Shown one piece after another: positions 1-43,912 of a stretch of 43,912 nucleotides of DNA. The position numbers and the translations under genes are program-made. Positions within the stretch are counted from its first letter, which is position 1. Each line of letters opens with the position of its first letter. Source of the stretch: a virus; IMG/VR virus record IMGVR_UViG_3300044612_000631, positions 1 to 43,912 of that record; one strand, written 5' to 3'. The notes beneath the pieces are model-generated. The model had not been told where the DNA came from and did not search any database. It saw nothing but the letters and a program-made list of their open reading frames with translations.

Positions 1-230
1 CTCCTGAGCGCACTCAGAGACTCCTAGACACGTTGTATGCCAAGGCTCTTGATGGTGACACCAAATCTGCACAGTTGTATCTGCAGGCGACTAACCGTAT
101 GGCTCCGCCTACGGTAACGGTTCAGTCTAATAAGAAAGCAGCAGAACTTTCTGATGCTGAGTTGGACTCTTTGATTGCTGCGGTAGCGGAGCGAGAGAAG
201 GCTCAACGTACACACTTGAAGGCATTGTGA
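1..230 (+). CDS. Small terminase subunit, 3' part only (cut by window edge)
   Basis: This is the C-terminal portion of the DNA-packaging recognition subunit. The reading frame is open from the window edge, and the encoded residues are identical to the last 75 or so residues of the full 144-residue gene at 39781-40215. The helix-turn-helix region lies outside the window. A TTG at 33 and an ATG at 37 exist, but they are internal or out of frame compared with the complete version, so no start should be called here. The stop overlaps the next gene as GTGA. Confidence 0.85.
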   Translation, partial: PERTQRLLDTLYAKALDGDTKSAQLYLQATNRMAPPTVTVQSNKKAAELSDAELDSLIAAVAEREKAQRTHLKAL

Positions 231-367
231 ACATGGTCGAATGCCCAGAGTGTGGCGAGGAGTATCCACCTGTGGCAACACATTGGATTTGTCCAGCGTG
301 CGGCATTGATGATAAGTCACAGCCGAAGATGGCGGTGTTTGAATTGAGGGATTATGGCGACAACTAA
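227..367 (+). CDS. 46-residue zinc-ribbon protein
   Basis: This small protein has two CxxC pairs (C6/C9 and C22/C25, counting from the GTG), the pattern of a zinc ribbon. Its target is unknown. I chose the GTG at 227, which overlaps the preceding stop as GTGA. The nearby ATG at 233 is absent from the other version of this locus (40212-40352), where the codon is TTA, while the GTG is kept. The 3' end overlaps the next gene by 14 bases. Small zinc ribbons near terminase genes are common in phages, but no function can be assigned. Confidence 0.7.
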   Translation: MNMVECPECGEEYPPVATHWICPACGIDDKSQPKMAVFELRDYGDN

Positions 368-671
368 CGATGCGATGTTTACGGCCCTTTCGGGCACGTA
401 CCCATCTGCTGGTCAGACCCTTGGCGACTTGTTATATGCTTTCTGGTCGGAGAAAGGTTTGCAATATCGTGGAACTTTGGAGTATGAGTTCTATGTAGCA
501 AACGGTGCTACGGGCACAACTTTGGGTGATTTGGCAAATGATTACTTTTCACGGGTTTACCCGTTGGAGTTTGACGTACAGAACTTTGATTACTCTGACC
601 CTGATGAATGGTTGGAGTTATTTGTCTTTAACCGTGTTGATACGGTTGAACAAGATATTTTTATTGGTTAG
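354..671 (+). CDS. Hypothetical 105-residue protein, probably structural
   Basis: I do not recognise the family. The protein is acidic and rich in aromatic residues. It contains two similar short blocks beginning TLGDL (around residues 22 and 57), suggesting an internal duplication of a helical motif. It is conserved at high identity in the right version (40339-40656), with changes mainly near both ends. Its position between terminase and tail-fibre-like genes suggests a virion or assembly role, which is inference. Confidence 0.7.
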   Translation: MATTNDAMFTALSGTYPSAGQTLGDLLYAFWSEKGLQYRGTLEYEFYVANGATGTTLGDLANDYFSRVYPLEFDVQNFDYSDPDEWLELFVFNRVDTVEQDIFIG

Positions 672-693
672 GTAACGATTCAGGAGAACATAT

Positions 694-1065
694 ATGGCAA
701 CTTTTACAAAACTCGCACTTCAACCAGCAGGCACGACAGGCACAGGTCTTGGCATCAAGGTCGCTGCTACTGCAACTGCTGGTACCGCTATTCACACAGC
801 GTCAGCAACAGCAACAACCATTGATGAAATCTGGTTGTATGCAGTTAACACTTCTGCATCAGATGTAAAGTTGACGATTGAGTGGGGCGAAGCAACTGCA
901 CCAGATGGAAACATCGAATACACAGTTAAGGCTGAAAATGGTTTGTACTTGATTGTTCCGGGTCTTTTGTTGCAAGGAAATGCAACTGCCAAGGTCGTGA
1001 GAGCATTTGCTGCAACCACAAACGTTATTGTAATCCACGGGTACGTTAATCGCATTACAGCGTAA
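694..1065 (+). CDS. Hypothetical structural protein, Ala/Thr-rich beta protein
   Basis: This 123-residue protein has a small-residue-rich N-terminal half followed by alternating beta-strand-like stretches. It resembles small phage decoration or fibre-associated proteins in composition, although no named family is certain. A good ribosome site (AGGAGA) lies before the ATG. It is nearly identical in the other version of the locus (40679-41050), in contrast with its highly diverged neighbour. That suggests a constrained structural role. Confidence 0.7.
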   Translation: MATFTKLALQPAGTTGTGLGIKVAATATAGTAIHTASATATTIDEIWLYAVNTSASDVKLTIEWGEATAPDGNIEYTVKAENGLYLIVPGLLLQGNATAKVVRAFAATTNVIVIHGYVNRITA

Positions 1066-1076
1066 GGTCATCTTAG

Positions 1077-2069
1077 ATGCCTTCCTTCATTAGAAACACA
1101 TCAGGTGGTAAAGCCATTAGTGGCGGAGCATTGGCTCCACGCTCACGTCGTGGTGGTACTGCACAGGTAAACTCTTATTGGGCTGGTAGTGAAGCAATTA
1201 ATCCTCCTTTGACTTTGGAATATCTTGTTATTGCTGGTGGTGGTGGCGGAGGTCTTGCCACAGGTGGTGTAATTAACTATGGTGGCGGCGGTGCTGGCGG
1301 TTATCGCACAAACAAATCTGGTCAAACATCAGGTGCAAACTCATCAGCAGAAGCATCTTTTAATACTCCCGTTGGTAATTTTACTATTACTGTTGGTGCT
1401 GGCGGCGCACAAGGTTCTAGTGGTAATGACTCTGTAATGTCAACTATTACATCTACTGCTGGTGGTCGTGGTGCTGGAGAATCTGGAACATCTGCTGCCG
1501 TTGGCGGTTCTGGTGGCGGAATCAATGGTATAGCCTCGTTTACTCCCGCTAGTGCCAATGGTGCTGCTGGAACAGCAAACCAAGGTCGTGCTGGTGGTAA
1601 TACATCCGCTACCGACACAGTTGGTTATATTTCTGGTGCGGGTGGCGGCGGTGGTGCAAGCGGTGTAGGTGGAAACGGAATTTCTGCGGGTGGTGGGGGT
1701 GCTGGTGGTGCAGGATTAAGTAACGACATCACTGGTTCTTCTGTTACTAGAGGCGGCGGTGGCGGTGGTGGTGCTGGTTATGCTGCTGGTGGAACTGGTG
1801 GTTCTGGTGGTGGAGGAAATGGTTCTACAAGCGGAGCCGCAGCAACTTCAGGAACTGATAACACTGGTGGTGGCGGTGGTGGAGAAGGAAGAAACAATGC
1901 TTCTACTACTTCTGGTTCAGGTGGTTCAGGTGTTGTTATTCTTGCTTACTCATCTGCGTTTAGTCAGATACCAAACATTAGTGGTGGTTTAACATACACA
2001 TATTCAAGTGCTAGAACTGGATTCCATGTTTACACATTTACTGCTGGTACTGGAACGGTGAGTTTCTAA
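1077..2069 (+). CDS. Glycine-rich tail adhesin-like protein, left allele
   Basis: This 330-residue protein has a short N-terminal region (about residues 1-45, ending near the sequence NSYW) that is nearly identical in the right allele. Almost all the rest is Gly-rich, with runs of four to seven glycines and blocks such as GGGGAGGYR. Glycine-rich domains of this type occur in phage receptor-binding and tail-fibre tip proteins, where poly-glycine II bundles present variable loops. The strong allelic divergence downstream of a conserved N-terminal anchor fits a host-recognition role. It overlaps the next gene by one base (TAATG). Confidence 0.75.
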   Translation: MPSFIRNTSGGKAISGGALAPRSRRGGTAQVNSYWAGSEAINPPLTLEYLVIAGGGGGGLATGGVINYGGGGAGGYRTNKSGQTSGANSSAEASFNTPVGNFTITVGAGGAQGSSGNDSVMSTITSTAGGRGAGESGTSAAVGGSGGGINGIASFTPASANGAAGTANQGRAGGNTSATDTVGYISGAGGGGGASGVGGNGISAGGGGAGGAGLSNDITGSSVTRGGGGGGGAGYAAGGTGGSGGGGNGSTSGAAATSGTDNTGGGGGGEGRNNASTTSGSGGSGVVILAYSSAFSQIPNISGGLTYTYSSARTGFHVYTFTAGTGTVSF

Positions 2070-2404
2070 TGGCGCATTATGCATTTCTTGATGAGAATAA
2101 CATTGTTACAGAAGTTATTGTTGGTAAAGACGAAACTGAACTCATTGATGGTTTAACTCCTGAAGTTTGGTATGGCAACTTTAGGGGTCAAACGTGTCTT
2201 CGTACTTCATACAATCATAATATTCGCAAGCAGTATGCAGGTGTTGGTTATTCGTATGATGACGTTGCAGATGTTTTTATTCAACCGCAACCGTATCCAT
2301 CTTGGTCATTAAACAGCAATCATGATTGGCAACCTCCAACTCCAAGACCAGAACTAGATGGTTATTGGTGGTGGAATGAAGAAGCATTAGAATGGGTCCG
2401 ATAA
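2069..2404 (+). CDS. Hypothetical tail-associated protein, 111 residues, left allele
   Basis: The protein begins MAHYAFLDENN and is rich in aromatic residues (YGNFRG, QPYPSWSL). Similar short proteins are often found next to fibre genes in aquatic phages. Its function is unknown; it may be a fibre-tip accessory or chaperone. It is coupled to the glycine-rich gene by TAATG, and its 3' end overlaps the sulfotransferase start by 13 bases. The right allele (41967-42317) is clearly homologous but differs at many residues and has a different C-terminus. Confidence 0.7.
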   Translation: MAHYAFLDENNIVTEVIVGKDETELIDGLTPEVWYGNFRGQTCLRTSYNHNIRKQYAGVGYSYDDVADVFIQPQPYPSWSLNSNHDWQPPTPRPELDGYWWWNEEALEWVR

Positions 2405-2895
2405 AGTACGGTTCTTTTCCTAGGTCTGGAAATCATTTTTTAGGTCATTTAATTGAAAAAACTATAAAAAATGCTAATGCTTATTACATAGAGCATTATA
2501 TTTTTCTTTTAGAAAAAGAAAATACTGTAACCACTATTCGTACACCTTTGGAGTGTGTACCAAGTTGGATTACTTTAATGAAAGACACACGACCAGACAG
2601 GGCTGAAAAAGTTCTTGAATGGTATATTGCGTATTACGAAAAAGTAAAAGAACTAGGTATTGTTGTTTTGCCTTTTGAACAGTTAATTTCTGACCCATTG
2701 TTTTGCATTAACCACATATACAAAAAATATGGTTTAGAACAATTGGAATCTTTAGACTATGATTTGTCAACTGGTTTTCATGACCCAACTAAAGATAAAT
2801 CAAAGTATGACAAGATTATTCAGGAAATGCAGTTAGCACTTGGTTTCCCTAAAGCAATGAGTCTGTTTGAAGAACTATGCGTTCCCGTTGGATAA
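2392..2895 (+). CDS. Sulfotransferase-like protein, only in the left version
   Basis: This 167-residue protein carries the two PAPS-binding motifs of sulfotransferases. The 5'-phosphosulfate loop is SFPRSGNHF (residues 8-16), and a 3'-phosphate motif lies around R50 to S58 (TIRTPLECVPSWI). A later VLPFEQLISDP block is also typical of the family. The family transfers sulfate from PAPS to hydroxyl or amino groups; the acceptor here is unknown, perhaps a surface glycan or a tail protein. The gene is visibly more AT-rich than its neighbours, overlaps both of them, and is absent from the homologous locus at 42290, so it is probably a recent acquisition. Confidence 0.82.
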   Translation: MGPIKYGSFPRSGNHFLGHLIEKTIKNANAYYIEHYIFLLEKENTVTTIRTPLECVPSWITLMKDTRPDRAEKVLEWYIAYYEKVKELGIVVLPFEQLISDPLFCINHIYKKYGLEQLESLDYDLSTGFHDPTKDKSKYDKIIQEMQLALGFPKAMSLFEELCVPVG

Positions 2896-4229
2896 TCTTT
2901 GCACCGGTAGCATTAATCGCATTATGGTCAACCGTCGTAAAAGCAGACGCACTTGGAGATTGGACAGCATCTCAGTCTTGTGTCAACTCAGGTTCTGTTG
3001 AGGTCGTAGAAGATTCGATTCTGATTACTGGTCCAAATAATGGTGGTTGTTCTGGACAGGCTCATTGGACAAAGATTGAAACCACAATTCCAGAGGGCGT
3101 AAATAGCGTTTCTTTTGACTGGTCTTACTGGACAAATGATGGTTGGGTCTACGACCCACCACAGTATGGTGTAAACGGTGCGTACACATTGCTGGCACAA
3201 TCCAATCAGGCATCAGGTTCTTTAACTGTGAACGTAACGGCTGGGGACATATTTACATTCAGGCAATATTCAATTGATACCTGCTGTCAGCCGGGTCACT
3301 TAACGATAAGCAATCTTTCACTATGGGAATTTACAACAACATCCACGACCCCAACAACGACGACAACTACTACTATTGCCCCGTCAACGACTGTCCCTGT
3401 CACGGACACGACTACTACGACAGTTCCAGAAACTACAACAACGTCTACTTTAACTACGACAACAACGACGACAGTACCAAATACAACAACGACGACAAGT
3501 ACGACGACTACAACGTCGTCAACAACGACTACTACAACAACAAGTTCAACTCTTCCAGCACCCGTTGAAACTTACGTTCCTGTAGCGCCGCCCGAAACAA
3601 CGACAAGCACCACAGAACCAGTAGAAGAGGAACCCATTCCAGAGGAGACGCTTCCAGAAGAAACAACCACGACAGTTGAAGAAGTGACCACAACAACTGA
3701 GGAAGTGACCACAACATCTGAAGCACCTGAAGAGACTACCACAACGGTAGAGCCAGATTTAGAGCCAAATTTAGAGCCATTGCCAGAAGAAGAAGTAGTG
3801 GCTTTGATTGAAGAAGCCACAACCACAGAAGAACTTGTTGCCGTGCTTGAGGAACTCACCCCTGAACAGGTGGAGCAAGTTGTTGACCAGATTCTAGAAC
3901 AGGAAGAACCACCTACCCCTGAGCAGGCTGTCGCTTTGGCGACCAGCCCAGAAGTGCTTTCAGTCGTGAGTCCACAGCAGGCTGTTGAAATCTTTGAGTC
4001 CTTGGATGTGGCCGAATTGGATGCCGAAGAAAAGGATGCGGTCACAGAGGCTGTCCAGTCTGCGCCTTTGGAGGTGCGACAGGCATTCGAAGACACCATT
4101 GACATTTTCTCTGATGACTTTGGGGACTACGTGCCTTTGGGTTCTGCTGTGCCAGTAGATACCCGTCGTACCCTGATTGCCGTAGCCGCTGGTGCTACAG
4201 CCATTGCTGTGTCTTCACGCAAGCCGTAA
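2877..4229 (+). CDS. Secreted Thr-rich surface protein, left allele
   Basis: This 450-residue protein has an N-terminal signal peptide (basic start, hydrophobic residues 5-21, AxA-like site near residue 25). A beta-rich domain of about 125 residues follows, containing CCQPGHLTIS, then a Thr/Ser/Pro-rich linker (roughly 150-240), an acidic Glu/Thr stretch, a helical domain, and a short hydrophobic C-terminus flanked by arginines. Thr-rich linkers like this are common in actinobacterial exported proteins. It may be a virion surface protein or a protein displayed on the infected cell. The start overlaps the sulfotransferase stop. The N- and C-terminal domains match the right allele; the linker differs in length and sequence. 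Confidence 0.75.
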   Translation: MRSRWIIFAPVALIALWSTVVKADALGDWTASQSCVNSGSVEVVEDSILITGPNNGGCSGQAHWTKIETTIPEGVNSVSFDWSYWTNDGWVYDPPQYGVNGAYTLLAQSNQASGSLTVNVTAGDIFTFRQYSIDTCCQPGHLTISNLSLWEFTTTSTTPTTTTTTTIAPSTTVPVTDTTTTTVPETTTTSTLTTTTTTTVPNTTTTTSTTTTTSSTTTTTTTSSTLPAPVETYVPVAPPETTTSTTEPVEEEPIPEETLPEETTTTVEEVTTTTEEVTTTSEAPEETTTTVEPDLEPNLEPLPEEEVVALIEEATTTEELVAVLEELTPEQVEQVVDQILEQEEPPTPEQAVALATSPEVLSVVSPQQAVEIFESLDVAELDAEEKDAVTEAVQSAPLEVRQAFEDTIDIFSDDFGDYVPLGSAVPVDTRRTLIAVAAGATAIAVSSRKP

Positions 4230-4245
4230 CGAATTGGGCTATTAG
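4227..4245 (+). promoter_or_regulatory. Recurrent TAACGAA-TGGGC intergenic motif
   Basis: The stop codon TAA begins TAACGAATTGGGCTATTAG, just before a GTG start. Close variants occur at 6260, 11277, 15679, 39760 and 43667. The role is unknown. A TSS placed by the TATTAG as a -10 box would fall inside the next gene. Confidence 0.4.
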
Positions 4246-4246
4246 C

Positions 4247-4414
4247 GTGAAGAAACTCCTATCCGAAATCCATGCTTTGACTTGGACACTTGCAGGCACC
4301 GGTATGGTGCTTATTACGCTGTCTGGGCAAACCAAGATTTTGGGTTGGGGAATCACCGTAATAGCCGTGATAATCCATTTACTCGGCGTAATGTTCAAGG
4401 AGAACAATGAATAA
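4247..4414 (+). CDS. Small two-helix membrane protein, holin-like
   Basis: The 55-residue product starts at GTG and contains two hydrophobic segments (about 12-28 and 31-49) separated by a short turn, with a charged tail. That is the layout of small class II holins, which form the membrane lesion that releases the endolysin. No family signature confirms this. The 3' end overlaps the next gene by 8 bases, and that gene is also holin-like, so the two may act as a holin/antiholin pair. The right version (43687-43854) differs by one visible residue. Confidence 0.65.
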   Translation: MKKLLSEIHALTWTLAGTGMVLITLSGQTKILGWGITVIAVIIHLLGVMFKENNE

Positions 4415-4676
4415 GGCAAAAGATATTGCAGGCAGAATTGTTGCACTTTTCCTCACCAACGCCCTCGGCGTGGTGACTGGTGCTGCAGTAATTGCTCCAG
4501 ACCTAGAAGTCTGGAAGTCAGCATTGATTGCTGGTGCTGTATCCATCTTCAAGGTTGCTGAGTCGCTTGCAAAAGCAAGCATTGATGGTGTTCTCACCAA
4601 AGATGAAATTGACGCAGCATTTGGTGCAACTCCTAAAAAGATTGCAGCCAAGAAGGCAGCCGTTAAGAAGGCATAA
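4407..4676 (+). CDS. r1t-type holin-like protein
   Basis: This 89-residue protein has two hydrophobic stretches (about 12-30 and 36-50) with a tryptophan between them (EVWKSALIAGAVSIFK). That resembles r1t-family holins of Gram-positive phages. The C-terminus is Lys/Ala-rich (PKKIAAKKAAVKKA), as expected for a cytoplasmic tail. It follows another small membrane gene with an 8-base overlap and is coupled to large terminase by TAATG. The endolysin lies far downstream at 26941, so lysis genes are split in this genome. Confidence 0.65.
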   Translation: MNKAKDIAGRIVALFLTNALGVVTGAAVIAPDLEVWKSALIAGAVSIFKVAESLAKASIDGVLTKDEIDAAFGATPKKIAAKKAAVKKA

Positions 4677-6262
4677 TGGAACTCACCGACCTTCTCAATG
4701 AGAAGGAGTGGAGAAAATGCAAAGGTAGTGAAGGTGCAACCACCGAAGAGTTGGTGGCTGCATTTTCACACTTTTGTGCCAATCATTGGATGATTAGACA
4801 CCCTGAGCGGGGTCGTATCAAGTTTGTCCTTCGTGAAGCACAAGAAGAAACTGTACGAGTCTGGATTAACTCACGATACAGCATTGTTCTGAAAGCACGA
4901 CAGATTGGGTTCTCTACTCTGGCTGCTGCATTTACATTCTGGGAAACATTCTTTTGGGCTGACCGCTTTACGGTCATGCTTTCACGTACCGAGCGTGAAG
5001 CATCTAAGTTGTTGCAAAAAACCAAGTATGGCTACAAGATGCTTCCTGCGTGGATGCGCACCCGTGGACCAGACTTGCTTTCAGATAACCAGTTGAAGAT
5101 GGTATTTGCCAATGACTCATCCATTGAGTCTTTGCCATCCGGTAATGACCCTGCTCGTGGTGAGTCTGTGTATCGAGTCATCATTGACGAAATGGCATTC
5201 TTGCCCAACGCTGAAGAAGCGTGGGCATCTATTGAACCAATTGCTGACGTTGGTGGTCGGGTTATCTGCCTGAGTACTGCTAACGGTGAAGGCAATATCT
5301 TTCACCAACTATGGGTTGGTTCACAAACTGGTGTAAACCGATTTACTGGAGTGTTCTTTCCGTGGTCTGCTGGAGACCGTGATGAGGACTGGTATGAGGC
5401 TAAGAAGCGTGACCTTCCAGACTGGCAGTTGGCACAGGAGTATCCAGATAATGCCGAAGAAGCCTTCATCCGTTCTGGTCGTCCAGTATTTGACCTTGAT
5501 GCACTTAGAGCAATTCAATTGATTGAACCTGAGCGTGGATACCTAAAAAATGAGATGGGTAAAAACCATTACACATTTATCGCAGATGGTGGTGAACTTT
5601 CTATTTGGGAGTTTCCAGACAGACAAGAGGTTTATGTGATTGGCGCTGACGTTGCCGAAGGCTTGGGTCACGGTGACTTTAGTTCCGCTCATGTGATTTC
5701 CGCTAACACGGGTCTTTTGGTTGCTCATTGGCATGGGCATGTTGACCCCGATGTTTTTGGTGAGGAAGTTCTTAGGGCTTTGGGTTATTACTTTAATTAC
5801 GCCCTAATTGGTGTTGAGTCAAACAACCACGGTCTAACCACCATTAAGGGTTTACAGCGTGTCGGGTACAAGAACTTGTACCGACAACGCAAGATGAACA
5901 GTCGGAATCCACAGATTAGCGATACTATGGGTTGGAGAACCACTTCGGTTTCTAAGCCTTTGGCTATTGACGAGTTAAATGCTGGAATCAGGGATAACAG
6001 CGTTTATGTTTATGACAAGAACACTATTGCTGAATTAAGGACTTTTATTCGTGAAGCCAACGGAAAAATGCATGGCTCACCACACGACGACCGTGTTATG
6101 TCTTTAGCAATCACCAATCAAATGCTAAAGTATGTTTGGCTACCAGAATACAGGGTTGACGCAGAGCCAATCCGCAACACCTTGGGTTGGTGGGAAAAGT
6201 TCCTTATCCGTGAAAAACAGGAAGTTCGTACTCCGATTGGTGCATTCAATGTACGGGAGTAA
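4676..6262 (+). CDS. terL: Terminase large subunit (packaging ATPase-nuclease)
   Basis: The motor that translocates and cuts DNA at the portal. The ATPase half shows a P-loop variant KARQIGFS (residues 73-80), Walker B VIIDE (168-172) and the coupling motif CLSTANG (198-204). The nuclease half shows the RNase H-fold acidic residues D325 (IGADVAEG), E381 (GVESNNHG) and HDD at 470-472. Length (528) is normal for the family. Its small partner is encoded at 39781, about 4.5 kb upstream on the circular map, which is an unusually long separation filled by fibre and lysis genes. Confidence 0.95.
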   Translation: MELTDLLNEKEWRKCKGSEGATTEELVAAFSHFCANHWMIRHPERGRIKFVLREAQEETVRVWINSRYSIVLKARQIGFSTLAAAFTFWETFFWADRFTVMLSRTEREASKLLQKTKYGYKMLPAWMRTRGPDLLSDNQLKMVFANDSSIESLPSGNDPARGESVYRVIIDEMAFLPNAEEAWASIEPIADVGGRVICLSTANGEGNIFHQLWVGSQTGVNRFTGVFFPWSAGDRDEDWYEAKKRDLPDWQLAQEYPDNAEEAFIRSGRPVFDLDALRAIQLIEPERGYLKNEMGKNHYTFIADGGELSIWEFPDRQEVYVIGADVAEGLGHGDFSSAHVISANTGLLVAHWHGHVDPDVFGEEVLRALGYYFNYALIGVESNNHGLTTIKGLQRVGYKNLYRQRKMNSRNPQISDTMGWRTTSVSKPLAIDELNAGIRDNSVYVYDKNTIAELRTFIREANGKMHGSPHDDRVMSLAITNQMLKYVWLPEYRVDAEPIRNTLGWWEKFLIREKQEVRTPIGAFNVRE

Positions 6263-6278
6263 CGAACTGGGCGTATAG
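6260..6278 (+). promoter_or_regulatory. Recurrent TAACGAA-TGGGC intergenic motif
   Basis: The large terminase stop codon starts TAACGAACTGGGCGTATAG, directly before the next ATG at 6281. It is nearly the same as the site at 4227-4245. The function is unknown. Confidence 0.4.
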
Positions 6279-6280
6279 TT

Positions 6281-6508
6281 ATGAAAGAATTCCGCTGTTT
6301 AGAGTGTTTGACGACGTTTGTGGTAGATGAATTACCTCGTCGTGGTTCAATTTGTTTCAAATGCCATATTAAGACCATTCGCCTAGGGTTTACCTACGGT
6401 CAAGAAGACTTTCACGGCCCAACTGTTAAAGAGCGTGCAGATGAGCAAGTCCGTGTAGCCAAAGAAGCCGGTATCAATGCCGAGCCTGTCGGAAGTCGTT
6501 GGATTTGA
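6281..6508 (+). CDS. 75-residue zinc-ribbon protein
   Basis: Two CxxC pairs (C6/C9 and C25/C28) form a zinc-ribbon pattern, followed by a charged helix ending NAEPVGSRWI. Similar small zinc proteins sit between terminase and portal genes in other actinobacterial phages, where their role is unproved. The gene follows large terminase by 18 bases with no strong ribosome site. It ends two bases before the ATG chosen for the next gene. Confidence 0.7.
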   Translation: MKEFRCLECLTTFVVDELPRRGSICFKCHIKTIRLGFTYGQEDFHGPTVKERADEQVRVAKEAGINAEPVGSRWI

Positions 6509-6509
6509 G

Positions 6510-6710
6510 ATGGAGATGGTATGGGTACCGATTGTTGTTGCAATCATATCGGGACCCCTCGTGGTCGTTTTGCAAAGGCTGCGGAAAGAGAATACCGAGC
6601 AACACGAAGAAGGTCGAATCTTACTCAAGATGATTGGCAGTAAAGTTGACAAAATTGGTAGCAAACTTGACAACCATATTGGTTGGCATGAAGGACAAAA
6701 GGGCAAGTAA
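6510..6710 (+). CDS. Single-span membrane protein with coiled coil, possible holin partner
   Basis: From the ATG at 6510 the product is 66 residues. A hydrophobic N-terminal segment (VWVPIVVAIISGPLVVVL) precedes a charged helix with a KVDKIGSKLDNHIGWHE block, the heptad style seen in XhlA-like and other small phage lysis or membrane proteins. An upstream ATG at 6477 would add 11 residues but would overlap the previous gene by 32 bases. The gene is coupled to the portal by TAATG. It may be a third lysis component; direct evidence is lacking. Confidence 0.6.
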   Translation: MEMVWVPIVVAIISGPLVVVLQRLRKENTEQHEEGRILLKMIGSKVDKIGSKLDNHIGWHEGQKGK

Positions 6711-8557
6711 TGGCACGCACAGCAAATAGTGAAATACTCAAGCAGTACCGTGACAAGTTAGAGCAGTCACGTCGTTGGCGTCATGAAGAAGCCCACGATG
6801 AAATTTGGCGACGCATGATTGATATGTATCGTGGCAAGCACTATAAAGGAGTTTCAGAAGAAGACCGTTTGTTGGTAAATATTGCATTTGCCACAATCAA
6901 CGTTGTTGCACCATCTGTTTCTATCAACTATCCAAAAATTTCTGTTAATGCTCGTCGCTACGAAGATAGCGACAAGGCTGTTGTTACAGAAGCAATCATC
7001 AACTATTGGTGGAAGCACTTTGACTGCCAGAAAGAATTACGTCGTGCAGTAAAAGACATGTTGATTTGTGGTCATGGTTGGATTAAGACTGGATACCGTT
7101 TTATCGAAGAAGAAATGGTTGCAGATGAGGTAATCCCAACCTTTGACAATTTTGACGAACTGGCCGAAGACCGTGTTGAGTCGGCAGTTGAATCAAATAT
7201 GATTATCAAAGAAGACCGCCCATTTGTTGAGCGTGTTTCAATGTTTGATATTTTTGTTGACCCAGATGCAACAAACATGCATGACATTAAGTGGATTGCA
7301 CAACGCATTCGTCGTCCGTTGCCAGAAGTCAAGAAGGATAAGCGGTACAACTCCGCTGCCCGTAAAGAGGCTTCACCATCCCATTACTCAAAGTATGGTC
7401 AAGATGGTTATTCACCTCGTCGTTCAAGTGACCCAAATGACTCTTATGTTGAAATCTGGGAGTGGTACGACATTGATAGAAACACCATGTCGGTGTTCTG
7501 TGATGGCACAGACAAATTCTTGATTCCACCAACAAAGATTCCATTTGCTTACGGTCATCCGTTTGTGATGATTCGCAACTATGACATTCCTGAACACTTT
7601 TACCCAATGGGAGAACTAGAGGCAATCGAGCCTCTACAACAGGAACTTAACCAGACTCGTACACAAATGATGAACCACCGTAAGCGGTTCTCACGCAAGT
7701 GGCTCTACAAGGAATCAGCCTTTGATGCCGATGGTCGTGCAGCACTTGAGTCTGATGAGGACAATGTGATGGTTCCTGTGATTTCAGATGAAAACATTGC
7801 AAACGTTGTTGGACCAATGCCAGCAGTTATCAGCCCACCAGAGTTCTACAACCAGTCAAGCCTAATCTCTGGGGACATTGACCGTGTATCTGGTGTGTCT
7901 GAGTACATGCGTGGTGGTTTGCCAGAAATCAGGCGCACAGCGACTGAGGCTGGCATTATTCAGGACAACGCTAATGCTCGTTCATCTGAAAAGTTGGCAA
8001 TCATTGAACTCAGTATTGCCGAGATTGCCAAGCGACTCATTATGCTTGCTCAGCAGTACCTTACAGGTGAGCAGGCTGTTCGTATTCAGGGTTCAGAGGC
8101 TGAGCCACTTTGGCTGGAGTTTGACAGAGATTACATCAAAGGCGAGTTTGACTTTGAAGTAGAGGGTGGGTCAACCCAACCGGTCAACGAGTCATTCCGT
8201 CGCCAGATGGCAATGCAGGTTGTTGATGCAATGGCACCGTTTGCTTCTGCTGGGATTATTGACATGCCTAAGTTGGCTAACTATGTATTGCAGTACGGTT
8301 TTGGTATTCGTTCTGCCGCTTCGTTTATCGTGCAGCCACAAATGCCTGCACAACCCGTGACACCACAGGGTGCTTTACCACCAGAGGCAATGATGCCACC
8401 AGAAGGTGGAATGCCACCAGAGGGCATGATGCCACAAGGCATGCCACCACAGGGACTGCCATCTGAAGCAGGGGTGGAACAAATGGGTGGCGGTCAGTTG
8501 CCACCAGAAATCTTGGCGTTGTTAGCACAGCAAGGTGGAATGCCGCCGGGAATGTAA
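6710..8557 (+). CDS. Portal protein
   Basis: The 615-residue dodecameric DNA channel at the capsid vertex. Portal-family features include the N-terminal ARRYEDSDKAVVTEAIINYWW region, FVDPDATNMHDIKWIAQRIR in the middle, a long helical stem (EPLQQELNQTRTQMMNHRKRF), and the RRTATEAGIIQDNANARSSEK helix. From about residue 543 the C-terminus is Pro/Met/Gly-rich, with repeated MPPEG/MPPQG units, probably disordered. Order large terminase, portal, scaffold, capsid is standard. Confidence 0.9.
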   Translation: MARTANSEILKQYRDKLEQSRRWRHEEAHDEIWRRMIDMYRGKHYKGVSEEDRLLVNIAFATINVVAPSVSINYPKISVNARRYEDSDKAVVTEAIINYWWKHFDCQKELRRAVKDMLICGHGWIKTGYRFIEEEMVADEVIPTFDNFDELAEDRVESAVESNMIIKEDRPFVERVSMFDIFVDPDATNMHDIKWIAQRIRRPLPEVKKDKRYNSAARKEASPSHYSKYGQDGYSPRRSSDPNDSYVEIWEWYDIDRNTMSVFCDGTDKFLIPPTKIPFAYGHPFVMIRNYDIPEHFYPMGELEAIEPLQQELNQTRTQMMNHRKRFSRKWLYKESAFDADGRAALESDEDNVMVPVISDENIANVVGPMPAVISPPEFYNQSSLISGDIDRVSGVSEYMRGGLPEIRRTATEAGIIQDNANARSSEKLAIIELSIAEIAKRLIMLAQQYLTGEQAVRIQGSEAEPLWLEFDRDYIKGEFDFEVEGGSTQPVNESFRRQMAMQVVDAMAPFASAGIIDMPKLANYVLQYGFGIRSAASFIVQPQMPAQPVTPQGALPPEAMMPPEGGMPPEGMMPQGMPPQGLPSEAGVEQMGGGQLPPEILALLAQQGGMPPGM

Positions 8558-8600
8558 CGAATAAACCCTATCAATAGAGCAACCCACGGAGGACTCTTAA

Positions 8601-9386
8601 ATGAGCGATATAAATAGCAATGAAATCACAGCAGAAGAGACCCTAGAAAACCTAGGACAATCTCAGGAAGTTGTAGATGTAGTTGATGCCTTAACGGATG
8701 AGCAGATTGATTTGCTTCCTGTTGACGAGTTCGGAGACAAGTATGTTTCTGTCCAAGTTGATGGAGAAGAAGTCCGTGTGCCACTCAAAGAGGCGCTTTC
8801 TGGATACCAGCGTCAAGCGGACTACACCCGTAAGACACAGGAACTCAGCGAGCAAAGGAGACAAGTACAATTTGGTGCCGCTTTGCAAGAGGCCTTGCAA
8901 AACGACCCACAGGGTACTTTAAGCCTGCTGTCACAACATTACGGTGTAGCGCAGACACCTTCTGAAGAAGAAGACCTGTTTATAGACCCTGTTGAGAAGC
9001 AGTACCGACAACTGGAACAACGCATTCAGGCTTTCGAACAAGACAAAGCATTGAATGAGTTGGAACGGAAGGTGCAGTCTCTTCAAAACCGATACGGAGA
9101 AGATTTTGATGCCAACGAGGTTGTGGCAAAGGCGCTAGCCGTTGGTTCAACCGATTTGGAAGCAGTCTACAAACAGATTGCGTTTGACCGTCTTTATGAC
9201 CAATCACTTTCTGCTCGCAAGCAAATTGCCAAGCGAGACGAAGAGAAGGTGAAAGTCACAGAGGCTAAGCGTCAGGCCGCTGTCGTTTCTAGTGGTGCAA
9301 CATCAAAGACTGCAGATGTATCAGCAAAACCAATCACATCATTGCGAGATGCTTTTGAAGCCGCCAAACGGCAACTAAGCGTTTAG
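8601..9386 (+). CDS. Capsid scaffolding protein
   Basis: The 261-residue acidic, largely helical protein lies between portal and capsid, as scaffolds do. The block VPLKEALSGYQRQADYTRKTQEL is typical of phage scaffolds. A long Gln/Glu-rich coiled-coil region follows, and the C-terminus is basic (FEAAKRQLSV), as expected for a coat-binding helix. A GGAGGA ribosome site precedes the ATG. No protease gene is seen nearby, so the scaffold may exit intact. Confidence 0.85.
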   Translation: MSDINSNEITAEETLENLGQSQEVVDVVDALTDEQIDLLPVDEFGDKYVSVQVDGEEVRVPLKEALSGYQRQADYTRKTQELSEQRRQVQFGAALQEALQNDPQGTLSLLSQHYGVAQTPSEEEDLFIDPVEKQYRQLEQRIQAFEQDKALNELERKVQSLQNRYGEDFDANEVVAKALAVGSTDLEAVYKQIAFDRLYDQSLSARKQIAKRDEEKVKVTEAKRQAAVVSSGATSKTADVSAKPITSLRDAFEAAKRQLSV

Positions 9387-9410
9387 CGTTCTATTTAAGG
9401 AGAAATCATC

Positions 9411-10355
9411 ATGGCATCAGCCAACAGTAACTTTGACCAGTTGCTCTCAACGACCCTTGCGAACTACCGTTCGCAACTAACCGACAACGTGTTCACCGCA
9501 CGCCCATTGACCTACAAGTTGATGGAAGGTGGACGCATTCGTATGCTTAACGGCGGTACGAAGATTGTTGAACCACTCATCTACGGCAAGAACTCAACTG
9601 TGGCTTCATACAGCGGATACGATTCGCTGTCATTGGCACCACAAGAAGGCATCTCGGCTGCTGAGTACGAATGGAAGCAGTACGCTGCATCCATCGCAAT
9701 CAGCGGTATTGAAGAAGCCAAGAACAACGGTGAACAAGAAATCATCAACTTGCTCGAAGCGAAGATTATGCAGGCTGAAGAGTCAATGCGTGAATCTTTC
9801 AACTTGATGTTCTTCTCTGACGGAACTGGCAACAGCGGAAAAGACTGGAACGGCCTTGGAAACTTGGTTGAGTCCGGCAACAGCGTTGGTGGAATCAACT
9901 CAGCAACTTCAGGCAACGAGTTCTGGCGTTCATATGAAGAGAACACCGCAACTGCGTTGACTCTTGCACAAATGAGCACCGCTTACAACAGCGTTTCGGT
10001 TGGTAATGACCACCCAGACACCTTGTTGACAACTCAGACCTTGTTTGAGAAGTACGAAGCATTGCTTCAGCCAAACCTGCGTTACACCGACACCAAGACT
10101 GCAGATGCTGGATTCCAGAACCTGTTGTTCAAGGCTGCTCCTGTAATGTACGACGTGCATTGCACCGCTGGCGTGTTCTACTTCCTCAACACGAAGTACC
10201 TCACCTTGGTTGGTCACAGCAACAAGTGGTTCGCTCAGACGGACTTCATCAAGCCAGAAGACACCGATGCTCGCTATGCGCTCATCATGTGCTACGGCAA
10301 CCTCACCTGTCGCAACCGTGCGAAGCAGGGTAAACTCACGGCAAAGACCGCCTAA
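9411..10355 (+). CDS. Major capsid protein
   Basis: The 314-residue product has the position and character of an HK97-fold coat protein. It has an N-terminal arm with FDQLLSTTLANYR, a long helix around residues 100-135 (EEAKNNGEQEIINLLEAKIMQAEESM), and a C-terminal beta-rich part. The codon use is more GC-rich and regular than that of neighbouring genes, as expected for the most highly expressed gene. The family looks closer to the P22-like and podovirus coat proteins than to HK97 itself; I cannot confirm that without a structure search. Confidence 0.88.
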   Translation: MASANSNFDQLLSTTLANYRSQLTDNVFTARPLTYKLMEGGRIRMLNGGTKIVEPLIYGKNSTVASYSGYDSLSLAPQEGISAAEYEWKQYAASIAISGIEEAKNNGEQEIINLLEAKIMQAEESMRESFNLMFFSDGTGNSGKDWNGLGNLVESGNSVGGINSATSGNEFWRSYEENTATALTLAQMSTAYNSVSVGNDHPDTLLTTQTLFEKYEALLQPNLRYTDTKTADAGFQNLLFKAAPVMYDVHCTAGVFYFLNTKYLTLVGHSNKWFAQTDFIKPEDTDARYALIMCYGNLTCRNRAKQGKLTAKTA

Positions 10356-10383
10356 GACCACTAACTAACAAGGAGAAAATGAA

Positions 10384-10797
10384 ATGCCACTATTAGCAAA
10401 CGACACACAGGGCGCAGTAACACGTAAGCGTCTTGAAGAGTGGGCAGCAAAAGAGGAGAAGGTAACTGTTGTTGCCGCAACCGACGCTGCTACCACACAG
10501 TCAGCAGCAACACTCGCTGGTGCAGCACAGGTTGTTTACACCATGACCCCAACAACGGGTCGTGCGTTGACAACACCAACTGGTGCAGAGTTGGGTGCAG
10601 CGTTCACAGACGAAGGAGTCGGTTCAAGTTTCCGATTCACCGTGGTGAACCTTGCTGGTGCAACACATGCAATCACGTTGACTGCAGGTGCTTCGGGTGT
10701 AACCCTTGTGGGTTCAGCAACCGTTGCAGCAGCATCGTCAGCGTCGTTTATTGCAGTATTCACTGCAGCAAACACGGTATCAATTTACCGAGCATAA
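10384..10797 (+). CDS. Head decoration-like protein
   Basis: This 137-residue protein follows the capsid gene and precedes a strong terminator. The N-terminus (PLLANDTQGAVTRKRLEEW) is helical and basic. The remainder is Ala/Thr/Val-rich with beta-strand periodicity. Small proteins of this composition just after the coat gene often decorate or cement the capsid. The assignment is by position and composition only. Confidence 0.65.
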   Translation: MPLLANDTQGAVTRKRLEEWAAKEEKVTVVAATDAATTQSAATLAGAAQVVYTMTPTTGRALTTPTGAELGAAFTDEGVGSSFRFTVVNLAGATHAITLTAGASGVTLVGSATVAAASSASFIAVFTAANTVSIYRA

Positions 10798-10809
10798 GTA
10801 ATTGAATCG

Positions 10810-10840
10810 GGGGGGTGGGCGGAAACCCACTCCCCTTTTT
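10810..10840 (+). terminator. Rho-independent terminator after the capsid genes
   Basis: A 10-bp stem (left arm 10810-10819 GGGGGGTGGG, right arm 10826-10835 CCCACTCCCC, one G-T pair) closes a 6-base loop and is followed by TTTTT. It would separate the head-gene transcript from the tail/ejection genes, allowing capsid-gene overproduction. Confidence 0.88.
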
Positions 10841-10854
10841 CAAAAGGAGCAATA

Positions 10855-10995
10855 ATGCCTTACAAGTATTCAATTCTCGCTAGCCATGCGGATGCAACTC
10901 CTAAGGCTGGCACAAAGACTTCTACCTACCCACCAACTAAGGGTGGCAAGAAGAATAGCAAATCAAAATCATCTAAGAAAAAAGGAATGTACTAA
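10855..10995 (+). CDS. 46-residue basic protein
   Basis: This small product has a C-terminal half rich in Lys and Ser (KKNSKSKSSKKK). A strong AAGGAG ribosome site precedes the ATG. It is the first gene after the terminator and overlaps the next gene by one base (TAATG). Both are small and very basic, suggesting nucleic-acid binding, perhaps packaged with DNA. I do not recognise the family. Confidence 0.65.
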   Translation: MPYKYSILASHADATPKAGTKTSTYPPTKGGKKNSKSKSSKKKGMY

Positions 10996-11240
10996 TGCCA
11001 ATGTATCGTGAAGGTGAATACGCCGCAGGCGCAACAACCCGTAAGGGAAATCAGAAGAAGGCTGCAAGTCAGGTCAAGAAGGCTCTTGCTAAATCAGCAG
11101 CAGATAAGAAGAAGGCTGCAGCAGCACGTTCAGCAGGGAAAAAGCCACCTCAAAAATCAACACGCCCAGAAGACATGGGACGTCGCATGGATGTGAAGTC
11201 AACACGTCAAGAAGACATGGGTCGTCGTCGCACAAAATAG
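10995..11240 (+). CDS. 81-residue Lys/Arg-rich protein with a C-terminal repeat
   Basis: The protein is highly basic and Ala-rich in the middle. It ends in two copies of KSTRxEDMGRR separated by a few residues (DNA around 11154-11230). This suggests a nucleic-acid-condensing or small virion protein, but no family is recognised. It is translationally coupled to the preceding basic gene. A GAAA-loop hairpin follows it. Confidence 0.65.
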   Translation: MPMYREGEYAAGATTRKGNQKKAASQVKKALAKSAADKKKAAAARSAGKKPPQKSTRPEDMGRRMDVKSTRQEDMGRRRTK

Positions 11241-11252
11241 TTAGTCACATTG

Positions 11253-11272
11253 TCCCCACCGAAAGGTGGGGA
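11253..11272 (+). other. Hairpin with GAAA tetraloop
   Basis: A perfect 8-bp stem TCCCCACC/GGTGGGGA surrounds a GAAA loop. No T-run follows, so a classical terminator is unlikely. It may be an RNA-processing or stabilising hairpin between the basic-protein genes and the adaptor operon. Confidence 0.6.
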
Positions 11273-11276
11273 TATG

Positions 11277-11295
11277 TAACAAATTGGGGTAGTTG
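11277..11295 (+). promoter_or_regulatory. Variant of the TAACGAA-TGGGC motif
   Basis: TAACAAATTGGGGTAGTTG lies just upstream of the ATG at 11299. Unlike most copies, it does not overlap a stop codon, which shows the motif is not simply a consequence of a TAA stop. The function is unknown. Confidence 0.35.
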
Positions 11296-11298
11296 TAT

Positions 11299-11511
11299 AT
11301 GAAAAACGCCGTACCTGCCCAATCGTATTACGGAACGCCAGTATCTGGGTTCCGCCTAGCCCCGACAGCGGGAGCAAAGATTGCTGCTCCATCTGCGCCT
11401 TATGTGGGTCGCAACCGCTGTATTGCCAATGAGGACACCTGTGAGGGTCCTAAGGCACGGGGTACGGACTATTGCATCGGTCATCTGAGGTCACAAGGGC
11501 AGGCTAAATGA
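11299..11511 (+). CDS. 70-residue protein with Cys-rich mini-domain
   Basis: The C-terminal part has C41, C48, C59 and H62 in the order RCIANEDTC...GTDYCIGHL. This resembles a short zinc-binding motif often found at the ends of phage proteins. The N-terminal half is Ala/Pro-rich. The ATG at 11299 is preferred over an upstream TTG at 11293. The stop overlaps the adaptor start (ATGA). The role is unknown. Confidence 0.65.
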   Translation: MKNAVPAQSYYGTPVSGFRLAPTAGAKIAAPSAPYVGRNRCIANEDTCEGPKARGTDYCIGHLRSQGQAK

Positions 11512-12203
11512 GTATTACTCTGGGAACTCTTCGCACACAGGTGCGCAATATGGCTGATTTAGATGAAACAGATTTGCCAGACAGCATCATTGACCAGTTT
11601 GCTCGTGAGGGTTTTCAGCGCATTTATTCACTTGAGCGTAGGTGGCCGTATCTTCAAGACACGTTCACATTCAATACCGTTATCGGTCAGCGTGAATATG
11701 AGATTTCGGATATTGGCGATATCCGTGAAATCATCTCTGTCGTAGATTCGAGCACTTCCGGTAATCGCCTAACCCTGATTGACTACAACCAAGCAGAGGA
11801 TATTTGGCTTGGTAATACAGATGTGCCTTCACGACCATACTTCTTTTCTTTCTGGGATGGCAAATTGCAGTTGTGGGCTAAGCCTGATGCCGTGTATCCA
11901 ATTACAATTCGTGCTTTCAGAAATCCTTCGTACACATGGTTGTCTAATACTGCTTTGGATATTGACATTGATGAATGGTTCCATGCACTATTGCCATACT
12001 TTGTATTGGCAAGAGTGTACCAACGTCAAGAAGATGCACAGTTGTCACAGATGTACATGAACTCTTTTGAGGAAGGCGTAGCCTTGGCTCGCCGTGACTT
12101 GATGAAGGCATCAAGTGCACAGCCGGTCATTATGTCTGGTGGTCGCCAGTATCCAACTATGCGTCGCTGGTTGCAGACGCTTGGAGCGACACTTGGACAA
12201 TGA
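11508..12203 (+). CDS. Head-tail adaptor (SU10/P22 gp4-like)
   Basis: The 231-residue protein has an N-terminal helical region (TLRTQVRNMADLDETDLPDS, then a helix ending YSLERRWPYLQ), a beta-rich middle, and a C-terminal helical domain. This matches podovirus adaptor proteins that bind under the portal and mount the nozzle. It is followed, with an ATGA overlap, by the nozzle-like gene, the same order as in P22-like and SU10-like tails. Confidence 0.75.
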   Translation: MSITLGTLRTQVRNMADLDETDLPDSIIDQFAREGFQRIYSLERRWPYLQDTFTFNTVIGQREYEISDIGDIREIISVVDSSTSGNRLTLIDYNQAEDIWLGNTDVPSRPYFFSFWDGKLQLWAKPDAVYPITIRAFRNPSYTWLSNTALDIDIDEWFHALLPYFVLARVYQRQEDAQLSQMYMNSFEEGVALARRDLMKASSAQPVIMSGGRQYPTMRRWLQTLGATLGQ

Positions 12204-13816
12204 GCAATGTATCCGTTGAACGCTACGACGACTTCACTGGTGGTCTAAACCTTAGGGCTGACCAGTTTCAGTTGGCTCGTAATGAGTCACCTGACATGTT
12301 GAATGTTGAGATTGACCCTCGTGGTGGTTTGTTTACTCGTGGTGCTATGCGTGAGATTAACTCGACGGCTATTTCTGGAACATGGAATCCACATCGCCTG
12401 CATGCTTTTTATGGCGCATCACCTAGAGTAATGCTTGCCACAAATACTGGTGTATGGCATTCAAGTGGAACCAACTTTACACAGTTGCAGTATTCTTCTG
12501 GTGACAACATTGTTGCAAACAATACACATGGTGCATCGTTTGCTAACTGGGGTCAAATTCTTTATGTAGCGACTGGCACAGCCGGGACCGCCACATACAC
12601 TTGGGAAACCGGTAGTACTTATGCTACTGCAGTTCCAACTATTGCAACTAGTGGTAATTTTAATGACAACTACAACTCTCCATCACGAAATCATTTCCCA
12701 CAATGTGAACATATTGCTGTTCACGCAAACAAAATGTTTGCTGCAGGTGTTAAAACCGCTGGAACCAATTATCTAAATAGACTTCACTGGTCTCATGAGG
12801 CTGAGCCAGAAGACTGGGCTACTGAAGACTATATTGATTTCCTCGGTGGTGGAGATGGAATCAAGGCACTTGCTGTCTATGCAGGTCAGTTGATTGTTTT
12901 CAAACCAAACTCAATTTACATTGTTTACGGCTACGAAACGGCAGACTTTGCTGTTGTTGAACTCACAGCACGTCTTGGTGTTGATTCACCAAACAAGGTT
13001 GCTGTTGCAGAAAATGGCATTTACTTTTACTCACACCCAAATGGTTTGTTTTTCTACAACGGTTCGAGCATTGTTGATTTATCTGACAACTTTAACTCCA
13101 TTTACCCAAACAACTATGTGAATGATGCCGCTACATCAACCATTTCTGTGTCTTATGTCAACCGTCGTGTTTGGTTGTCTTTGCCTTACTCAAAGACAAC
13201 AACTGTTTCAAACGCAACTGTTAACTTGATTTTTGACCCAAGCATTGGTCAACGTGGTGCGTACACATTGGTTTCAACCGCCGACAATTATGGTGTTATT
13301 GGTGGAACAGACTTTACATCTTCAAGTGGTACAACATACGGTCTTGTTATTCACCCAAACATTCCACGAGTTCTAAGGGTTGATGCCTTTGAGGCTGAAA
13401 CCGATTTGTTAGCAACTGTTGAAACAAACTTTACTTCTTATTACAGAACTGGTTGGGTTGATGGTCGTTCTTACGCAATGAAGAAAATGTGGCGTAGACC
13501 AGACATTGTCATCAAACAGTCAGACACCGCTCGCACAGTCAATGTCAAAGTGTTCCACAACTTTGAAGAAGCAACTGGTAACGAACGTAAGACGTTTGAT
13601 ATTTCTATTGATGCATCTGCAACTGGAATGTTGTGGGGTGAAGGTCGTTGGGGTTCTGACAAATGGGGTGTGCAGGCTGAAGGTGCACAGGTTGTGCGTG
13701 GTTCAAATCTTGGACTAGCACGTTCTGTGCAATTGCTTTTCACTGGTCCAACTGGACTCTCTTGGGGTATTGACAGTATCTCATACAAATTTAATACACG
13801 AAAGGTAACAGGATAA
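12200..13816 (+). CDS. Tail nozzle / stabilisation-like beta-propeller protein
   Basis: The 538-residue protein starts with DFTGGLNLRADQFQLARNESPDMLNVEID, a hallmark of podovirus tail nozzle proteins (P22 gp10 role). A repeated beta-sheet pattern follows with many VFKPNSIYIVYG-like strands, as in a beta-propeller. It would form the lower tail stub onto which fibres attach. Coupled by overlaps on both sides (ATGA upstream, TAATG downstream). Confidence 0.78.
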   Translation: MSNVSVERYDDFTGGLNLRADQFQLARNESPDMLNVEIDPRGGLFTRGAMREINSTAISGTWNPHRLHAFYGASPRVMLATNTGVWHSSGTNFTQLQYSSGDNIVANNTHGASFANWGQILYVATGTAGTATYTWETGSTYATAVPTIATSGNFNDNYNSPSRNHFPQCEHIAVHANKMFAAGVKTAGTNYLNRLHWSHEAEPEDWATEDYIDFLGGGDGIKALAVYAGQLIVFKPNSIYIVYGYETADFAVVELTARLGVDSPNKVAVAENGIYFYSHPNGLFFYNGSSIVDLSDNFNSIYPNNYVNDAATSTISVSYVNRRVWLSLPYSKTTTVSNATVNLIFDPSIGQRGAYTLVSTADNYGVIGGTDFTSSSGTTYGLVIHPNIPRVLRVDAFEAETDLLATVETNFTSYYRTGWVDGRSYAMKKMWRRPDIVIKQSDTARTVNVKVFHNFEEATGNERKTFDISIDASATGMLWGEGRWGSDKWGVQAEGAQVVRGSNLGLARSVQLLFTGPTGLSWGIDSISYKFNTRKVTG

Positions 13817-14097
13817 TGGCAATTACAATTCCACACTCGTTTGTTAGCGGAACTATTGCTGAAGCATCAGAAATGAATGCCAACATGACGGCTATATCGT
13901 TGTATGTCAACGGTTTGTCGGATGGAACAAACATTGATTCTTCTGCTATTACAAACGCAAAACTCGCAACCAATGCTGTATCAACTCTCAAGATTGCAGA
14001 TGGTGCTGTGACTTACGCAAAGTTGGACAGCACAGATGTTCCAAACACTTTGGCTGCAAATGACCAGATTGTGTTAGCAAGTCAGGTATTTGGGTAA
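13816..14097 (+). CDS. Short fibre-like structural protein
   Basis: This 93-residue protein contains short repeats of the fibre type (SSAITNAKLATNAVSTLKIADG), which in other phages form trimeric beta or coiled structures. It sits directly after the nozzle gene with a one-base overlap. It could be a short fibre, a fibre-attachment peptide or a tail plug. Assignment rests on sequence texture and position. Confidence 0.6.
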   Translation: MAITIPHSFVSGTIAEASEMNANMTAISLYVNGLSDGTNIDSSAITNAKLATNAVSTLKIADGAVTYAKLDSTDVPNTLAANDQIVLASQVFG

Positions 14098-14279
14098 TGG
14101 ATTCTTTTTCAATTCCAGCACTAACTGCGTTGAAGTCTGCGGATGCCGTTGTCATCCGTCAGATTGTGTCGTCGTTGGTTTCTGAAATTGACAAACTTAA
14201 TAAACGAATAGATGACATGGAAAACAACCGCAAGAAGGCACAAGAAGATAGAAGGGCTGTGAAGAAATATGGCGTATGA
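14097..14279 (+). CDS. 60-residue coiled-coil protein
   Basis: The C-terminal two-thirds is a charged helix with heptads (IVSSLVSEIDKLNKRIDDMENN). It is coupled to the preceding fibre-like gene by TAATG and overlaps the next gene by 11 bases. It is probably a small virion or assembly protein; the family is not recognised. Confidence 0.6.
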   Translation: MDSFSIPALTALKSADAVVIRQIVSSLVSEIDKLNKRIDDMENNRKKAQEDRRAVKKYGV

Positions 14280-14703
14280 CCCAAGCGTCTACGAATCTCA
14301 GCGTAGAGCAATGCAACAAAGGTATGGCGCTGAAAGCGCTATGCAGGCTTATAGTCGTTTCCTCACGCAACAGCGTGGTCAACGACAACAACAAAACTTG
14401 AGCGAGCAATACCGTAAGGCTTTCCCACAGTTGGTAAGTTCGTATGGTCGTCGTGGTTTGGCTACACCTAGAACCAGTTCCGGAATTGTTCGTGGTGGTT
14501 TGAGTGAGTTGGCTAAGAAACAACTTGCCGATTACGGTGATTTGCAACAGGGTTTGCGTCAAGAGATGGGACAATACGATTTGCAGAGCGCTATGCGTGA
14601 AGCAGATTTGTACAGTGGGCTGACCGATTTGGAAGCCCAGAAGGCAAGACAAATAGCAGAAGATGCACAAATTCTGCTTGCTAGAAGGGCTGGTGCTTAC
14701 TAA
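14269..14703 (+). CDS. Putative internal virion protein, 144 residues
   Basis: The protein is Gln/Arg/Ala-rich and almost wholly helical (SRFLTQQRGQRQQQNLSEQY). It lies first in a run of four overlapping or adjacent genes, each longer than the last, that precede the giant protein. This order recalls podovirus ejection proteins (T7 gp14-15-16, P22 gp7-20-16). Family assignment is by context. Confidence 0.6.
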   Translation: MAYDPSVYESQRRAMQQRYGAESAMQAYSRFLTQQRGQRQQQNLSEQYRKAFPQLVSSYGRRGLATPRTSSGIVRGGLSELAKKQLADYGDLQQGLRQEMGQYDLQSAMREADLYSGLTDLEAQKARQIAEDAQILLARRAGAY

Positions 14704-15677
14704 TGAGTGTTTATGGGTATAAGGGGCGTCTGCAAAATGAAAACAGGGCTCCAGTTGATGACGTTGTTTCTAGTATCCTTGGGGATACCGGTCTTCAGAT
14801 ACCAACATACAACTGGGGTTCAACTGGAACTGGAACTTCAATGAAGCCATCTGACATTCTTGCTAATCAAAAATTCCAGTATGATGTAATGCAAGACACT
14901 CAGGAAGCACAACAGGCTCAAGCAAAAAGAAATGCCCTGATTGACTATTACACAAGTGGTGCATACAGGTCTGGTACTGACAGTTTGTTGTCTGGCTACG
15001 ACACAATGCAAGCAACGTCTGAAGCAGCAATTAACAAACAATTGGCTGACAGTCTTTCCGGTATTGGTGAATCATATGGGAAGGCACAAGGACTAACCGA
15101 ACAGGGTTATGCACAGTTGCTGGATTATCTATCCAAGAACCAGCAAGACCCATACTCTCAAGTGCGTGTACAAAATGCTGCACCAGTACAACTTGAGGCA
15201 CAGGGACTACTTGAGGCTCGTGGTGCTTTGAGTCCAGATGTTCTTGCATACCAACAGGCTGTGACTTCAGCAGGTCGGAGTGGGGCAGAGCAATATCAAA
15301 ACTTGCTGAATGTTTTGTCTTCGTTGAATAAGCAAGGCGGCGAGTCACGAGCAGCCGAAGCGCAGATGGCTAGGAACATTGCATTGACTGGTCTAGGTGA
15401 ACAACGTGCTGGAATGGAATCTGGTCTAAGGACTTCTGCTAGTTCGGCTTTGTCGCAATTGGCTACCCAAATGGCTCAAAAGAAACTTGAGGCTCAAGCC
15501 CAAGCAGATGCTCAGGCTCAAGCCTTGCTCGAAACTTTGGCTGGTCTAGGCGTTGATGTAAACGCTTTGCTGAATCCACAGCCCGTTGAGGAAGCAGTAC
15601 AGCCACCAAGTGGACCAAACATGGGGTTGAGTCAAGACGTACTGGACGAGTTGGCTCGTCGCCGTATTGGCTTCTAA
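14703..15677 (+). CDS. Putative internal virion (ejection) protein, 324 residues
   Basis: Helical, rich in Gln, Ala and Leu, with a Gln/Ala repeat toward the C-terminus (QMAQKKLEAQAQADAQAQALL). No catalytic motif is visible. Coupled to the upstream gene by TAATG. Probably part of the DNA-ejection complex by position. Confidence 0.6.
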   Translation: MSVYGYKGRLQNENRAPVDDVVSSILGDTGLQIPTYNWGSTGTGTSMKPSDILANQKFQYDVMQDTQEAQQAQAKRNALIDYYTSGAYRSGTDSLLSGYDTMQATSEAAINKQLADSLSGIGESYGKAQGLTEQGYAQLLDYLSKNQQDPYSQVRVQNAAPVQLEAQGLLEARGALSPDVLAYQQAVTSAGRSGAEQYQNLLNVLSSLNKQGGESRAAEAQMARNIALTGLGEQRAGMESGLRTSASSALSQLATQMAQKKLEAQAQADAQAQALLETLAGLGVDVNALLNPQPVEEAVQPPSGPNMGLSQDVLDELARRRIGF

Positions 15678-15678
15678 G

Positions 15679-15690
15679 TAACGAACTAGG
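15679..15690 (+). promoter_or_regulatory. TAACGAA motif copy
   Basis: TAACGAACTAGG lies two bases after a stop codon and upstream of the ATG at 15699. It matches the core of the sites at 4227 and 6260 but has a weaker right half. Confidence 0.3.
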
Positions 15691-15698
15691 TAAAGAAT

Positions 15699-16949
15699 AT
15701 GGCCGAACAAGATATTTCGCAGATTATCAAAGTCCTTAAAAACAAGGGAATGTCGTCATCTGACCTAATGCAACTGTTTGGACCTGTTTTGGGTGTTGGT
15801 GCTGGTAATAACTATGACCAGTTGTTTGCCCAATACATGCCAACCTTTACCCAGATTAACCAGTACGAGCCTGAGAACAGTTTGCGTCGCAGTATCGCCG
15901 CAGAGGTTATGGCTGGCACACCAATCTGGCAGATTGAGGAAGGCATTTCCAATGCCATTACGGCTGGAGACCCCGGTGTTTCGCCTAGTGCACGTTATGA
16001 GGATTATGTCAGTTTGGCTAAGACTCTGACAAACGAGTATCAGGATTACAGCACAAAGGCAAATAAAGACGACGTATTTTCTAAGTACAACATTCCACGC
16101 CCAGAAGAACGCTACACGGTTGAAACATTCTTTCCTGATGCGATGAAGGCACTTGCAGGTATTGAGAAGGCTAATCCTCGATACAAGATGGGTGCTGTTG
16201 GTTCTGGTGCTGTATTGCCTGAACGTGTGACTGGCGCTGGTGCGCAAGTTGCATCAACGGGAATGGATGCATTAGCAACTTTGCAAGCAGCAAAGTCTGC
16301 AATGAACAAAGCACAGAACTTTACTGTTGGTGGAAAGACTTACACACCTGAGCAATTGCGTGATGAAGTTATTCCAAGTTTGGAAACTGATGCCAAGAAA
16401 CAAGATAAACAATTAGAAAGACTCAGGGTTCTCCAAGACCGTTACACCCGTCAACAGAGAACTCAGTTGGATGCTGCTGAAAAAGCAGCCGACGGTGCGG
16501 GTTTCTTGTTGAACACGATGAAAGCATCTGCTCGTGATGCTTTCCAAAGTGGTGGTATTACTGGTGATGAGTACAAGCGAAGATTGACTGTTGCTCAACA
16601 AAAACATGATACCACTCTAAAAAATCTTGAAAAACTTAGAGGTCAAAAGGCTCCAACAGATTTGTATGGTTTGCTTAAGGCTACAACTGGAAAAGTTGAA
16701 ACTGATGAACCTAACTTTTTTATGCCGGGTGATACCTCTGCAAAGTTTACATCTTCAGCAAGTGGTCCCGGTGGTTATGTTGGTCCTGCTGGCGGTGAGT
16801 CAACTATGGCTAGAACTTTTGACCCGTATGAAATGGAAATTAGAAAACGTGTTGTACCCGTACTGCAAGAAAGGCTTGATAAATCTGGGCGCACTCCTCA
16901 ATTGGATGCGCTATATCGTTTGGCTCAATCTGGTTTGCTTGGTAAATAA
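15699..16949 (+). CDS. Putative internal virion (ejection) protein, 416 residues
   Basis: The protein has mixed helical regions, including a coiled coil around residues 225-275 (LETDAKKQDKQLERLRVLQ), and a Gly/Pro-rich segment near residue 360. No enzyme motif is seen. The stop overlaps the giant gene's start (TAATG), suggesting coordinated production of the ejection proteins. Confidence 0.6.
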   Translation: MAEQDISQIIKVLKNKGMSSSDLMQLFGPVLGVGAGNNYDQLFAQYMPTFTQINQYEPENSLRRSIAAEVMAGTPIWQIEEGISNAITAGDPGVSPSARYEDYVSLAKTLTNEYQDYSTKANKDDVFSKYNIPRPEERYTVETFFPDAMKALAGIEKANPRYKMGAVGSGAVLPERVTGAGAQVASTGMDALATLQAAKSAMNKAQNFTVGGKTYTPEQLRDEVIPSLETDAKKQDKQLERLRVLQDRYTRQQRTQLDAAEKAADGAGFLLNTMKASARDAFQSGGITGDEYKRRLTVAQQKHDTTLKNLEKLRGQKAPTDLYGLLKATTGKVETDEPNFFMPGDTSAKFTSSASGPGGYVGPAGGESTMARTFDPYEMEIRKRVVPVLQERLDKSGRTPQLDALYRLAQSGLLGK

Positions 16950-19900
16950 TGTCTCAAAATGATGAACAGTTTATAGACACGCTTCGTTCGTTGTCGTCTG
17001 CAAAGCGTCTCAATACTGCTCCGCCTGCATCACCTGATGCGGCGAAAAACATCCAGTCACAGTTGAGTCTTCGTGACTCAACCATTTCTGCATTACAGAA
17101 AGCCCCTCGTCTTGGAGACCGTGCTGGGCTGATAGCACAAGGAAAGGCAACCGCTAGTGATGGTGGTGCTTTAGGAAACGTCGGCAAGTTGCTGATTGAT
17201 AACCCAATTACGAAAACAGTTCTTGGTGGTTTAACCGTGGTCGACACTCCTCGCCGTTTTGTGATTTCAACTGCTCGTGAGTTGGTTGACGCTGTTGATG
17301 GAGACCCATTGACTGATGCTTCGTTCAAAGATTTGTTTAGTCAGACCAAAGATGTTACTTATGGTTTCGGTACAGCCTTCCCAATGGAAGGTTGGGGCGG
17401 TCGTGTTGTTGGCTTCTTGGGTGACGTTCTTCTTGACCCGATTACTTATGCAACTTTGGGTTCCAGCGTTCCTGCTAGTGCATTAGTAAAGGGAACAAAT
17501 GTTTCACTTCGTACTGCTTTAGGTGCTAAGACTCTGGCTGGTGCTGAGGGCCGTTTTGCTTTGGCTCGTTTGGCAAAGCAGATGGGTGCTGCAGACGATG
17601 TTGTAAAACAAGTTGCTGCTCGTGGTCGAATTGCCTTGCCTAAAGAACTGGCAGAGAACATGGGTGTTAAGCGTGCAGGTATTTACTACTTTGGTAGTCG
17701 TGTGCGTGTTCCTTTGTCTGGTCCTGTTGCTGATGCTATTCAAAAAGGTTTGGTAAGAACTCGTCTTGGTTTCTTTGACACAACCATTGGTGAAAATCTT
17801 GGTAAGAAATTTGCATTGCGTGGTACTCGTGAGCAGGGCGACACTTCATTGGCTCGCTTCAATCTTGCTACTGGCAAGATTGCATCAGGCCGTGAGGCTT
17901 CTGCGCAGATTGCCAACCTTGGTGCTGAAGACACAGCAAGGGCATACCAACGTATCGCTCAAGATACTGCGGCTAAATACATCAACCCAATCTTGGAAGA
18001 TGCCGACGTTGTTCCTGTTAAGAGCACGGTGTATCGCCTGCTGGACAACGCTGAGGACACATGGGCAACCAAGGGTATTGTGCCTACACCTCAGGAAATG
18101 CGAGCATACGAAAAGTTGAAGGCTGCTTTCAAGCAGATGCACACAGACGTAGAACAGGCATTCAAGGCTCTTGACCCTAACTTCACCCTAAATGAAGTAA
18201 AGGCATATTTGCCACACATTGCCAGCGACGATGCATTGAAGTTGATGGAAGATGGCACATCTGCGTATGGTAAGCAGATTCGAGAGTACTTGTCGGTGAA
18301 CATGACTGACCCAGAGGGGTCGTTCCGTTCACGCAACAACCGTGTAGGTAAAGAATGGTTCGGCAAGAAACTGACTCAAGAAGATGTTGATGGTGGTGTT
18401 GTTCGGTTGAACGAGATTGCTCGTGAAACAACTCATGCAGATGGAAGCATCAACTCTGTGCCTTTGTCGTTTGACTTTTTTGAAACAGACATGCAAAAGA
18501 TTATGGCTAAGTACGCTGGTTATTACAGCAAACAGGTTGGTACAGCCAAATACATGGAAGAGTTGTTCAAGGTTGGAATTCTTTCATCTGGTATTGAAGA
18601 AATTTCTATTAGTAAAGAAGCAATTGATGCTGCTCGTGCAGCAGTTGTTGCTAGAACTAATGCACGTAGCCAGTCATTGAACGAAGCGTTCAAGGCTGGC
18701 AAACGTGTTACAGCAAACATCAAGACCGCATTTGATGACTTGCTTAAGAAGAAAGGTCCATTGCAGACTGAACTTCAACGTTCAACACAAGACCTGAATG
18801 ACATTCTTCCTGTTGATATTGCTGCATCTAACTTGCAGGCTGCACGTAAAGAACTTGAAGACACAATCAAGTCACTTGAAACCAACTGGGTAAACTTCAA
18901 GAACCAGTTTGACGAAGAGACTGCAATCTTGTCAATGATGGAAGAGAACCATCTTGAGTTGGTTCGTGCACACAGAGAGACTCTTGCAACTGTTGACCAA
19001 CTTATTGTTCGTTATGCAGAAGACACTCAAAGGGTAATTGACTGGAAGAAAGAAATTCCTACGCTTCAGAACAAACTCAACGACATTGAGTTTGAAATGA
19101 ACAAAGTTGGCAAGAACTGGGAGAACATGCTGGAAGACCAAGAGAGGTTGATGAACTTCTTTGATGATTTCGCAGCAGACCCTTATAGCGCTTTGAGCAA
19201 GGAGGGCAATGAACTGCTTGGTGTTCTTCGTTCTGTTCGTTTTGGTGATGTACCCAAACTTGAGGGCGAGAAGAATGCTTTCACCCGTTGGGCTGGTGAA
19301 GCAACTAGTGACGCAGTTAAAACTGCAAGAAGTGCTATTGACCCTAAGGGCGAGTTTGGTGTTAACGAACTCGGCAGACTAAAGTATGCCCAAGTTCGTG
19401 AAATTATCACCACCGGTTATACATCTGGTTCTGACCTGAGCGAACTTCGTAAGGCTGCAACATGGTTGGTTGCTCGTGATGTAATTTTGAATGATGGTGT
19501 GTTGCCCAACACGCCAGATTTCTTGGCTCGCTTTGAGAAGATGCAGAAACTTATTCGTGATGCAGAACGTGTTGACGAGTTTGTTAAGAACAGTTCTAAA
19601 GTCACAAGGGTGCAGAAAGGTGCACTCATTGATGAAAAAGATTTGCTTGTTCAGCAGAAGATAGTTGATGACTTCCAGCAGGAAGAGGAAAGGATTCTCA
19701 ATATCATTGAGGGTGCTTATCAGCAGGCCGAGAAAGAAATTGTACGAGAGGGCCTAGGTTCGCAACAGGCTCGAATTGTCTACGACAAAATTTCTAGGGA
19801 ATTGGGAGTTCAGCGTGCTATTGATGAGTTGGGTCCACTTGATTTGGTCAACTTCATCAACAGACAAAAAGCAGAGTTGCAAAATGTTCGCACCAAGATT

Positions 19901-22900
19901 ACAGATGCAAGCAAAAAGGTTTCTGATTACTACGCTGTAAAAAACATTACAGAAGATGATGCAGTTAAGACTGTAATGTCTGGCAACTATCGTGAACTTG
20001 CTGAAGAGTTGTCTGAATCTATTGCCGAGTACCACATCTACTCTCAGGTGCAGTTGCAGTTTGCAAAGATGACTGAACGTGCATCTTTGCTTGGCATGGT
20101 TCCAAGTGAACAAATGTTCAACAAGTTGGTCGCACACATTGTCAAAGATGACCTTGAACTTGCTGACAACTTTGTGACTTCACTGAAGCAGGTTGATGAA
20201 ATCGTTGAGAACTTGAAAGCAAATGTTCTTCAATATCGTGGTCCAGATATGGATATCTACCTGTACTCACAGTTGTCAGATATCTTTACTAATCCAGAAC
20301 GTGTTGCTGAAGCAAACCTATTGCGTGACACATTCCCAGAGATTGAGGCTGTGTGGGCAAAGCACAGCAGTAACCTGCGTAGTTCTCGTGCATTGTTCAA
20401 AGACCCAGAGGGTGAAAGTATTGCTTATACCACAGCACAGATGATGCAAGAGTTTGGGCTTGACCCAACTGCTGGAGCACAGACTGGTCGCCGTGCACCA
20501 AGAGGTGCAAGGCGTGTAAGTGGCAAGGGCGAGTACACAGCGGACAACTTGAATAGTGAAGACCTTGCAAGGCTTCGTGTTACCTCTCGTGGTTCTGAAG
20601 AGTCACAGATTGCAGAGTGGGACACTCTTGCAACAAAGGTTAAGAGCAACATTGCAAAGTTAAAAGAGTTTGCTGGCAGCAACAAAGCATCCGATGCACA
20701 GCGTAAAAGAATTGTTGAAGTTGTTGCTAGGTACGAAGAAGCACAGAAGCGCATAGCAAAGAGCAACAAGGCTGCCAAGAAGGCTTTGGCAAAGATAACT
20801 GGAACCAAGGGTGCTAGAACAAACGAAGCAGCGTTGAAGAACATTGCGATTCTTGGCGACTCTTATGGCGTGTCAGGTCCTTTGGGCAAGGCCCTGAACG
20901 GTGGTCGTTATGATGTTGAGTCTTTCTTTGCAGAACTAGTTGGTGGTAGCAAGTTTGACATTAGGCAGGGTACACGCTTTAGTAAGTTGCAACAAGGCAA
21001 ACTTGTTCGTGTTGCTCCAGCACGAGAAGAATTTGTAAACATCTTTGAGAACGAAGTCGGCAAACTTGTTGACCTAGACGGCAAGTTGGTCAATACTGCT
21101 GGTGAACTTGTTGACGATGCAGGTCGTCGTGTTGACCGTCAAGGCAGGATTATCAACTCACAGGGTCAACTAGTTGATGGTGATGGTGTCCCAATTATTA
21201 ACCCTAAGACTGGTTTCCCATTCCAAGGTGACGGTGCTTCTGGTGGTTATGTATTTGGTAAGAAGTCACCAATACCAAACCAGTTGATTCAAAAGCAAGA
21301 TGCTTTGATTTCTCGAATCCGCCAGAAGGCACAGGTTCGTAGAAACAAACTTGCTGGCGTATCTGATGATGCAGACTTTATCCCAATGGATGAGATTCGT
21401 ACCGGCTCTGTGAACTCAAAGGGTGATGTGAGTTGGGTGTTTGCTGACAACCTGTATGGTCCTCGTGGTTATGCAAACCAACTTGAACTACAACTTAAAA
21501 TCCTTGACGACAAAATCAAGCAAGCAGATGAGTTAGCCAAGAAAGTAAAGAAGACTGAGAAGCAAGCAGAACGTGTTGTTCTACCACGACCAAGTGCAGT
21601 AGAAGCAAGTCGTACCTCTCAGCGTAGTCGTAGAGCCCTTGTTGCTGCACAGAAGTTGAACGAACTCGAATCTTCTTTCTTTTACCCTCGTGCTGTAGAG
21701 CGACAGAAGTTCCACGACTTCTTGCTACGTCTTGCTGCAATGTCTGAAGACGACATTGAGAACTTGGACTTTGGTATCTCGGCTGTTGATGAGGGTGCTG
21801 TTAGGTCTGGAATGAACCTCACCCGTGAAGAGGCTTTGCGTGTGTATCGCATTGACCAACAGATGGTTGAGTCAAACATCAATAGACTTGAAGCAGAACT
21901 TGAGCGTTTGAACTACTACGCCAGACTTGGAAACAATCCTAACTGGAAAGCAATCACCGCTATTGAAGTAAAGATTGCTGGTGAACGTGCAGAGTTTGAC
22001 AGAATTCAGGGCATTCTCAACCTGACTGCTGATGCAAAGGCAAGACCGGGACTGCCACAGGAACTTCGCTTTGGTTTCACCAAGCGAGAGTTCCGTTCTC
22101 TGTGGGTTAAAGAGTTGACCAAATCTGAAGTCACAAGTCTGAACAACGAGTGGATTGCTTTGCGTAAGCAACTTGCTTCTCGTCGTTTGATTAGTCAGCG
22201 TATTGGCTTGGCTGACAATGTTGTTGCTGAGAACTTTGACAAGATTTCTGACATCACAGCAAGAATGGCTGAGATTGATGAGTTGATTGCAACAAATCAG
22301 GTTCGTGAGAATGCTGTGCGTAAAGCAAAGTTCTTGCACACCAAGTTTGAAGACCCTGCTCATCAGGGTTTGATGAATGTTGCTGATAGGCGTACTGTTT
22401 CTCGTCAGAGATTTACTGCCTCCTCTGCTTCTAGTGGTGACAAAAACGTTATCGGTCAGTTGCAAGCGCAACGTTCAATGGGTGTAATTAGTGATGCCGA
22501 ATACAGAGGGGCTGTTGGTTTTGTTGGTGATACCTCTGTTGCTAAGTTGGAAGTTATACCAGTAACCGCTGATAAGGCTCTGGACAGACTGATAAAGGGT
22601 AAGTCAAAAGCAGCAGGTAGGGCTATTAGCAGTCGCAGGGCTTTCTTGAAAGAAGTATTTGAGAACTCTCAAGAGGCTAAGTACTTGCAGAGAATTGCGG
22701 ATTTGCGTCTTGAAACGCAATCCGATATTGGTGCACGACCACAGTGGGCTACACGTGCTGCTGAACTTCGTTCGCAGAAGCAGTCAATGATTAAGACCAT
22801 CAACCGTATGCGTGGTGAGATTGATGAATTGAATATCTCTCAGGCCATTGACGATATCAACAACATCATCACCGAGGCTTCTGCTAAGACTGGTGTTTCT

Positions 22901-25039
22901 CTTCCTGAAGTCACATTGGAGACAGCAGGTAAGACCGGAAGACAGGCTGCTAAGACTCTGGTCAAGGAGAGTGAGGCTTCGCTTCAGAGAACGCCTCTGT
23001 TTGTTGTTAGCGAAGAGTTGTTCGGAAGTCTTGAGTCTGCAAAGAATGGAACTTTGACAGCGTTGCAATTAGAGAGAAGAGCAATCCTCAAAGACATTAA
23101 GAGTTTGAGACTGAGGTCATTGAGCGCTGAGAAGCGTCGTGCTGATGCCAAGGAAGCAATTCAGGCTTTGATGAAGTTGAGTGACCGTCAAGCCGCTTTG
23201 CTTGGCTTGCCTAGCAAGACCAAGATTAAGTCTGCTCTGGATTCGGGTAAGGCTTTGAGGGCACAGATGGTTCTTGTGGAATCACTTGGTGAACAGACTG
23301 ACAATGCTTGGGGCAAGATTACTACAGAGACACAGCGCTTGAGTGAGGCTGTAACCAAGGCTGAGGTTGCATTCGATACATCAACTCTTCTTCGTGGTAC
23401 GGCAGAAGAGAACATGGACATTGTTAAGCGTCAGATTGAAACCGTTAAACAGATGGCTAAGAAGTCTACAAAACTCAACAAGACAAAGAAGGGTGACGCT
23501 GGTTGGATTGCCGGTCTTGATGAGTTGCTCGCTGACGCTGAGCACTACATGCCATTGATTGAAAACGGAATGCTTGACGACAAGATTTCTGCTTCAATCC
23601 TTGAATACCTCGGCAAGAGGGCTGTGTTCGCTCAGGAGAGTTTGGCTTTGGATTCGGCTAAGAGTGAAGTTGCAATCCTCAAGGGATTGAAAAACTTAAC
23701 TTCTGAAGAACTGCAGAATGTCCGTCAACTCCGACCAGATGCAATCAACATCAAGACGGTATTTGATGATGGCTTTGTGCAGTTAAGTGAATACTTCCCA
23801 AACATTGGTGTGCAAAAAGAGTTGGCAGAAATTGTACAGAACGTACACCGTCTGCAAGACCCTGCTGTAGTTCGTGAACTCAGCAAGTTCTTGTCTAACT
23901 ACACAAGGTTCTTCAAGGCTTACGCAACATTGTCACCCGGATTCCATATTCGAAACGCAATGTCCAACGGCTTTATGTTGTTCGCAGCAGGTGGTAATGC
24001 ACTACGACTCAATGAAGGTTTGAAGTGGTCACGCACTTGGACTCAGGCTTCAAAGAACGGGGACACATTTGAGAAGTGGATTCTCACCGTGCCTGAAGCA
24101 AGTCGTGAGAATGTTCGTAATGCGTTCCTTGCAGCCGCCGCATCTGGTGGCGGTATGACAGAAGAAGTATTTGCTCAGGGTGCTTTGTGGGGTACAAAGA
24201 CAAGCCGTAAGGTTGGTCAGCGACTTGAACAACATTCACGATTCATGTTGGCTTACGACGGTATTGCTGGCGGTATGGACTTCCATACCTCAGCAGCCCG
24301 TGTTCGTCGCTTCTTGATTGACTACGAGAATGTGTCTTCAGCAGACCAAGTAATGCGTCAGGTCATTCCGTTCTGGATGTGGACAAGTCGCAACCTGCCA
24401 ATGCAGGTGCAGAACATTTGGCTGAATCCACGTGCGTATCAGATGTACGGTGCTGTAAAACGCAACCTGCGTGATGATGATGAAGATGTGGCTGTACCAC
24501 AATGGATGCGTGAGATTGGTGCATTCAAGTTGCCATTTGGTAACAACATGTACGCAACACCAGACTTTGGTTTCAACCGTCTTGAAGCACAAGTACAAGA
24601 GTTCAAAGACCCAACACGTTTGTTGTCCAACTTGAACCCGATACTTCGTTTGCCAATTGAGTTGGCTGGTGGTCGTCAGTTGTACTCCAACAGACCATTC
24701 TCTGATACTCCTGTTGAGGTTGAAGGTGGAGTGTCGAGCGCTGTCCAACCTTTGTTGGAAGCGCTTGGTTATGGTCAGACTGGACCAACTGGTAAGAAGT
24801 TTGTTGATGACAGGGCTTACTATGCGTTGCGTAACTTGTTGCCGTTCCTTGCTACAGCGGAACGACTCAACCCATCTATTCCAACCTATCAACAGCGTGG
24901 TACTGGCAACCAGTTCCTTGGCTTCTTGGGTGCACCTGTTCGTCAAGTCACAGGTCAGATGCAGGCTGGTGAACGTGTTCGTCGTGAGAAAGAATTGCAA
25001 CAGGCTGTCAAAGATGAGCAGGCGTTAGGAGGTAACTAA
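16949..25039 (+). CDS. Giant internal virion protein, 2696 residues
   Basis: This one gene takes about a fifth of the genome unit. Small hydrophobic regions occur near the N-terminus (VVGFLGDVLLDPITYATL). Long charged coiled coils fill much of residues 550-1300 and 1500-2200. A block of short DG-containing repeats sits around residues 1370-1415. The last 350 residues contain FFKAYATLSPGFHIRNAMSNGF and an aromatic tail, features shared with large podovirus ejection proteins. It probably travels in the capsid and helps move DNA into the cell. No lysozyme, polymerase or protease motif could be identified. Confidence 0.75.
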   Translation: MSQNDEQFIDTLRSLSSAKRLNTAPPASPDAAKNIQSQLSLRDSTISALQKAPRLGDRAGLIAQGKATASDGGALGNVGKLLIDNPITKTVLGGLTVVDTPRRFVISTARELVDAVDGDPLTDASFKDLFSQTKDVTYGFGTAFPMEGWGGRVVGFLGDVLLDPITYATLGSSVPASALVKGTNVSLRTALGAKTLAGAEGRFALARLAKQMGAADDVVKQVAARGRIALPKELAENMGVKRAGIYYFGSRVRVPLSGPVADAIQKGLVRTRLGFFDTTIGENLGKKFALRGTREQGDTSLARFNLATGKIASGREASAQIANLGAEDTARAYQRIAQDTAAKYINPILEDADVVPVKSTVYRLLDNAEDTWATKGIVPTPQEMRAYEKLKAAFKQMHTDVEQAFKALDPNFTLNEVKAYLPHIASDDALKLMEDGTSAYGKQIREYLSVNMTDPEGSFRSRNNRVGKEWFGKKLTQEDVDGGVVRLNEIARETTHADGSINSVPLSFDFFETDMQKIMAKYAGYYSKQVGTAKYMEELFKVGILSSGIEEISISKEAIDAARAAVVARTNARSQSLNEAFKAGKRVTANIKTAFDDLLKKKGPLQTELQRSTQDLNDILPVDIAASNLQAARKELEDTIKSLETNWVNFKNQFDEETAILSMMEENHLELVRAHRETLATVDQLIVRYAEDTQRVIDWKKEIPTLQNKLNDIEFEMNKVGKNWENMLEDQERLMNFFDDFAADPYSALSKEGNELLGVLRSVRFGDVPKLEGEKNAFTRWAGEATSDAVKTARSAIDPKGEFGVNELGRLKYAQVREIITTGYTSGSDLSELRKAATWLVARDVILNDGVLPNTPDFLARFEKMQKLIRDAERVDEFVKNSSKVTRVQKGALIDEKDLLVQQKIVDDFQQEEERILNIIEGAYQQAEKEIVREGLGSQQARIVYDKISRELGVQRAIDELGPLDLVNFINRQKAELQNVRTKITDASKKVSDYYAVKNITEDDAVKTVMSGNYRELAEELSESIAEYHIYSQVQLQFAKMTERASLLGMVPSEQMFNKLVAHIVKDDLELADNFVTSLKQVDEIVENLKANVLQYRGPDMDIYLYSQLSDIFTNPERVAEANLLRDTFPEIEAVWAKHSSNLRSSRALFKDPEGESIAYTTAQMMQEFGLDPTAGAQTGRRAPRGARRVSGKGEYTADNLNSEDLARLRVTSRGSEESQIAEWDTLATKVKSNIAKLKEFAGSNKASDAQRKRIVEVVARYEEAQKRIAKSNKAAKKALAKITGTKGARTNEAALKNIAILGDSYGVSGPLGKALNGGRYDVESFFAELVGGSKFDIRQGTRFSKLQQGKLVRVAPAREEFVNIFENEVGKLVDLDGKLVNTAGELVDDAGRRVDRQGRIINSQGQLVDGDGVPIINPKTGFPFQGDGASGGYVFGKKSPIPNQLIQKQDALISRIRQKAQVRRNKLAGVSDDADFIPMDEIRTGSVNSKGDVSWVFADNLYGPRGYANQLELQLKILDDKIKQADELAKKVKKTEKQAERVVLPRPSAVEASRTSQRSRRALVAAQKLNELESSFFYPRAVERQKFHDFLLRLAAMSEDDIENLDFGISAVDEGAVRSGMNLTREEALRVYRIDQQMVESNINRLEAELERLNYYARLGNNPNWKAITAIEVKIAGERAEFDRIQGILNLTADAKARPGLPQELRFGFTKREFRSLWVKELTKSEVTSLNNEWIALRKQLASRRLISQRIGLADNVVAENFDKISDITARMAEIDELIATNQVRENAVRKAKFLHTKFEDPAHQGLMNVADRRTVSRQRFTASSASSGDKNVIGQLQAQRSMGVISDAEYRGAVGFVGDTSVAKLEVIPVTADKALDRLIKGKSKAAGRAISSRRAFLKEVFENSQEAKYLQRIADLRLETQSDIGARPQWATRAAELRSQKQSMIKTINRMRGEIDELNISQAIDDINNIITEASAKTGVSLPEVTLETAGKTGRQAAKTLVKESEASLQRTPLFVVSEELFGSLESAKNGTLTALQLERRAILKDIKSLRLRSLSAEKRRADAKEAIQALMKLSDRQAALLGLPSKTKIKSALDSGKALRAQMVLVESLGEQTDNAWGKITTETQRLSEAVTKAEVAFDTSTLLRGTAEENMDIVKRQIETVKQMAKKSTKLNKTKKGDAGWIAGLDELLADAEHYMPLIENGMLDDKISASILEYLGKRAVFAQESLALDSAKSEVAILKGLKNLTSEELQNVRQLRPDAINIKTVFDDGFVQLSEYFPNIGVQKELAEIVQNVHRLQDPAVVRELSKFLSNYTRFFKAYATLSPGFHIRNAMSNGFMLFAAGGNALRLNEGLKWSRTWTQASKNGDTFEKWILTVPEASRENVRNAFLAAAASGGGMTEEVFAQGALWGTKTSRKVGQRLEQHSRFMLAYDGIAGGMDFHTSAARVRRFLIDYENVSSADQVMRQVIPFWMWTSRNLPMQVQNIWLNPRAYQMYGAVKRNLRDDDEDVAVPQWMREIGAFKLPFGNNMYATPDFGFNRLEAQVQEFKDPTRLLSNLNPILRLPIELAGGRQLYSNRPFSDTPVEVEGGVSSAVQPLLEALGYGQTGPTGKKFVDDRAYYALRNLLPFLATAERLNPSIPTYQQRGTGNQFLGFLGAPVRQVTGQMQAGERVRREKELQQAVKDEQALGGN

Positions 25040-25044
25040 TGGAT
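25024..25044 (+). repeat. 21-bp duplicated start region, copy 1
   Basis: The sequence GTTAGGAGGTAAC-TAATGGAT is repeated exactly at 25927-25947. Here it includes the end of the giant gene (ALGGN and stop), the ribosome site and the ATG of the next gene. The second copy precedes the paralogous gene, marking an old tandem duplication. Confidence 0.85.
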
Positions 25045-25917
25045 TTTGAAGAACTACTTCGTAAATTGCAAGAGCAGGTTAACTTCTGGAGACAGGATAG
25101 TCCTGCTAGTTCACCTGTACTAAATAGTGCTAAAAGCACAATCAGAGATATTGGTCGTACTGCTGACAACTATGTTGCTGGTGGTATGGGTCAGGCTGCT
25201 TTGCGTGGGCCTGATGCATTATCTCGTCAAATTATGTTGAACGCAATTGGTGGACTTGTTGGTGCTGGTATTGGTGCTGGTGCCGCAAAAGCGACCACAA
25301 AAATTACACCACAAATTGCAGCATTAAGGGAGTGGATTAGACCAAGAGATATTGGTGTTCACATTTCTCCGTTTGATAATTTGGATACAATCTTGCCAAA
25401 CATAAACAGAAATATGGGTGCTGGAGAAATTCCCGGTTTTCCATTGATTGAAGGACAAACATATAAATTGTCTTCAACAAATGCGTACAACCAAAAATTA
25501 AATCCAAATGAACTGCTTGATACGGTTGAAAATTATCTCCCAAATGTTCGTATCAATCCCATGGGTAATAAAAATATTTATGTCACTAGAAGCCCAAAAG
25601 GTTTGCTAGACCCAGAGCATCAATATTACGTGGATATGTACAACAATGGTTCTATAGAATTTCCGGGTTCTGTTAATGCAAGAATGACGCCATCTCAAAC
25701 AGTTATAGGTTCAGGAACTATTACCCCCATGACGCAAGGGAATAAACTTACCGATGAATTAAAAAATGAATTAGCAAGACTAATTTCCAAGCAACAATCA
25801 CTTGAAAAAGTAAAGTCACTTGGAAGAGGCGCTGTTGTCGGTGGCACTGCTGTTGGAACGGCATTGACACCATTGGCTGTTGCTAGACCAGCATTAGGTT
25901 TTAACAACAGGAAATGA
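25039..25917 (+). CDS. Hypothetical virion-associated protein, paralogue A
   Basis: The 292-residue protein shares an N-terminal region of about 100 residues with the next gene: a start MDxxxxxxxxxxFW, a DNYxxGGxxQAxxRGxD block, a Gly/Ala-rich hydrophobic segment, and KITPxxAALR. The C-terminal part is unrelated between the two. In this paralogue it begins IGVHISPFDNLDTILPN, a layout faintly like the start of some ADP-ribosyltransferase-type domains. That similarity is weak and not claimed. It may be an ejected effector or structural protein. Confidence 0.6.
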   Translation: MDFEELLRKLQEQVNFWRQDSPASSPVLNSAKSTIRDIGRTADNYVAGGMGQAALRGPDALSRQIMLNAIGGLVGAGIGAGAAKATTKITPQIAALREWIRPRDIGVHISPFDNLDTILPNINRNMGAGEIPGFPLIEGQTYKLSSTNAYNQKLNPNELLDTVENYLPNVRINPMGNKNIYVTRSPKGLLDPEHQYYVDMYNNGSIEFPGSVNARMTPSQTVIGSGTITPMTQGNKLTDELKNELARLISKQQSLEKVKSLGRGAVVGGTAVGTALTPLAVARPALGFNNRK

Positions 25918-25926
25918 TGAGTAGGG

Positions 25927-25947
25927 GTTAGGAGGTAACTAATGGAT
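25927..25947 (+). repeat. 21-bp duplicated start region, copy 2
   Basis: Exact repeat of 25024-25044. In this copy the bases encoding the end of the giant protein have no coding role, because the preceding gene ended at 25917. They look like a fossil of the duplication. Confidence 0.85.
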
Positions 25948-26931
25948 ATTAATGACATTTACAATTTTGTTGACTTTTGGAGTAAATCTGGTCAACAACC
26001 CGGCACTCCCACTATCGTAAATAACACTAGAGACTTGTTTAAGGAAACTGGAAAACTTGTTGACAACTATGCACTAGGTGGAACATATCAAGCCAACATG
26101 CGTGGACAAGATGAACTGCTAAAACAGTTGCTAATAAATGCGGCGTTTATGGGTGCTGGAGCAGGTGTTGGAAAAGTTGCTACACAAGTTGGTCCAAAAA
26201 TAACTCCAGAACTTGCAGCGTTGAGAAACTTTCTAAACAAAGAAGACATTATGGTTCGTGGAATGCGTGGAGAAGGTGGAAAAATTATGCAATATACAGA
26301 CGCATTTCCAGAAGGTGTTCCTAGTTCTTATAGAATTCCACAGACACTTAACCCAGAAGGATTTGTTAGCGAACTTCAATCGTTGCGTCCATTACTTGGT
26401 GATAAACCTGTTCTTTGGGGATTTGACCCAAGAGCAAAAGATGCTACTGAAAGTGTATTGGAATACGCATTGAAACATGACCGTAAATGGATTAATTCAA
26501 ATGTTCCTTTTACCCAAGGAAGATTACCGGGTGGTTCTACTATTGAAACATTGCCAAATGGAACTGTTATTGAAAGATTAGCAAGTGGTTCTACCAGACC
26601 TTTTAGTGGTCAATACATTCCTGAAACAACAACAGGAACAATTGGAGTTGTTAAAGTTCCATCTCGCTCTGTAAGTCCAGAGCCAGTAATGCCGCCATGG
26701 AATACACCAATAGACCCCAAAACAGGAATGTTTGCAGCAGATAATCCAGAATTTTTCAGGGCTGGTGGTATTGCATCAACTGCTCCGGGAAGAGTTGTGT
26801 CTACTGTTGGTGATATTTCTCAATACAAAAGCACACCAGAAATTGATGCAGCACTAAGGCGTTTATTAAAGCAACAGGGTGTTGGTACAAAAACTGAAAA
26901 ACTTTTATCAAAAATACCCAAGAAAAAATAA
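25942..26931 (+). CDS. Hypothetical virion-associated protein, paralogue B
   Basis: This 329-residue protein is a tandem paralogue of the gene at 25039. It has the same N-terminal module (DNYALGGTYQANMRGQDEL, then a Gly/Ala hydrophobic segment and KITPELAALR) joined to a different C-terminal part. That part includes short beta-like repeats around GSTIETLPNGTVIERLASG. A shared N-terminal module with swapped C-termini suggests a delivery or docking module. The function is unknown. Confidence 0.6.
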   Translation: MDINDIYNFVDFWSKSGQQPGTPTIVNNTRDLFKETGKLVDNYALGGTYQANMRGQDELLKQLLINAAFMGAGAGVGKVATQVGPKITPELAALRNFLNKEDIMVRGMRGEGGKIMQYTDAFPEGVPSSYRIPQTLNPEGFVSELQSLRPLLGDKPVLWGFDPRAKDATESVLEYALKHDRKWINSNVPFTQGRLPGGSTIETLPNGTVIERLASGSTRPFSGQYIPETTTGTIGVVKVPSRSVSPEPVMPPWNTPIDPKTGMFAADNPEFFRAGGIASTAPGRVVSTVGDISQYKSTPEIDAALRRLLKQQGVGTKTEKLLSKIPKKK

Positions 26932-26940
26932 GGAGCAATA

Positions 26941-27462
26941 ATGGCAAAGCGCAAGTACACGGGAAACAAAGACGGGGCTGCAAAGAGTTTGCGCCCCGGC
27001 ATGAAAGTGTTTATCAACGAAGTAATCAAGTTGAGTAATGGTGCACTTTGGAATAATGGGGACTGGGGTGTAAGACCAATGAGAGGCAAGGAGTCGCTCA
27101 GCGTCCACGCAACGGGGCGAGCAGTTGACTTGTCGTACCGCCACATGCCACCAAAGAAGGGCAAGAAGAACGGTCGTCAAGAAGCAGTACGTGTGCTTGA
27201 CATTATTGTCGCCAACGCTGAGGCGTTGGGCTTAGAAGCAGCGTTTGATTATTTTACAAAGCCACATGGTCGTGCTTGGATGTGTGACCGTGGTAGTTGG
27301 CTTGTCTACAAGAAAGAAACTATTCATGGGGGTGGTTCGGGCGACTGGCTTCACTTTGAAATCTCACCTGAGATGGCTGATAACCCTGAGAAGGTGAAGC
27401 AGGCTTTTGCGAACTTGGTGATTCCTGCGGAGAGTCCGAAGAGTCCTGAAGAGCAACAGTAG
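26941..27462 (+). CDS. M15-family peptidase, probable endolysin
   Basis: The 173-residue protein shows the zinc-peptidase pattern SVHATGRAVDLS (H56, D63) and the later DWLHFEI (H138). These are the metal ligands of M15 D-Ala-D-Ala carboxypeptidase / L-Ala-D-Glu endopeptidase enzymes. It would cut peptidoglycan stem peptides at lysis. There is no signal peptide, so it would depend on a holin. It is the last rightward gene. Its 3' 143 bases are overlapped by a leftward gene. Confidence 0.88.
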   Translation: MAKRKYTGNKDGAAKSLRPGMKVFINEVIKLSNGALWNNGDWGVRPMRGKESLSVHATGRAVDLSYRHMPPKKGKKNGRQEAVRVLDIIVANAEALGLEAAFDYFTKPHGRAWMCDRGSWLVYKKETIHGGGSGDWLHFEISPEMADNPEKVKQAFANLVIPAESPKSPEEQQ

Positions 27463-27736
27463 GTTGTTCTAAAATCACAGTCTTGATAACCATGCCAGTT
27501 GGTATGTGTATTGGCATGCCAACTGTCTTGGGGTCTTCCACTTCATCAGGGAAGTAAGAGTTGACAACTGTTATGTAGCCTTCGAGCATGTCTGGTATTA
27601 GCCAACCCACGGTGACAACTGTTGTGTCTTCAGGTGTGTACTTGTCTAGGTCTGTCCAGCCGTTCTCGCCATCAAAGGCGTCACGCCAATGGATTACAAC
27701 CAAAGCCCATTCAGATTTCACTTGCTTAGTCTTCAT
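27320..27736 (-). CDS. Hypothetical 138-residue protein overlapping the endolysin tail-to-tail
   Basis: The first 90 or so residues look like a compact beta-rich domain (EWALVVIHWRDAFDGENGW, TTVVTVGWLIPDMLEGYITVV). The last 45 residues are Ser/Pro/Gln-rich and lie antisense to the endolysin gene. The start is overlapped by the upstream gene's stop. No intrinsic terminator separates the converging genes. Function unknown. Confidence 0.65.
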   Translation of the reverse strand: MKTKQVKSEWALVVIHWRDAFDGENGWTDLDKYTPEDTTVVTVGWLIPDMLEGYITVVNSYFPDEVEDPKTVGMPIHIPTGMVIKTVILEQPTVALQDSSDSPQESPSSQKPASPSQGYQPSQVRFQSEASRPNHPHE

Positions 27737-28004
27737 AAGGATTTATCCCTTCTTCACTTAGATGTTCTTCAATTGTTCCAATTATTCCTGACACGAATGA
27801 ACTAATCTTTATCCAAGCAATTCCACTACCGTGTAATGCTTCTTGCCATGTGCGACATATCTCCACAGCCGATTCATCATTGGCGCTGAGCATGATTGTG
27901 ATACCGCTTTGTGTTCGCTTCTCAATTCGTTCCATGTTTTCATACATGTCGTCTGCCTGTTCTTTGGGAATGATTCCATAAATCCAATCGTTCTGGTCAG
28001 ACAT
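27726..28004 (-). CDS. Hypothetical 92-residue protein
   Basis: The ATG at 28004 follows an AAGGAAG ribosome site and gives a protein starting MSDQNDWIYGIIPKEQ with a regulatory-protein-like alpha/beta pattern. A longer frame up to 28145 exists but would overlap a better small gene. The family is not recognised. Confidence 0.65.
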   Translation of the reverse strand: MSDQNDWIYGIIPKEQADDMYENMERIEKRTQSGITIMLSANDESAVEICRTWQEALHGSGIAWIKISSFVSGIIGTIEEHLSEEGINPYED

Positions 28005-28173
28005 TTTTTTTCTTCCTTTTCTTATTAGCAACATATATGCTCCCGAACGGCAGACCGTTCGCCTGTACTCCCTCACCCACAACCACGTCGCCATACACCG
28101 AAGCAAGAAGTGTTGCAATGGCTTTCGGGCTGACCTCAACATCAAAACCCACCGTTATCTGTCGTGTCTTCAA
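27997..28173 (-). CDS. 58-residue hypothetical protein with non-ATG start
   Basis: A frame between the sigma-like gene and the next gene encodes a beta-rich peptide (TVGFDVEVSPKAIATLLASVYGD) with a basic end (KKRKKKNV). The TTG at 28173 follows an AAAGG ribosome site. A GTG at 28152 is the alternative and gives 51 residues. It overlaps genes on both sides by short stretches. No family is recognised. Confidence 0.5.
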   Translation of the reverse strand: MKTRQITVGFDVEVSPKAIATLLASVYGDVVVGEGVQANGLPFGSIYVANKKRKKKNV

Positions 28174-28504
28174 GTCCGAGCCTTTCTCTAATAATTGGAT
28201 TCTCTAAGAGGTGCAATCGTAACCGCTCGTAAGCGGCGTTGCGAAGCCTCCAAGCGTGCGGTTTGGACACGCCAAGCCGACCCCCAAGTTCCTCAAGTGA
28301 AATCATTTCTGAGTTGATTGCGTCAATAATAAATCTGTCTTGGTCGTTTAGTTTTTCGATACATTCTGCGATTGCTTCACGCAGAGGCTGGAGTTCCACA
28401 ACGGACTCAACAGCGTCTTCGCCAGAGGCAGCCATCATCAAAGCCTCTATCGGCGTTTCCGGTCTCCTGTGTCCACGAAGGGTTGCTTCGTGGAACGGGG
28501 TCAT
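28142..28504 (-). CDS. Sigma-70 region-4-like DNA-binding protein
   Basis: The 120-residue protein carries a segment (about 48-100) that resembles sigma region 4. It has a helix beginning CIEKLNDQDRFIIDAI and a helix-turn-helix around 69-93 (SLEELGGRLGVSKPHAWRLRN). It lacks an obvious region 2, so it may be a partial sigma factor or a transcription activator that works with host RNA polymerase, for example for late genes. The ATG at 28504 has an AGAGAAG ribosome site; a TTG at 28525 would extend it by 7 residues. Confidence 0.72.
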   Translation of the reverse strand: MTPFHEATLRGHRRPETPIEALMMAASGEDAVESVVELQPLREAIAECIEKLNDQDRFIIDAINSEMISLEELGGRLGVSKPHAWRLRNAAYERLRLHLLENPIIRERLGLEDTTDNGGF

Positions 28505-28514
28505 TGATACTTCT

Positions 28515-28949
28515 CTATTCTTCAAAGTCGTACTCTGGGTTTATCATCATGTCCATAACTTCTTCAGGGAGAAGCAAAAAACCTTTTGCTGGATTAGCAG
28601 AGTTCCAAGCAAATGTTTTCATTCTGCTCTTAGGAAGAGTTGCAATGTACCGCTTCAGTCTTTCAACTGAAACGGCAAGCATTGCACCATCAAGACAGTA
28701 GATGTACACCCACCACTTCGCTTCTGTGACTTCAAGACCACTTGGCTTCCAACCATTGCCTCTTGGATTTTGTTGTGTCTCAACAACCATGCGACCATTA
28801 CGGTAGCGGTCTGTCTTAACTTCAAATGAACCATCAGCAATTGATTGAAGAAAGTCACGGGTAAGTTCCTCACCTTTCTTTCCAAACTTCAAGTCGTCGG
28901 AGAAGTTGTATCTGCGTTCTGCCGGGAAATCCCAGCGTGACTCTTTCAT
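28515..28949 (-). CDS. PD-(D/E)XK-type nuclease
   Basis: The 144-residue protein has GKKGEELTRDFL (23-34), FEVKTDR (42-48) and VVETQQN (55-61), then a KPSGLEVTEAKWWVY segment. This is the pattern of small phage restriction-fold or Holliday-junction-resolvase-like nucleases, with D47 and E57 as likely metal ligands and Q59 in place of the usual Lys. The start overlaps the stop of a 19-residue micro-ORF as ATGA and has no clear ribosome site, which supports translational coupling. Confidence 0.75.
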   Translation of the reverse strand: MKESRWDFPAERRYNFSDDLKFGKKGEELTRDFLQSIADGSFEVKTDRYRNGRMVVETQQNPRGNGWKPSGLEVTEAKWWVYIYCLDGAMLAVSVERLKRYIATLPKSRMKTFAWNSANPAKGFLLLPEEVMDMMINPEYDFEE

Positions 28950-29005
28950 GTGAACAACACAGTCGCAATTATAAGAGTACCGAGTATGAACATTACTTTT
29001 ATCAT
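28946..29005 (-). CDS. 19-residue membrane micro-ORF
   Basis: This tiny frame encodes MIKVMFILGTLIIATVLFT, essentially one hydrophobic helix. Its ATG overlaps the RusA stop (ATGA), and its TGA overlaps the ATG of the nuclease gene (ATGA). It therefore fills the gap between the two genes exactly and explains how the nuclease is translated without a ribosome site. It may be a functional membrane peptide or simply a translation relay. Confidence 0.6.
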   Translation of the reverse strand: MIKVMFILGTLIIATVLFT

Positions 29006-29358
29006 GCCTTCTCCAAATACAGACAAACGATTTGTTTGTCGTCTGTGTACGCCACGCCATTCAAGGCATCAAGTACAGCCTTAGCGTAGTTGTCAATGTC
29101 GCCAGTCAACTTTCCTTTCGGCTGGTCAATATTAACATTTGGTTGAACTGGTTCGATAAAGAGTTCCGTTCCATGAACGGTGAACGCAAGTTTGACCGAC
29201 AGTAATTCAGTCTCGTAAAGAGGGCCGTCATACATTTCAGCAAACTCTTGCTCATACTTCAATGTCTCCTTTGGTGTGTACGCATGACCAGTCTTGGTCA
29301 CTCGTGGTCTGCCTTTCGCCTTTGGGCGAAGGGAAATTATCTGATGGAACTTGTTCAT
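29002..29358 (-). CDS. rusA: RusA-type Holliday junction resolvase
   Basis: The 118-residue protein has the RusA signature. An N-terminal RPKAKGRPRV is followed by YTPKET, then GDIDNYAKAVLDALNGVAYTDD (D87, D89, D97, D106, D107), which supply the metal-binding acidic residues. RusA dimers resolve branched DNA in phage recombination and replication. It overlaps the primase gene by 4 bases and is part of the replication operon. Confidence 0.9.
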   Translation of the reverse strand: MNKFHQIISLRPKAKGRPRVTKTGHAYTPKETLKYEQEFAEMYDGPLYETELLSVKLAFTVHGTELFIEPVQPNVNIDQPKGKLTGDIDNYAKAVLDALNGVAYTDDKQIVCLYLEKA

Positions 29359-30254
29359 GGTCTAAATGCTCCTGTTGTGTCAATGCCGTAAATGTCTTCA
29401 ACTATCTTCACTAATTGTTCTATGCCATCGGCACGATTGTGGAACTTACCCCAACGCTTATCAGCATCAACAAGAATTGTGTAGGCATGGTTTATTGGTG
29501 TTCCATACTCCCTCATCTTGTGAACCAACAAGCAAAGAATGTTTGACCTATCGAGATTTCCAATTGGACCATTACGCCAGACGGTTGCAATATAAGGTGA
29601 AACATAATCAAGTGCCTGCTGTACATCTAGTCGTACTGAAGACATTTCAAGAGATACTTTCCTGCGTGGCTTGTGAAGTTCTGCAAGAGGTCGTAAGAGG
29701 TTCACATCAACCTTTGATTCTTGAGCGCTATCCAAGAACTGCTTTAATGTCATTGGCGCATCATCTTGCTTGAACAACATGTACCTATTCTCTGGCATTT
29801 CGTTTATACCGTTTGGATACGGCAAGCGAACATAGTTACCTAAGCCTGTTGCTTCTTCCTGCTTGGGGTTTACCTCTTTGGCTGGTAGTCCAATCACTTC
29901 ATGTGCCGACAAGAATGCTCGGCGCATGATTGGTGCTGGAACCCAGTCGTCAGCAAACACCCACACGTGGTAGCCACGACGAGTTTTCTCTACGAATGAC
30001 GAAATACTTTTCATGGCAAATGCCACCTGAAGATTTCGTGCTGAGTCAAGGTCGTCAATGTCAATATCAGTACACCCCCAACGGACAGTTGAGTTGTCCG
30101 TCAGAGGGTAGATACCAACTAGTTCCTCACCGTAAAGGTGTCTAGCAAATGTTGAGTAAGCAACATCAGCCTTGACTGAACCACCCTCCCATGTGCCATA
30201 AGCATCAGTACGACCACCAAACAGAGACATGAATGTTTCAATTGCATCATTCAT
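29355..30254 (-). CDS. Archaeo-eukaryotic-type primase
   Basis: The 299-residue protein contains the primase-polymerase motifs: a metal-binding DID at 63-65 (GCTDIDIDD), TRRGYHVWVF at 91-100 with the motif II histidine (H96), and EVNPKQ then LGNYVRLPYPNG (127-149). This matches the small AEP primases related to the TOTE-associated family. It would make primers for leading or lagging synthesis. It overlaps the helicase gene by 8 bases, the usual primase-helicase pairing. Confidence 0.85.
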   Translation of the reverse strand: MNDAIETFMSLFGGRTDAYGTWEGGSVKADVAYSTFARHLYGEELVGIYPLTDNSTVRWGCTDIDIDDLDSARNLQVAFAMKSISSFVEKTRRGYHVWVFADDWVPAPIMRRAFLSAHEVIGLPAKEVNPKQEEATGLGNYVRLPYPNGINEMPENRYMLFKQDDAPMTLKQFLDSAQESKVDVNLLRPLAELHKPRRKVSLEMSSVRLDVQQALDYVSPYIATVWRNGPIGNLDRSNILCLLVHKMREYGTPINHAYTILVDADKRWGKFHNRADGIEQLVKIVEDIYGIDTTGAFRP

Positions 30255-31275
30255 AAAGGTTTCCCTGCTGATATTGAAGAGGCAACGCTCCGTTCAGGTC
30301 AGTCAGTCTTCCTGTGCGTGGGTCTAACTCAAAGTCAATGTCGTCAACAAGTTGTCCTGCTGGTCGCTTGTTCTTGAGTAGTGACACGGTGACTGTGTGT
30401 TCATGGATTCGAGCCTCATGACGCAGATAATCCAATCTGTCCTGTGCTCGCTCTGAGTGTGAACGGTCAAGTTTCTCAATCAGTTCATTTATCTCCGCAG
30501 CAATTTGATACTTCTTGCGACGGACACCAATGATTGATGTTGCTTGTTGTTCACCACCATACGAACCTGAACTCATGGTCATCTTCTTCCCATCAGCACC
30601 TGCGGTGCGTGATGTTTGGTGTAGCACCAACATTGGAATGTCATGACGCCGACCAAACCCTTTGAGGAATGTCGCTTTGTCGGGTACGGTTTCGCCTGCT
30701 TCTACCAAATCTAGATAGTCAACGACTATAAGTTCAGGTACTTGACCCCACACATCACACACCTCGTTGTAGGCACGTTCCATGTCGGATGAAGTTAGTG
30801 GCTGGTCAAACACGGCAAGATGAGGAAAGTCTTCCTCTGCTGTACGGCGTAGCAAGTCAATGGCTTCTTTATCATCGGCTGCTACTCGTGCTTCCAGTTC
30901 TCGTGCATCAATTCCATGATGCATACAGGCGAGTTTGGTCAATACGAGTTGGCGAGGCTCGTCAGGTATGAACATTGCAATGTGTTTGTCACGATTGTTG
31001 CGGAGTGTGTGCAACAGTAAGAGTGTCTTACCGCCGTGTGCAAACCCCAACATCATGGCAATTTCGCCCGGTGCAATGCCTCGTAGTTCTTTATCTATCT
31101 GGTTGATACCAAGATGTACACGGTCTTGCGGTGACTGTGCCCAACGCACGAATGAGTCGGCTGCTTCCGAAAGTGGTGTGTACATTCTGTAGTCAGAAAG
31201 AGAAGGTGGGGCGACAGCGGATTGTCGCCCCACCATTTCCCAACCAGCAGATATTTCTTCTGCTGACAGTCTCAT
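30247..31275 (-). CDS. DnaB-like replicative helicase
   Basis: The 342-residue RecA-fold ATPase has Walker A GFAHGGKT (77-84), Walker B LIVVDYLDL (182-190) and the HQ motif at 219-220, as in the C-terminal domain of DnaB. The N-terminal primase-binding domain of bacterial DnaB is missing or greatly reduced, normal for compact phages. It would unwind the fork beside the adjacent AEP primase. Confidence 0.85.
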   Translation of the reverse strand: MRLSAEEISAGWEMVGRQSAVAPPSLSDYRMYTPLSEAADSFVRWAQSPQDRVHLGINQIDKELRGIAPGEIAMMLGFAHGGKTLLLLHTLRNNRDKHIAMFIPDEPRQLVLTKLACMHHGIDARELEARVAADDKEAIDLLRRTAEEDFPHLAVFDQPLTSSDMERAYNEVCDVWGQVPELIVVDYLDLVEAGETVPDKATFLKGFGRRHDIPMLVLHQTSRTAGADGKKMTMSSGSYGGEQQATSIIGVRRKKYQIAAEINELIEKLDRSHSERAQDRLDYLRHEARIHEHTVTVSLLKNKRPAGQLVDDIDFELDPRTGRLTDLNGALPLQYQQGNLYE

Positions 31276-31715
31276 TACTTGGCTCGTGGTGGCCAGTAAG
31301 CCTTCTCAGCATCTACTGCCTTGAAGGAAGGTCGCTTTGGATTTGCTTCCAAACCGTCACGGTTGTCGTACACCTTGCTTACACCATCACGCTTGCACGC
31401 TTTGATGAGCCACTCTGGAATTGGACCGTGTTGCTTGCCAACAATGGTTACACCTGTGAATGGTGCTGGGCTTGCTGAAGTCACAACTTGTGTTGCACCC
31501 AACTCTTCCTTGATTTTCTCAACGATGTAGTTGTTCTGCTCAATTGCTGTTGCTTCTGCCTGTGCACCATAGATGGTTTCCATCATGATGTTGTTGATTG
31601 AATCAAACAAGAGTGCGAACTCACCGAGTTTCTCGGCTGTGCCTGCGCTCTTGTCTACTAAGTCAGCGGAAATCTTTGCTGACACTTGGGTGATGATTGC
31701 TCTGTCCTTATCCAT
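31275..31715 (-). CDS. Hypothetical replication-operon protein, 146 residues
   Basis: Helical N-terminal half (AEKLGEFALLFDSINNIMMETI) and a C-terminal part with GPIPEWLIKACKRDGVSKVYD. It lies between the Cas4-like nuclease and the helicase, coupled to the former by TAATG. It may be a single-strand-binding or recombination mediator by position, but no fold is identified. The ATG at 31715 has a GAGGC ribosome site. Confidence 0.65.
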   Translation of the reverse strand: MDKDRAIITQVSAKISADLVDKSAGTAEKLGEFALLFDSINNIMMETIYGAQAEATAIEQNNYIVEKIKEELGATQVVTSASPAPFTGVTIVGKQHGPIPEWLIKACKRDGVSKVYDNRDGLEANPKRPSFKAVDAEKAYWPPRAK

Positions 31716-32584
31716 TAGTTTGCCTCCTCGGCATTTGTTGTGTCGCTCCCAATTAGAGAGCCTTTGCATTTTGACCAGACTGGACACCAACGCTGTGAGC
31801 AGAGGTGATGCTGGTCGTTCATGAGCCATCGTTGTGATGGCAAATGACCTTGTGCCAATAGTACGCTATTGACGAGTGCTGTTGTCTGAGTTGTAATCCA
31901 ATTGTCATGTTCTTCTGTGCGTGTCACGTTCACTATCTGACCGGTTGATGAAGCATTACGAATCATCACACCAAAGTTGAAGTTCACTGTGTAATCAATC
32001 AACCCAAGTCGGGTTGCAGCGCAAGCGTAAACAGACGACTGAATGTTCTGTGATTGCTTCTCGGCTTCGTAATACTTTCGAGCCGCAGTCTTCCAGTCCC
32101 AAATGCTTTCGGGGTGAAAGTAATCCATTGTGCCTTCGTACCAAAGTTCGTACTGCCACAAAGAGTTCTCCACCTCGGCAACCTTTGCCTCAAACTTGAA
32201 CTCAGGTTGTCCACCTAGAGGAACATGGGGGTAGATATCCCTAGCCCATGCTTCCGCCATAGATGCAATGTGTTTGTCCCAGTTCTTCGGGTCTGTGTTG
32301 GTGATGTTGATTTCCTTGCCCTCAGCAAGTAGGTGTTGTTCCTTGGAACGAAACGCCCACACCGAGCGTTCTGCAATGTCTCGCACATCAATCTCTTCAC
32401 GCAGGACATTTTCAATACCAGCGTGGACTGCTGTACCCATCATTGCTGAGTCGTTCTCACGACGCTCTTCGGGGTAAAGGGCTGTCAGCCTTGCACGTTC
32501 AGGACACATGAGTGCGTCCCCAAGCCAAGACTGTCGGACATAAATCCTGTCCACTGATGTTCCATTATCGTTTTCTATTCGCAT
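31715..32584 (-). CDS. Cas4/RecB-like nuclease with iron-sulfur cysteines
   Basis: The 289-residue protein has the PD-(D/E)XK residues H54 (GTAVHAG), D154 (EGTMDYF) and D163-W-K165. Cysteines C27 and C262, C267, C273 are spaced as in the Cas4 4Fe-4S site. Phage relatives act as 5'-3' exonucleases in recombination. There are no other CRISPR genes here. The ATG at 32584 with AGAGAAG is preferred to an upstream start that runs through the leader hairpin. Confidence 0.82.
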   Translation of the reverse strand: MRIENDNGTSVDRIYVRQSWLGDALMCPERARLTALYPEERRENDSAMMGTAVHAGIENVLREEIDVRDIAERSVWAFRSKEQHLLAEGKEINITNTDPKNWDKHIASMAEAWARDIYPHVPLGGQPEFKFEAKVAEVENSLWQYELWYEGTMDYFHPESIWDWKTAARKYYEAEKQSQNIQSSVYACAATRLGLIDYTVNFNFGVMIRNASSTGQIVNVTRTEEHDNWITTQTTALVNSVLLAQGHLPSQRWLMNDQHHLCSQRWCPVWSKCKGSLIGSDTTNAEEAN

Positions 32585-32610
32585 TGCTTCTCTTTTCTGT
32601 GATGTAAGTG

Positions 32611-32637
32611 AGCACCTGTCGCCCATTGGCGACGGTG
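32611..32637 (-). other. Leader hairpin before the nuclease-primase operon
   Basis: On the leftward strand, CACC-GTCGCC, loop AATG, GGCGAC-A-GGTG forms a 10-bp stem with one bulge, just upstream of the Cas4-like gene. It may stabilise the transcript or regulate translation. Confidence 0.5.
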
Positions 32638-32649
32638 CGGAAGTGTGTG

Positions 32650-32668
32650 CCCCCCCCTTTCCCCCCCC
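32650..32668 (-). other. G8-A3-G8 tract in the leader (G-quadruplex candidate)
   Basis: The rightward strand reads C8, TTT, C8; the leftward transcript would read G8-AAA-G8. Each run can supply two G3 tracts, enough for an intramolecular quadruplex. It lies between the palindrome at 32708 and the first gene of the replication operon. Long homopolymer runs are also prone to sequencing error. Confidence 0.55.
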
Positions 32669-32707
32669 ATTGTGGCAGACAATGAGAGGGAAGTCTGGGG
32701 TGGTTGT

Positions 32708-32729
32708 AAGTGAGATAGTTATCTCAGTT
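32708..32729 (-). promoter_or_regulatory. 22-bp palindrome, copy 1
   Basis: Reads AAGTGAGA-TAGTTA-TCTCAGTT on the rightward strand, one mismatch from the common palindrome. It lies two bases beyond the transglycosylase stop and upstream of the nuclease-primase operon. On the rightward strand six T follow it. Confidence 0.75.
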
Positions 32730-32731
32730 TT

Positions 32732-33151
32732 TTATAGACCCCACGGACCAAATCCGTTGCCATATCGGGCGTCTGCATAGTTGTAAATAGCAAGTGCTGA
32801 CCTCAGGTTGCGCTGAGGACCAAAGAGCCCTCCAGAACGCTTCACAATGCCTCTAGAAGCCAGCCACGGCGTCCAGAAGCCATTGATTTGCACCAAGCCC
32901 CTAGAACCACCCATTGGGTCGTCTGTGTTGTGCTGAGCAGGGTCACACCTGCTCTCACGCCACATCAGATAATCCAATGTCGGTAGTAGCGACTCACGCC
33001 AACCTACATCAACAGCGGTTTGCCACCACTGAGGACACAGGGCAGAGGCAGAAATATCCACCGGCTCTGGCATGTCGTGCTTCGTAATAGAAGTGGGGGG
33101 CACAACGCCCCCCACACCTAATGAAACTGAGATAAGTATTTTTGCTAACAA
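32732..33151 (-). CDS. Lytic transglycosylase-like protein with signal-like N-terminus
   Basis: The 139-residue protein matches the SLT lysozyme fold. It has YLMWRESRCDP (catalytic E66), GSRGLVQIN (82-90) and an AIYNYADARYGNGFGPWG C-terminus. The first 20 residues are hydrophobic, so it may be exported. It would cut glycan strands. Its place in the leftward block rather than with the endolysin is unusual; it could remodel the wall early or be a virion protein. The TTG start at 33151 has an AGGGGG ribosome site. Confidence 0.8.
   Translation of the reverse strand: MLAKILISVSLGVGGVVPPTSITKHDMPEPVDISASALCPQWWQTAVDVGWRESLLPTLDYLMWRESRCDPAQHNTDDPMGGSRGLVQINGFWTPWLASRGIVKRSGGLFGPQRNLRSALAIYNYADARYGNGFGPWGL
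33093..33115 (-). other. Strong hairpin inside the transglycosylase gene start
   Basis: A perfect 9-bp stem GTGGGGGGC / GCCCCCCAC with a 5-base loop lies about 36 bases downstream of the TTG start. It could slow ribosomes or polymerase and so limit expression. Confidence 0.55.
33125..33146 (-). promoter_or_regulatory. Half-site of the 22-bp palindrome
   Basis: The left half AACTGAGATA is intact, but the right half is degenerate (TTTTTGCT). It lies within the first codons of the transglycosylase gene. It may be a weak or decayed copy, or a chance match. Confidence 0.3.
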
Positions 33152-33154
33152 GTG

Positions 33155-33376
33155 TTACCCCCTTAGTGCTTCCAATAGGACTTCTTCCATCTCTTGCTTT
33201 GCAGATAGAAGTTCTTCCAACTCAGCATGAGTTGAGTCGGCTCTCTTACCATCACCGAGACGCTGGGTTTTCTTTGCCAGTTGGTCTACGCCGATAGCCA
33301 GAGACTTGACGACAGCACGTAACTCAGAAAGAGTTAGTGTCACCTCAAGGGTTGGTTCATCTTTGCGATTACTCAC
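33155..33376 (-). CDS. 73-residue charged helical protein
   Basis: Mostly helical and charged (LSELRAVVKSLAIGVDQLAKK, AELEELLSAKQEMEEVL). Likely coiled coil. It overlaps the upstream gene by 4 bases and is followed four bases later by the transglycosylase. Function unknown. Confidence 0.65.
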   Translation of the reverse strand: MSNRKDEPTLEVTLTLSELRAVVKSLAIGVDQLAKKTQRLGDGKRADSTHAELEELLSAKQEMEEVLLEALRG

Positions 33377-33900
33377 GGTAGTTGCCTTTCATTCTGAATA
33401 GATGCTGATTTCATTGCACGAACAATGTCGTACATGTCTTGCATGGCACTTGCTAATGAGCCCATTGCGTTACCTTCGTCGTATGTAACGGCTTCTTCGT
33501 CCGTAAATCGGATAGAAGAACCCATTTTTCCGTTGTGGCACATTGTCATGAGACGCACACGCCTACGCTCAGGGTGTTGTGATGGTGCAATCTCATCTGC
33601 ATCATCTCCCTTCTTGATTGGTGCAGCCCAACCACAAGTAACAACAGCAAAGCCATTGTAACCAGAGTCAAACAACAACACAGCGTTGAATGTGTCGTCA
33701 AGCATTTCGTACACATCAGCATGTTCTGCAATCTTTCTGATTGCTGGAACTTCACCACGAACATAATCAACAGCAAATAATATTGCGTTGCCTAGGTCAA
33801 ATGGTTCTGTTGTGTCGCTTTCTACTTTGCTTGCTATTGCTTGGTCAATCTCTTGCAGAGTTTGTCCAAACTTTTCTGAATAGTTGATTGGTGTGTTCAT
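33373..33900 (-). CDS. Hypothetical 175-residue protein
   Basis: Mixed alpha/beta protein with FDLGNAILFAVDYVRGEVPAI and a conserved-looking NGFAVVTCGWAAP core. No motif is recognised. It is coupled by 4-base overlaps to WhiB upstream and to the coiled-coil gene downstream. Confidence 0.65.
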   Translation of the reverse strand: MNTPINYSEKFGQTLQEIDQAIASKVESDTTEPFDLGNAILFAVDYVRGEVPAIRKIAEHADVYEMLDDTFNAVLLFDSGYNGFAVVTCGWAAPIKKGDDADEIAPSQHPERRRVRLMTMCHNGKMGSSIRFTDEEAVTYDEGNAMGSLASAMQDMYDIVRAMKSASIQNERQLP

Positions 33901-34148
33901 TTCTTTTTATTCTTTCTGTAGTCGGCTTTGCCGTTGGTTAGTGTTATTCCACCCCAAATGCCCCATGAGTTGGTTGCCTTGCCGTAAGCGAGGCACTCAA
34001 CTTTTAGTGAGCATTCAGAGCAAATTGCTTTTGCTTGCTTCCATTCTTTCATTTTCTGTTTGGTTGGTGGCCATTCTGGAAACCACCACACAGTTGGCTG
34101 AGACTTACAGTTTGCTTCTGTAAAGTCTATCGTCACAGGCTCAAACAT
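33897..34148 (-). CDS. whiB: WhiB-family iron-sulfur transcription regulator
   Basis: The 83-residue protein has four cysteines (C14, C43, C46, C52), ICSECSLKVEC as the CxxCxxxxxC core, the GIWGG turn at 63-67, and a Lys-rich DNA-binding tail. WhiB proteins bind a 4Fe-4S cluster and the host sigma factor. They are found only in actinobacteria and their phages, which makes this gene the best evidence for the host. It could redirect host transcription or block superinfection. Confidence 0.92.
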   Translation of the reverse strand: MFEPVTIDFTEANCKSQPTVWWFPEWPPTKQKMKEWKQAKAICSECSLKVECLAYGKATNSWGIWGGITLTNGKADYRKNKKK

Positions 34149-34674
34149 CTGAGCCTGCTGTCAATCGGTTCTGAATAACCCTGAGCACTTTCTCCGCAAT
34201 CTCGTTAGAAAGATTGCTAGTCATTGACTCAACTTTCTCATTGACCAATTCTCTAACGAATGATGCGCTCACTGTTTCACCAATGTTCACCTGTACTTGA
34301 TTGTTCACCATGTTTCTGAAACGGTTGTTGTTCATGAGGTGGCGAAGAAACGCTTCGTTCTCCCACAACGGTGCTGTCAAGTCAATGAGTTGCTGATAAT
34401 CAAGGTTGCTACCAACCTCACTAATTATCTGTGAGTAGTCAATGCTTTCCAGAACCCAGTTACGCACCTTGCGTGTGTATTCCCGGTCTTCTTTGATGTT
34501 CTCAGACACATCATCAACAACCATCTGTAAGTTTGGGATACGACCGTTTACTTGTCGTTCCACTTCCTCAATGATTTGTGTTTCCATTGACTGACTGAAT
34601 AGTGATGGCATTGAGGCACTGTCTACAGATACCTCAAATTCCATTGTTGATGGGATTAGTTTGATTGTTGTCAC
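34141..34674 (-). CDS. Hypothetical 177-residue helical protein
   Basis: Helical, acidic at the N-terminus, with NNNRFRNMVNNQVQV and a C-terminal amphipathic helix. The GTG start at 34674 overlaps the previous stop as GTGA and has an AAGGAG site. It precedes whiB with an 8-base overlap. Function unknown. Confidence 0.65.
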   Translation of the reverse strand: MTTIKLIPSTMEFEVSVDSASMPSLFSQSMETQIIEEVERQVNGRIPNLQMVVDDVSENIKEDREYTRKVRNWVLESIDYSQIISEVGSNLDYQQLIDLTAPLWENEAFLRHLMNNNRFRNMVNNQVQVNIGETVSASFVRELVNEKVESMTSNLSNEIAEKVLRVIQNRLTAGSDV

Positions 34675-34820
34675 TTGCTTTCTCCTTGTGTGTTTGTTTC
34701 TGTTTTGAGTGAGTCAGGAATGAGGTCATCAAATGTGACTTCATTCAGTCGGATATTGTTTTGTGCAAACCCTCGCTGAAATGCAGCGAGGTAGTATGCG
34801 TACCGCTCTTCTTGGTTCAT
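34671..34820 (-). CDS. 49-residue hypothetical protein
   Basis: Begins MNQEERYAYYLAAFQRGF and has an AGGAGA ribosome site. It starts seven bases after the amidotransferase-like gene ends. The stop overlaps the next gene as GTGA. Probably a real small gene; no family is recognised. Confidence 0.65.
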   Translation of the reverse strand: MNQEERYAYYLAAFQRGFAQNNIRLNEVTFDDLIPDSLKTETNTQGESK

Positions 34821-34827
34821 GTTTCTC

Positions 34828-35838
34828 CTAGTTGTAACTTGGGTGTGTGGTTGTTTGAGTTGGAATGACTACGGCATTGGCTTCGTAGATATCCTCATTG
34901 AATGCTTCCAAATCGTAGATTTGGTAGATGGCTGACCAACATGCACATGGATACTGAGCACCACAGAAGTGGCAACCACCGCATTGGTCACAGTGTGTTT
35001 CTAGAACACCATCTGGTGTCTTGTGTGCGTGAGCACAGTTGTAACACTCAATGAGTTGTGTGGTGTCATCAATGTGAGTAGTGAACACATCGAACTGTTG
35101 CATCTGCTCTTCTGCAAGATACTCAAGTTCATCGTCGTAGTCAGGAATGTACAAGCCTGCATCAGTCTTGTTGTCCCACGACGAAGCGTATGTGGTCTTG
35201 TTGTAGCCATAGTCCCAGTCGTCGTAACCCCAAAGACTGCCACTTGACTTGTATGAAGTGGAAGTGTAGGGCTTGTAAACAACTTGCTCGTATGAGTAGT
35301 TAGACCACCACATGTCCTTGTCCCAGTGACCAGACTTCTCGTTGAGAATATACCAGTCTTGCTTGGCTTCATCATTGACGGTGAGGAATACCAACTTAGA
35401 ACCAGTAGCCCATGCTTCTAGTTTCTTGTAGTACTCATCATCATCAAGTGATGTGATGCCACCAACACTAGGCATGATGTCTTGCGCAAACACTTTTGTG
35501 TCCGAACGCACATCACCCTTTGGTATTGCTACTGGAAGTATGCCGTTGTGACCAACGACTGATTGGCTGTCTTTGCCCAAGAAGAATGGGTGACAGTTGG
35601 CAACAGTCTCGCTACCGTGGGTTGCCCAACGGAAGTGGAAGATTGCAGGACCATTGTGTGTTGGTCGCAAGTCAATGAACTTGTTTGCAACATCATCAAA
35701 GTTCATGCTGTGATAAGTCACAATCTTCTTGCCTGTTGATATTGCGAAACCAAAGCCATCTGGATTTGCTTTCGCTGCTGTCCTGAACCTGTCCATGTCT
35801 GGAGAGACATAATCAGGAATGAATGTTAGTAAACACAT
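34828..35838 (-). CDS. Class II glutamine-amidotransferase-like protein with C-terminal Cys module
   Basis: The 336-residue protein begins with the nucleophile Cys2 (MCLLTF). It shows NPDGFGFA (25-32), FHFRWATHG (67-75), NCHPF (81-85) and VVGHNGIL (94-101), the motifs of Ntn-hydrolase glutamine amidotransferases. Residues 180-250 are Tyr/Trp/Asp-rich. A Cys-rich module follows (C265, C268, C283, C286, C289, C292, C298, C300). It would release ammonia or cut a gamma-glutamyl bond for the neighbouring amidoligase. That pairing is known for the amidoligase family. Confidence 0.82.
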   Translation of the reverse strand: MCLLTFIPDYVSPDMDRFRTAAKANPDGFGFAISTGKKIVTYHSMNFDDVANKFIDLRPTHNGPAIFHFRWATHGSETVANCHPFFLGKDSQSVVGHNGILPVAIPKGDVRSDTKVFAQDIMPSVGGITSLDDDEYYKKLEAWATGSKLVFLTVNDEAKQDWYILNEKSGHWDKDMWWSNYSYEQVVYKPYTSTSYKSSGSLWGYDDWDYGYNKTTYASSWDNKTDAGLYIPDYDDELEYLAEEQMQQFDVFTTHIDDTTQLIECYNCAHAHKTPDGVLETHCDQCGGCHFCGAQYPCACWSAIYQIYDLEAFNEDIYEANAVVIPTQTTTHPSYN

Positions 35839-35886
35839 ATTGTGTTCCTTTCTTTGTTTGTTGTTTGTTGATTTGTGATGTTAGGA

Positions 35887-35908
35887 AACTGAGATACATG
35901 TCTCAGTT
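35887..35908 (-). promoter_or_regulatory. 22-bp palindrome, copy 2
   Basis: AACTGAGA-TACATG-TCTCAGTT. It overlaps the amidoligase stop codon and lies 49 bases upstream of the amidotransferase-like start, giving that gene its own element. Confidence 0.8.
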
Positions 35909-36961
35909 GTCGTCACCGTGAGAAGAGCAACGCTCTGCGATACGGTCAGACAGAATGGAATAACGCTCTTGCGTCTTGACCCATGAACGGAATGAACGGA
36001 ACGCCAAAGCGTTGCCAGACATAACTCTCTGAGTGTTGCACTCTGTCTCGGTGTAAGTGAAGACTGCATCACAGAACTGCAAAGCAGCCTGAACAGTCTT
36101 AGGGTTGAGTGATGGCTTGAAGAAACGCAACTCAACAGTGTGGCGGTTCTGCAAGTTCACAGCACAGTAACGCTCGTGGTTGCGTTCCTCGTTCTTAGCG
36201 AACTTCATCAACGAGGAAGTTGTACGAGTGACATAGTTGCCATCGTCGTTGTACTCATTCCATGAGTTGAGGAAATAAGCCTTGTCAAAGTTAGCCCAAC
36301 GCTCGCTGTCACGACCTGCGAAACGCTTCACATCTGCAGAGTTATCAAGTATCAACTTGAAGAACTTGAATAGATGCTTTTCGTCTCGGAATGCAGAGCG
36401 TGACAAGTGAACATGCAGACCACATGTGCTTGTGTCCCACGACTTGCAACCTTTCTTGATTAGACCAGAGATACCGTTCCAATCAAAGTGATTAGTTGCA
36501 AAGCCCAATGTCATTGGATGCGAAACAATCTCGAACCCATGATTGAGTGAGCCATCTTCTTTGAGATACACAACATCATTGTGTTGCGTGTTGATTGTCT
36601 CAAGCACAAAGCGTGCACAATCTTCACGAGGGAAACGACCTGTCTCCAACTCCAACTCAAAGCCCATGTACAAAGATGTACGGCGTGAGTTGGCACTGTC
36701 GGGAACAGTTGCGTAGTACGACTTGTGACCGTCGTCGTTGAGGAAGATTGCAGTTGGCTTGGCAGAGTAAGACATAATCAAACTCTCGCTTTCCTCATCT
36801 TCCTCGTTCTCCACTTCCATTTCGCAGACGAAATCCTCATTGCAACCGCAACAGCGGTAATTGCTGTCCCAATCGTTGCTATAAGCGTCGTCTTGCTCTA
36901 TTGTGTCACCACAGTTGTAGCACTCAATATATGTTGTATCTTCTTCTTCACTTGCAGGCAT
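35903..36961 (-). CDS. Putative amidoligase with N-terminal Cys module
   Basis: The 352-residue protein matches the Amidoligase_2 (COOH-NH2 ligase) family: GFELELE (100-106), KEDGSLNHGFEIVSHPM (134-150), CGLHVHLSR (180-188) and AVNLQNRHTVELRFF (267-281). These are the ATP/metal-binding blocks of a glutamine-synthetase-like fold. A zinc-ribbon-like module (C14, C17, C37, C38, C40, C46) precedes it. The family joins an amine to a carboxylate, so peptide or cell-wall modification is plausible; the substrate is unknown. The ATG at 36961 has a near-perfect AAGGAGG site, although the frame stays open to 37060. Confidence 0.85.
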   Translation of the reverse strand: MPASEEEDTTYIECYNCGDTIEQDDAYSNDWDSNYRCCGCNEDFVCEMEVENEEDEESESLIMSYSAKPTAIFLNDDGHKSYYATVPDSANSRRTSLYMGFELELETGRFPREDCARFVLETINTQHNDVVYLKEDGSLNHGFEIVSHPMTLGFATNHFDWNGISGLIKKGCKSWDTSTCGLHVHLSRSAFRDEKHLFKFFKLILDNSADVKRFAGRDSERWANFDKAYFLNSWNEYNDDGNYVTRTTSSLMKFAKNEERNHERYCAVNLQNRHTVELRFFKPSLNPKTVQAALQFCDAVFTYTETECNTQRVMSGNALAFRSFRSWVKTQERYSILSDRIAERCSSHGDDN

Positions 36962-36990
36962 GATGCCCTCCTTGTTTGTTGTTTGTTTAT

Positions 36991-37057
36991 GTGTCCCACA
37001 GCCTAAGCCGTAGGCGAGAATGCACCAATGTATGGGGGACACCGATGCACTCTCGCC
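36991..37057 (-). other. Structured leader with possible pseudoknot before the amidoligase
   Basis: In the leftward transcript, bases 37057-37044 pair with 37026-37013 as a 14-bp stem with two G-U pairs. The 17-base loop contains GTGTCCC (37042-37036), which is complementary to GGGACAC (36997-36991) downstream. That could form a pseudoknot just upstream of the ribosome site. A competing CCTA/TAGG hairpin also exists. Confidence 0.5.
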
Positions 37058-37063
37058 CACGCA

Positions 37064-37085
37064 AACTGAGATACATGTCTCAGTT
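37064..37085 (-). promoter_or_regulatory. 22-bp palindrome, copy 3
   Basis: AACTGAGA-TACATG-TCTCAGTT, with one extra matching base on each side. It lies 14 bases past the previous gene's stop and about 100 bases upstream of the amidoligase start. Confidence 0.8.
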
Positions 37086-37099
37086 TGTATGAGCGTTGC

Positions 37100-37276
37100 T
37101 CACGCAACTTGTTCTGCGTTCACATCACCTGCTTTCTGCAATGCAAACTCTAACAGTCTGCGTTGGTAATCTCGTTCTTCTTGTGACTGATTGTATGCCT
37201 TGACCATCTTCCATGCGAACTCAACGAGTTCATCTTTCTTCATTGCATACAGGGCTTGCTTGCTTGTCTTATTCAT
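37100..37276 (-). CDS. 58-residue hypothetical protein
   Basis: Starts MNKTSKQALYAMKKDELVEF; charged and helical with a QEERDYQRRLLEFALQK helix. The ATG overlaps the previous stop (ATGA) and an AGAAG site precedes it. The family is not recognised. Confidence 0.65.
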   Translation of the reverse strand: MNKTSKQALYAMKKDELVEFAWKMVKAYNQSQEERDYQRRLLEFALQKAGDVNAEQVA

Positions 37277-37419
37277 TTCTTCTCCATTTCTTCTGTTAGT
37301 TCTGCAATTTGCTTGAGCAGACGCTTGTTCTCTTCTTGCAACAACTGAATGTCAGTCTCTGCATTGTCTAGTGTTGCTCTGATTTGCTTGAGTTGCATCT
37401 TGATGTAACTACTTGTCAT
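37273..37419 (-). CDS. 48-residue coiled-coil protein
   Basis: A leucine-rich coiled coil (LLQEENKRLLKQIAELTEE) fills the C-terminal half. The ATG at 37419 has an AGGAGAA site and overlaps the previous stop as ATGA. A 14-residue upstream extension is open but has no ribosome site. Confidence 0.65.
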   Translation of the reverse strand: MTSSYIKMQLKQIRATLDNAETDIQLLQEENKRLLKQIAELTEEMEKK

Positions 37420-37637
37420 TTCTGTTCTCCTGTTGTGTATGTTTCTGCTTTTCCATTGCAATCATCTGGCTGAACAACGCCAGTGATTGCGTACAAACTG
37501 CCGAACTTGCTCATGAGATAGTAGTTGTACTTGTCATCAGTCAAGAGATTGCCCTGAAGCATCATCTTTGTGATGAAGAACCAACTGTCCCCCCAGTTCT
37601 TGCCGTTTCGATAGTGTTGTTTGATTTGCTGTTTCAT
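37416..37637 (-). CDS. 73-residue hypothetical protein
   Basis: Starts MKQQIKQHYRNGKNWGDSWFF, rich in aromatic and polar residues. It is the first gene after the palindrome at 37677 and begins a three-gene chain joined by ATGA overlaps. Function unknown. Confidence 0.65.
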   Translation of the reverse strand: MKQQIKQHYRNGKNWGDSWFFITKMMLQGNLLTDDKYNYYLMSKFGSLYAITGVVQPDDCNGKAETYTTGEQK

Positions 37638-37676
37638 GTCTGTTTCTCTTTCTGTTTGTGTGTTTATGTGTAGTGG

Positions 37677-37698
37677 AAGTGAGATAACTATCTCAGTT
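37677..37698 (-). promoter_or_regulatory. 22-bp palindrome, copy 4
   Basis: AAGTGAGA-TAACTA-TCTCAGTT, one arm mismatch, overlapping the stop of the membrane gene at 37693 and 40 bases upstream of the ATG at 37637. Confidence 0.75.
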
Positions 37699-37848
37699 CC
37701 AGTCCTTGTTTGTTGGGTGATTACGCATTACCCATTGACGAGACATGTGCATATCTCGCTCTGCTTTCTCGTAGCCGTACTCAAATGCAAAGCCCCACAC
37801 AAGTAGGACAACAATGAGTGCAGTTGTAAATAAGCCGAACCAATTCAT
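37693..37848 (-). CDS. 51-residue single-span membrane protein
   Basis: One hydrophobic helix near the N-terminus (LFTTALIVVLLVWGFAF) is followed by a charged tail ending RNHPTNKDWN. Its ATG overlaps the end of the preceding gene. Its TGA lies within the palindrome. It could be a superinfection or membrane-stress protein; no family is recognised. Confidence 0.65.
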   Translation of the reverse strand: MNWFGLFTTALIVVLLVWGFAFEYGYEKAERDMHMSRQWVMRNHPTNKDWN

Positions 37849-38063
37849 TAGATACTCCATTCTTGATTAGGAAAACGAGGTGTTACGCCTACATCTTCTT
37901 TGCTAATACGCTTCTCAATAGTAACAATGTCAGTGAATTGGTCAAGCAAAGCAAGAACTTCTGCAAGTTCATCTCTCTTGTTGATTATCTGTGAACGCAA
38001 ATCGTAAGCACGATTACTTAGTGCCTCAAATGTGTCCTTGTTCTTACGGAATGGATTACGCAT
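37848..38063 (-). CDS. 71-residue coiled-coil protein
   Basis: Helical and charged (FEALSNRAYDLRSQIINKR, ELAEVLALLDQF). An AGAGGTAAAG site precedes the ATG. First gene after palindrome copy 5 and a long leader hairpin. Function unknown. Confidence 0.65.
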   Translation of the reverse strand: MRNPFRKNKDTFEALSNRAYDLRSQIINKRDELAEVLALLDQFTDIVTIEKRISKEDVGVTPRFPNQEWSI

Positions 38064-38115
38064 TTCTTTACCTCTTTCGTTTGTATGTATATCTGCTCAC
38101 ACTGTGTGAACATGA

Positions 38116-38149
38116 CGCAACACTATGCAGGGGGCTACATAATGTTGCG
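38116..38149 (-). other. Long leader hairpin after palindrome copy 5
   Basis: The leftward transcript folds CGCAACATTATG against CATAGTGTTGCG, 12 bp with one U-G pair, around a loop containing CCCCC. It lies between the palindrome at 38170 and the ATG at 38063, a layout like the amidoligase leader, whose loop also has CCCCC. Confidence 0.6.
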
Positions 38150-38169
38150 CTAACTCACACAAGAGTTAG

Positions 38170-38191
38170 AACTGAGATAAGTGTCTCAGTT
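38170..38191 (-). promoter_or_regulatory. 22-bp palindrome, copy 5
   Basis: AACTGAGA-TAAGTG-TCTCAGTT. It overlaps the stop codon of the gene at 38190 and lies about 107 bases upstream of the next start. Confidence 0.8.
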
Positions 38192-38654
38192 ATTTCATGT
38201 ACTTGATTACTTCCTGCAGTTGCTTCTTGGTGTACTTCTTGCTCAATGCTTCTGCAGTACGCTTAGCCGAGAAACGGCTAGTGGACTTAGCATTTGCACG
38301 CTGTCCCTCACCGCTCATCATTGCCTTGACGCTTGCCCAAGTTGCGTAGGTGTATTCTTTCTCGCAAGCAATGATTACATTGTCAATGCTCTTGTACTTG
38401 CTCAATGCACGGAGTGCGATTGAGACATTGGTGCGAATGGTGCTGTCGCTGTTGCGTGCTTGACTAGCAACACTTGACGACAATGATGCCTTTGCATACT
38501 CACTTGCATTTACGCCAAGTGTCTTTGCTTCTGCACCTGCACCTAACCAACCTCGCACAACATCTGCCGACCCATTGAGAATGAGTGGCTCGTGCACAAG
38601 ACGGAACTTAGTTACTATCTTCTTGCTTGCTTGCTTCTTTACTTGCTTTGCCAT
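38190..38654 (-). CDS. Basic 154-residue hypothetical protein
   Basis: Lys-rich ends (MAKQVKKQASKK, KKYTKKQLQEVIKYMK) surround a helical core (SADVVRGWLGAGAEAK). The charge suggests nucleic-acid binding. The gene lies between two palindrome copies, so its product is one candidate for a regulator of those sites; there is no direct evidence. The ATG at 38654 has an AAGGAG site. Confidence 0.65.
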   Translation of the reverse strand: MAKQVKKQASKKIVTKFRLVHEPLILNGSADVVRGWLGAGAEAKTLGVNASEYAKASLSSSVASQARNSDSTIRTNVSIALRALSKYKSIDNVIIACEKEYTYATWASVKAMMSGEGQRANAKSTSRFSAKRTAEALSKKYTKKQLQEVIKYMK

Positions 38655-38725
38655 GATGGCTCTCCTTGTGTTTGTATTTGTGTTAGTCGGTAACACGCCG
38701 AGTGATTACTCACTAGCCAAAGCAC

Positions 38726-38747
38726 AACTGAGATAACTGTCTCAGTT
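38726..38747 (-). promoter_or_regulatory. 22-bp palindrome, copy 6
   Basis: AACTGAGA-TAACTG-TCTCAGTT, about 70 bases upstream of the ATG at 38654 and 22 bases past the stop of the preceding gene. Confidence 0.8.
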
Positions 38748-38769
38748 ATGCGTTGGTACTAAGTAACAA

Positions 38770-38925
38770 CTAATGCTTATTGCAACACTCATTGGTGCAA
38801 ACGCTTGCGTCATACCAACTTGTGTCTTCATGAGTGCGTCGTGCGATAATGCGAACAACTGCACCATTCACACGCACACCCAAACGATTACAACGCTCAA
38901 TGTATTCACGCATTGCATCACTCAT
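38770..38925 (-). CDS. 51-residue Cys-containing protein
   Basis: Starts MSDAMREYIERCNRLGVRV and ends SVCTNECCNKH. Cysteines at 12, 43, 47 and 48 with a terminal His suggest metal binding. An AGGTAGG ribosome site precedes the ATG. It is the first gene of the long leftward array, just downstream of the direct-repeat region. Confidence 0.65.
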   Translation of the reverse strand: MSDAMREYIERCNRLGVRVNGAVVRIIARRTHEDTSWYDASVCTNECCNKH

Positions 38926-38990
38926 AGGCTTACCTACCTTTGTTAGTCAAGCACCGTTCTTATCGGCGCACCATTGTTTCACTAATGGCA

Positions 38991-39052
38991 TGGGCTCATT
39001 ATTGGTTCTACGCATTGGGCGCATTATTGCCAGTGTTTGGGCGCATTTGTTC
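38991..39052. repeat. Three iteron-like direct repeats in a noncoding region
   Basis: TGGGCTCATTATTGG (38991), TGGGCGCATTATTGC (39016) and TGGGCGCATTTGTTC (39038) are spaced by 25 and 22 bases. The whole stretch 38926-39185 has no gene. It also holds a CCATT/AATGG inverted repeat (38971-38986) and G-rich runs near 39065-39085. It may be an origin or the main leftward promoter region. Confidence 0.5.
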
Positions 39053-39158
39053 TGAAGACACAAGGGGGAGGTAGGGTGGGGGTGCACCCGTCAACACAAT
39101 GGATGGATTCATGTCGTAGCCGTACAGACCAATTTCTAAAAAGGGGGTGGGGATAGAT

Positions 39159-39178
39159 AAAAAGGGTACCTTTCCCTT
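39159..39178 (-). terminator. Probable leftward terminator after the DUF6321-like gene
   Basis: On the leftward strand AAGGG, loop AAAGGTA, CCCTT is followed by more T. It starts 8 bases beyond the stop codon at 39186, so it would end the two-gene transcript starting at 39609. The stem is only 5 bp, so the strength is moderate. Confidence 0.6.
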
Positions 39179-39185
39179 ATTTTTA

Positions 39186-39449
39186 TTAGCAATCCCACTT
39201 TTTTAGGGCTAGTGCCTTGCGGGTTGGTCTACCCTTAGAGTCCTTCATAGGCCCCGGCATGCCGCTCATGCGTGCACAAAACGATTTACGACGTGCTGCG
39301 GACTTGGGTGACTTCTTTGCTTGTTTGGCTGAAACTGGCGGTTTTAGGGTGCCACCAGTTTGCTTCTTATAGGAAGCCCGACCCTTGGCATTGAGACCAC
39401 CTTCAGGGTTCTTCCCTTCTTTGCGTTGCCATGCTGCGGTCTTAGCCAC
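39186..39449 (-). CDS. DUF6321-like basic protein, 87 residues
   Basis: Contains AWQRKEGKNPEGGLNAKGR, TGGTLKPPVS and RRKSFCARMSGMPGPMKD, then KGRPTRKALALKKWDC. This conserved small phage family is widespread in aquatic phages and has no proven function. The GTG start at 39449 overlaps the preceding stop by 8 bases and has an AAGAGG site. Confidence 0.82.
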   Translation of the reverse strand: MAKTAAWQRKEGKNPEGGLNAKGRASYKKQTGGTLKPPVSAKQAKKSPKSAARRKSFCARMSGMPGPMKDSKGRPTRKALALKKWDC

Positions 39450-39609
39450 GACTCGACCTCTTTACAGCAGCGTTGTCAACAAGGTTCGGGTAAGGGCGAC
39501 CAGCCTTTTTGGCTCGTGCTTTAGCAGCGGCTTTTTGAGCAGGAGTAAGAGGGGTTGATTTCTTGTTTGGATTCTTCGTATTCCAAAATGCTGTTTTTCC
39601 TGATGCCAT
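39442..39609 (-). CDS. 55-residue basic protein
   Basis: Starts MASGKTAFWNTKNPNKKSTP and has KKAGRPYPNLVDNAA near the end. The type is often found beside DUF6321-like genes in aquatic phages, as far as I recall. A GGGAAGAG ribosome site precedes the ATG. It is the first leftward gene from the divergent control region. Confidence 0.7.
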   Translation of the reverse strand: MASGKTAFWNTKNPNKKSTPLTPAQKAAAKARAKKAGRPYPNLVDNAAVKRSSRG

Positions 39610-39646
39610 TTCTCTTCCCTTGAACTTGTGTCTTCAGCCTACTTGG

Positions 39647-39673
39647 CAACCTTCGCTCTAAGGAGCGAGGTTG
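39647..39673. other. Hairpin in the divergent control region
   Basis: CAACC-T-TCGCTC, loop TAAG, GAGCGA-GGTTG: 11 bp with one bulge. No T-run follows on either strand, so a terminator is not supported. It may be a control or packaging signal. Confidence 0.55.
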
Positions 39674-39688
39674 AACAGTTCTGTCCTT

Positions 39689-39712
39689 CCCCCCATCCCT
39701 ACCCTTCCCCCC
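39689..39712 (-). other. Canonical G-quadruplex motif
   Basis: The leftward strand reads G6-AA-G3-TA-G3-AT-G6, four G runs of three or more with two-base loops. The 171-base gap 39610-39780 between the divergent early and late blocks contains this motif plus two inverted repeats. Confidence 0.7.
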
Positions 39713-39741
39713 ACTCGTTACATAACTCTTAGTGAGCATGG

Positions 39742-39758
39742 AACCACTGTGAGTGGTT
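39742..39758. promoter_or_regulatory. Inverted repeat upstream of small terminase
   Basis: AACCACT-GTG-AGTGGTT is a perfect 7-bp inverted repeat, 22 bases before the small terminase ATG. It could be an operator or the site recognised by small terminase itself. Function not shown. Confidence 0.5.
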
Positions 39759-39759
39759 G

Positions 39760-39779
39760 TAACGGAATGGCTTATTACC
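39760..39779 (+). promoter_or_regulatory. Variant of the TAACGAA-TGGGC motif at the late-block start
   Basis: TAACGGAATGGCTTATTACC directly precedes the small terminase ATG. No stop codon is used here, so this copy again argues for a real motif. Confidence 0.35.
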
Positions 39780-39780
39780 A

Positions 39781-40215
39781 ATGAAACAGAACGAAGAACT
39801 CACGCTTACATCACAGCAGCAGGAATATCTAGAGTGGCTTTGTACTGCTCCGTCGGAGCGTCAACCATCCTCAAAAGAAAAGATGGCAGGACACCTTGGC
39901 GTTAATGTCACAACGCTCCGCCGTTGGGAAAAGAAGGAAGTCTTCGTCAACCAATGGAAAACGGCGGTGGACGAAGTTCAGGGGTCTCCTGAGCGCACTC
40001 AGAGACTCCTAGACACGTTGTATGCCAAGGCTCTTGACGGTGATACCAAGTCTGCGCAGTTGTATCTGCAGGCAACGAACCGTATGGCTCCGCCTACGGT
40101 AACGGTTCAGTCTAATAAGAAAGCAGCAGAACTTTCTGATGCTGAGTTGGACTCTTTGATTGCTGCGGTAGCGGAGCGAGAGAAGGCTCAACGCACACAC
40201 TTGAAGGCATTGTGA
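39781..40215 (+). CDS. Small terminase subunit, complete
   Basis: The 144-residue protein has an N-terminal helix-turn-helix of the homeodomain phBC6A51 type (LTSQQQEYLEWL, then SKEKMAGHLGVNVTTLRRWE at 31-50). An oligomerisation-like helical middle and an acidic/basic C-terminus (SDAELDSLIAAVAEREKAQ) follow. It would bind the packaging site and feed DNA to large terminase. This is the first rightward gene after the divergent region and defines the missing part of the gene at 1-230. Confidence 0.82.
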   Translation: MKQNEELTLTSQQQEYLEWLCTAPSERQPSSKEKMAGHLGVNVTTLRRWEKKEVFVNQWKTAVDEVQGSPERTQRLLDTLYAKALDGDTKSAQLYLQATNRMAPPTVTVQSNKKAAELSDAELDSLIAAVAEREKAQRTHLKAL

Positions 40216-40352
40216 GTTTAGTCGAATGCCCAGAGTGTGGCGAAGAGTATCCACCTGTGGCAACACATTGGATTTGTCCAGCGTGCGGCATTGATGATAA
40301 ATCACAGCCGAAGATGGCGGTGTTTGAATTGAGGGATTATGGCGACAACTAA
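40212..40352 (+). CDS. 46-residue zinc-ribbon protein, right version
   Basis: Same protein as 227-367. The GTG start and the GTGA overlap with the upstream stop are kept, while the internal ATG of the left version is replaced by TTA. Cysteine pairs are unchanged. Confidence 0.7.
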   Translation: MSLVECPECGEEYPPVATHWICPACGIDDKSQPKMAVFELRDYGDN

Positions 40353-40656
40353 CGATGCGATGTTTAGCGCTCTTTCGGTAGCGTATCCGTCGACCGGTCA
40401 GACCCTTGGTGACTTGCTGTATGCGTTCTGGTCTGAGAAGGGTTTGCAGTATCGTGGGACTTTGGAGTATGAGTTCTATGTAGCGAACGGTGCTACTGGC
40501 ACAACTTTGGGTGATTTGGCAAATGATTACTTTTCACGGGTTTACCCGTTGGAGTTTGACATACAGAACTTTGATTTCTCTGACCCTGATGAATGGTTGG
40601 AGTTACAAGTATTTAGCCGTGTTGATACGGTTGAACAAGATATTTTTATTGGTTAG
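40339..40656 (+). CDS. Hypothetical 105-residue protein, right version
   Basis: Homologue of 354-671 with changes such as SALSVAYPSTGQ near the start and LQVFSRV near the end. Many of the base differences are synonymous, which shows the two versions have evolved under purifying selection rather than being sequencing noise. Confidence 0.7.
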   Translation: MATTNDAMFSALSVAYPSTGQTLGDLLYAFWSEKGLQYRGTLEYEFYVANGATGTTLGDLANDYFSRVYPLEFDIQNFDFSDPDEWLELQVFSRVDTVEQDIFIG

Positions 40657-40678
40657 GTAACGATTCAGGAGAACATAT

Positions 40679-41050
40679 ATGGCAACTTTTACAAAACTCG
40701 CACTTCAACCAGCAGGCACAACGGGAACAGGTCTTGGCATCAAGGTCGCTGCTACTGCAACTGCTGGTACCGCTATTCACACAGCGTCAGCAACAGCAAC
40801 AACCATTGATGAAATCTGGTTGTATGCAGTTAACTCTTCTGCTTCAGATGTGAAGTTGACAATTGAGTGGGGCGAAGCAACTGCACCAGATGGCAACATC
40901 GAATACACGGTTAAGGCTGAGAACGGTTTATATTTGATTGTTCCGGGTCTTTTGTTGCAAGGCAACGCTACTGCCAAGGTTGTTAAGGCGTTTGCTGCAA
41001 CCACAAACGTTATTGTGATTCACGGGTACGTTAACCGCATCACAGCGTAA
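40679..41050 (+). CDS. Ala/Thr-rich structural protein, right version
   Basis: Nearly identical at the protein level to 694-1065 (two visible substitutions, T to S and R to K) despite several silent changes. Confidence 0.7.
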   Translation: MATFTKLALQPAGTTGTGLGIKVAATATAGTAIHTASATATTIDEIWLYAVNSSASDVKLTIEWGEATAPDGNIEYTVKAENGLYLIVPGLLLQGNATAKVVKAFAATTNVIVIHGYVNRITA

Positions 41051-41061
41051 GGTCATCTCAG

Positions 41062-41967
41062 ATGCCTTCCTTTATTAGAAACACATCAGGTGGTAAAGCC
41101 ATCAGCGGTGGTTCGTTGGCTCCACGTTCACGCCGTGGTAACACTGACCAAGTTAATTCTTACTGGTCTGGCAGTAGTGTTGTTCAATTTGTTACCGACT
41201 ATTTAGTGCTTGCAGGTGGTGGTTCAGGCGGTTCACAGCGTGGCGGTGGTGGTGGAGCAGGTGGATTCCGTACATCTGCAGGAACTACTGGTGGTGGTGG
41301 TGCAGCAGAAGCATCTTTAACACTTGATGTTGGAACCCCATATAGCGTGCAAGTCGGTGGTGGTGGTAGTGCATCAAGCGGTACTAACTCTATATTCAGC
41401 ACGATTACTGCTACTGGTGGTGGTCGTGGTGGAAACAACACAACTGGTATTGAAGGTGGCTCTGGTGGTGGTGCAGGAGGAAACAGCAATACTGCTGGAG
41501 AACGGACAGCATCTCCAGTTCAAGGTTTTGCAGGGCGAACTGGAAACGACAATGTTAGCGGTGGCGGTGGCGGTGCTGGAAGTGGCACTGGTGTAAATAA
41601 AGACGGGGGAACAGGTCTGGCATCATCAATTACTGGTTCATCTGTGAACTATGCAGGTGGCGGTGGTGGTGGTTCAAATAGTGGTTATATTCCGGGATTG
41701 GGTAATGCTTTTGGTGGTGCAGACGGCGGCGGTGGAGGTGACGGAGGTTTAGAAGGAACAGGTGGTAAAGGCGGAGGCGGTGGTGGTCGTGGCGGTAACG
41801 CTTCTGGCAACGGCGCAAACGGTGGTAGCGGTGTTGTTATCTTGCGTTATCCCGATAGCAGAACAATTACTATTGGCGCTGGTCTTACTGGGTCTGAAAG
41901 TGCTGCATCGGGTGGATTCAAACGAGCAACAATTACTGCTGGCACTGGAACTGTGAGTTGGGCATAA
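41062..41967 (+). CDS. Glycine-rich tail adhesin-like protein, right allele
   Basis: The 301-residue protein shares its first 30 or so residues and the ending (TAGTGTVSW/F) with the allele at 1077, and differs almost throughout the glycine-rich part. It lacks the longer segment seen in the left allele. Gly-rich blocks include GGGGGAGGFR and GGGGGGSNSG. Such a pattern suits a receptor-binding tip under diversifying selection. Confidence 0.75.
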   Translation: MPSFIRNTSGGKAISGGSLAPRSRRGNTDQVNSYWSGSSVVQFVTDYLVLAGGGSGGSQRGGGGGAGGFRTSAGTTGGGGAAEASLTLDVGTPYSVQVGGGGSASSGTNSIFSTITATGGGRGGNNTTGIEGGSGGGAGGNSNTAGERTASPVQGFAGRTGNDNVSGGGGGAGSGTGVNKDGGTGLASSITGSSVNYAGGGGGGSNSGYIPGLGNAFGGADGGGGGDGGLEGTGGKGGGGGGRGGNASGNGANGGSGVVILRYPDSRTITIGAGLTGSESAASGGFKRATITAGTGTVSWA

Positions 41968-42317
41968 TGGCACATTACGCATTTTTAGATGAGAACAATG
42001 TTGTCACGGAAGTCATTGTTGGCATTGACGAAACAGAATTGATTGAAGGTTTGCCACCAGAGGAATGGTACGGAAACTTTCGTGGTCAAGTTTGCAAACG
42101 CACTTCATACAACAACAACATTCGCAAACAATATGCAGGTATTGGTTTCACTTATAATTCTGATGCTGATATTTTTATTGCACCACAACCATATCCATCT
42201 TGGTCTTTAGATAGTAATTATGATTGGCAGTCACCATCAAGTTTTCCTACAGATGGTGAGGCTTATTATTGGGATGAGGAATCATTATCATGGGTTCCAT
42301 TTCCAGACGCTGGATAA
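41967..42317 (+). CDS. Hypothetical tail-associated protein, right allele
   Basis: The 116-residue homologue of 2069-2404 has a different C-terminus (YYWDEESLSWVPFPDAG). It overlaps the surface protein gene directly by 28 bases, because no sulfotransferase gene lies between them. An in-frame ATG nine bases upstream (41958) would give three extra residues, but the TAATG-coupled start matches the left version. Confidence 0.7.
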   Translation: MAHYAFLDENNVVTEVIVGIDETELIEGLPPEEWYGNFRGQVCKRTSYNNNIRKQYAGIGFTYNSDADIFIAPQPYPSWSLDSNYDWQSPSSFPTDGEAYYWDEESLSWVPFPDAG

Positions 42318-43669
42318 TCTTTGTTCCAGTAGCCATACTGGCATTGTGGTCAACAGTTGCTAAAGCAGATGGTTTAGGCGACTGGACCGCTTCGCAGTCC
42401 TGCGCCACAGGTTCTGTGAACGTAGTTGAAGACTCGATTGTTATTACAGGGCCTGATGGTGGTGGGTGTCAAGGTATCAACTGGGTAAAGATTGAGACCA
42501 CAATCCCAGAGGGTGTGAATAGTGTTTCGTTCACATGGTCGTATTGGACTACTGATGGCTGGGTCTACGACCCGCCACAGTATGGTGTCAACGGTGTGTA
42601 CACATTACTAACACGGTTGAACCAAGCCACAGGGTCTTTGACGGTTGAAGTAACGGCTGGTGATATATTTACATTCAGACAGTATTCAATTGATTCGTGC
42701 TGTCAGCCGGGTCACTTAACGATAAGCGACCTTTCATTATGGGAATTTACAACAACATCCACGACCCCAACAATGACGATAGTTACTACTACTGTTCCAG
42801 AAACGACTGTCCCTGCCACCAGCACGACTTCTACGACAGTTCCAGAAACCTCAACATCAAGTACGAGTACAACGACGAGTACGACGTCTATTTCAACTAC
42901 GACAACCACGACGACAGTACCAAATACGACAACAACAAGTACGACGACTACAACATCGTCGACGACGACTACTACAACAACAAGTTCAACTCTTCCAGCA
43001 CCCGTTGAAATTTACGTTCCTGAAGCGCCGCCCGAAACAACGACAAGCACCACAGAGTTAGTAGAAGAGGAACCCATTCCAGAGGAGACGCTTCCAGAAG
43101 AAACAACCACGACAGTTGAAGAAGTGACCACAACAACTGAGGAAGTGACCACAACATCTGAAGCACCTGAAGAAACTAGCACAACGGTAGAGCCAAATTT
43201 GGAGCCAGATTTAGAGCCATTGGCTGAAGAAGAAGTAATGGCTTTATTGGCTGAAGCCACAACTGTTGAGGAACTTCAGGAAGCCCTAGAGGAGTTAACC
43301 CCTGAGCAGGTTGAGCAGGTTGTTGACCAGATTCTGGCACAGGAAGAACCACCCACCCCTGAGCAGGCTGTCGCTTTGGCGACCAGCCCAGAGGTGCTCT
43401 CAGTCGTGAGCCCACAGCAGGCTGTTGAAATCTTTGAGTCTTTAGATGTGGCGGAGATAAGCGAAGAGGAAAAGACTGCGGTCACAGAGGCTGTCCAGTC
43501 CGCACCCCTAGAGGTGCGACAAGCATTTGAAGAAACCATTGACATCTTTTCCGACGACTTTGGCGACTATGTTCCACTTGGCTCTGCTGTGCCAGTAGAT
43601 ACCCGTCGCACCCTGATTGCCGTAGCCGCTGGTGCTACAGCCATTGCTGTGTCTTCACGCAGACCGTAA
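42290..43669 (+). CDS. Secreted Thr-rich surface protein, right allele
   Basis: The 459-residue homologue of 2877-4229. The signal peptide (RRWIIFVPVAILALWSTVAKA), beta-rich domain with CCQPGHLTIS, and C-terminal helical part are conserved. The Thr/Ser linker is longer and rearranged. The ATG lies inside the preceding gene, exactly where the left version has the sulfotransferase start. Confidence 0.75.
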   Translation: MGSISRRWIIFVPVAILALWSTVAKADGLGDWTASQSCATGSVNVVEDSIVITGPDGGGCQGINWVKIETTIPEGVNSVSFTWSYWTTDGWVYDPPQYGVNGVYTLLTRLNQATGSLTVEVTAGDIFTFRQYSIDSCCQPGHLTISDLSLWEFTTTSTTPTMTIVTTTVPETTVPATSTTSTTVPETSTSSTSTTTSTTSISTTTTTTTVPNTTTTSTTTTTSSTTTTTTTSSTLPAPVEIYVPEAPPETTTSTTELVEEEPIPEETLPEETTTTVEEVTTTTEEVTTTSEAPEETSTTVEPNLEPDLEPLAEEEVMALLAEATTVEELQEALEELTPEQVEQVVDQILAQEEPPTPEQAVALATSPEVLSVVSPQQAVEIFESLDVAEISEEEKTAVTEAVQSAPLEVRQAFEETIDIFSDDFGDYVPLGSAVPVDTRRTLIAVAAGATAIAVSSRRP

Positions 43670-43685
43670 CGATTGGGGCTATTAG
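43667..43685 (+). promoter_or_regulatory. TAACGA-TGGGGC motif, right version
   Basis: TAACGATTGGGGCTATTAG, the counterpart of 4227-4245. The motif's ends are kept while the middle differs by an insertion/deletion-like shift. Confidence 0.4.
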
Positions 43686-43686
43686 C

Positions 43687-43854
43687 GTGAAGAAACTCTT
43701 ATCCGAAATCCATGCTTTGACTTGGACACTTGCAGGTACCGGTATGGTGCTTATTACGCTGTCTGGGCAAACCAAGGTTCTTGGCTGGGGAATCACCGTA
43801 ATAGCCGTGATAATCCATTTACTCGGCGTAATGTTCAAGGAGAACAATGAATAA
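43687..43854 (+). CDS. Small two-helix membrane protein, holin-like, right version
   Basis: The 55-residue copy of 4247-4414 with a single visible Ile-to-Val change. GTG start and 8-base overlap with the next gene are kept. Confidence 0.65.
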   Translation: MKKLLSEIHALTWTLAGTGMVLITLSGQTKVLGWGITVIAVIIHLLGVMFKENNE

Positions 43855-43912
43855 GGCAAAAGATATTGCAGGCAGAATTGTTGCACTTTTCCTCACCAAC
43901 GCCCTCGGCGTG
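43847..43912 (+). CDS. r1t-type holin-like protein, 5' part only (cut by window edge)
   Basis: First 22 codons of the gene whose full copy is at 4407-4676; identical over the part present. Confidence 0.7.
   Translation, partial: MNKAKDIAGRIVALFLTNALGV

Follow-up and report, generated by a model that had tools for sequence, protein, structure and literature searches.

Dispersed palindromes in the early genes of uncultured phages are putative DNA operators of a phage-encoded 154-residue protein

The window analysed here, the whole 43,912-nucleotide stretch of the IMG/VR virus record IMGVR_UViG_3300044612_000631, carries six copies of a 22-bp palindrome along its leftward genes. We propose, with a probability of about 60%, that they serve as dyad-symmetric DNA operators for a single regulator encoded by the phage, a 154-residue protein predicted to be all helical, whose gene (38190..38654, - strand) is the first one after site 1. 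In related phages the sites are conserved in place, they change in concert with the gene for this protein, and sites and gene occur together. Positions 1-4230 and 39781-43912 of the window represent one region in two diverged copies (96% identity for 1-300 versus 39986-40285, 74-94% further on). Several relatives measure 39.3-40.0 kb, and the window accordingly appears to hold a single complete, permuted genome together with about 4.2 kb from a strain variant. The only pointer to the host is a WhiB gene, which suggests an actinobacterium.

A pattern search of the window found the palindromes at 32708, 35887, 37064, 37677, 38170 and 38726, just where the original prediction had placed them, with 0.29 copies expected by chance and six copies reached in none of 100 shuffles. 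The pattern AACTGAGA-N6-TCTCAGTT is matched exactly at four of the six sites, those at 32708 and 37677 differ from it by one base (AAGTGAGA), and no further copy is present in the window at up to three mismatches. All are listed here on the - strand, from right to left. Site 1 (38726..38747), which reads AACTGAGACAGTTATCTCAGTT in the transcript direction, lies at the tip of a long RNA hairpin, 71 nt before the start of the putative regulator gene. Site 2 (38170..38191) overlaps the stop codon of that gene by 2 nt and precedes a 71-aa gene by 106 nt. At site 3 (37677..37698, one arm of which has AAGTGAGA), the palindrome and the stop codon of a 51-aa gene overlap, 39 nt before a 73-aa gene. Site 4 (37064..37085) is located 102 nt before an amidoligase-like gene, whose stop codon is overlapped by site 5 (35887..35908), itself 48 nt before a glutamine-amidotransferase-like gene. 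Site 6 (32708..32729, again with AAGTGAGA on one arm) lies 2 nt after a lysozyme-like gene and 123 nt before a PD-(D/E)XK exonuclease gene (start 32584). The overlap of three copies with stop codons and the spacing of 40-125 bases to the next start, both predicted earlier, were borne out, the measured distances being 39-123 nt. It had also been claimed that a TA after the left arm orients every copy. Although ...AGATA is indeed found on the + strand at all six, the ones at 32708 and 37677 carry TA in both arms, which leaves four that are asymmetric at this point.

All six sites are intergenic, although non-coding bases make up only 9.4% of the leftward region 27320-39780; six 22-mers drawn at random from this region would all have no more than 6 coding bases with a probability of about 4e-7, both figures being computed with the lysozyme-like gene shortened to a start at 33073. 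This start would leave an 81-nt gap without a site, and a TTG start at 33151 shrinks the gap to 3 nt. We adopted the latter since the reading frame from that TTG is conserved in relatives. With it, there is exactly one site in each gap of at least 40 nt below the 38770 gene, and the only other large gap, of 260 nt above that gene, has none. A half-site proposed at 33125 had to be discarded. It is coding sequence near the 5' end of the 32732-33151 gene, where a signal-peptide-like stretch (LLAKILISVSLGVGG) is encoded. In relatives the corresponding sequences are TTATTTCAG, TTATCTCAA, CTCATCTCAG and others, independently of the palindrome class.

Relatives were collected by a pattern scan of IMG/VR, which gave contigs with 2-6 copies, and by a scan with the amidotransferase-like protein, which gave 47 related loci, each of which was submitted to a de novo palindrome search. 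Single-site matches in other viral contigs were, by a rough estimate, near the number expected by chance. The gene pair encoding the amidoligase-like and class-II glutamine-amidotransferase-like proteins (34828-36961, - strand) is conserved in relatives with or without palindromes, and amidotransferase genes similar to that of the window occur in mycobacteriophages. The relatives do carry palindromes at the same places, but not the same palindrome: its sequence differs by clade (GAGAYA, GATAYYG, GATAGAY, TTGATAGACC and others) and is uniform within a genome, all copies changing together. Class A (AASTGAGAYA halves) comprises the window, G007, G008, G010 and G011; class B (AACTGATAYYG), G020-G027; class C (AACTGATAGAY), G019; class D (TTGATAGACC), G029 and G030; and class E (GTAAGACGGTCTTAC), G031, G032 and, with a variant, G036. 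Other palindrome sequences were found in G033-G037. A scan allowing three mismatches gave no further degenerate sites in class-A genomes.

The class-C genome G019 can be compared closely with G020 and G022 of class B, since their shared early genes are mostly 85-100% identical. At every one of the six sites G019 shows 4-6 differences, all within positions 9-14, versus 0-1 base difference per site between G020 and G022. Most site flanks are nearly identical in this comparison (at site 6, 60/60 bases downstream and 57/60 upstream); at other sites a different neighbouring gene makes some of the upstream flanks less similar. Between the window and G019, the flanks of site 5 are identical at 60/60 and 57/58 bases, and the site has three changes, two of which form a symmetric pair (positions 7 and 16). 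Changed sites in near-identical flanks indicate that the sites were altered one by one while their surroundings stayed as they were. Two genomes are mosaics, with sites B,B,B,A,A (G013) and B,B,A (G018); the B sites lie next to a B-type or B-like protein, and the A-type sites further down. The small genes between sites 2 and 4 (window 37100-38063 and counterparts) are swapped among close relatives while the sites stay, in the manner of a cassette-like exchange.

In the comparison of G019 with both G020 and G022, the 154-residue gene is the most diverged shared gene, with 40-41% identity versus about 77% or more for the other shared annotated genes, the swapped small cargo genes between the sites being left out of the count. 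Of the 23 palindrome loci in which the region is covered, 21 contain its family and the remaining two (L048 and L069) a second family together with a class-E palindrome, and both families are absent from all 12 palindrome-free loci; as several loci are near-identical, the independent co-occurrence events are fewer than these counts. Members of the family group by site class, with G007 as an awkward case: its sites are class A, yet its protein shares just about 50% identity with those of the other class-A genomes. It has T75, R82 and the WASVK stretch in common with them, and T75 is unique to class-A proteins, the diverged G007 included. Site class is also correlated with DUF6321, the terminase and the 31275 gene, presumably through shared ancestry, and among these class-correlated genes only that for the 154-residue protein separates class C from B as well. 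The 31275 protein looked class-specific (99% versus 62-69%), but between G019 of class C and G020 and G022 of class B its identity is 95-99%. Class AUC is highest for the DUF6321 gene (0.98, n=9), but this gene shows 95% identity for B versus C as well as for A versus G. As far as sequence comparison goes, it is the combination of these contrasts, and not class correlation alone, that makes the 154-residue protein the probable binder.

This protein has no match in Pfam, PHROGs, PDB sequences or cultured phages, and no relatives were found among about 85,000 bacterial and archaeal genomes. Its AlphaFold2 model, built from 18 sequences, is all helical and of middling confidence (pLDDT 73.9, pTM 0.61). 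In this model, helices 90-101 and 106-114 could be a helix-turn-helix. Helix 106-114 differs by class, reading ATWASVKAMM in A, ASWNSLKTLV in B and ANISDLRVFY in C. Fold searches with the model gave no informative match, whether to a DNA-binding fold or to any other known fold (best E 3.9 in PDB and 0.2 among viral models, Z up to 3.0 in a further comparison). Class-E phages have a different family of small basic proteins (two paralogues at 4942-6633 in L048, one at 1274-1696 in L069) with their different palindrome, so that both regulator and sites have apparently been replaced. The class-E protein, whose model is poor (pLDDT 58.5), was rejected as a homologue of the 154-residue family (hhalign probability 0.3%).

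The main rival explanation is that the 154-residue protein binds the palindromes as hairpins of mRNA leaders, for post-transcriptional control or antitermination, in the manner of N with boxB or of a coat protein with its operator hairpin. In each transcript a hairpin of 8 bp, its loop 6 nt long, would indeed stand right at gene ends, and further strong hairpins are predicted in the leaders. The leader of the putative regulator gene (38655..38772, - strand) forms a long interrupted hairpin with site 1 at its tip, and then a second hairpin (GTGTTA..TAACAC). Pairs of the site-1 outer stem covary (C-G/G-C/A-U, A-U/G-C, and U.G/C-G/both absent), one pair being present or absent as a unit. On the same strand, the leader after site 2 (38064..38169) has three tandem hairpins with similar folds in relatives, that after site 4 (36962..37063) a 23-bp hairpin (GCGTGGGCGAGAGTGCATCGGTGT...), and that after site 6 (32585..32707) two hairpins. 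These large hairpins are strong and conserved, with covariation at least at site 1, and have no match in Rfam. The change from class B to class C, which falls exactly within the 6-nt loop, would also suit an RNA ligand. However, within a genome all sites have one arm sequence, both arms changing together, and this sequence is thus fixed beyond what mere pairing would demand. Among 49 distinct sites, positions 4-8 are always symmetric and free of G.U, a count biased by a site finder that required both arms; at positions 9/14, C.A exceeds U.G by 17 to 4, and C.C persists at positions 3/20. The orientation of the would-be loop also reverses in relatives (CTTCGG/CCGAAG, TTGCGG/CCGCAA, CATGTC). The site-1 outer stem shows the opposite pattern, U.G/G.U being common and A.C nearly absent on the transcript strand. 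A class-E phage keeps this outer hairpin with another tip, so it appears to be a separate RNA feature. Going by these substitution patterns, the palindrome core seems to behave like a DNA dyad and the site-1 outer stem like RNA, and we regard binding to the RNA hairpins as unlikely. Marginally less probable again is a full RNA-level phage regulon, in which the 154-residue family would act on the leader-hairpin tips of six mRNA segments with clade-specific codes, and transcription or translation would be controlled through the tandem hairpins. This would amount to a multi-site system like N/boxB with a new protein family.

It is more doubtful still that each palindrome is the operator or activator site of its own promoter, with the genes as separately started units. 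The short distance of every copy to a start could fit this, and the left arm (CTGAGA/CTGATA/TTGATA) resembles a -35 box. However, no sigma-70-like promoter was found at any site (5 in the region versus 9.5 expected), even if host promoters could be atypical, and no conserved -10 box follows the sites in relatives. Site 1 lies within a transcribed hairpin and, if this is a functional RNA structure, transcription must enter from further upstream. Moreover, the amidoligase and amidotransferase genes nearly abut in palindrome-free relatives and are probably co-transcribed there. Of the operator or promoter regulon that had been put forward, the operator part is retained, with sites that are conserved in place and change with a phage gene, and the promoter part is not. 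The earlier remark that no T-run follows in the transcript direction holds at all sites, and no intrinsic terminator (hairpin then T-run) was found at them on the - strand.

A host regulator or WhiB-type factor as reader of the sites is very improbable: phage clades could infect hosts with different regulators and a phage WhiB is present, but the sites track a phage gene, no relative of the candidate binder was found in about 85,000 bacterial and archaeal genomes, and the WhiB and sigma-r4-like proteins, both rejected as binders, are near-identical when members of classes A, B and C are compared (AUC for site class 0.45 and 0.56). WhiB and the 154-residue protein had both been suggested for binding, and only the latter fits the change of the sites.

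If the palindromes are DNA operators, the 154-residue protein would act as a dimer, each subunit reading one half-site AASTGAGAYA. It would bind its own leader, and so be autoregulated, as well as five other gaps in the leftward row of early genes to which its gene belongs. An action on passing RNA polymerase is most likely, because the sites stand at gene ends in transcribed leaders and not at recognisable promoters. Bound protein may impede the polymerase at each gene boundary by roadblock or attenuation, and the early genes would be turned down in steps with feedback on the regulator's own gene. We favour such a 'stoperator'-like control of elongation, the last mechanistic step being one that we infer.

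A dispersed palindrome regulon of uncultured, freshwater-type phages gains in this way a candidate binder, whose family has no known relatives. A natural series is formed by at least six site codes and the proteins that match them, and in the mosaics G013 and G018 and in the G019/G020 pair the regulatory code has been exchanged at many sites. This makes it possible to test directly how operators and regulators co-evolve and what similar orphan palindromes, for instance those in phage Corndog, do.

Several known systems resemble this one in part. The SAS/ESAS of Cluster K mycobacteriophages recur upstream of part of the genes and some contain inverted repeats, and SAS is located at the translation start (PMC3203893), whereas the sites of the window lie 39-123 nt upstream of it, at the end of the previous gene. 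SPBRE of prophage SPbeta is a repeated intergenic 15-bp element in promoter regions, read by the master regulator MrpR, which has a tyrosine-recombinase fold and keeps lysogeny (PMC10516654). A repeated intergenic element with one phage-encoded regulator, here a candidate, is common to both, but the present element is 22 bp long and away from recognisable promoters. Corndog (Cluster O mycobacteriophages), which is not evidently temperate, has 34 copies of 17-bp inverted repeats, about a third of them inside genes; the intergenic copies are enriched in leftward genes and mostly not at promoters, and their binder and function are unknown (PMC4351075). Our sites are likewise dispersed dyads in leftward genes, away from promoters, but they number six, are all intergenic, and come with a candidate binder and clade-specific codes. 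In the temperate Cluster A mycobacteriophages (L5 Gp71, TipsytheTRex), a monomeric protein with HTH and Stoperator domains reads a 13-bp asymmetric stoperator present in more than 20 copies (PMC6550527, PMC9283540). As there, many copies of one site occupy short intergenic gaps of transcribed early genes, and the site diverges together with a phage-encoded, here candidate, binder, in Cluster A from one subcluster to another. Unlike the one-orientation stoperator, our site is a 22-bp dyad in six copies with centres reversed in relatives, and for the 154-residue protein no homology to solved structures, and no match in PDB, Pfam, PHROGs and fold searches, was detected. No tyrosine or serine integrase was found in 10 genomes, so a role in immunity is not indicated. 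Since site symmetry, copy number and protein family differ, we do not claim membership in the Cluster A or Corndog systems. By analogy, the system would work most like the Cluster A stoperators and looks most like the 17-bp repeats of Corndog.

Follow-up and report, generated by a model that had tools for sequence, protein, structure and literature searches.

An amidoligase and class II glutamine-amidotransferase-like gene pair in an uncultivated phage, a possible gamma-glutamyl ligase and hydrolase

The AML and GAT genes and their setting

The window, meaning the whole stretch of DNA analysed here (43,912 nucleotides, IMG/VR virus record IMGVR_UViG_3300044612_000631), carries structural-type genes on its plus strand and a replication/early block on its minus strand. 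The latter assignment is drawn from matches to a primase, a DnaB-like helicase, an exonuclease and RusA. Within this block lie two neighbouring genes, AML and GAT (Table 1). AML encodes an Amidoligase_2 protein and GAT encodes a class II glutamine-amidotransferase-like Ntn protein. The initial annotation of this DNA had named both families and described a phage-encoded pair in an early region; domain matches, folds and near-invariant catalytic residues bear this out, and both genes are intact.

A WhiB-family gene (33897-34148; PF02467, 8.4e-10) points to an actinobacterial host for these uncultivated phages. The transglycosylase that had been noticed near the pair is real, an SLT/lysozyme-like gene at 32732-33151 (SLT_3, 1.5e-6). 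At the end of the late genes, positions 26941-27462 give a weak Peptidase_M15_4 match (0.0049) and may encode an endolysin. The final 3.9 kb (39986-43912) is a diverged second copy of positions 1-4472, with stretches that are 93% and 86% identical, and looks like a wrap-around assembly that joins two strains. PADLOC defence models matched neither AML nor GAT.

Table 1. Features of the AML/GAT locus, the palindrome copies and a related paralogue
Feature	Position	Strand	Details
GAT, class II glutamine-amidotransferase-like Ntn protein	34828..35838	-	336 aa, Met1-Cys2; GATase_4, phrog_25883, GlmS/EgtC fold
GAT catalytic domain	35281..35838	-	Cys2 nucleophile, R70, N98, G99, D113
GAT C-terminal Cys8 segment	34939..35046	-	C265, 268, 283, 286, 289, 292, 298, 300
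AML, Amidoligase_2 family	35903..36961	-	352 aa; PF12224, GS/GCL fold, start common to homologues (MPxS...)
AML catalytic domain	35927..36679	-	Residue conservation and fold match (Z 12.6 to 1tt4)
AML N-terminal Cys4 zinc-ribbon-like segment	36842..36922	-	C14, C17, C37, C40
Palindrome between AML and GAT, overlapping the AML stop codon	35887..35908	.	Exact; position conserved in relatives
Palindrome upstream of AML	37064..37085	.	Exact; position conserved in relatives
Palindrome copy upstream of exonuclease gene	32708..32729	.	1 mismatch
Palindrome copy	37677..37698	.	1 mismatch
Palindrome copy	38170..38191	.
Palindrome copy	38726..38747	.
Shorter amidoligase paralogue in relatives	L003 3134-3940; L010 8732-9547; L021 3145-3957		None seen in window

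AML matches PF12224 with E=4.1e-8 and 33.8 bits, exceeding the curated cutoff of 22. A longer frame is possible from a GTG at 37060; the start is placed at the ATG at 36961 because homologues begin at this same ATG and an AAGGAGG lies ahead of it. In the leader, between the palindrome and the start codon, an imperfect 12-bp inverted repeat (37013-37058, 11 of 12 bases) is visible by eye. A sequence search of solved structures with AML returned only chance zinc-finger matches (E above 0.2), so a fold search was needed. The AlphaFold model, built on 42 sequences, has a pLDDT of 90 and matches YbdK-type ligases and glutamine synthetases with Z scores of 11-12.6, the best being 12.6 to 1tt4 and 12.5 to YbdK; GmaS and, more weakly, PafA are also matched. 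Residue conservation was scored over about 160 unique homologues for each protein. In the AML catalytic domain, E102, E104, D136, S138, E144, H183, H185, R264, N269, E277 and R279 are 98-100% conserved in 162 near-full unique homologues. The GS/GCL-type fold, the acidic/His metal-site residues and the R..N..ExR residues are thus all present in the model. Judged by residues and fold, AML appears to be a catalytically intact enzyme with predicted ATP-dependent COOH-NH2 ligase activity. The N-terminal Cys4 segment, in which C14, C17 and C37 are invariant and C40 is kept in >90% of 42 homologues, presumably binds zinc. Some relatives encode a second, shorter amidoligase paralogue of ~270 aa upstream of the pair, with intact catalytic residues and no Cys4 segment.

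GAT matches phrog_25883 at 1.1e-38 and PF13230 GATase_4 at E=5.9e-5, with 22.6 bits, slightly below the curated cutoff of 23. Its AlphaFold model (35 sequences) has an overall pLDDT of 76, with two low-confidence stretches and values >90 across most of the catalytic domain. In the fold search, the GlmS glutaminase domain (Z 14.1) was tied with EgtC (Z 13.5, 3.9 A over 164 residues), and the PurF glutaminase domain was matched as well. Cys2, following the initiator Met, is kept in 157 of the 157 near-full unique homologues that have a residue there, and the gamma-glutamyl-binding residues R70, N98, G99 and D113 have a conservation of 1.00. By these residues and this fold, GAT appears to be an intact Ntn enzyme, and it may act on gamma-glutamyl amides. 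The folds of both models therefore fit the named families, GS/GCL for AML and GlmS/EgtC for GAT, a point that the initial annotation had set as a test. The C-terminal Cys8 positions are invariant or >90% conserved in 35 homologues, those of Nocardia included, and we infer that this segment binds metal. It is a subfamily feature of GAT, since the OM43 and MW202733 phages lack it. In this group, roughly half of the phage GATs have a conserved THPSY(Y/N) tail at the C-terminus (34828-34860 in the window).

Palindromes of the early region

The window holds six copies of a 22-bp palindrome, AACTGAGA-N6-TCTCAGTT, spanning 32708-38747; 0.29 copies are expected, and six were reached in 0 of 100 shuffles. 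Each gene of the pair had been credited with a palindrome of its own. Exact copies do lie at both genes, but they are not special to them, because four more copies precede other early genes. Relatives in which the early block is present have about 5-7 sites each at corresponding places. Within a genome the arms are uniform, either AACTGAGA/TCTCAGTT or AACTGATA/TATCAGTT, apart from one-base differences at a few sites. An arm switch from GAGA to GATA is seen between related phages (window 32708-38747; L001-L021, L055). The arms follow the genome and not the neighbouring gene, since the AML of one relative (L001) is 91% identical to that of the window, yet its palindromes are of the other arm type.

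Intrinsic termination was ruled out, as no T-run follows the palindromes. They might instead be read as RNA hairpins; against this, the arms are the same in every copy within a genome, a pattern that points to a single trans-acting factor. From these sequence patterns, the palindromes are probably a genome-wide operator set of a phage regulator with coevolving specificity. When genes were compared between the two palindrome types, the gene at 31275-31829 split most cleanly (94-97% versus 60-68%). This candidate regulator has no recognisable domain.

Pairing across phages, plasmids and genomes

The initial annotation had called for a survey of co-occurrence, and the pairing proved tight, counter to the independent occurrence that it had named as a refutation. 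In close viral relatives, AML lies immediately upstream of GAT at every locus with both sides present, separated by -98 to +79 bases. The genes are adjacent at 135 of 139 loci in a wider viral set, the other four being at contig ends. The viral counts are not independent: loci from repeated scans overlap, and in one phage group synteny extends through the entire early block, with most viral loci collinear for about 10 kb. Of 44 loci in bacterial genomes, all from Actinomycetota, 43 have the pair, and the remaining one sits at a contig end.

Unrelated phages (Mycobacterium phage FeliMaine, OM43 phage MEP402, podovirus MW202733, LUZ24 and tf), mycobacterial plasmids and Nocardia elements all have the same order, AML then GAT, and the two genes often overlap at their ends. 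Two pairs in tandem are common at Nocardia loci. Tandem pairs at 19 actinobacterial loci were compared between genomes: the closest AML and the closest GAT in another genome came from one and the same pair in 326 of 345 comparisons. These comparisons are not mutually independent, and about half would be expected to agree if partners were shuffled. AML and GAT distances in these tandem pairs correlate with r 0.84-0.87. This partner fidelity, together with the independent backgrounds, indicates that AML and GAT behave as one unit. A search for a natural AML-GAT fusion found none. Amidoligases are found without a recognisable GAT alongside on C. difficile plasmids, and several close relatives encode a second amidoligase but no second GAT. 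Bifidobacterium phages encode a distant GATase_4 protein and are absent among the amidoligase hits, so distant members of the two families need not occur together.

The tandem AML-GAT-AML-GAT arrays of Nocardia (L201-L238) have integrase, ParB-like and DprA-like neighbours and look to be sited in mobile elements. Further conserved small genes of no known family lie downstream of them (e.g. L210 10289-10987).

Such a pair, in this order and in phages, has already been published for the phiEco32/LUZ24/tf/RIO-1 cassettes, Marvin and the OM43 phages. In LUZ24, tf, UFV-P2, phiEco32 and RIO-1-like podoviruses, Amidoligase_2 precedes a class II GAT in the early replication block, as it does in the window. 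Unlike the LUZ24/phiEco32/RIO-1-type cassette, the window has no COOH-NH2 ligase, ATP-grasp or GGCT gene: LUZ24 queries gave no match above noise, and Pfam gave none among the proteins scanned. The LUZ24 AML has no N-terminal Cys4 segment, and tblastn detected no similarity between it and the AML of the window. Mycobacterium cluster S phages (Marvin gp105/gp106 and relatives) have a two-gene arrangement like that of the window, with the same order and strand and with Cys pairs in both proteins, at about 35% (AML) and 41% (GAT) identity over the aligned parts. Their pair is located near one genome end, and its annotation goes no further than glutamine amidotransferase domain proteins. In the pairs of mycobacterial plasmids and of Nocardia, Amycolatopsis and Saccharopolyspora genomes, AML is again followed by GAT, and the Cys segments are conserved in the aligned genome copies. 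These loci differ from the window in the frequent tandem pairs of Nocardia and in their neighbours, namely integrase, ParB-like, DprA-like, DUF4192 and DUF932 genes.

Candidate chemistry and its alternatives

Enzymes of the superfamily that includes GS, GCL, EgtA, GmaS and PafA activate glutamate at its gamma-carboxylate, and the most likely product of AML is accordingly a gamma-glutamyl amide. Class II GAT-like Ntn enzymes have one of two activities: some supply ammonia to a partner, and others, such as EgtC, hydrolyse a gamma-glutamyl amide. The tie between the GlmS and EgtC fold matches leaves room for an ammonia-supplying GAT.

Other phages offer a further indication. In phage C75C1 (L251 5001-5897), a GAT domain is fused to GGACT, a gamma-glutamylamine cyclotransferase (GGACT 2.7e-21, GATase_4 9.4e-5), and an Amidoligase_2 gene (3.5e-30) lies upstream. 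The fusion is kept in 12 viral contigs (L254-L265) at 49-92% identity, with an amidoligase match upstream in 10 of them; the remaining two are cut near the contig or locus start. Enzyme families and gene order are as in the window; the differences are the fusion itself and small ORFs between the genes. The GAT part of the fusion is only distantly related, with 28% identity over 125 residues. No description of the fusion was found in the literature surveyed, which did not cover Iyer et al. 2009. LUZ24 and tf encode GGCT and a RimK-like ATP-grasp protein within the same block as the amidoligase and GAT, and in Arthrobacter cluster AL phages an amidoligase adjoins AIG2/GGCT (PMC5513430). A bacterial parallel exists in mycobacterial ergothioneine synthesis, where one actinobacterial operon encodes the gamma-glutamyl ligase EgtA, which produces gamma-glutamylcysteine, and EgtC, a class II GAT-like hydrolase annotated as an amidohydrolase and fold-matched by GAT (PMC6154287). 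The window has no EgtB, EgtD or EgtE partners, and the likeness would be one of analogy, not membership. Since GGCT-type enzymes and EgtC-type GATs share the gamma-glutamyl substrate class, a ligase acting with a gamma-glutamyl hydrolase is favoured. Such a cycle, which has about an even chance of being correct, is preferred over glutamine-dependent amidation.

The families, folds, residues, pairing and fusion found here suggest the following scheme for the direction of the reaction, its substrate, the role of the Cys segments and the timing. AML would use ATP to activate the gamma-carboxylate of glutamate and would join the activated glutamate to an amine of some small molecule, peptide or protein. 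GAT, as an EgtC-like Ntn gamma-glutamyl-amide hydrolase, would remove or recycle the gamma-glutamyl group. Between them the two enzymes may add and remove a gamma-glutamyl tag early in infection, in the manner of a writer and an eraser or of protection and deprotection. Docking of the partner or the substrate is the probable role of the zinc-ribbon-like segments, and the operon is probably controlled by the phage regulator at the six palindromes. This explanation as a whole, in which AML and GAT form one functional module of actinobacterial phages and plasmids, is tentative and could nearly as well be right as wrong. Counting against it, GAT matches GlmS at least as well as EgtC, the fused GAT is distant, the window has neither GGCT nor ATP-grasp, and the viral co-occurrence counts are inflated by synteny.

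The main chemical rival holds that GAT frees ammonia from glutamine and that AML uses it to amidate a carboxylate of a metabolite, peptide or stem peptide. All glutamine-binding residues are kept in GAT, the glutaminase domains of GlmS and PurF are matched, and strict 1:1 pairing with partner fidelity suits a physical complex. Amidation is nevertheless unlikely: the cyclotransferase to which GAT is fused in other phages yields 5-oxoproline, not ammonia, amidoligases of other phages occur with GGCT instead, amidoligases without a partner GAT are known from C. difficile plasmids and as second copies in several phages, and no natural AML-GAT fusion turned up. Peptide amidation or tagging had been the original suggestion; amidation is not its best-supported part, given the GAT-GGACT fusion, and gamma-glutamyl ligation with hydrolysis is favoured in its place. 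A still broader idea, with a rather low probability, is that reversible tagging with gamma-glutamyl groups, or with glutamate-terminal peptides, is common to actinobacterial phages and plasmids, the zinc-ribbon amidoligase writing and the Cys-cluster Ntn hydrolase erasing. The mark would be placed on a host protein or amine for takeover or counter-defence, and the fused cyclotransferase would help in other phages.

Cell-wall modification concerns the substrate and is compatible with either chemistry. The pair would alter peptidoglycan stem peptides or another envelope component and so block superinfection or tune lysis. This role was proposed for the phiEco32, RIO-1 and PSA-HP1 phages (PMC5498523, PMC10580990) and restated as fact in at least one later paper (PMC11318856); no experiment supporting it was found in the literature. 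A lysozyme-like gene does lie near the pair in many relatives. The argument is purely contextual, however, and SLT synteny spans the whole early region and is hence not specific. The mycobacterial plasmid pairs adjoin no annotated wall gene, SLT is not listed near them, and the Nocardia element neighbours that were identified (integrase, ParB-like and DprA-like genes) suit a function in mobile elements better than one in lysis. The peptidoglycan link drawn in the initial annotation leans on this SLT gene; none of the analyses tied the pair to peptidoglycan, and a wall substrate seems improbable. Hypermodification of DNA bases or nucleotides through amide-linked side groups would suit the position of AML and GAT within the replication block, as well as the LUZ24-type cassettes that adjoin primase and helicase genes. 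It is very unlikely, because the early proteins scanned include no hydroxymethylase, base kinase, deazaguanine or other DNA-modification gene. Synteny over about 10 kb might also suggest two unrelated accessory genes that are neighbours merely through the shared ancestry of one phage group. That reading is hardly credible: it is already contradicted by the independent backgrounds, in which unrelated phages, plasmids and Nocardia elements keep the same order, and the pairs are duplicated as matched partners.

A literature search found no biochemistry for the AML/GAT subfamily, and the initial statement that substrate and role in phages are not established holds. Pairs of an amidoligase and a GAT are found repeatedly, in phages that infect Actinobacteria or Proteobacteria, in gut phages and on plasmids. 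The window adds a stripped two-gene member of the Cys-segment subfamily in uncultivated phages with a likely actinobacterial host, and the comparisons add partner fidelity and the GAT-cyclotransferase fusion, the latter being the most useful new evidence. Matched-partner conservation and the fusion turn a vague annotation into a specific and cheap test of gamma-glutamyl ligase and hydrolase activity, for which the cluster S mycobacteriophages in M. smegmatis offer a tractable model.
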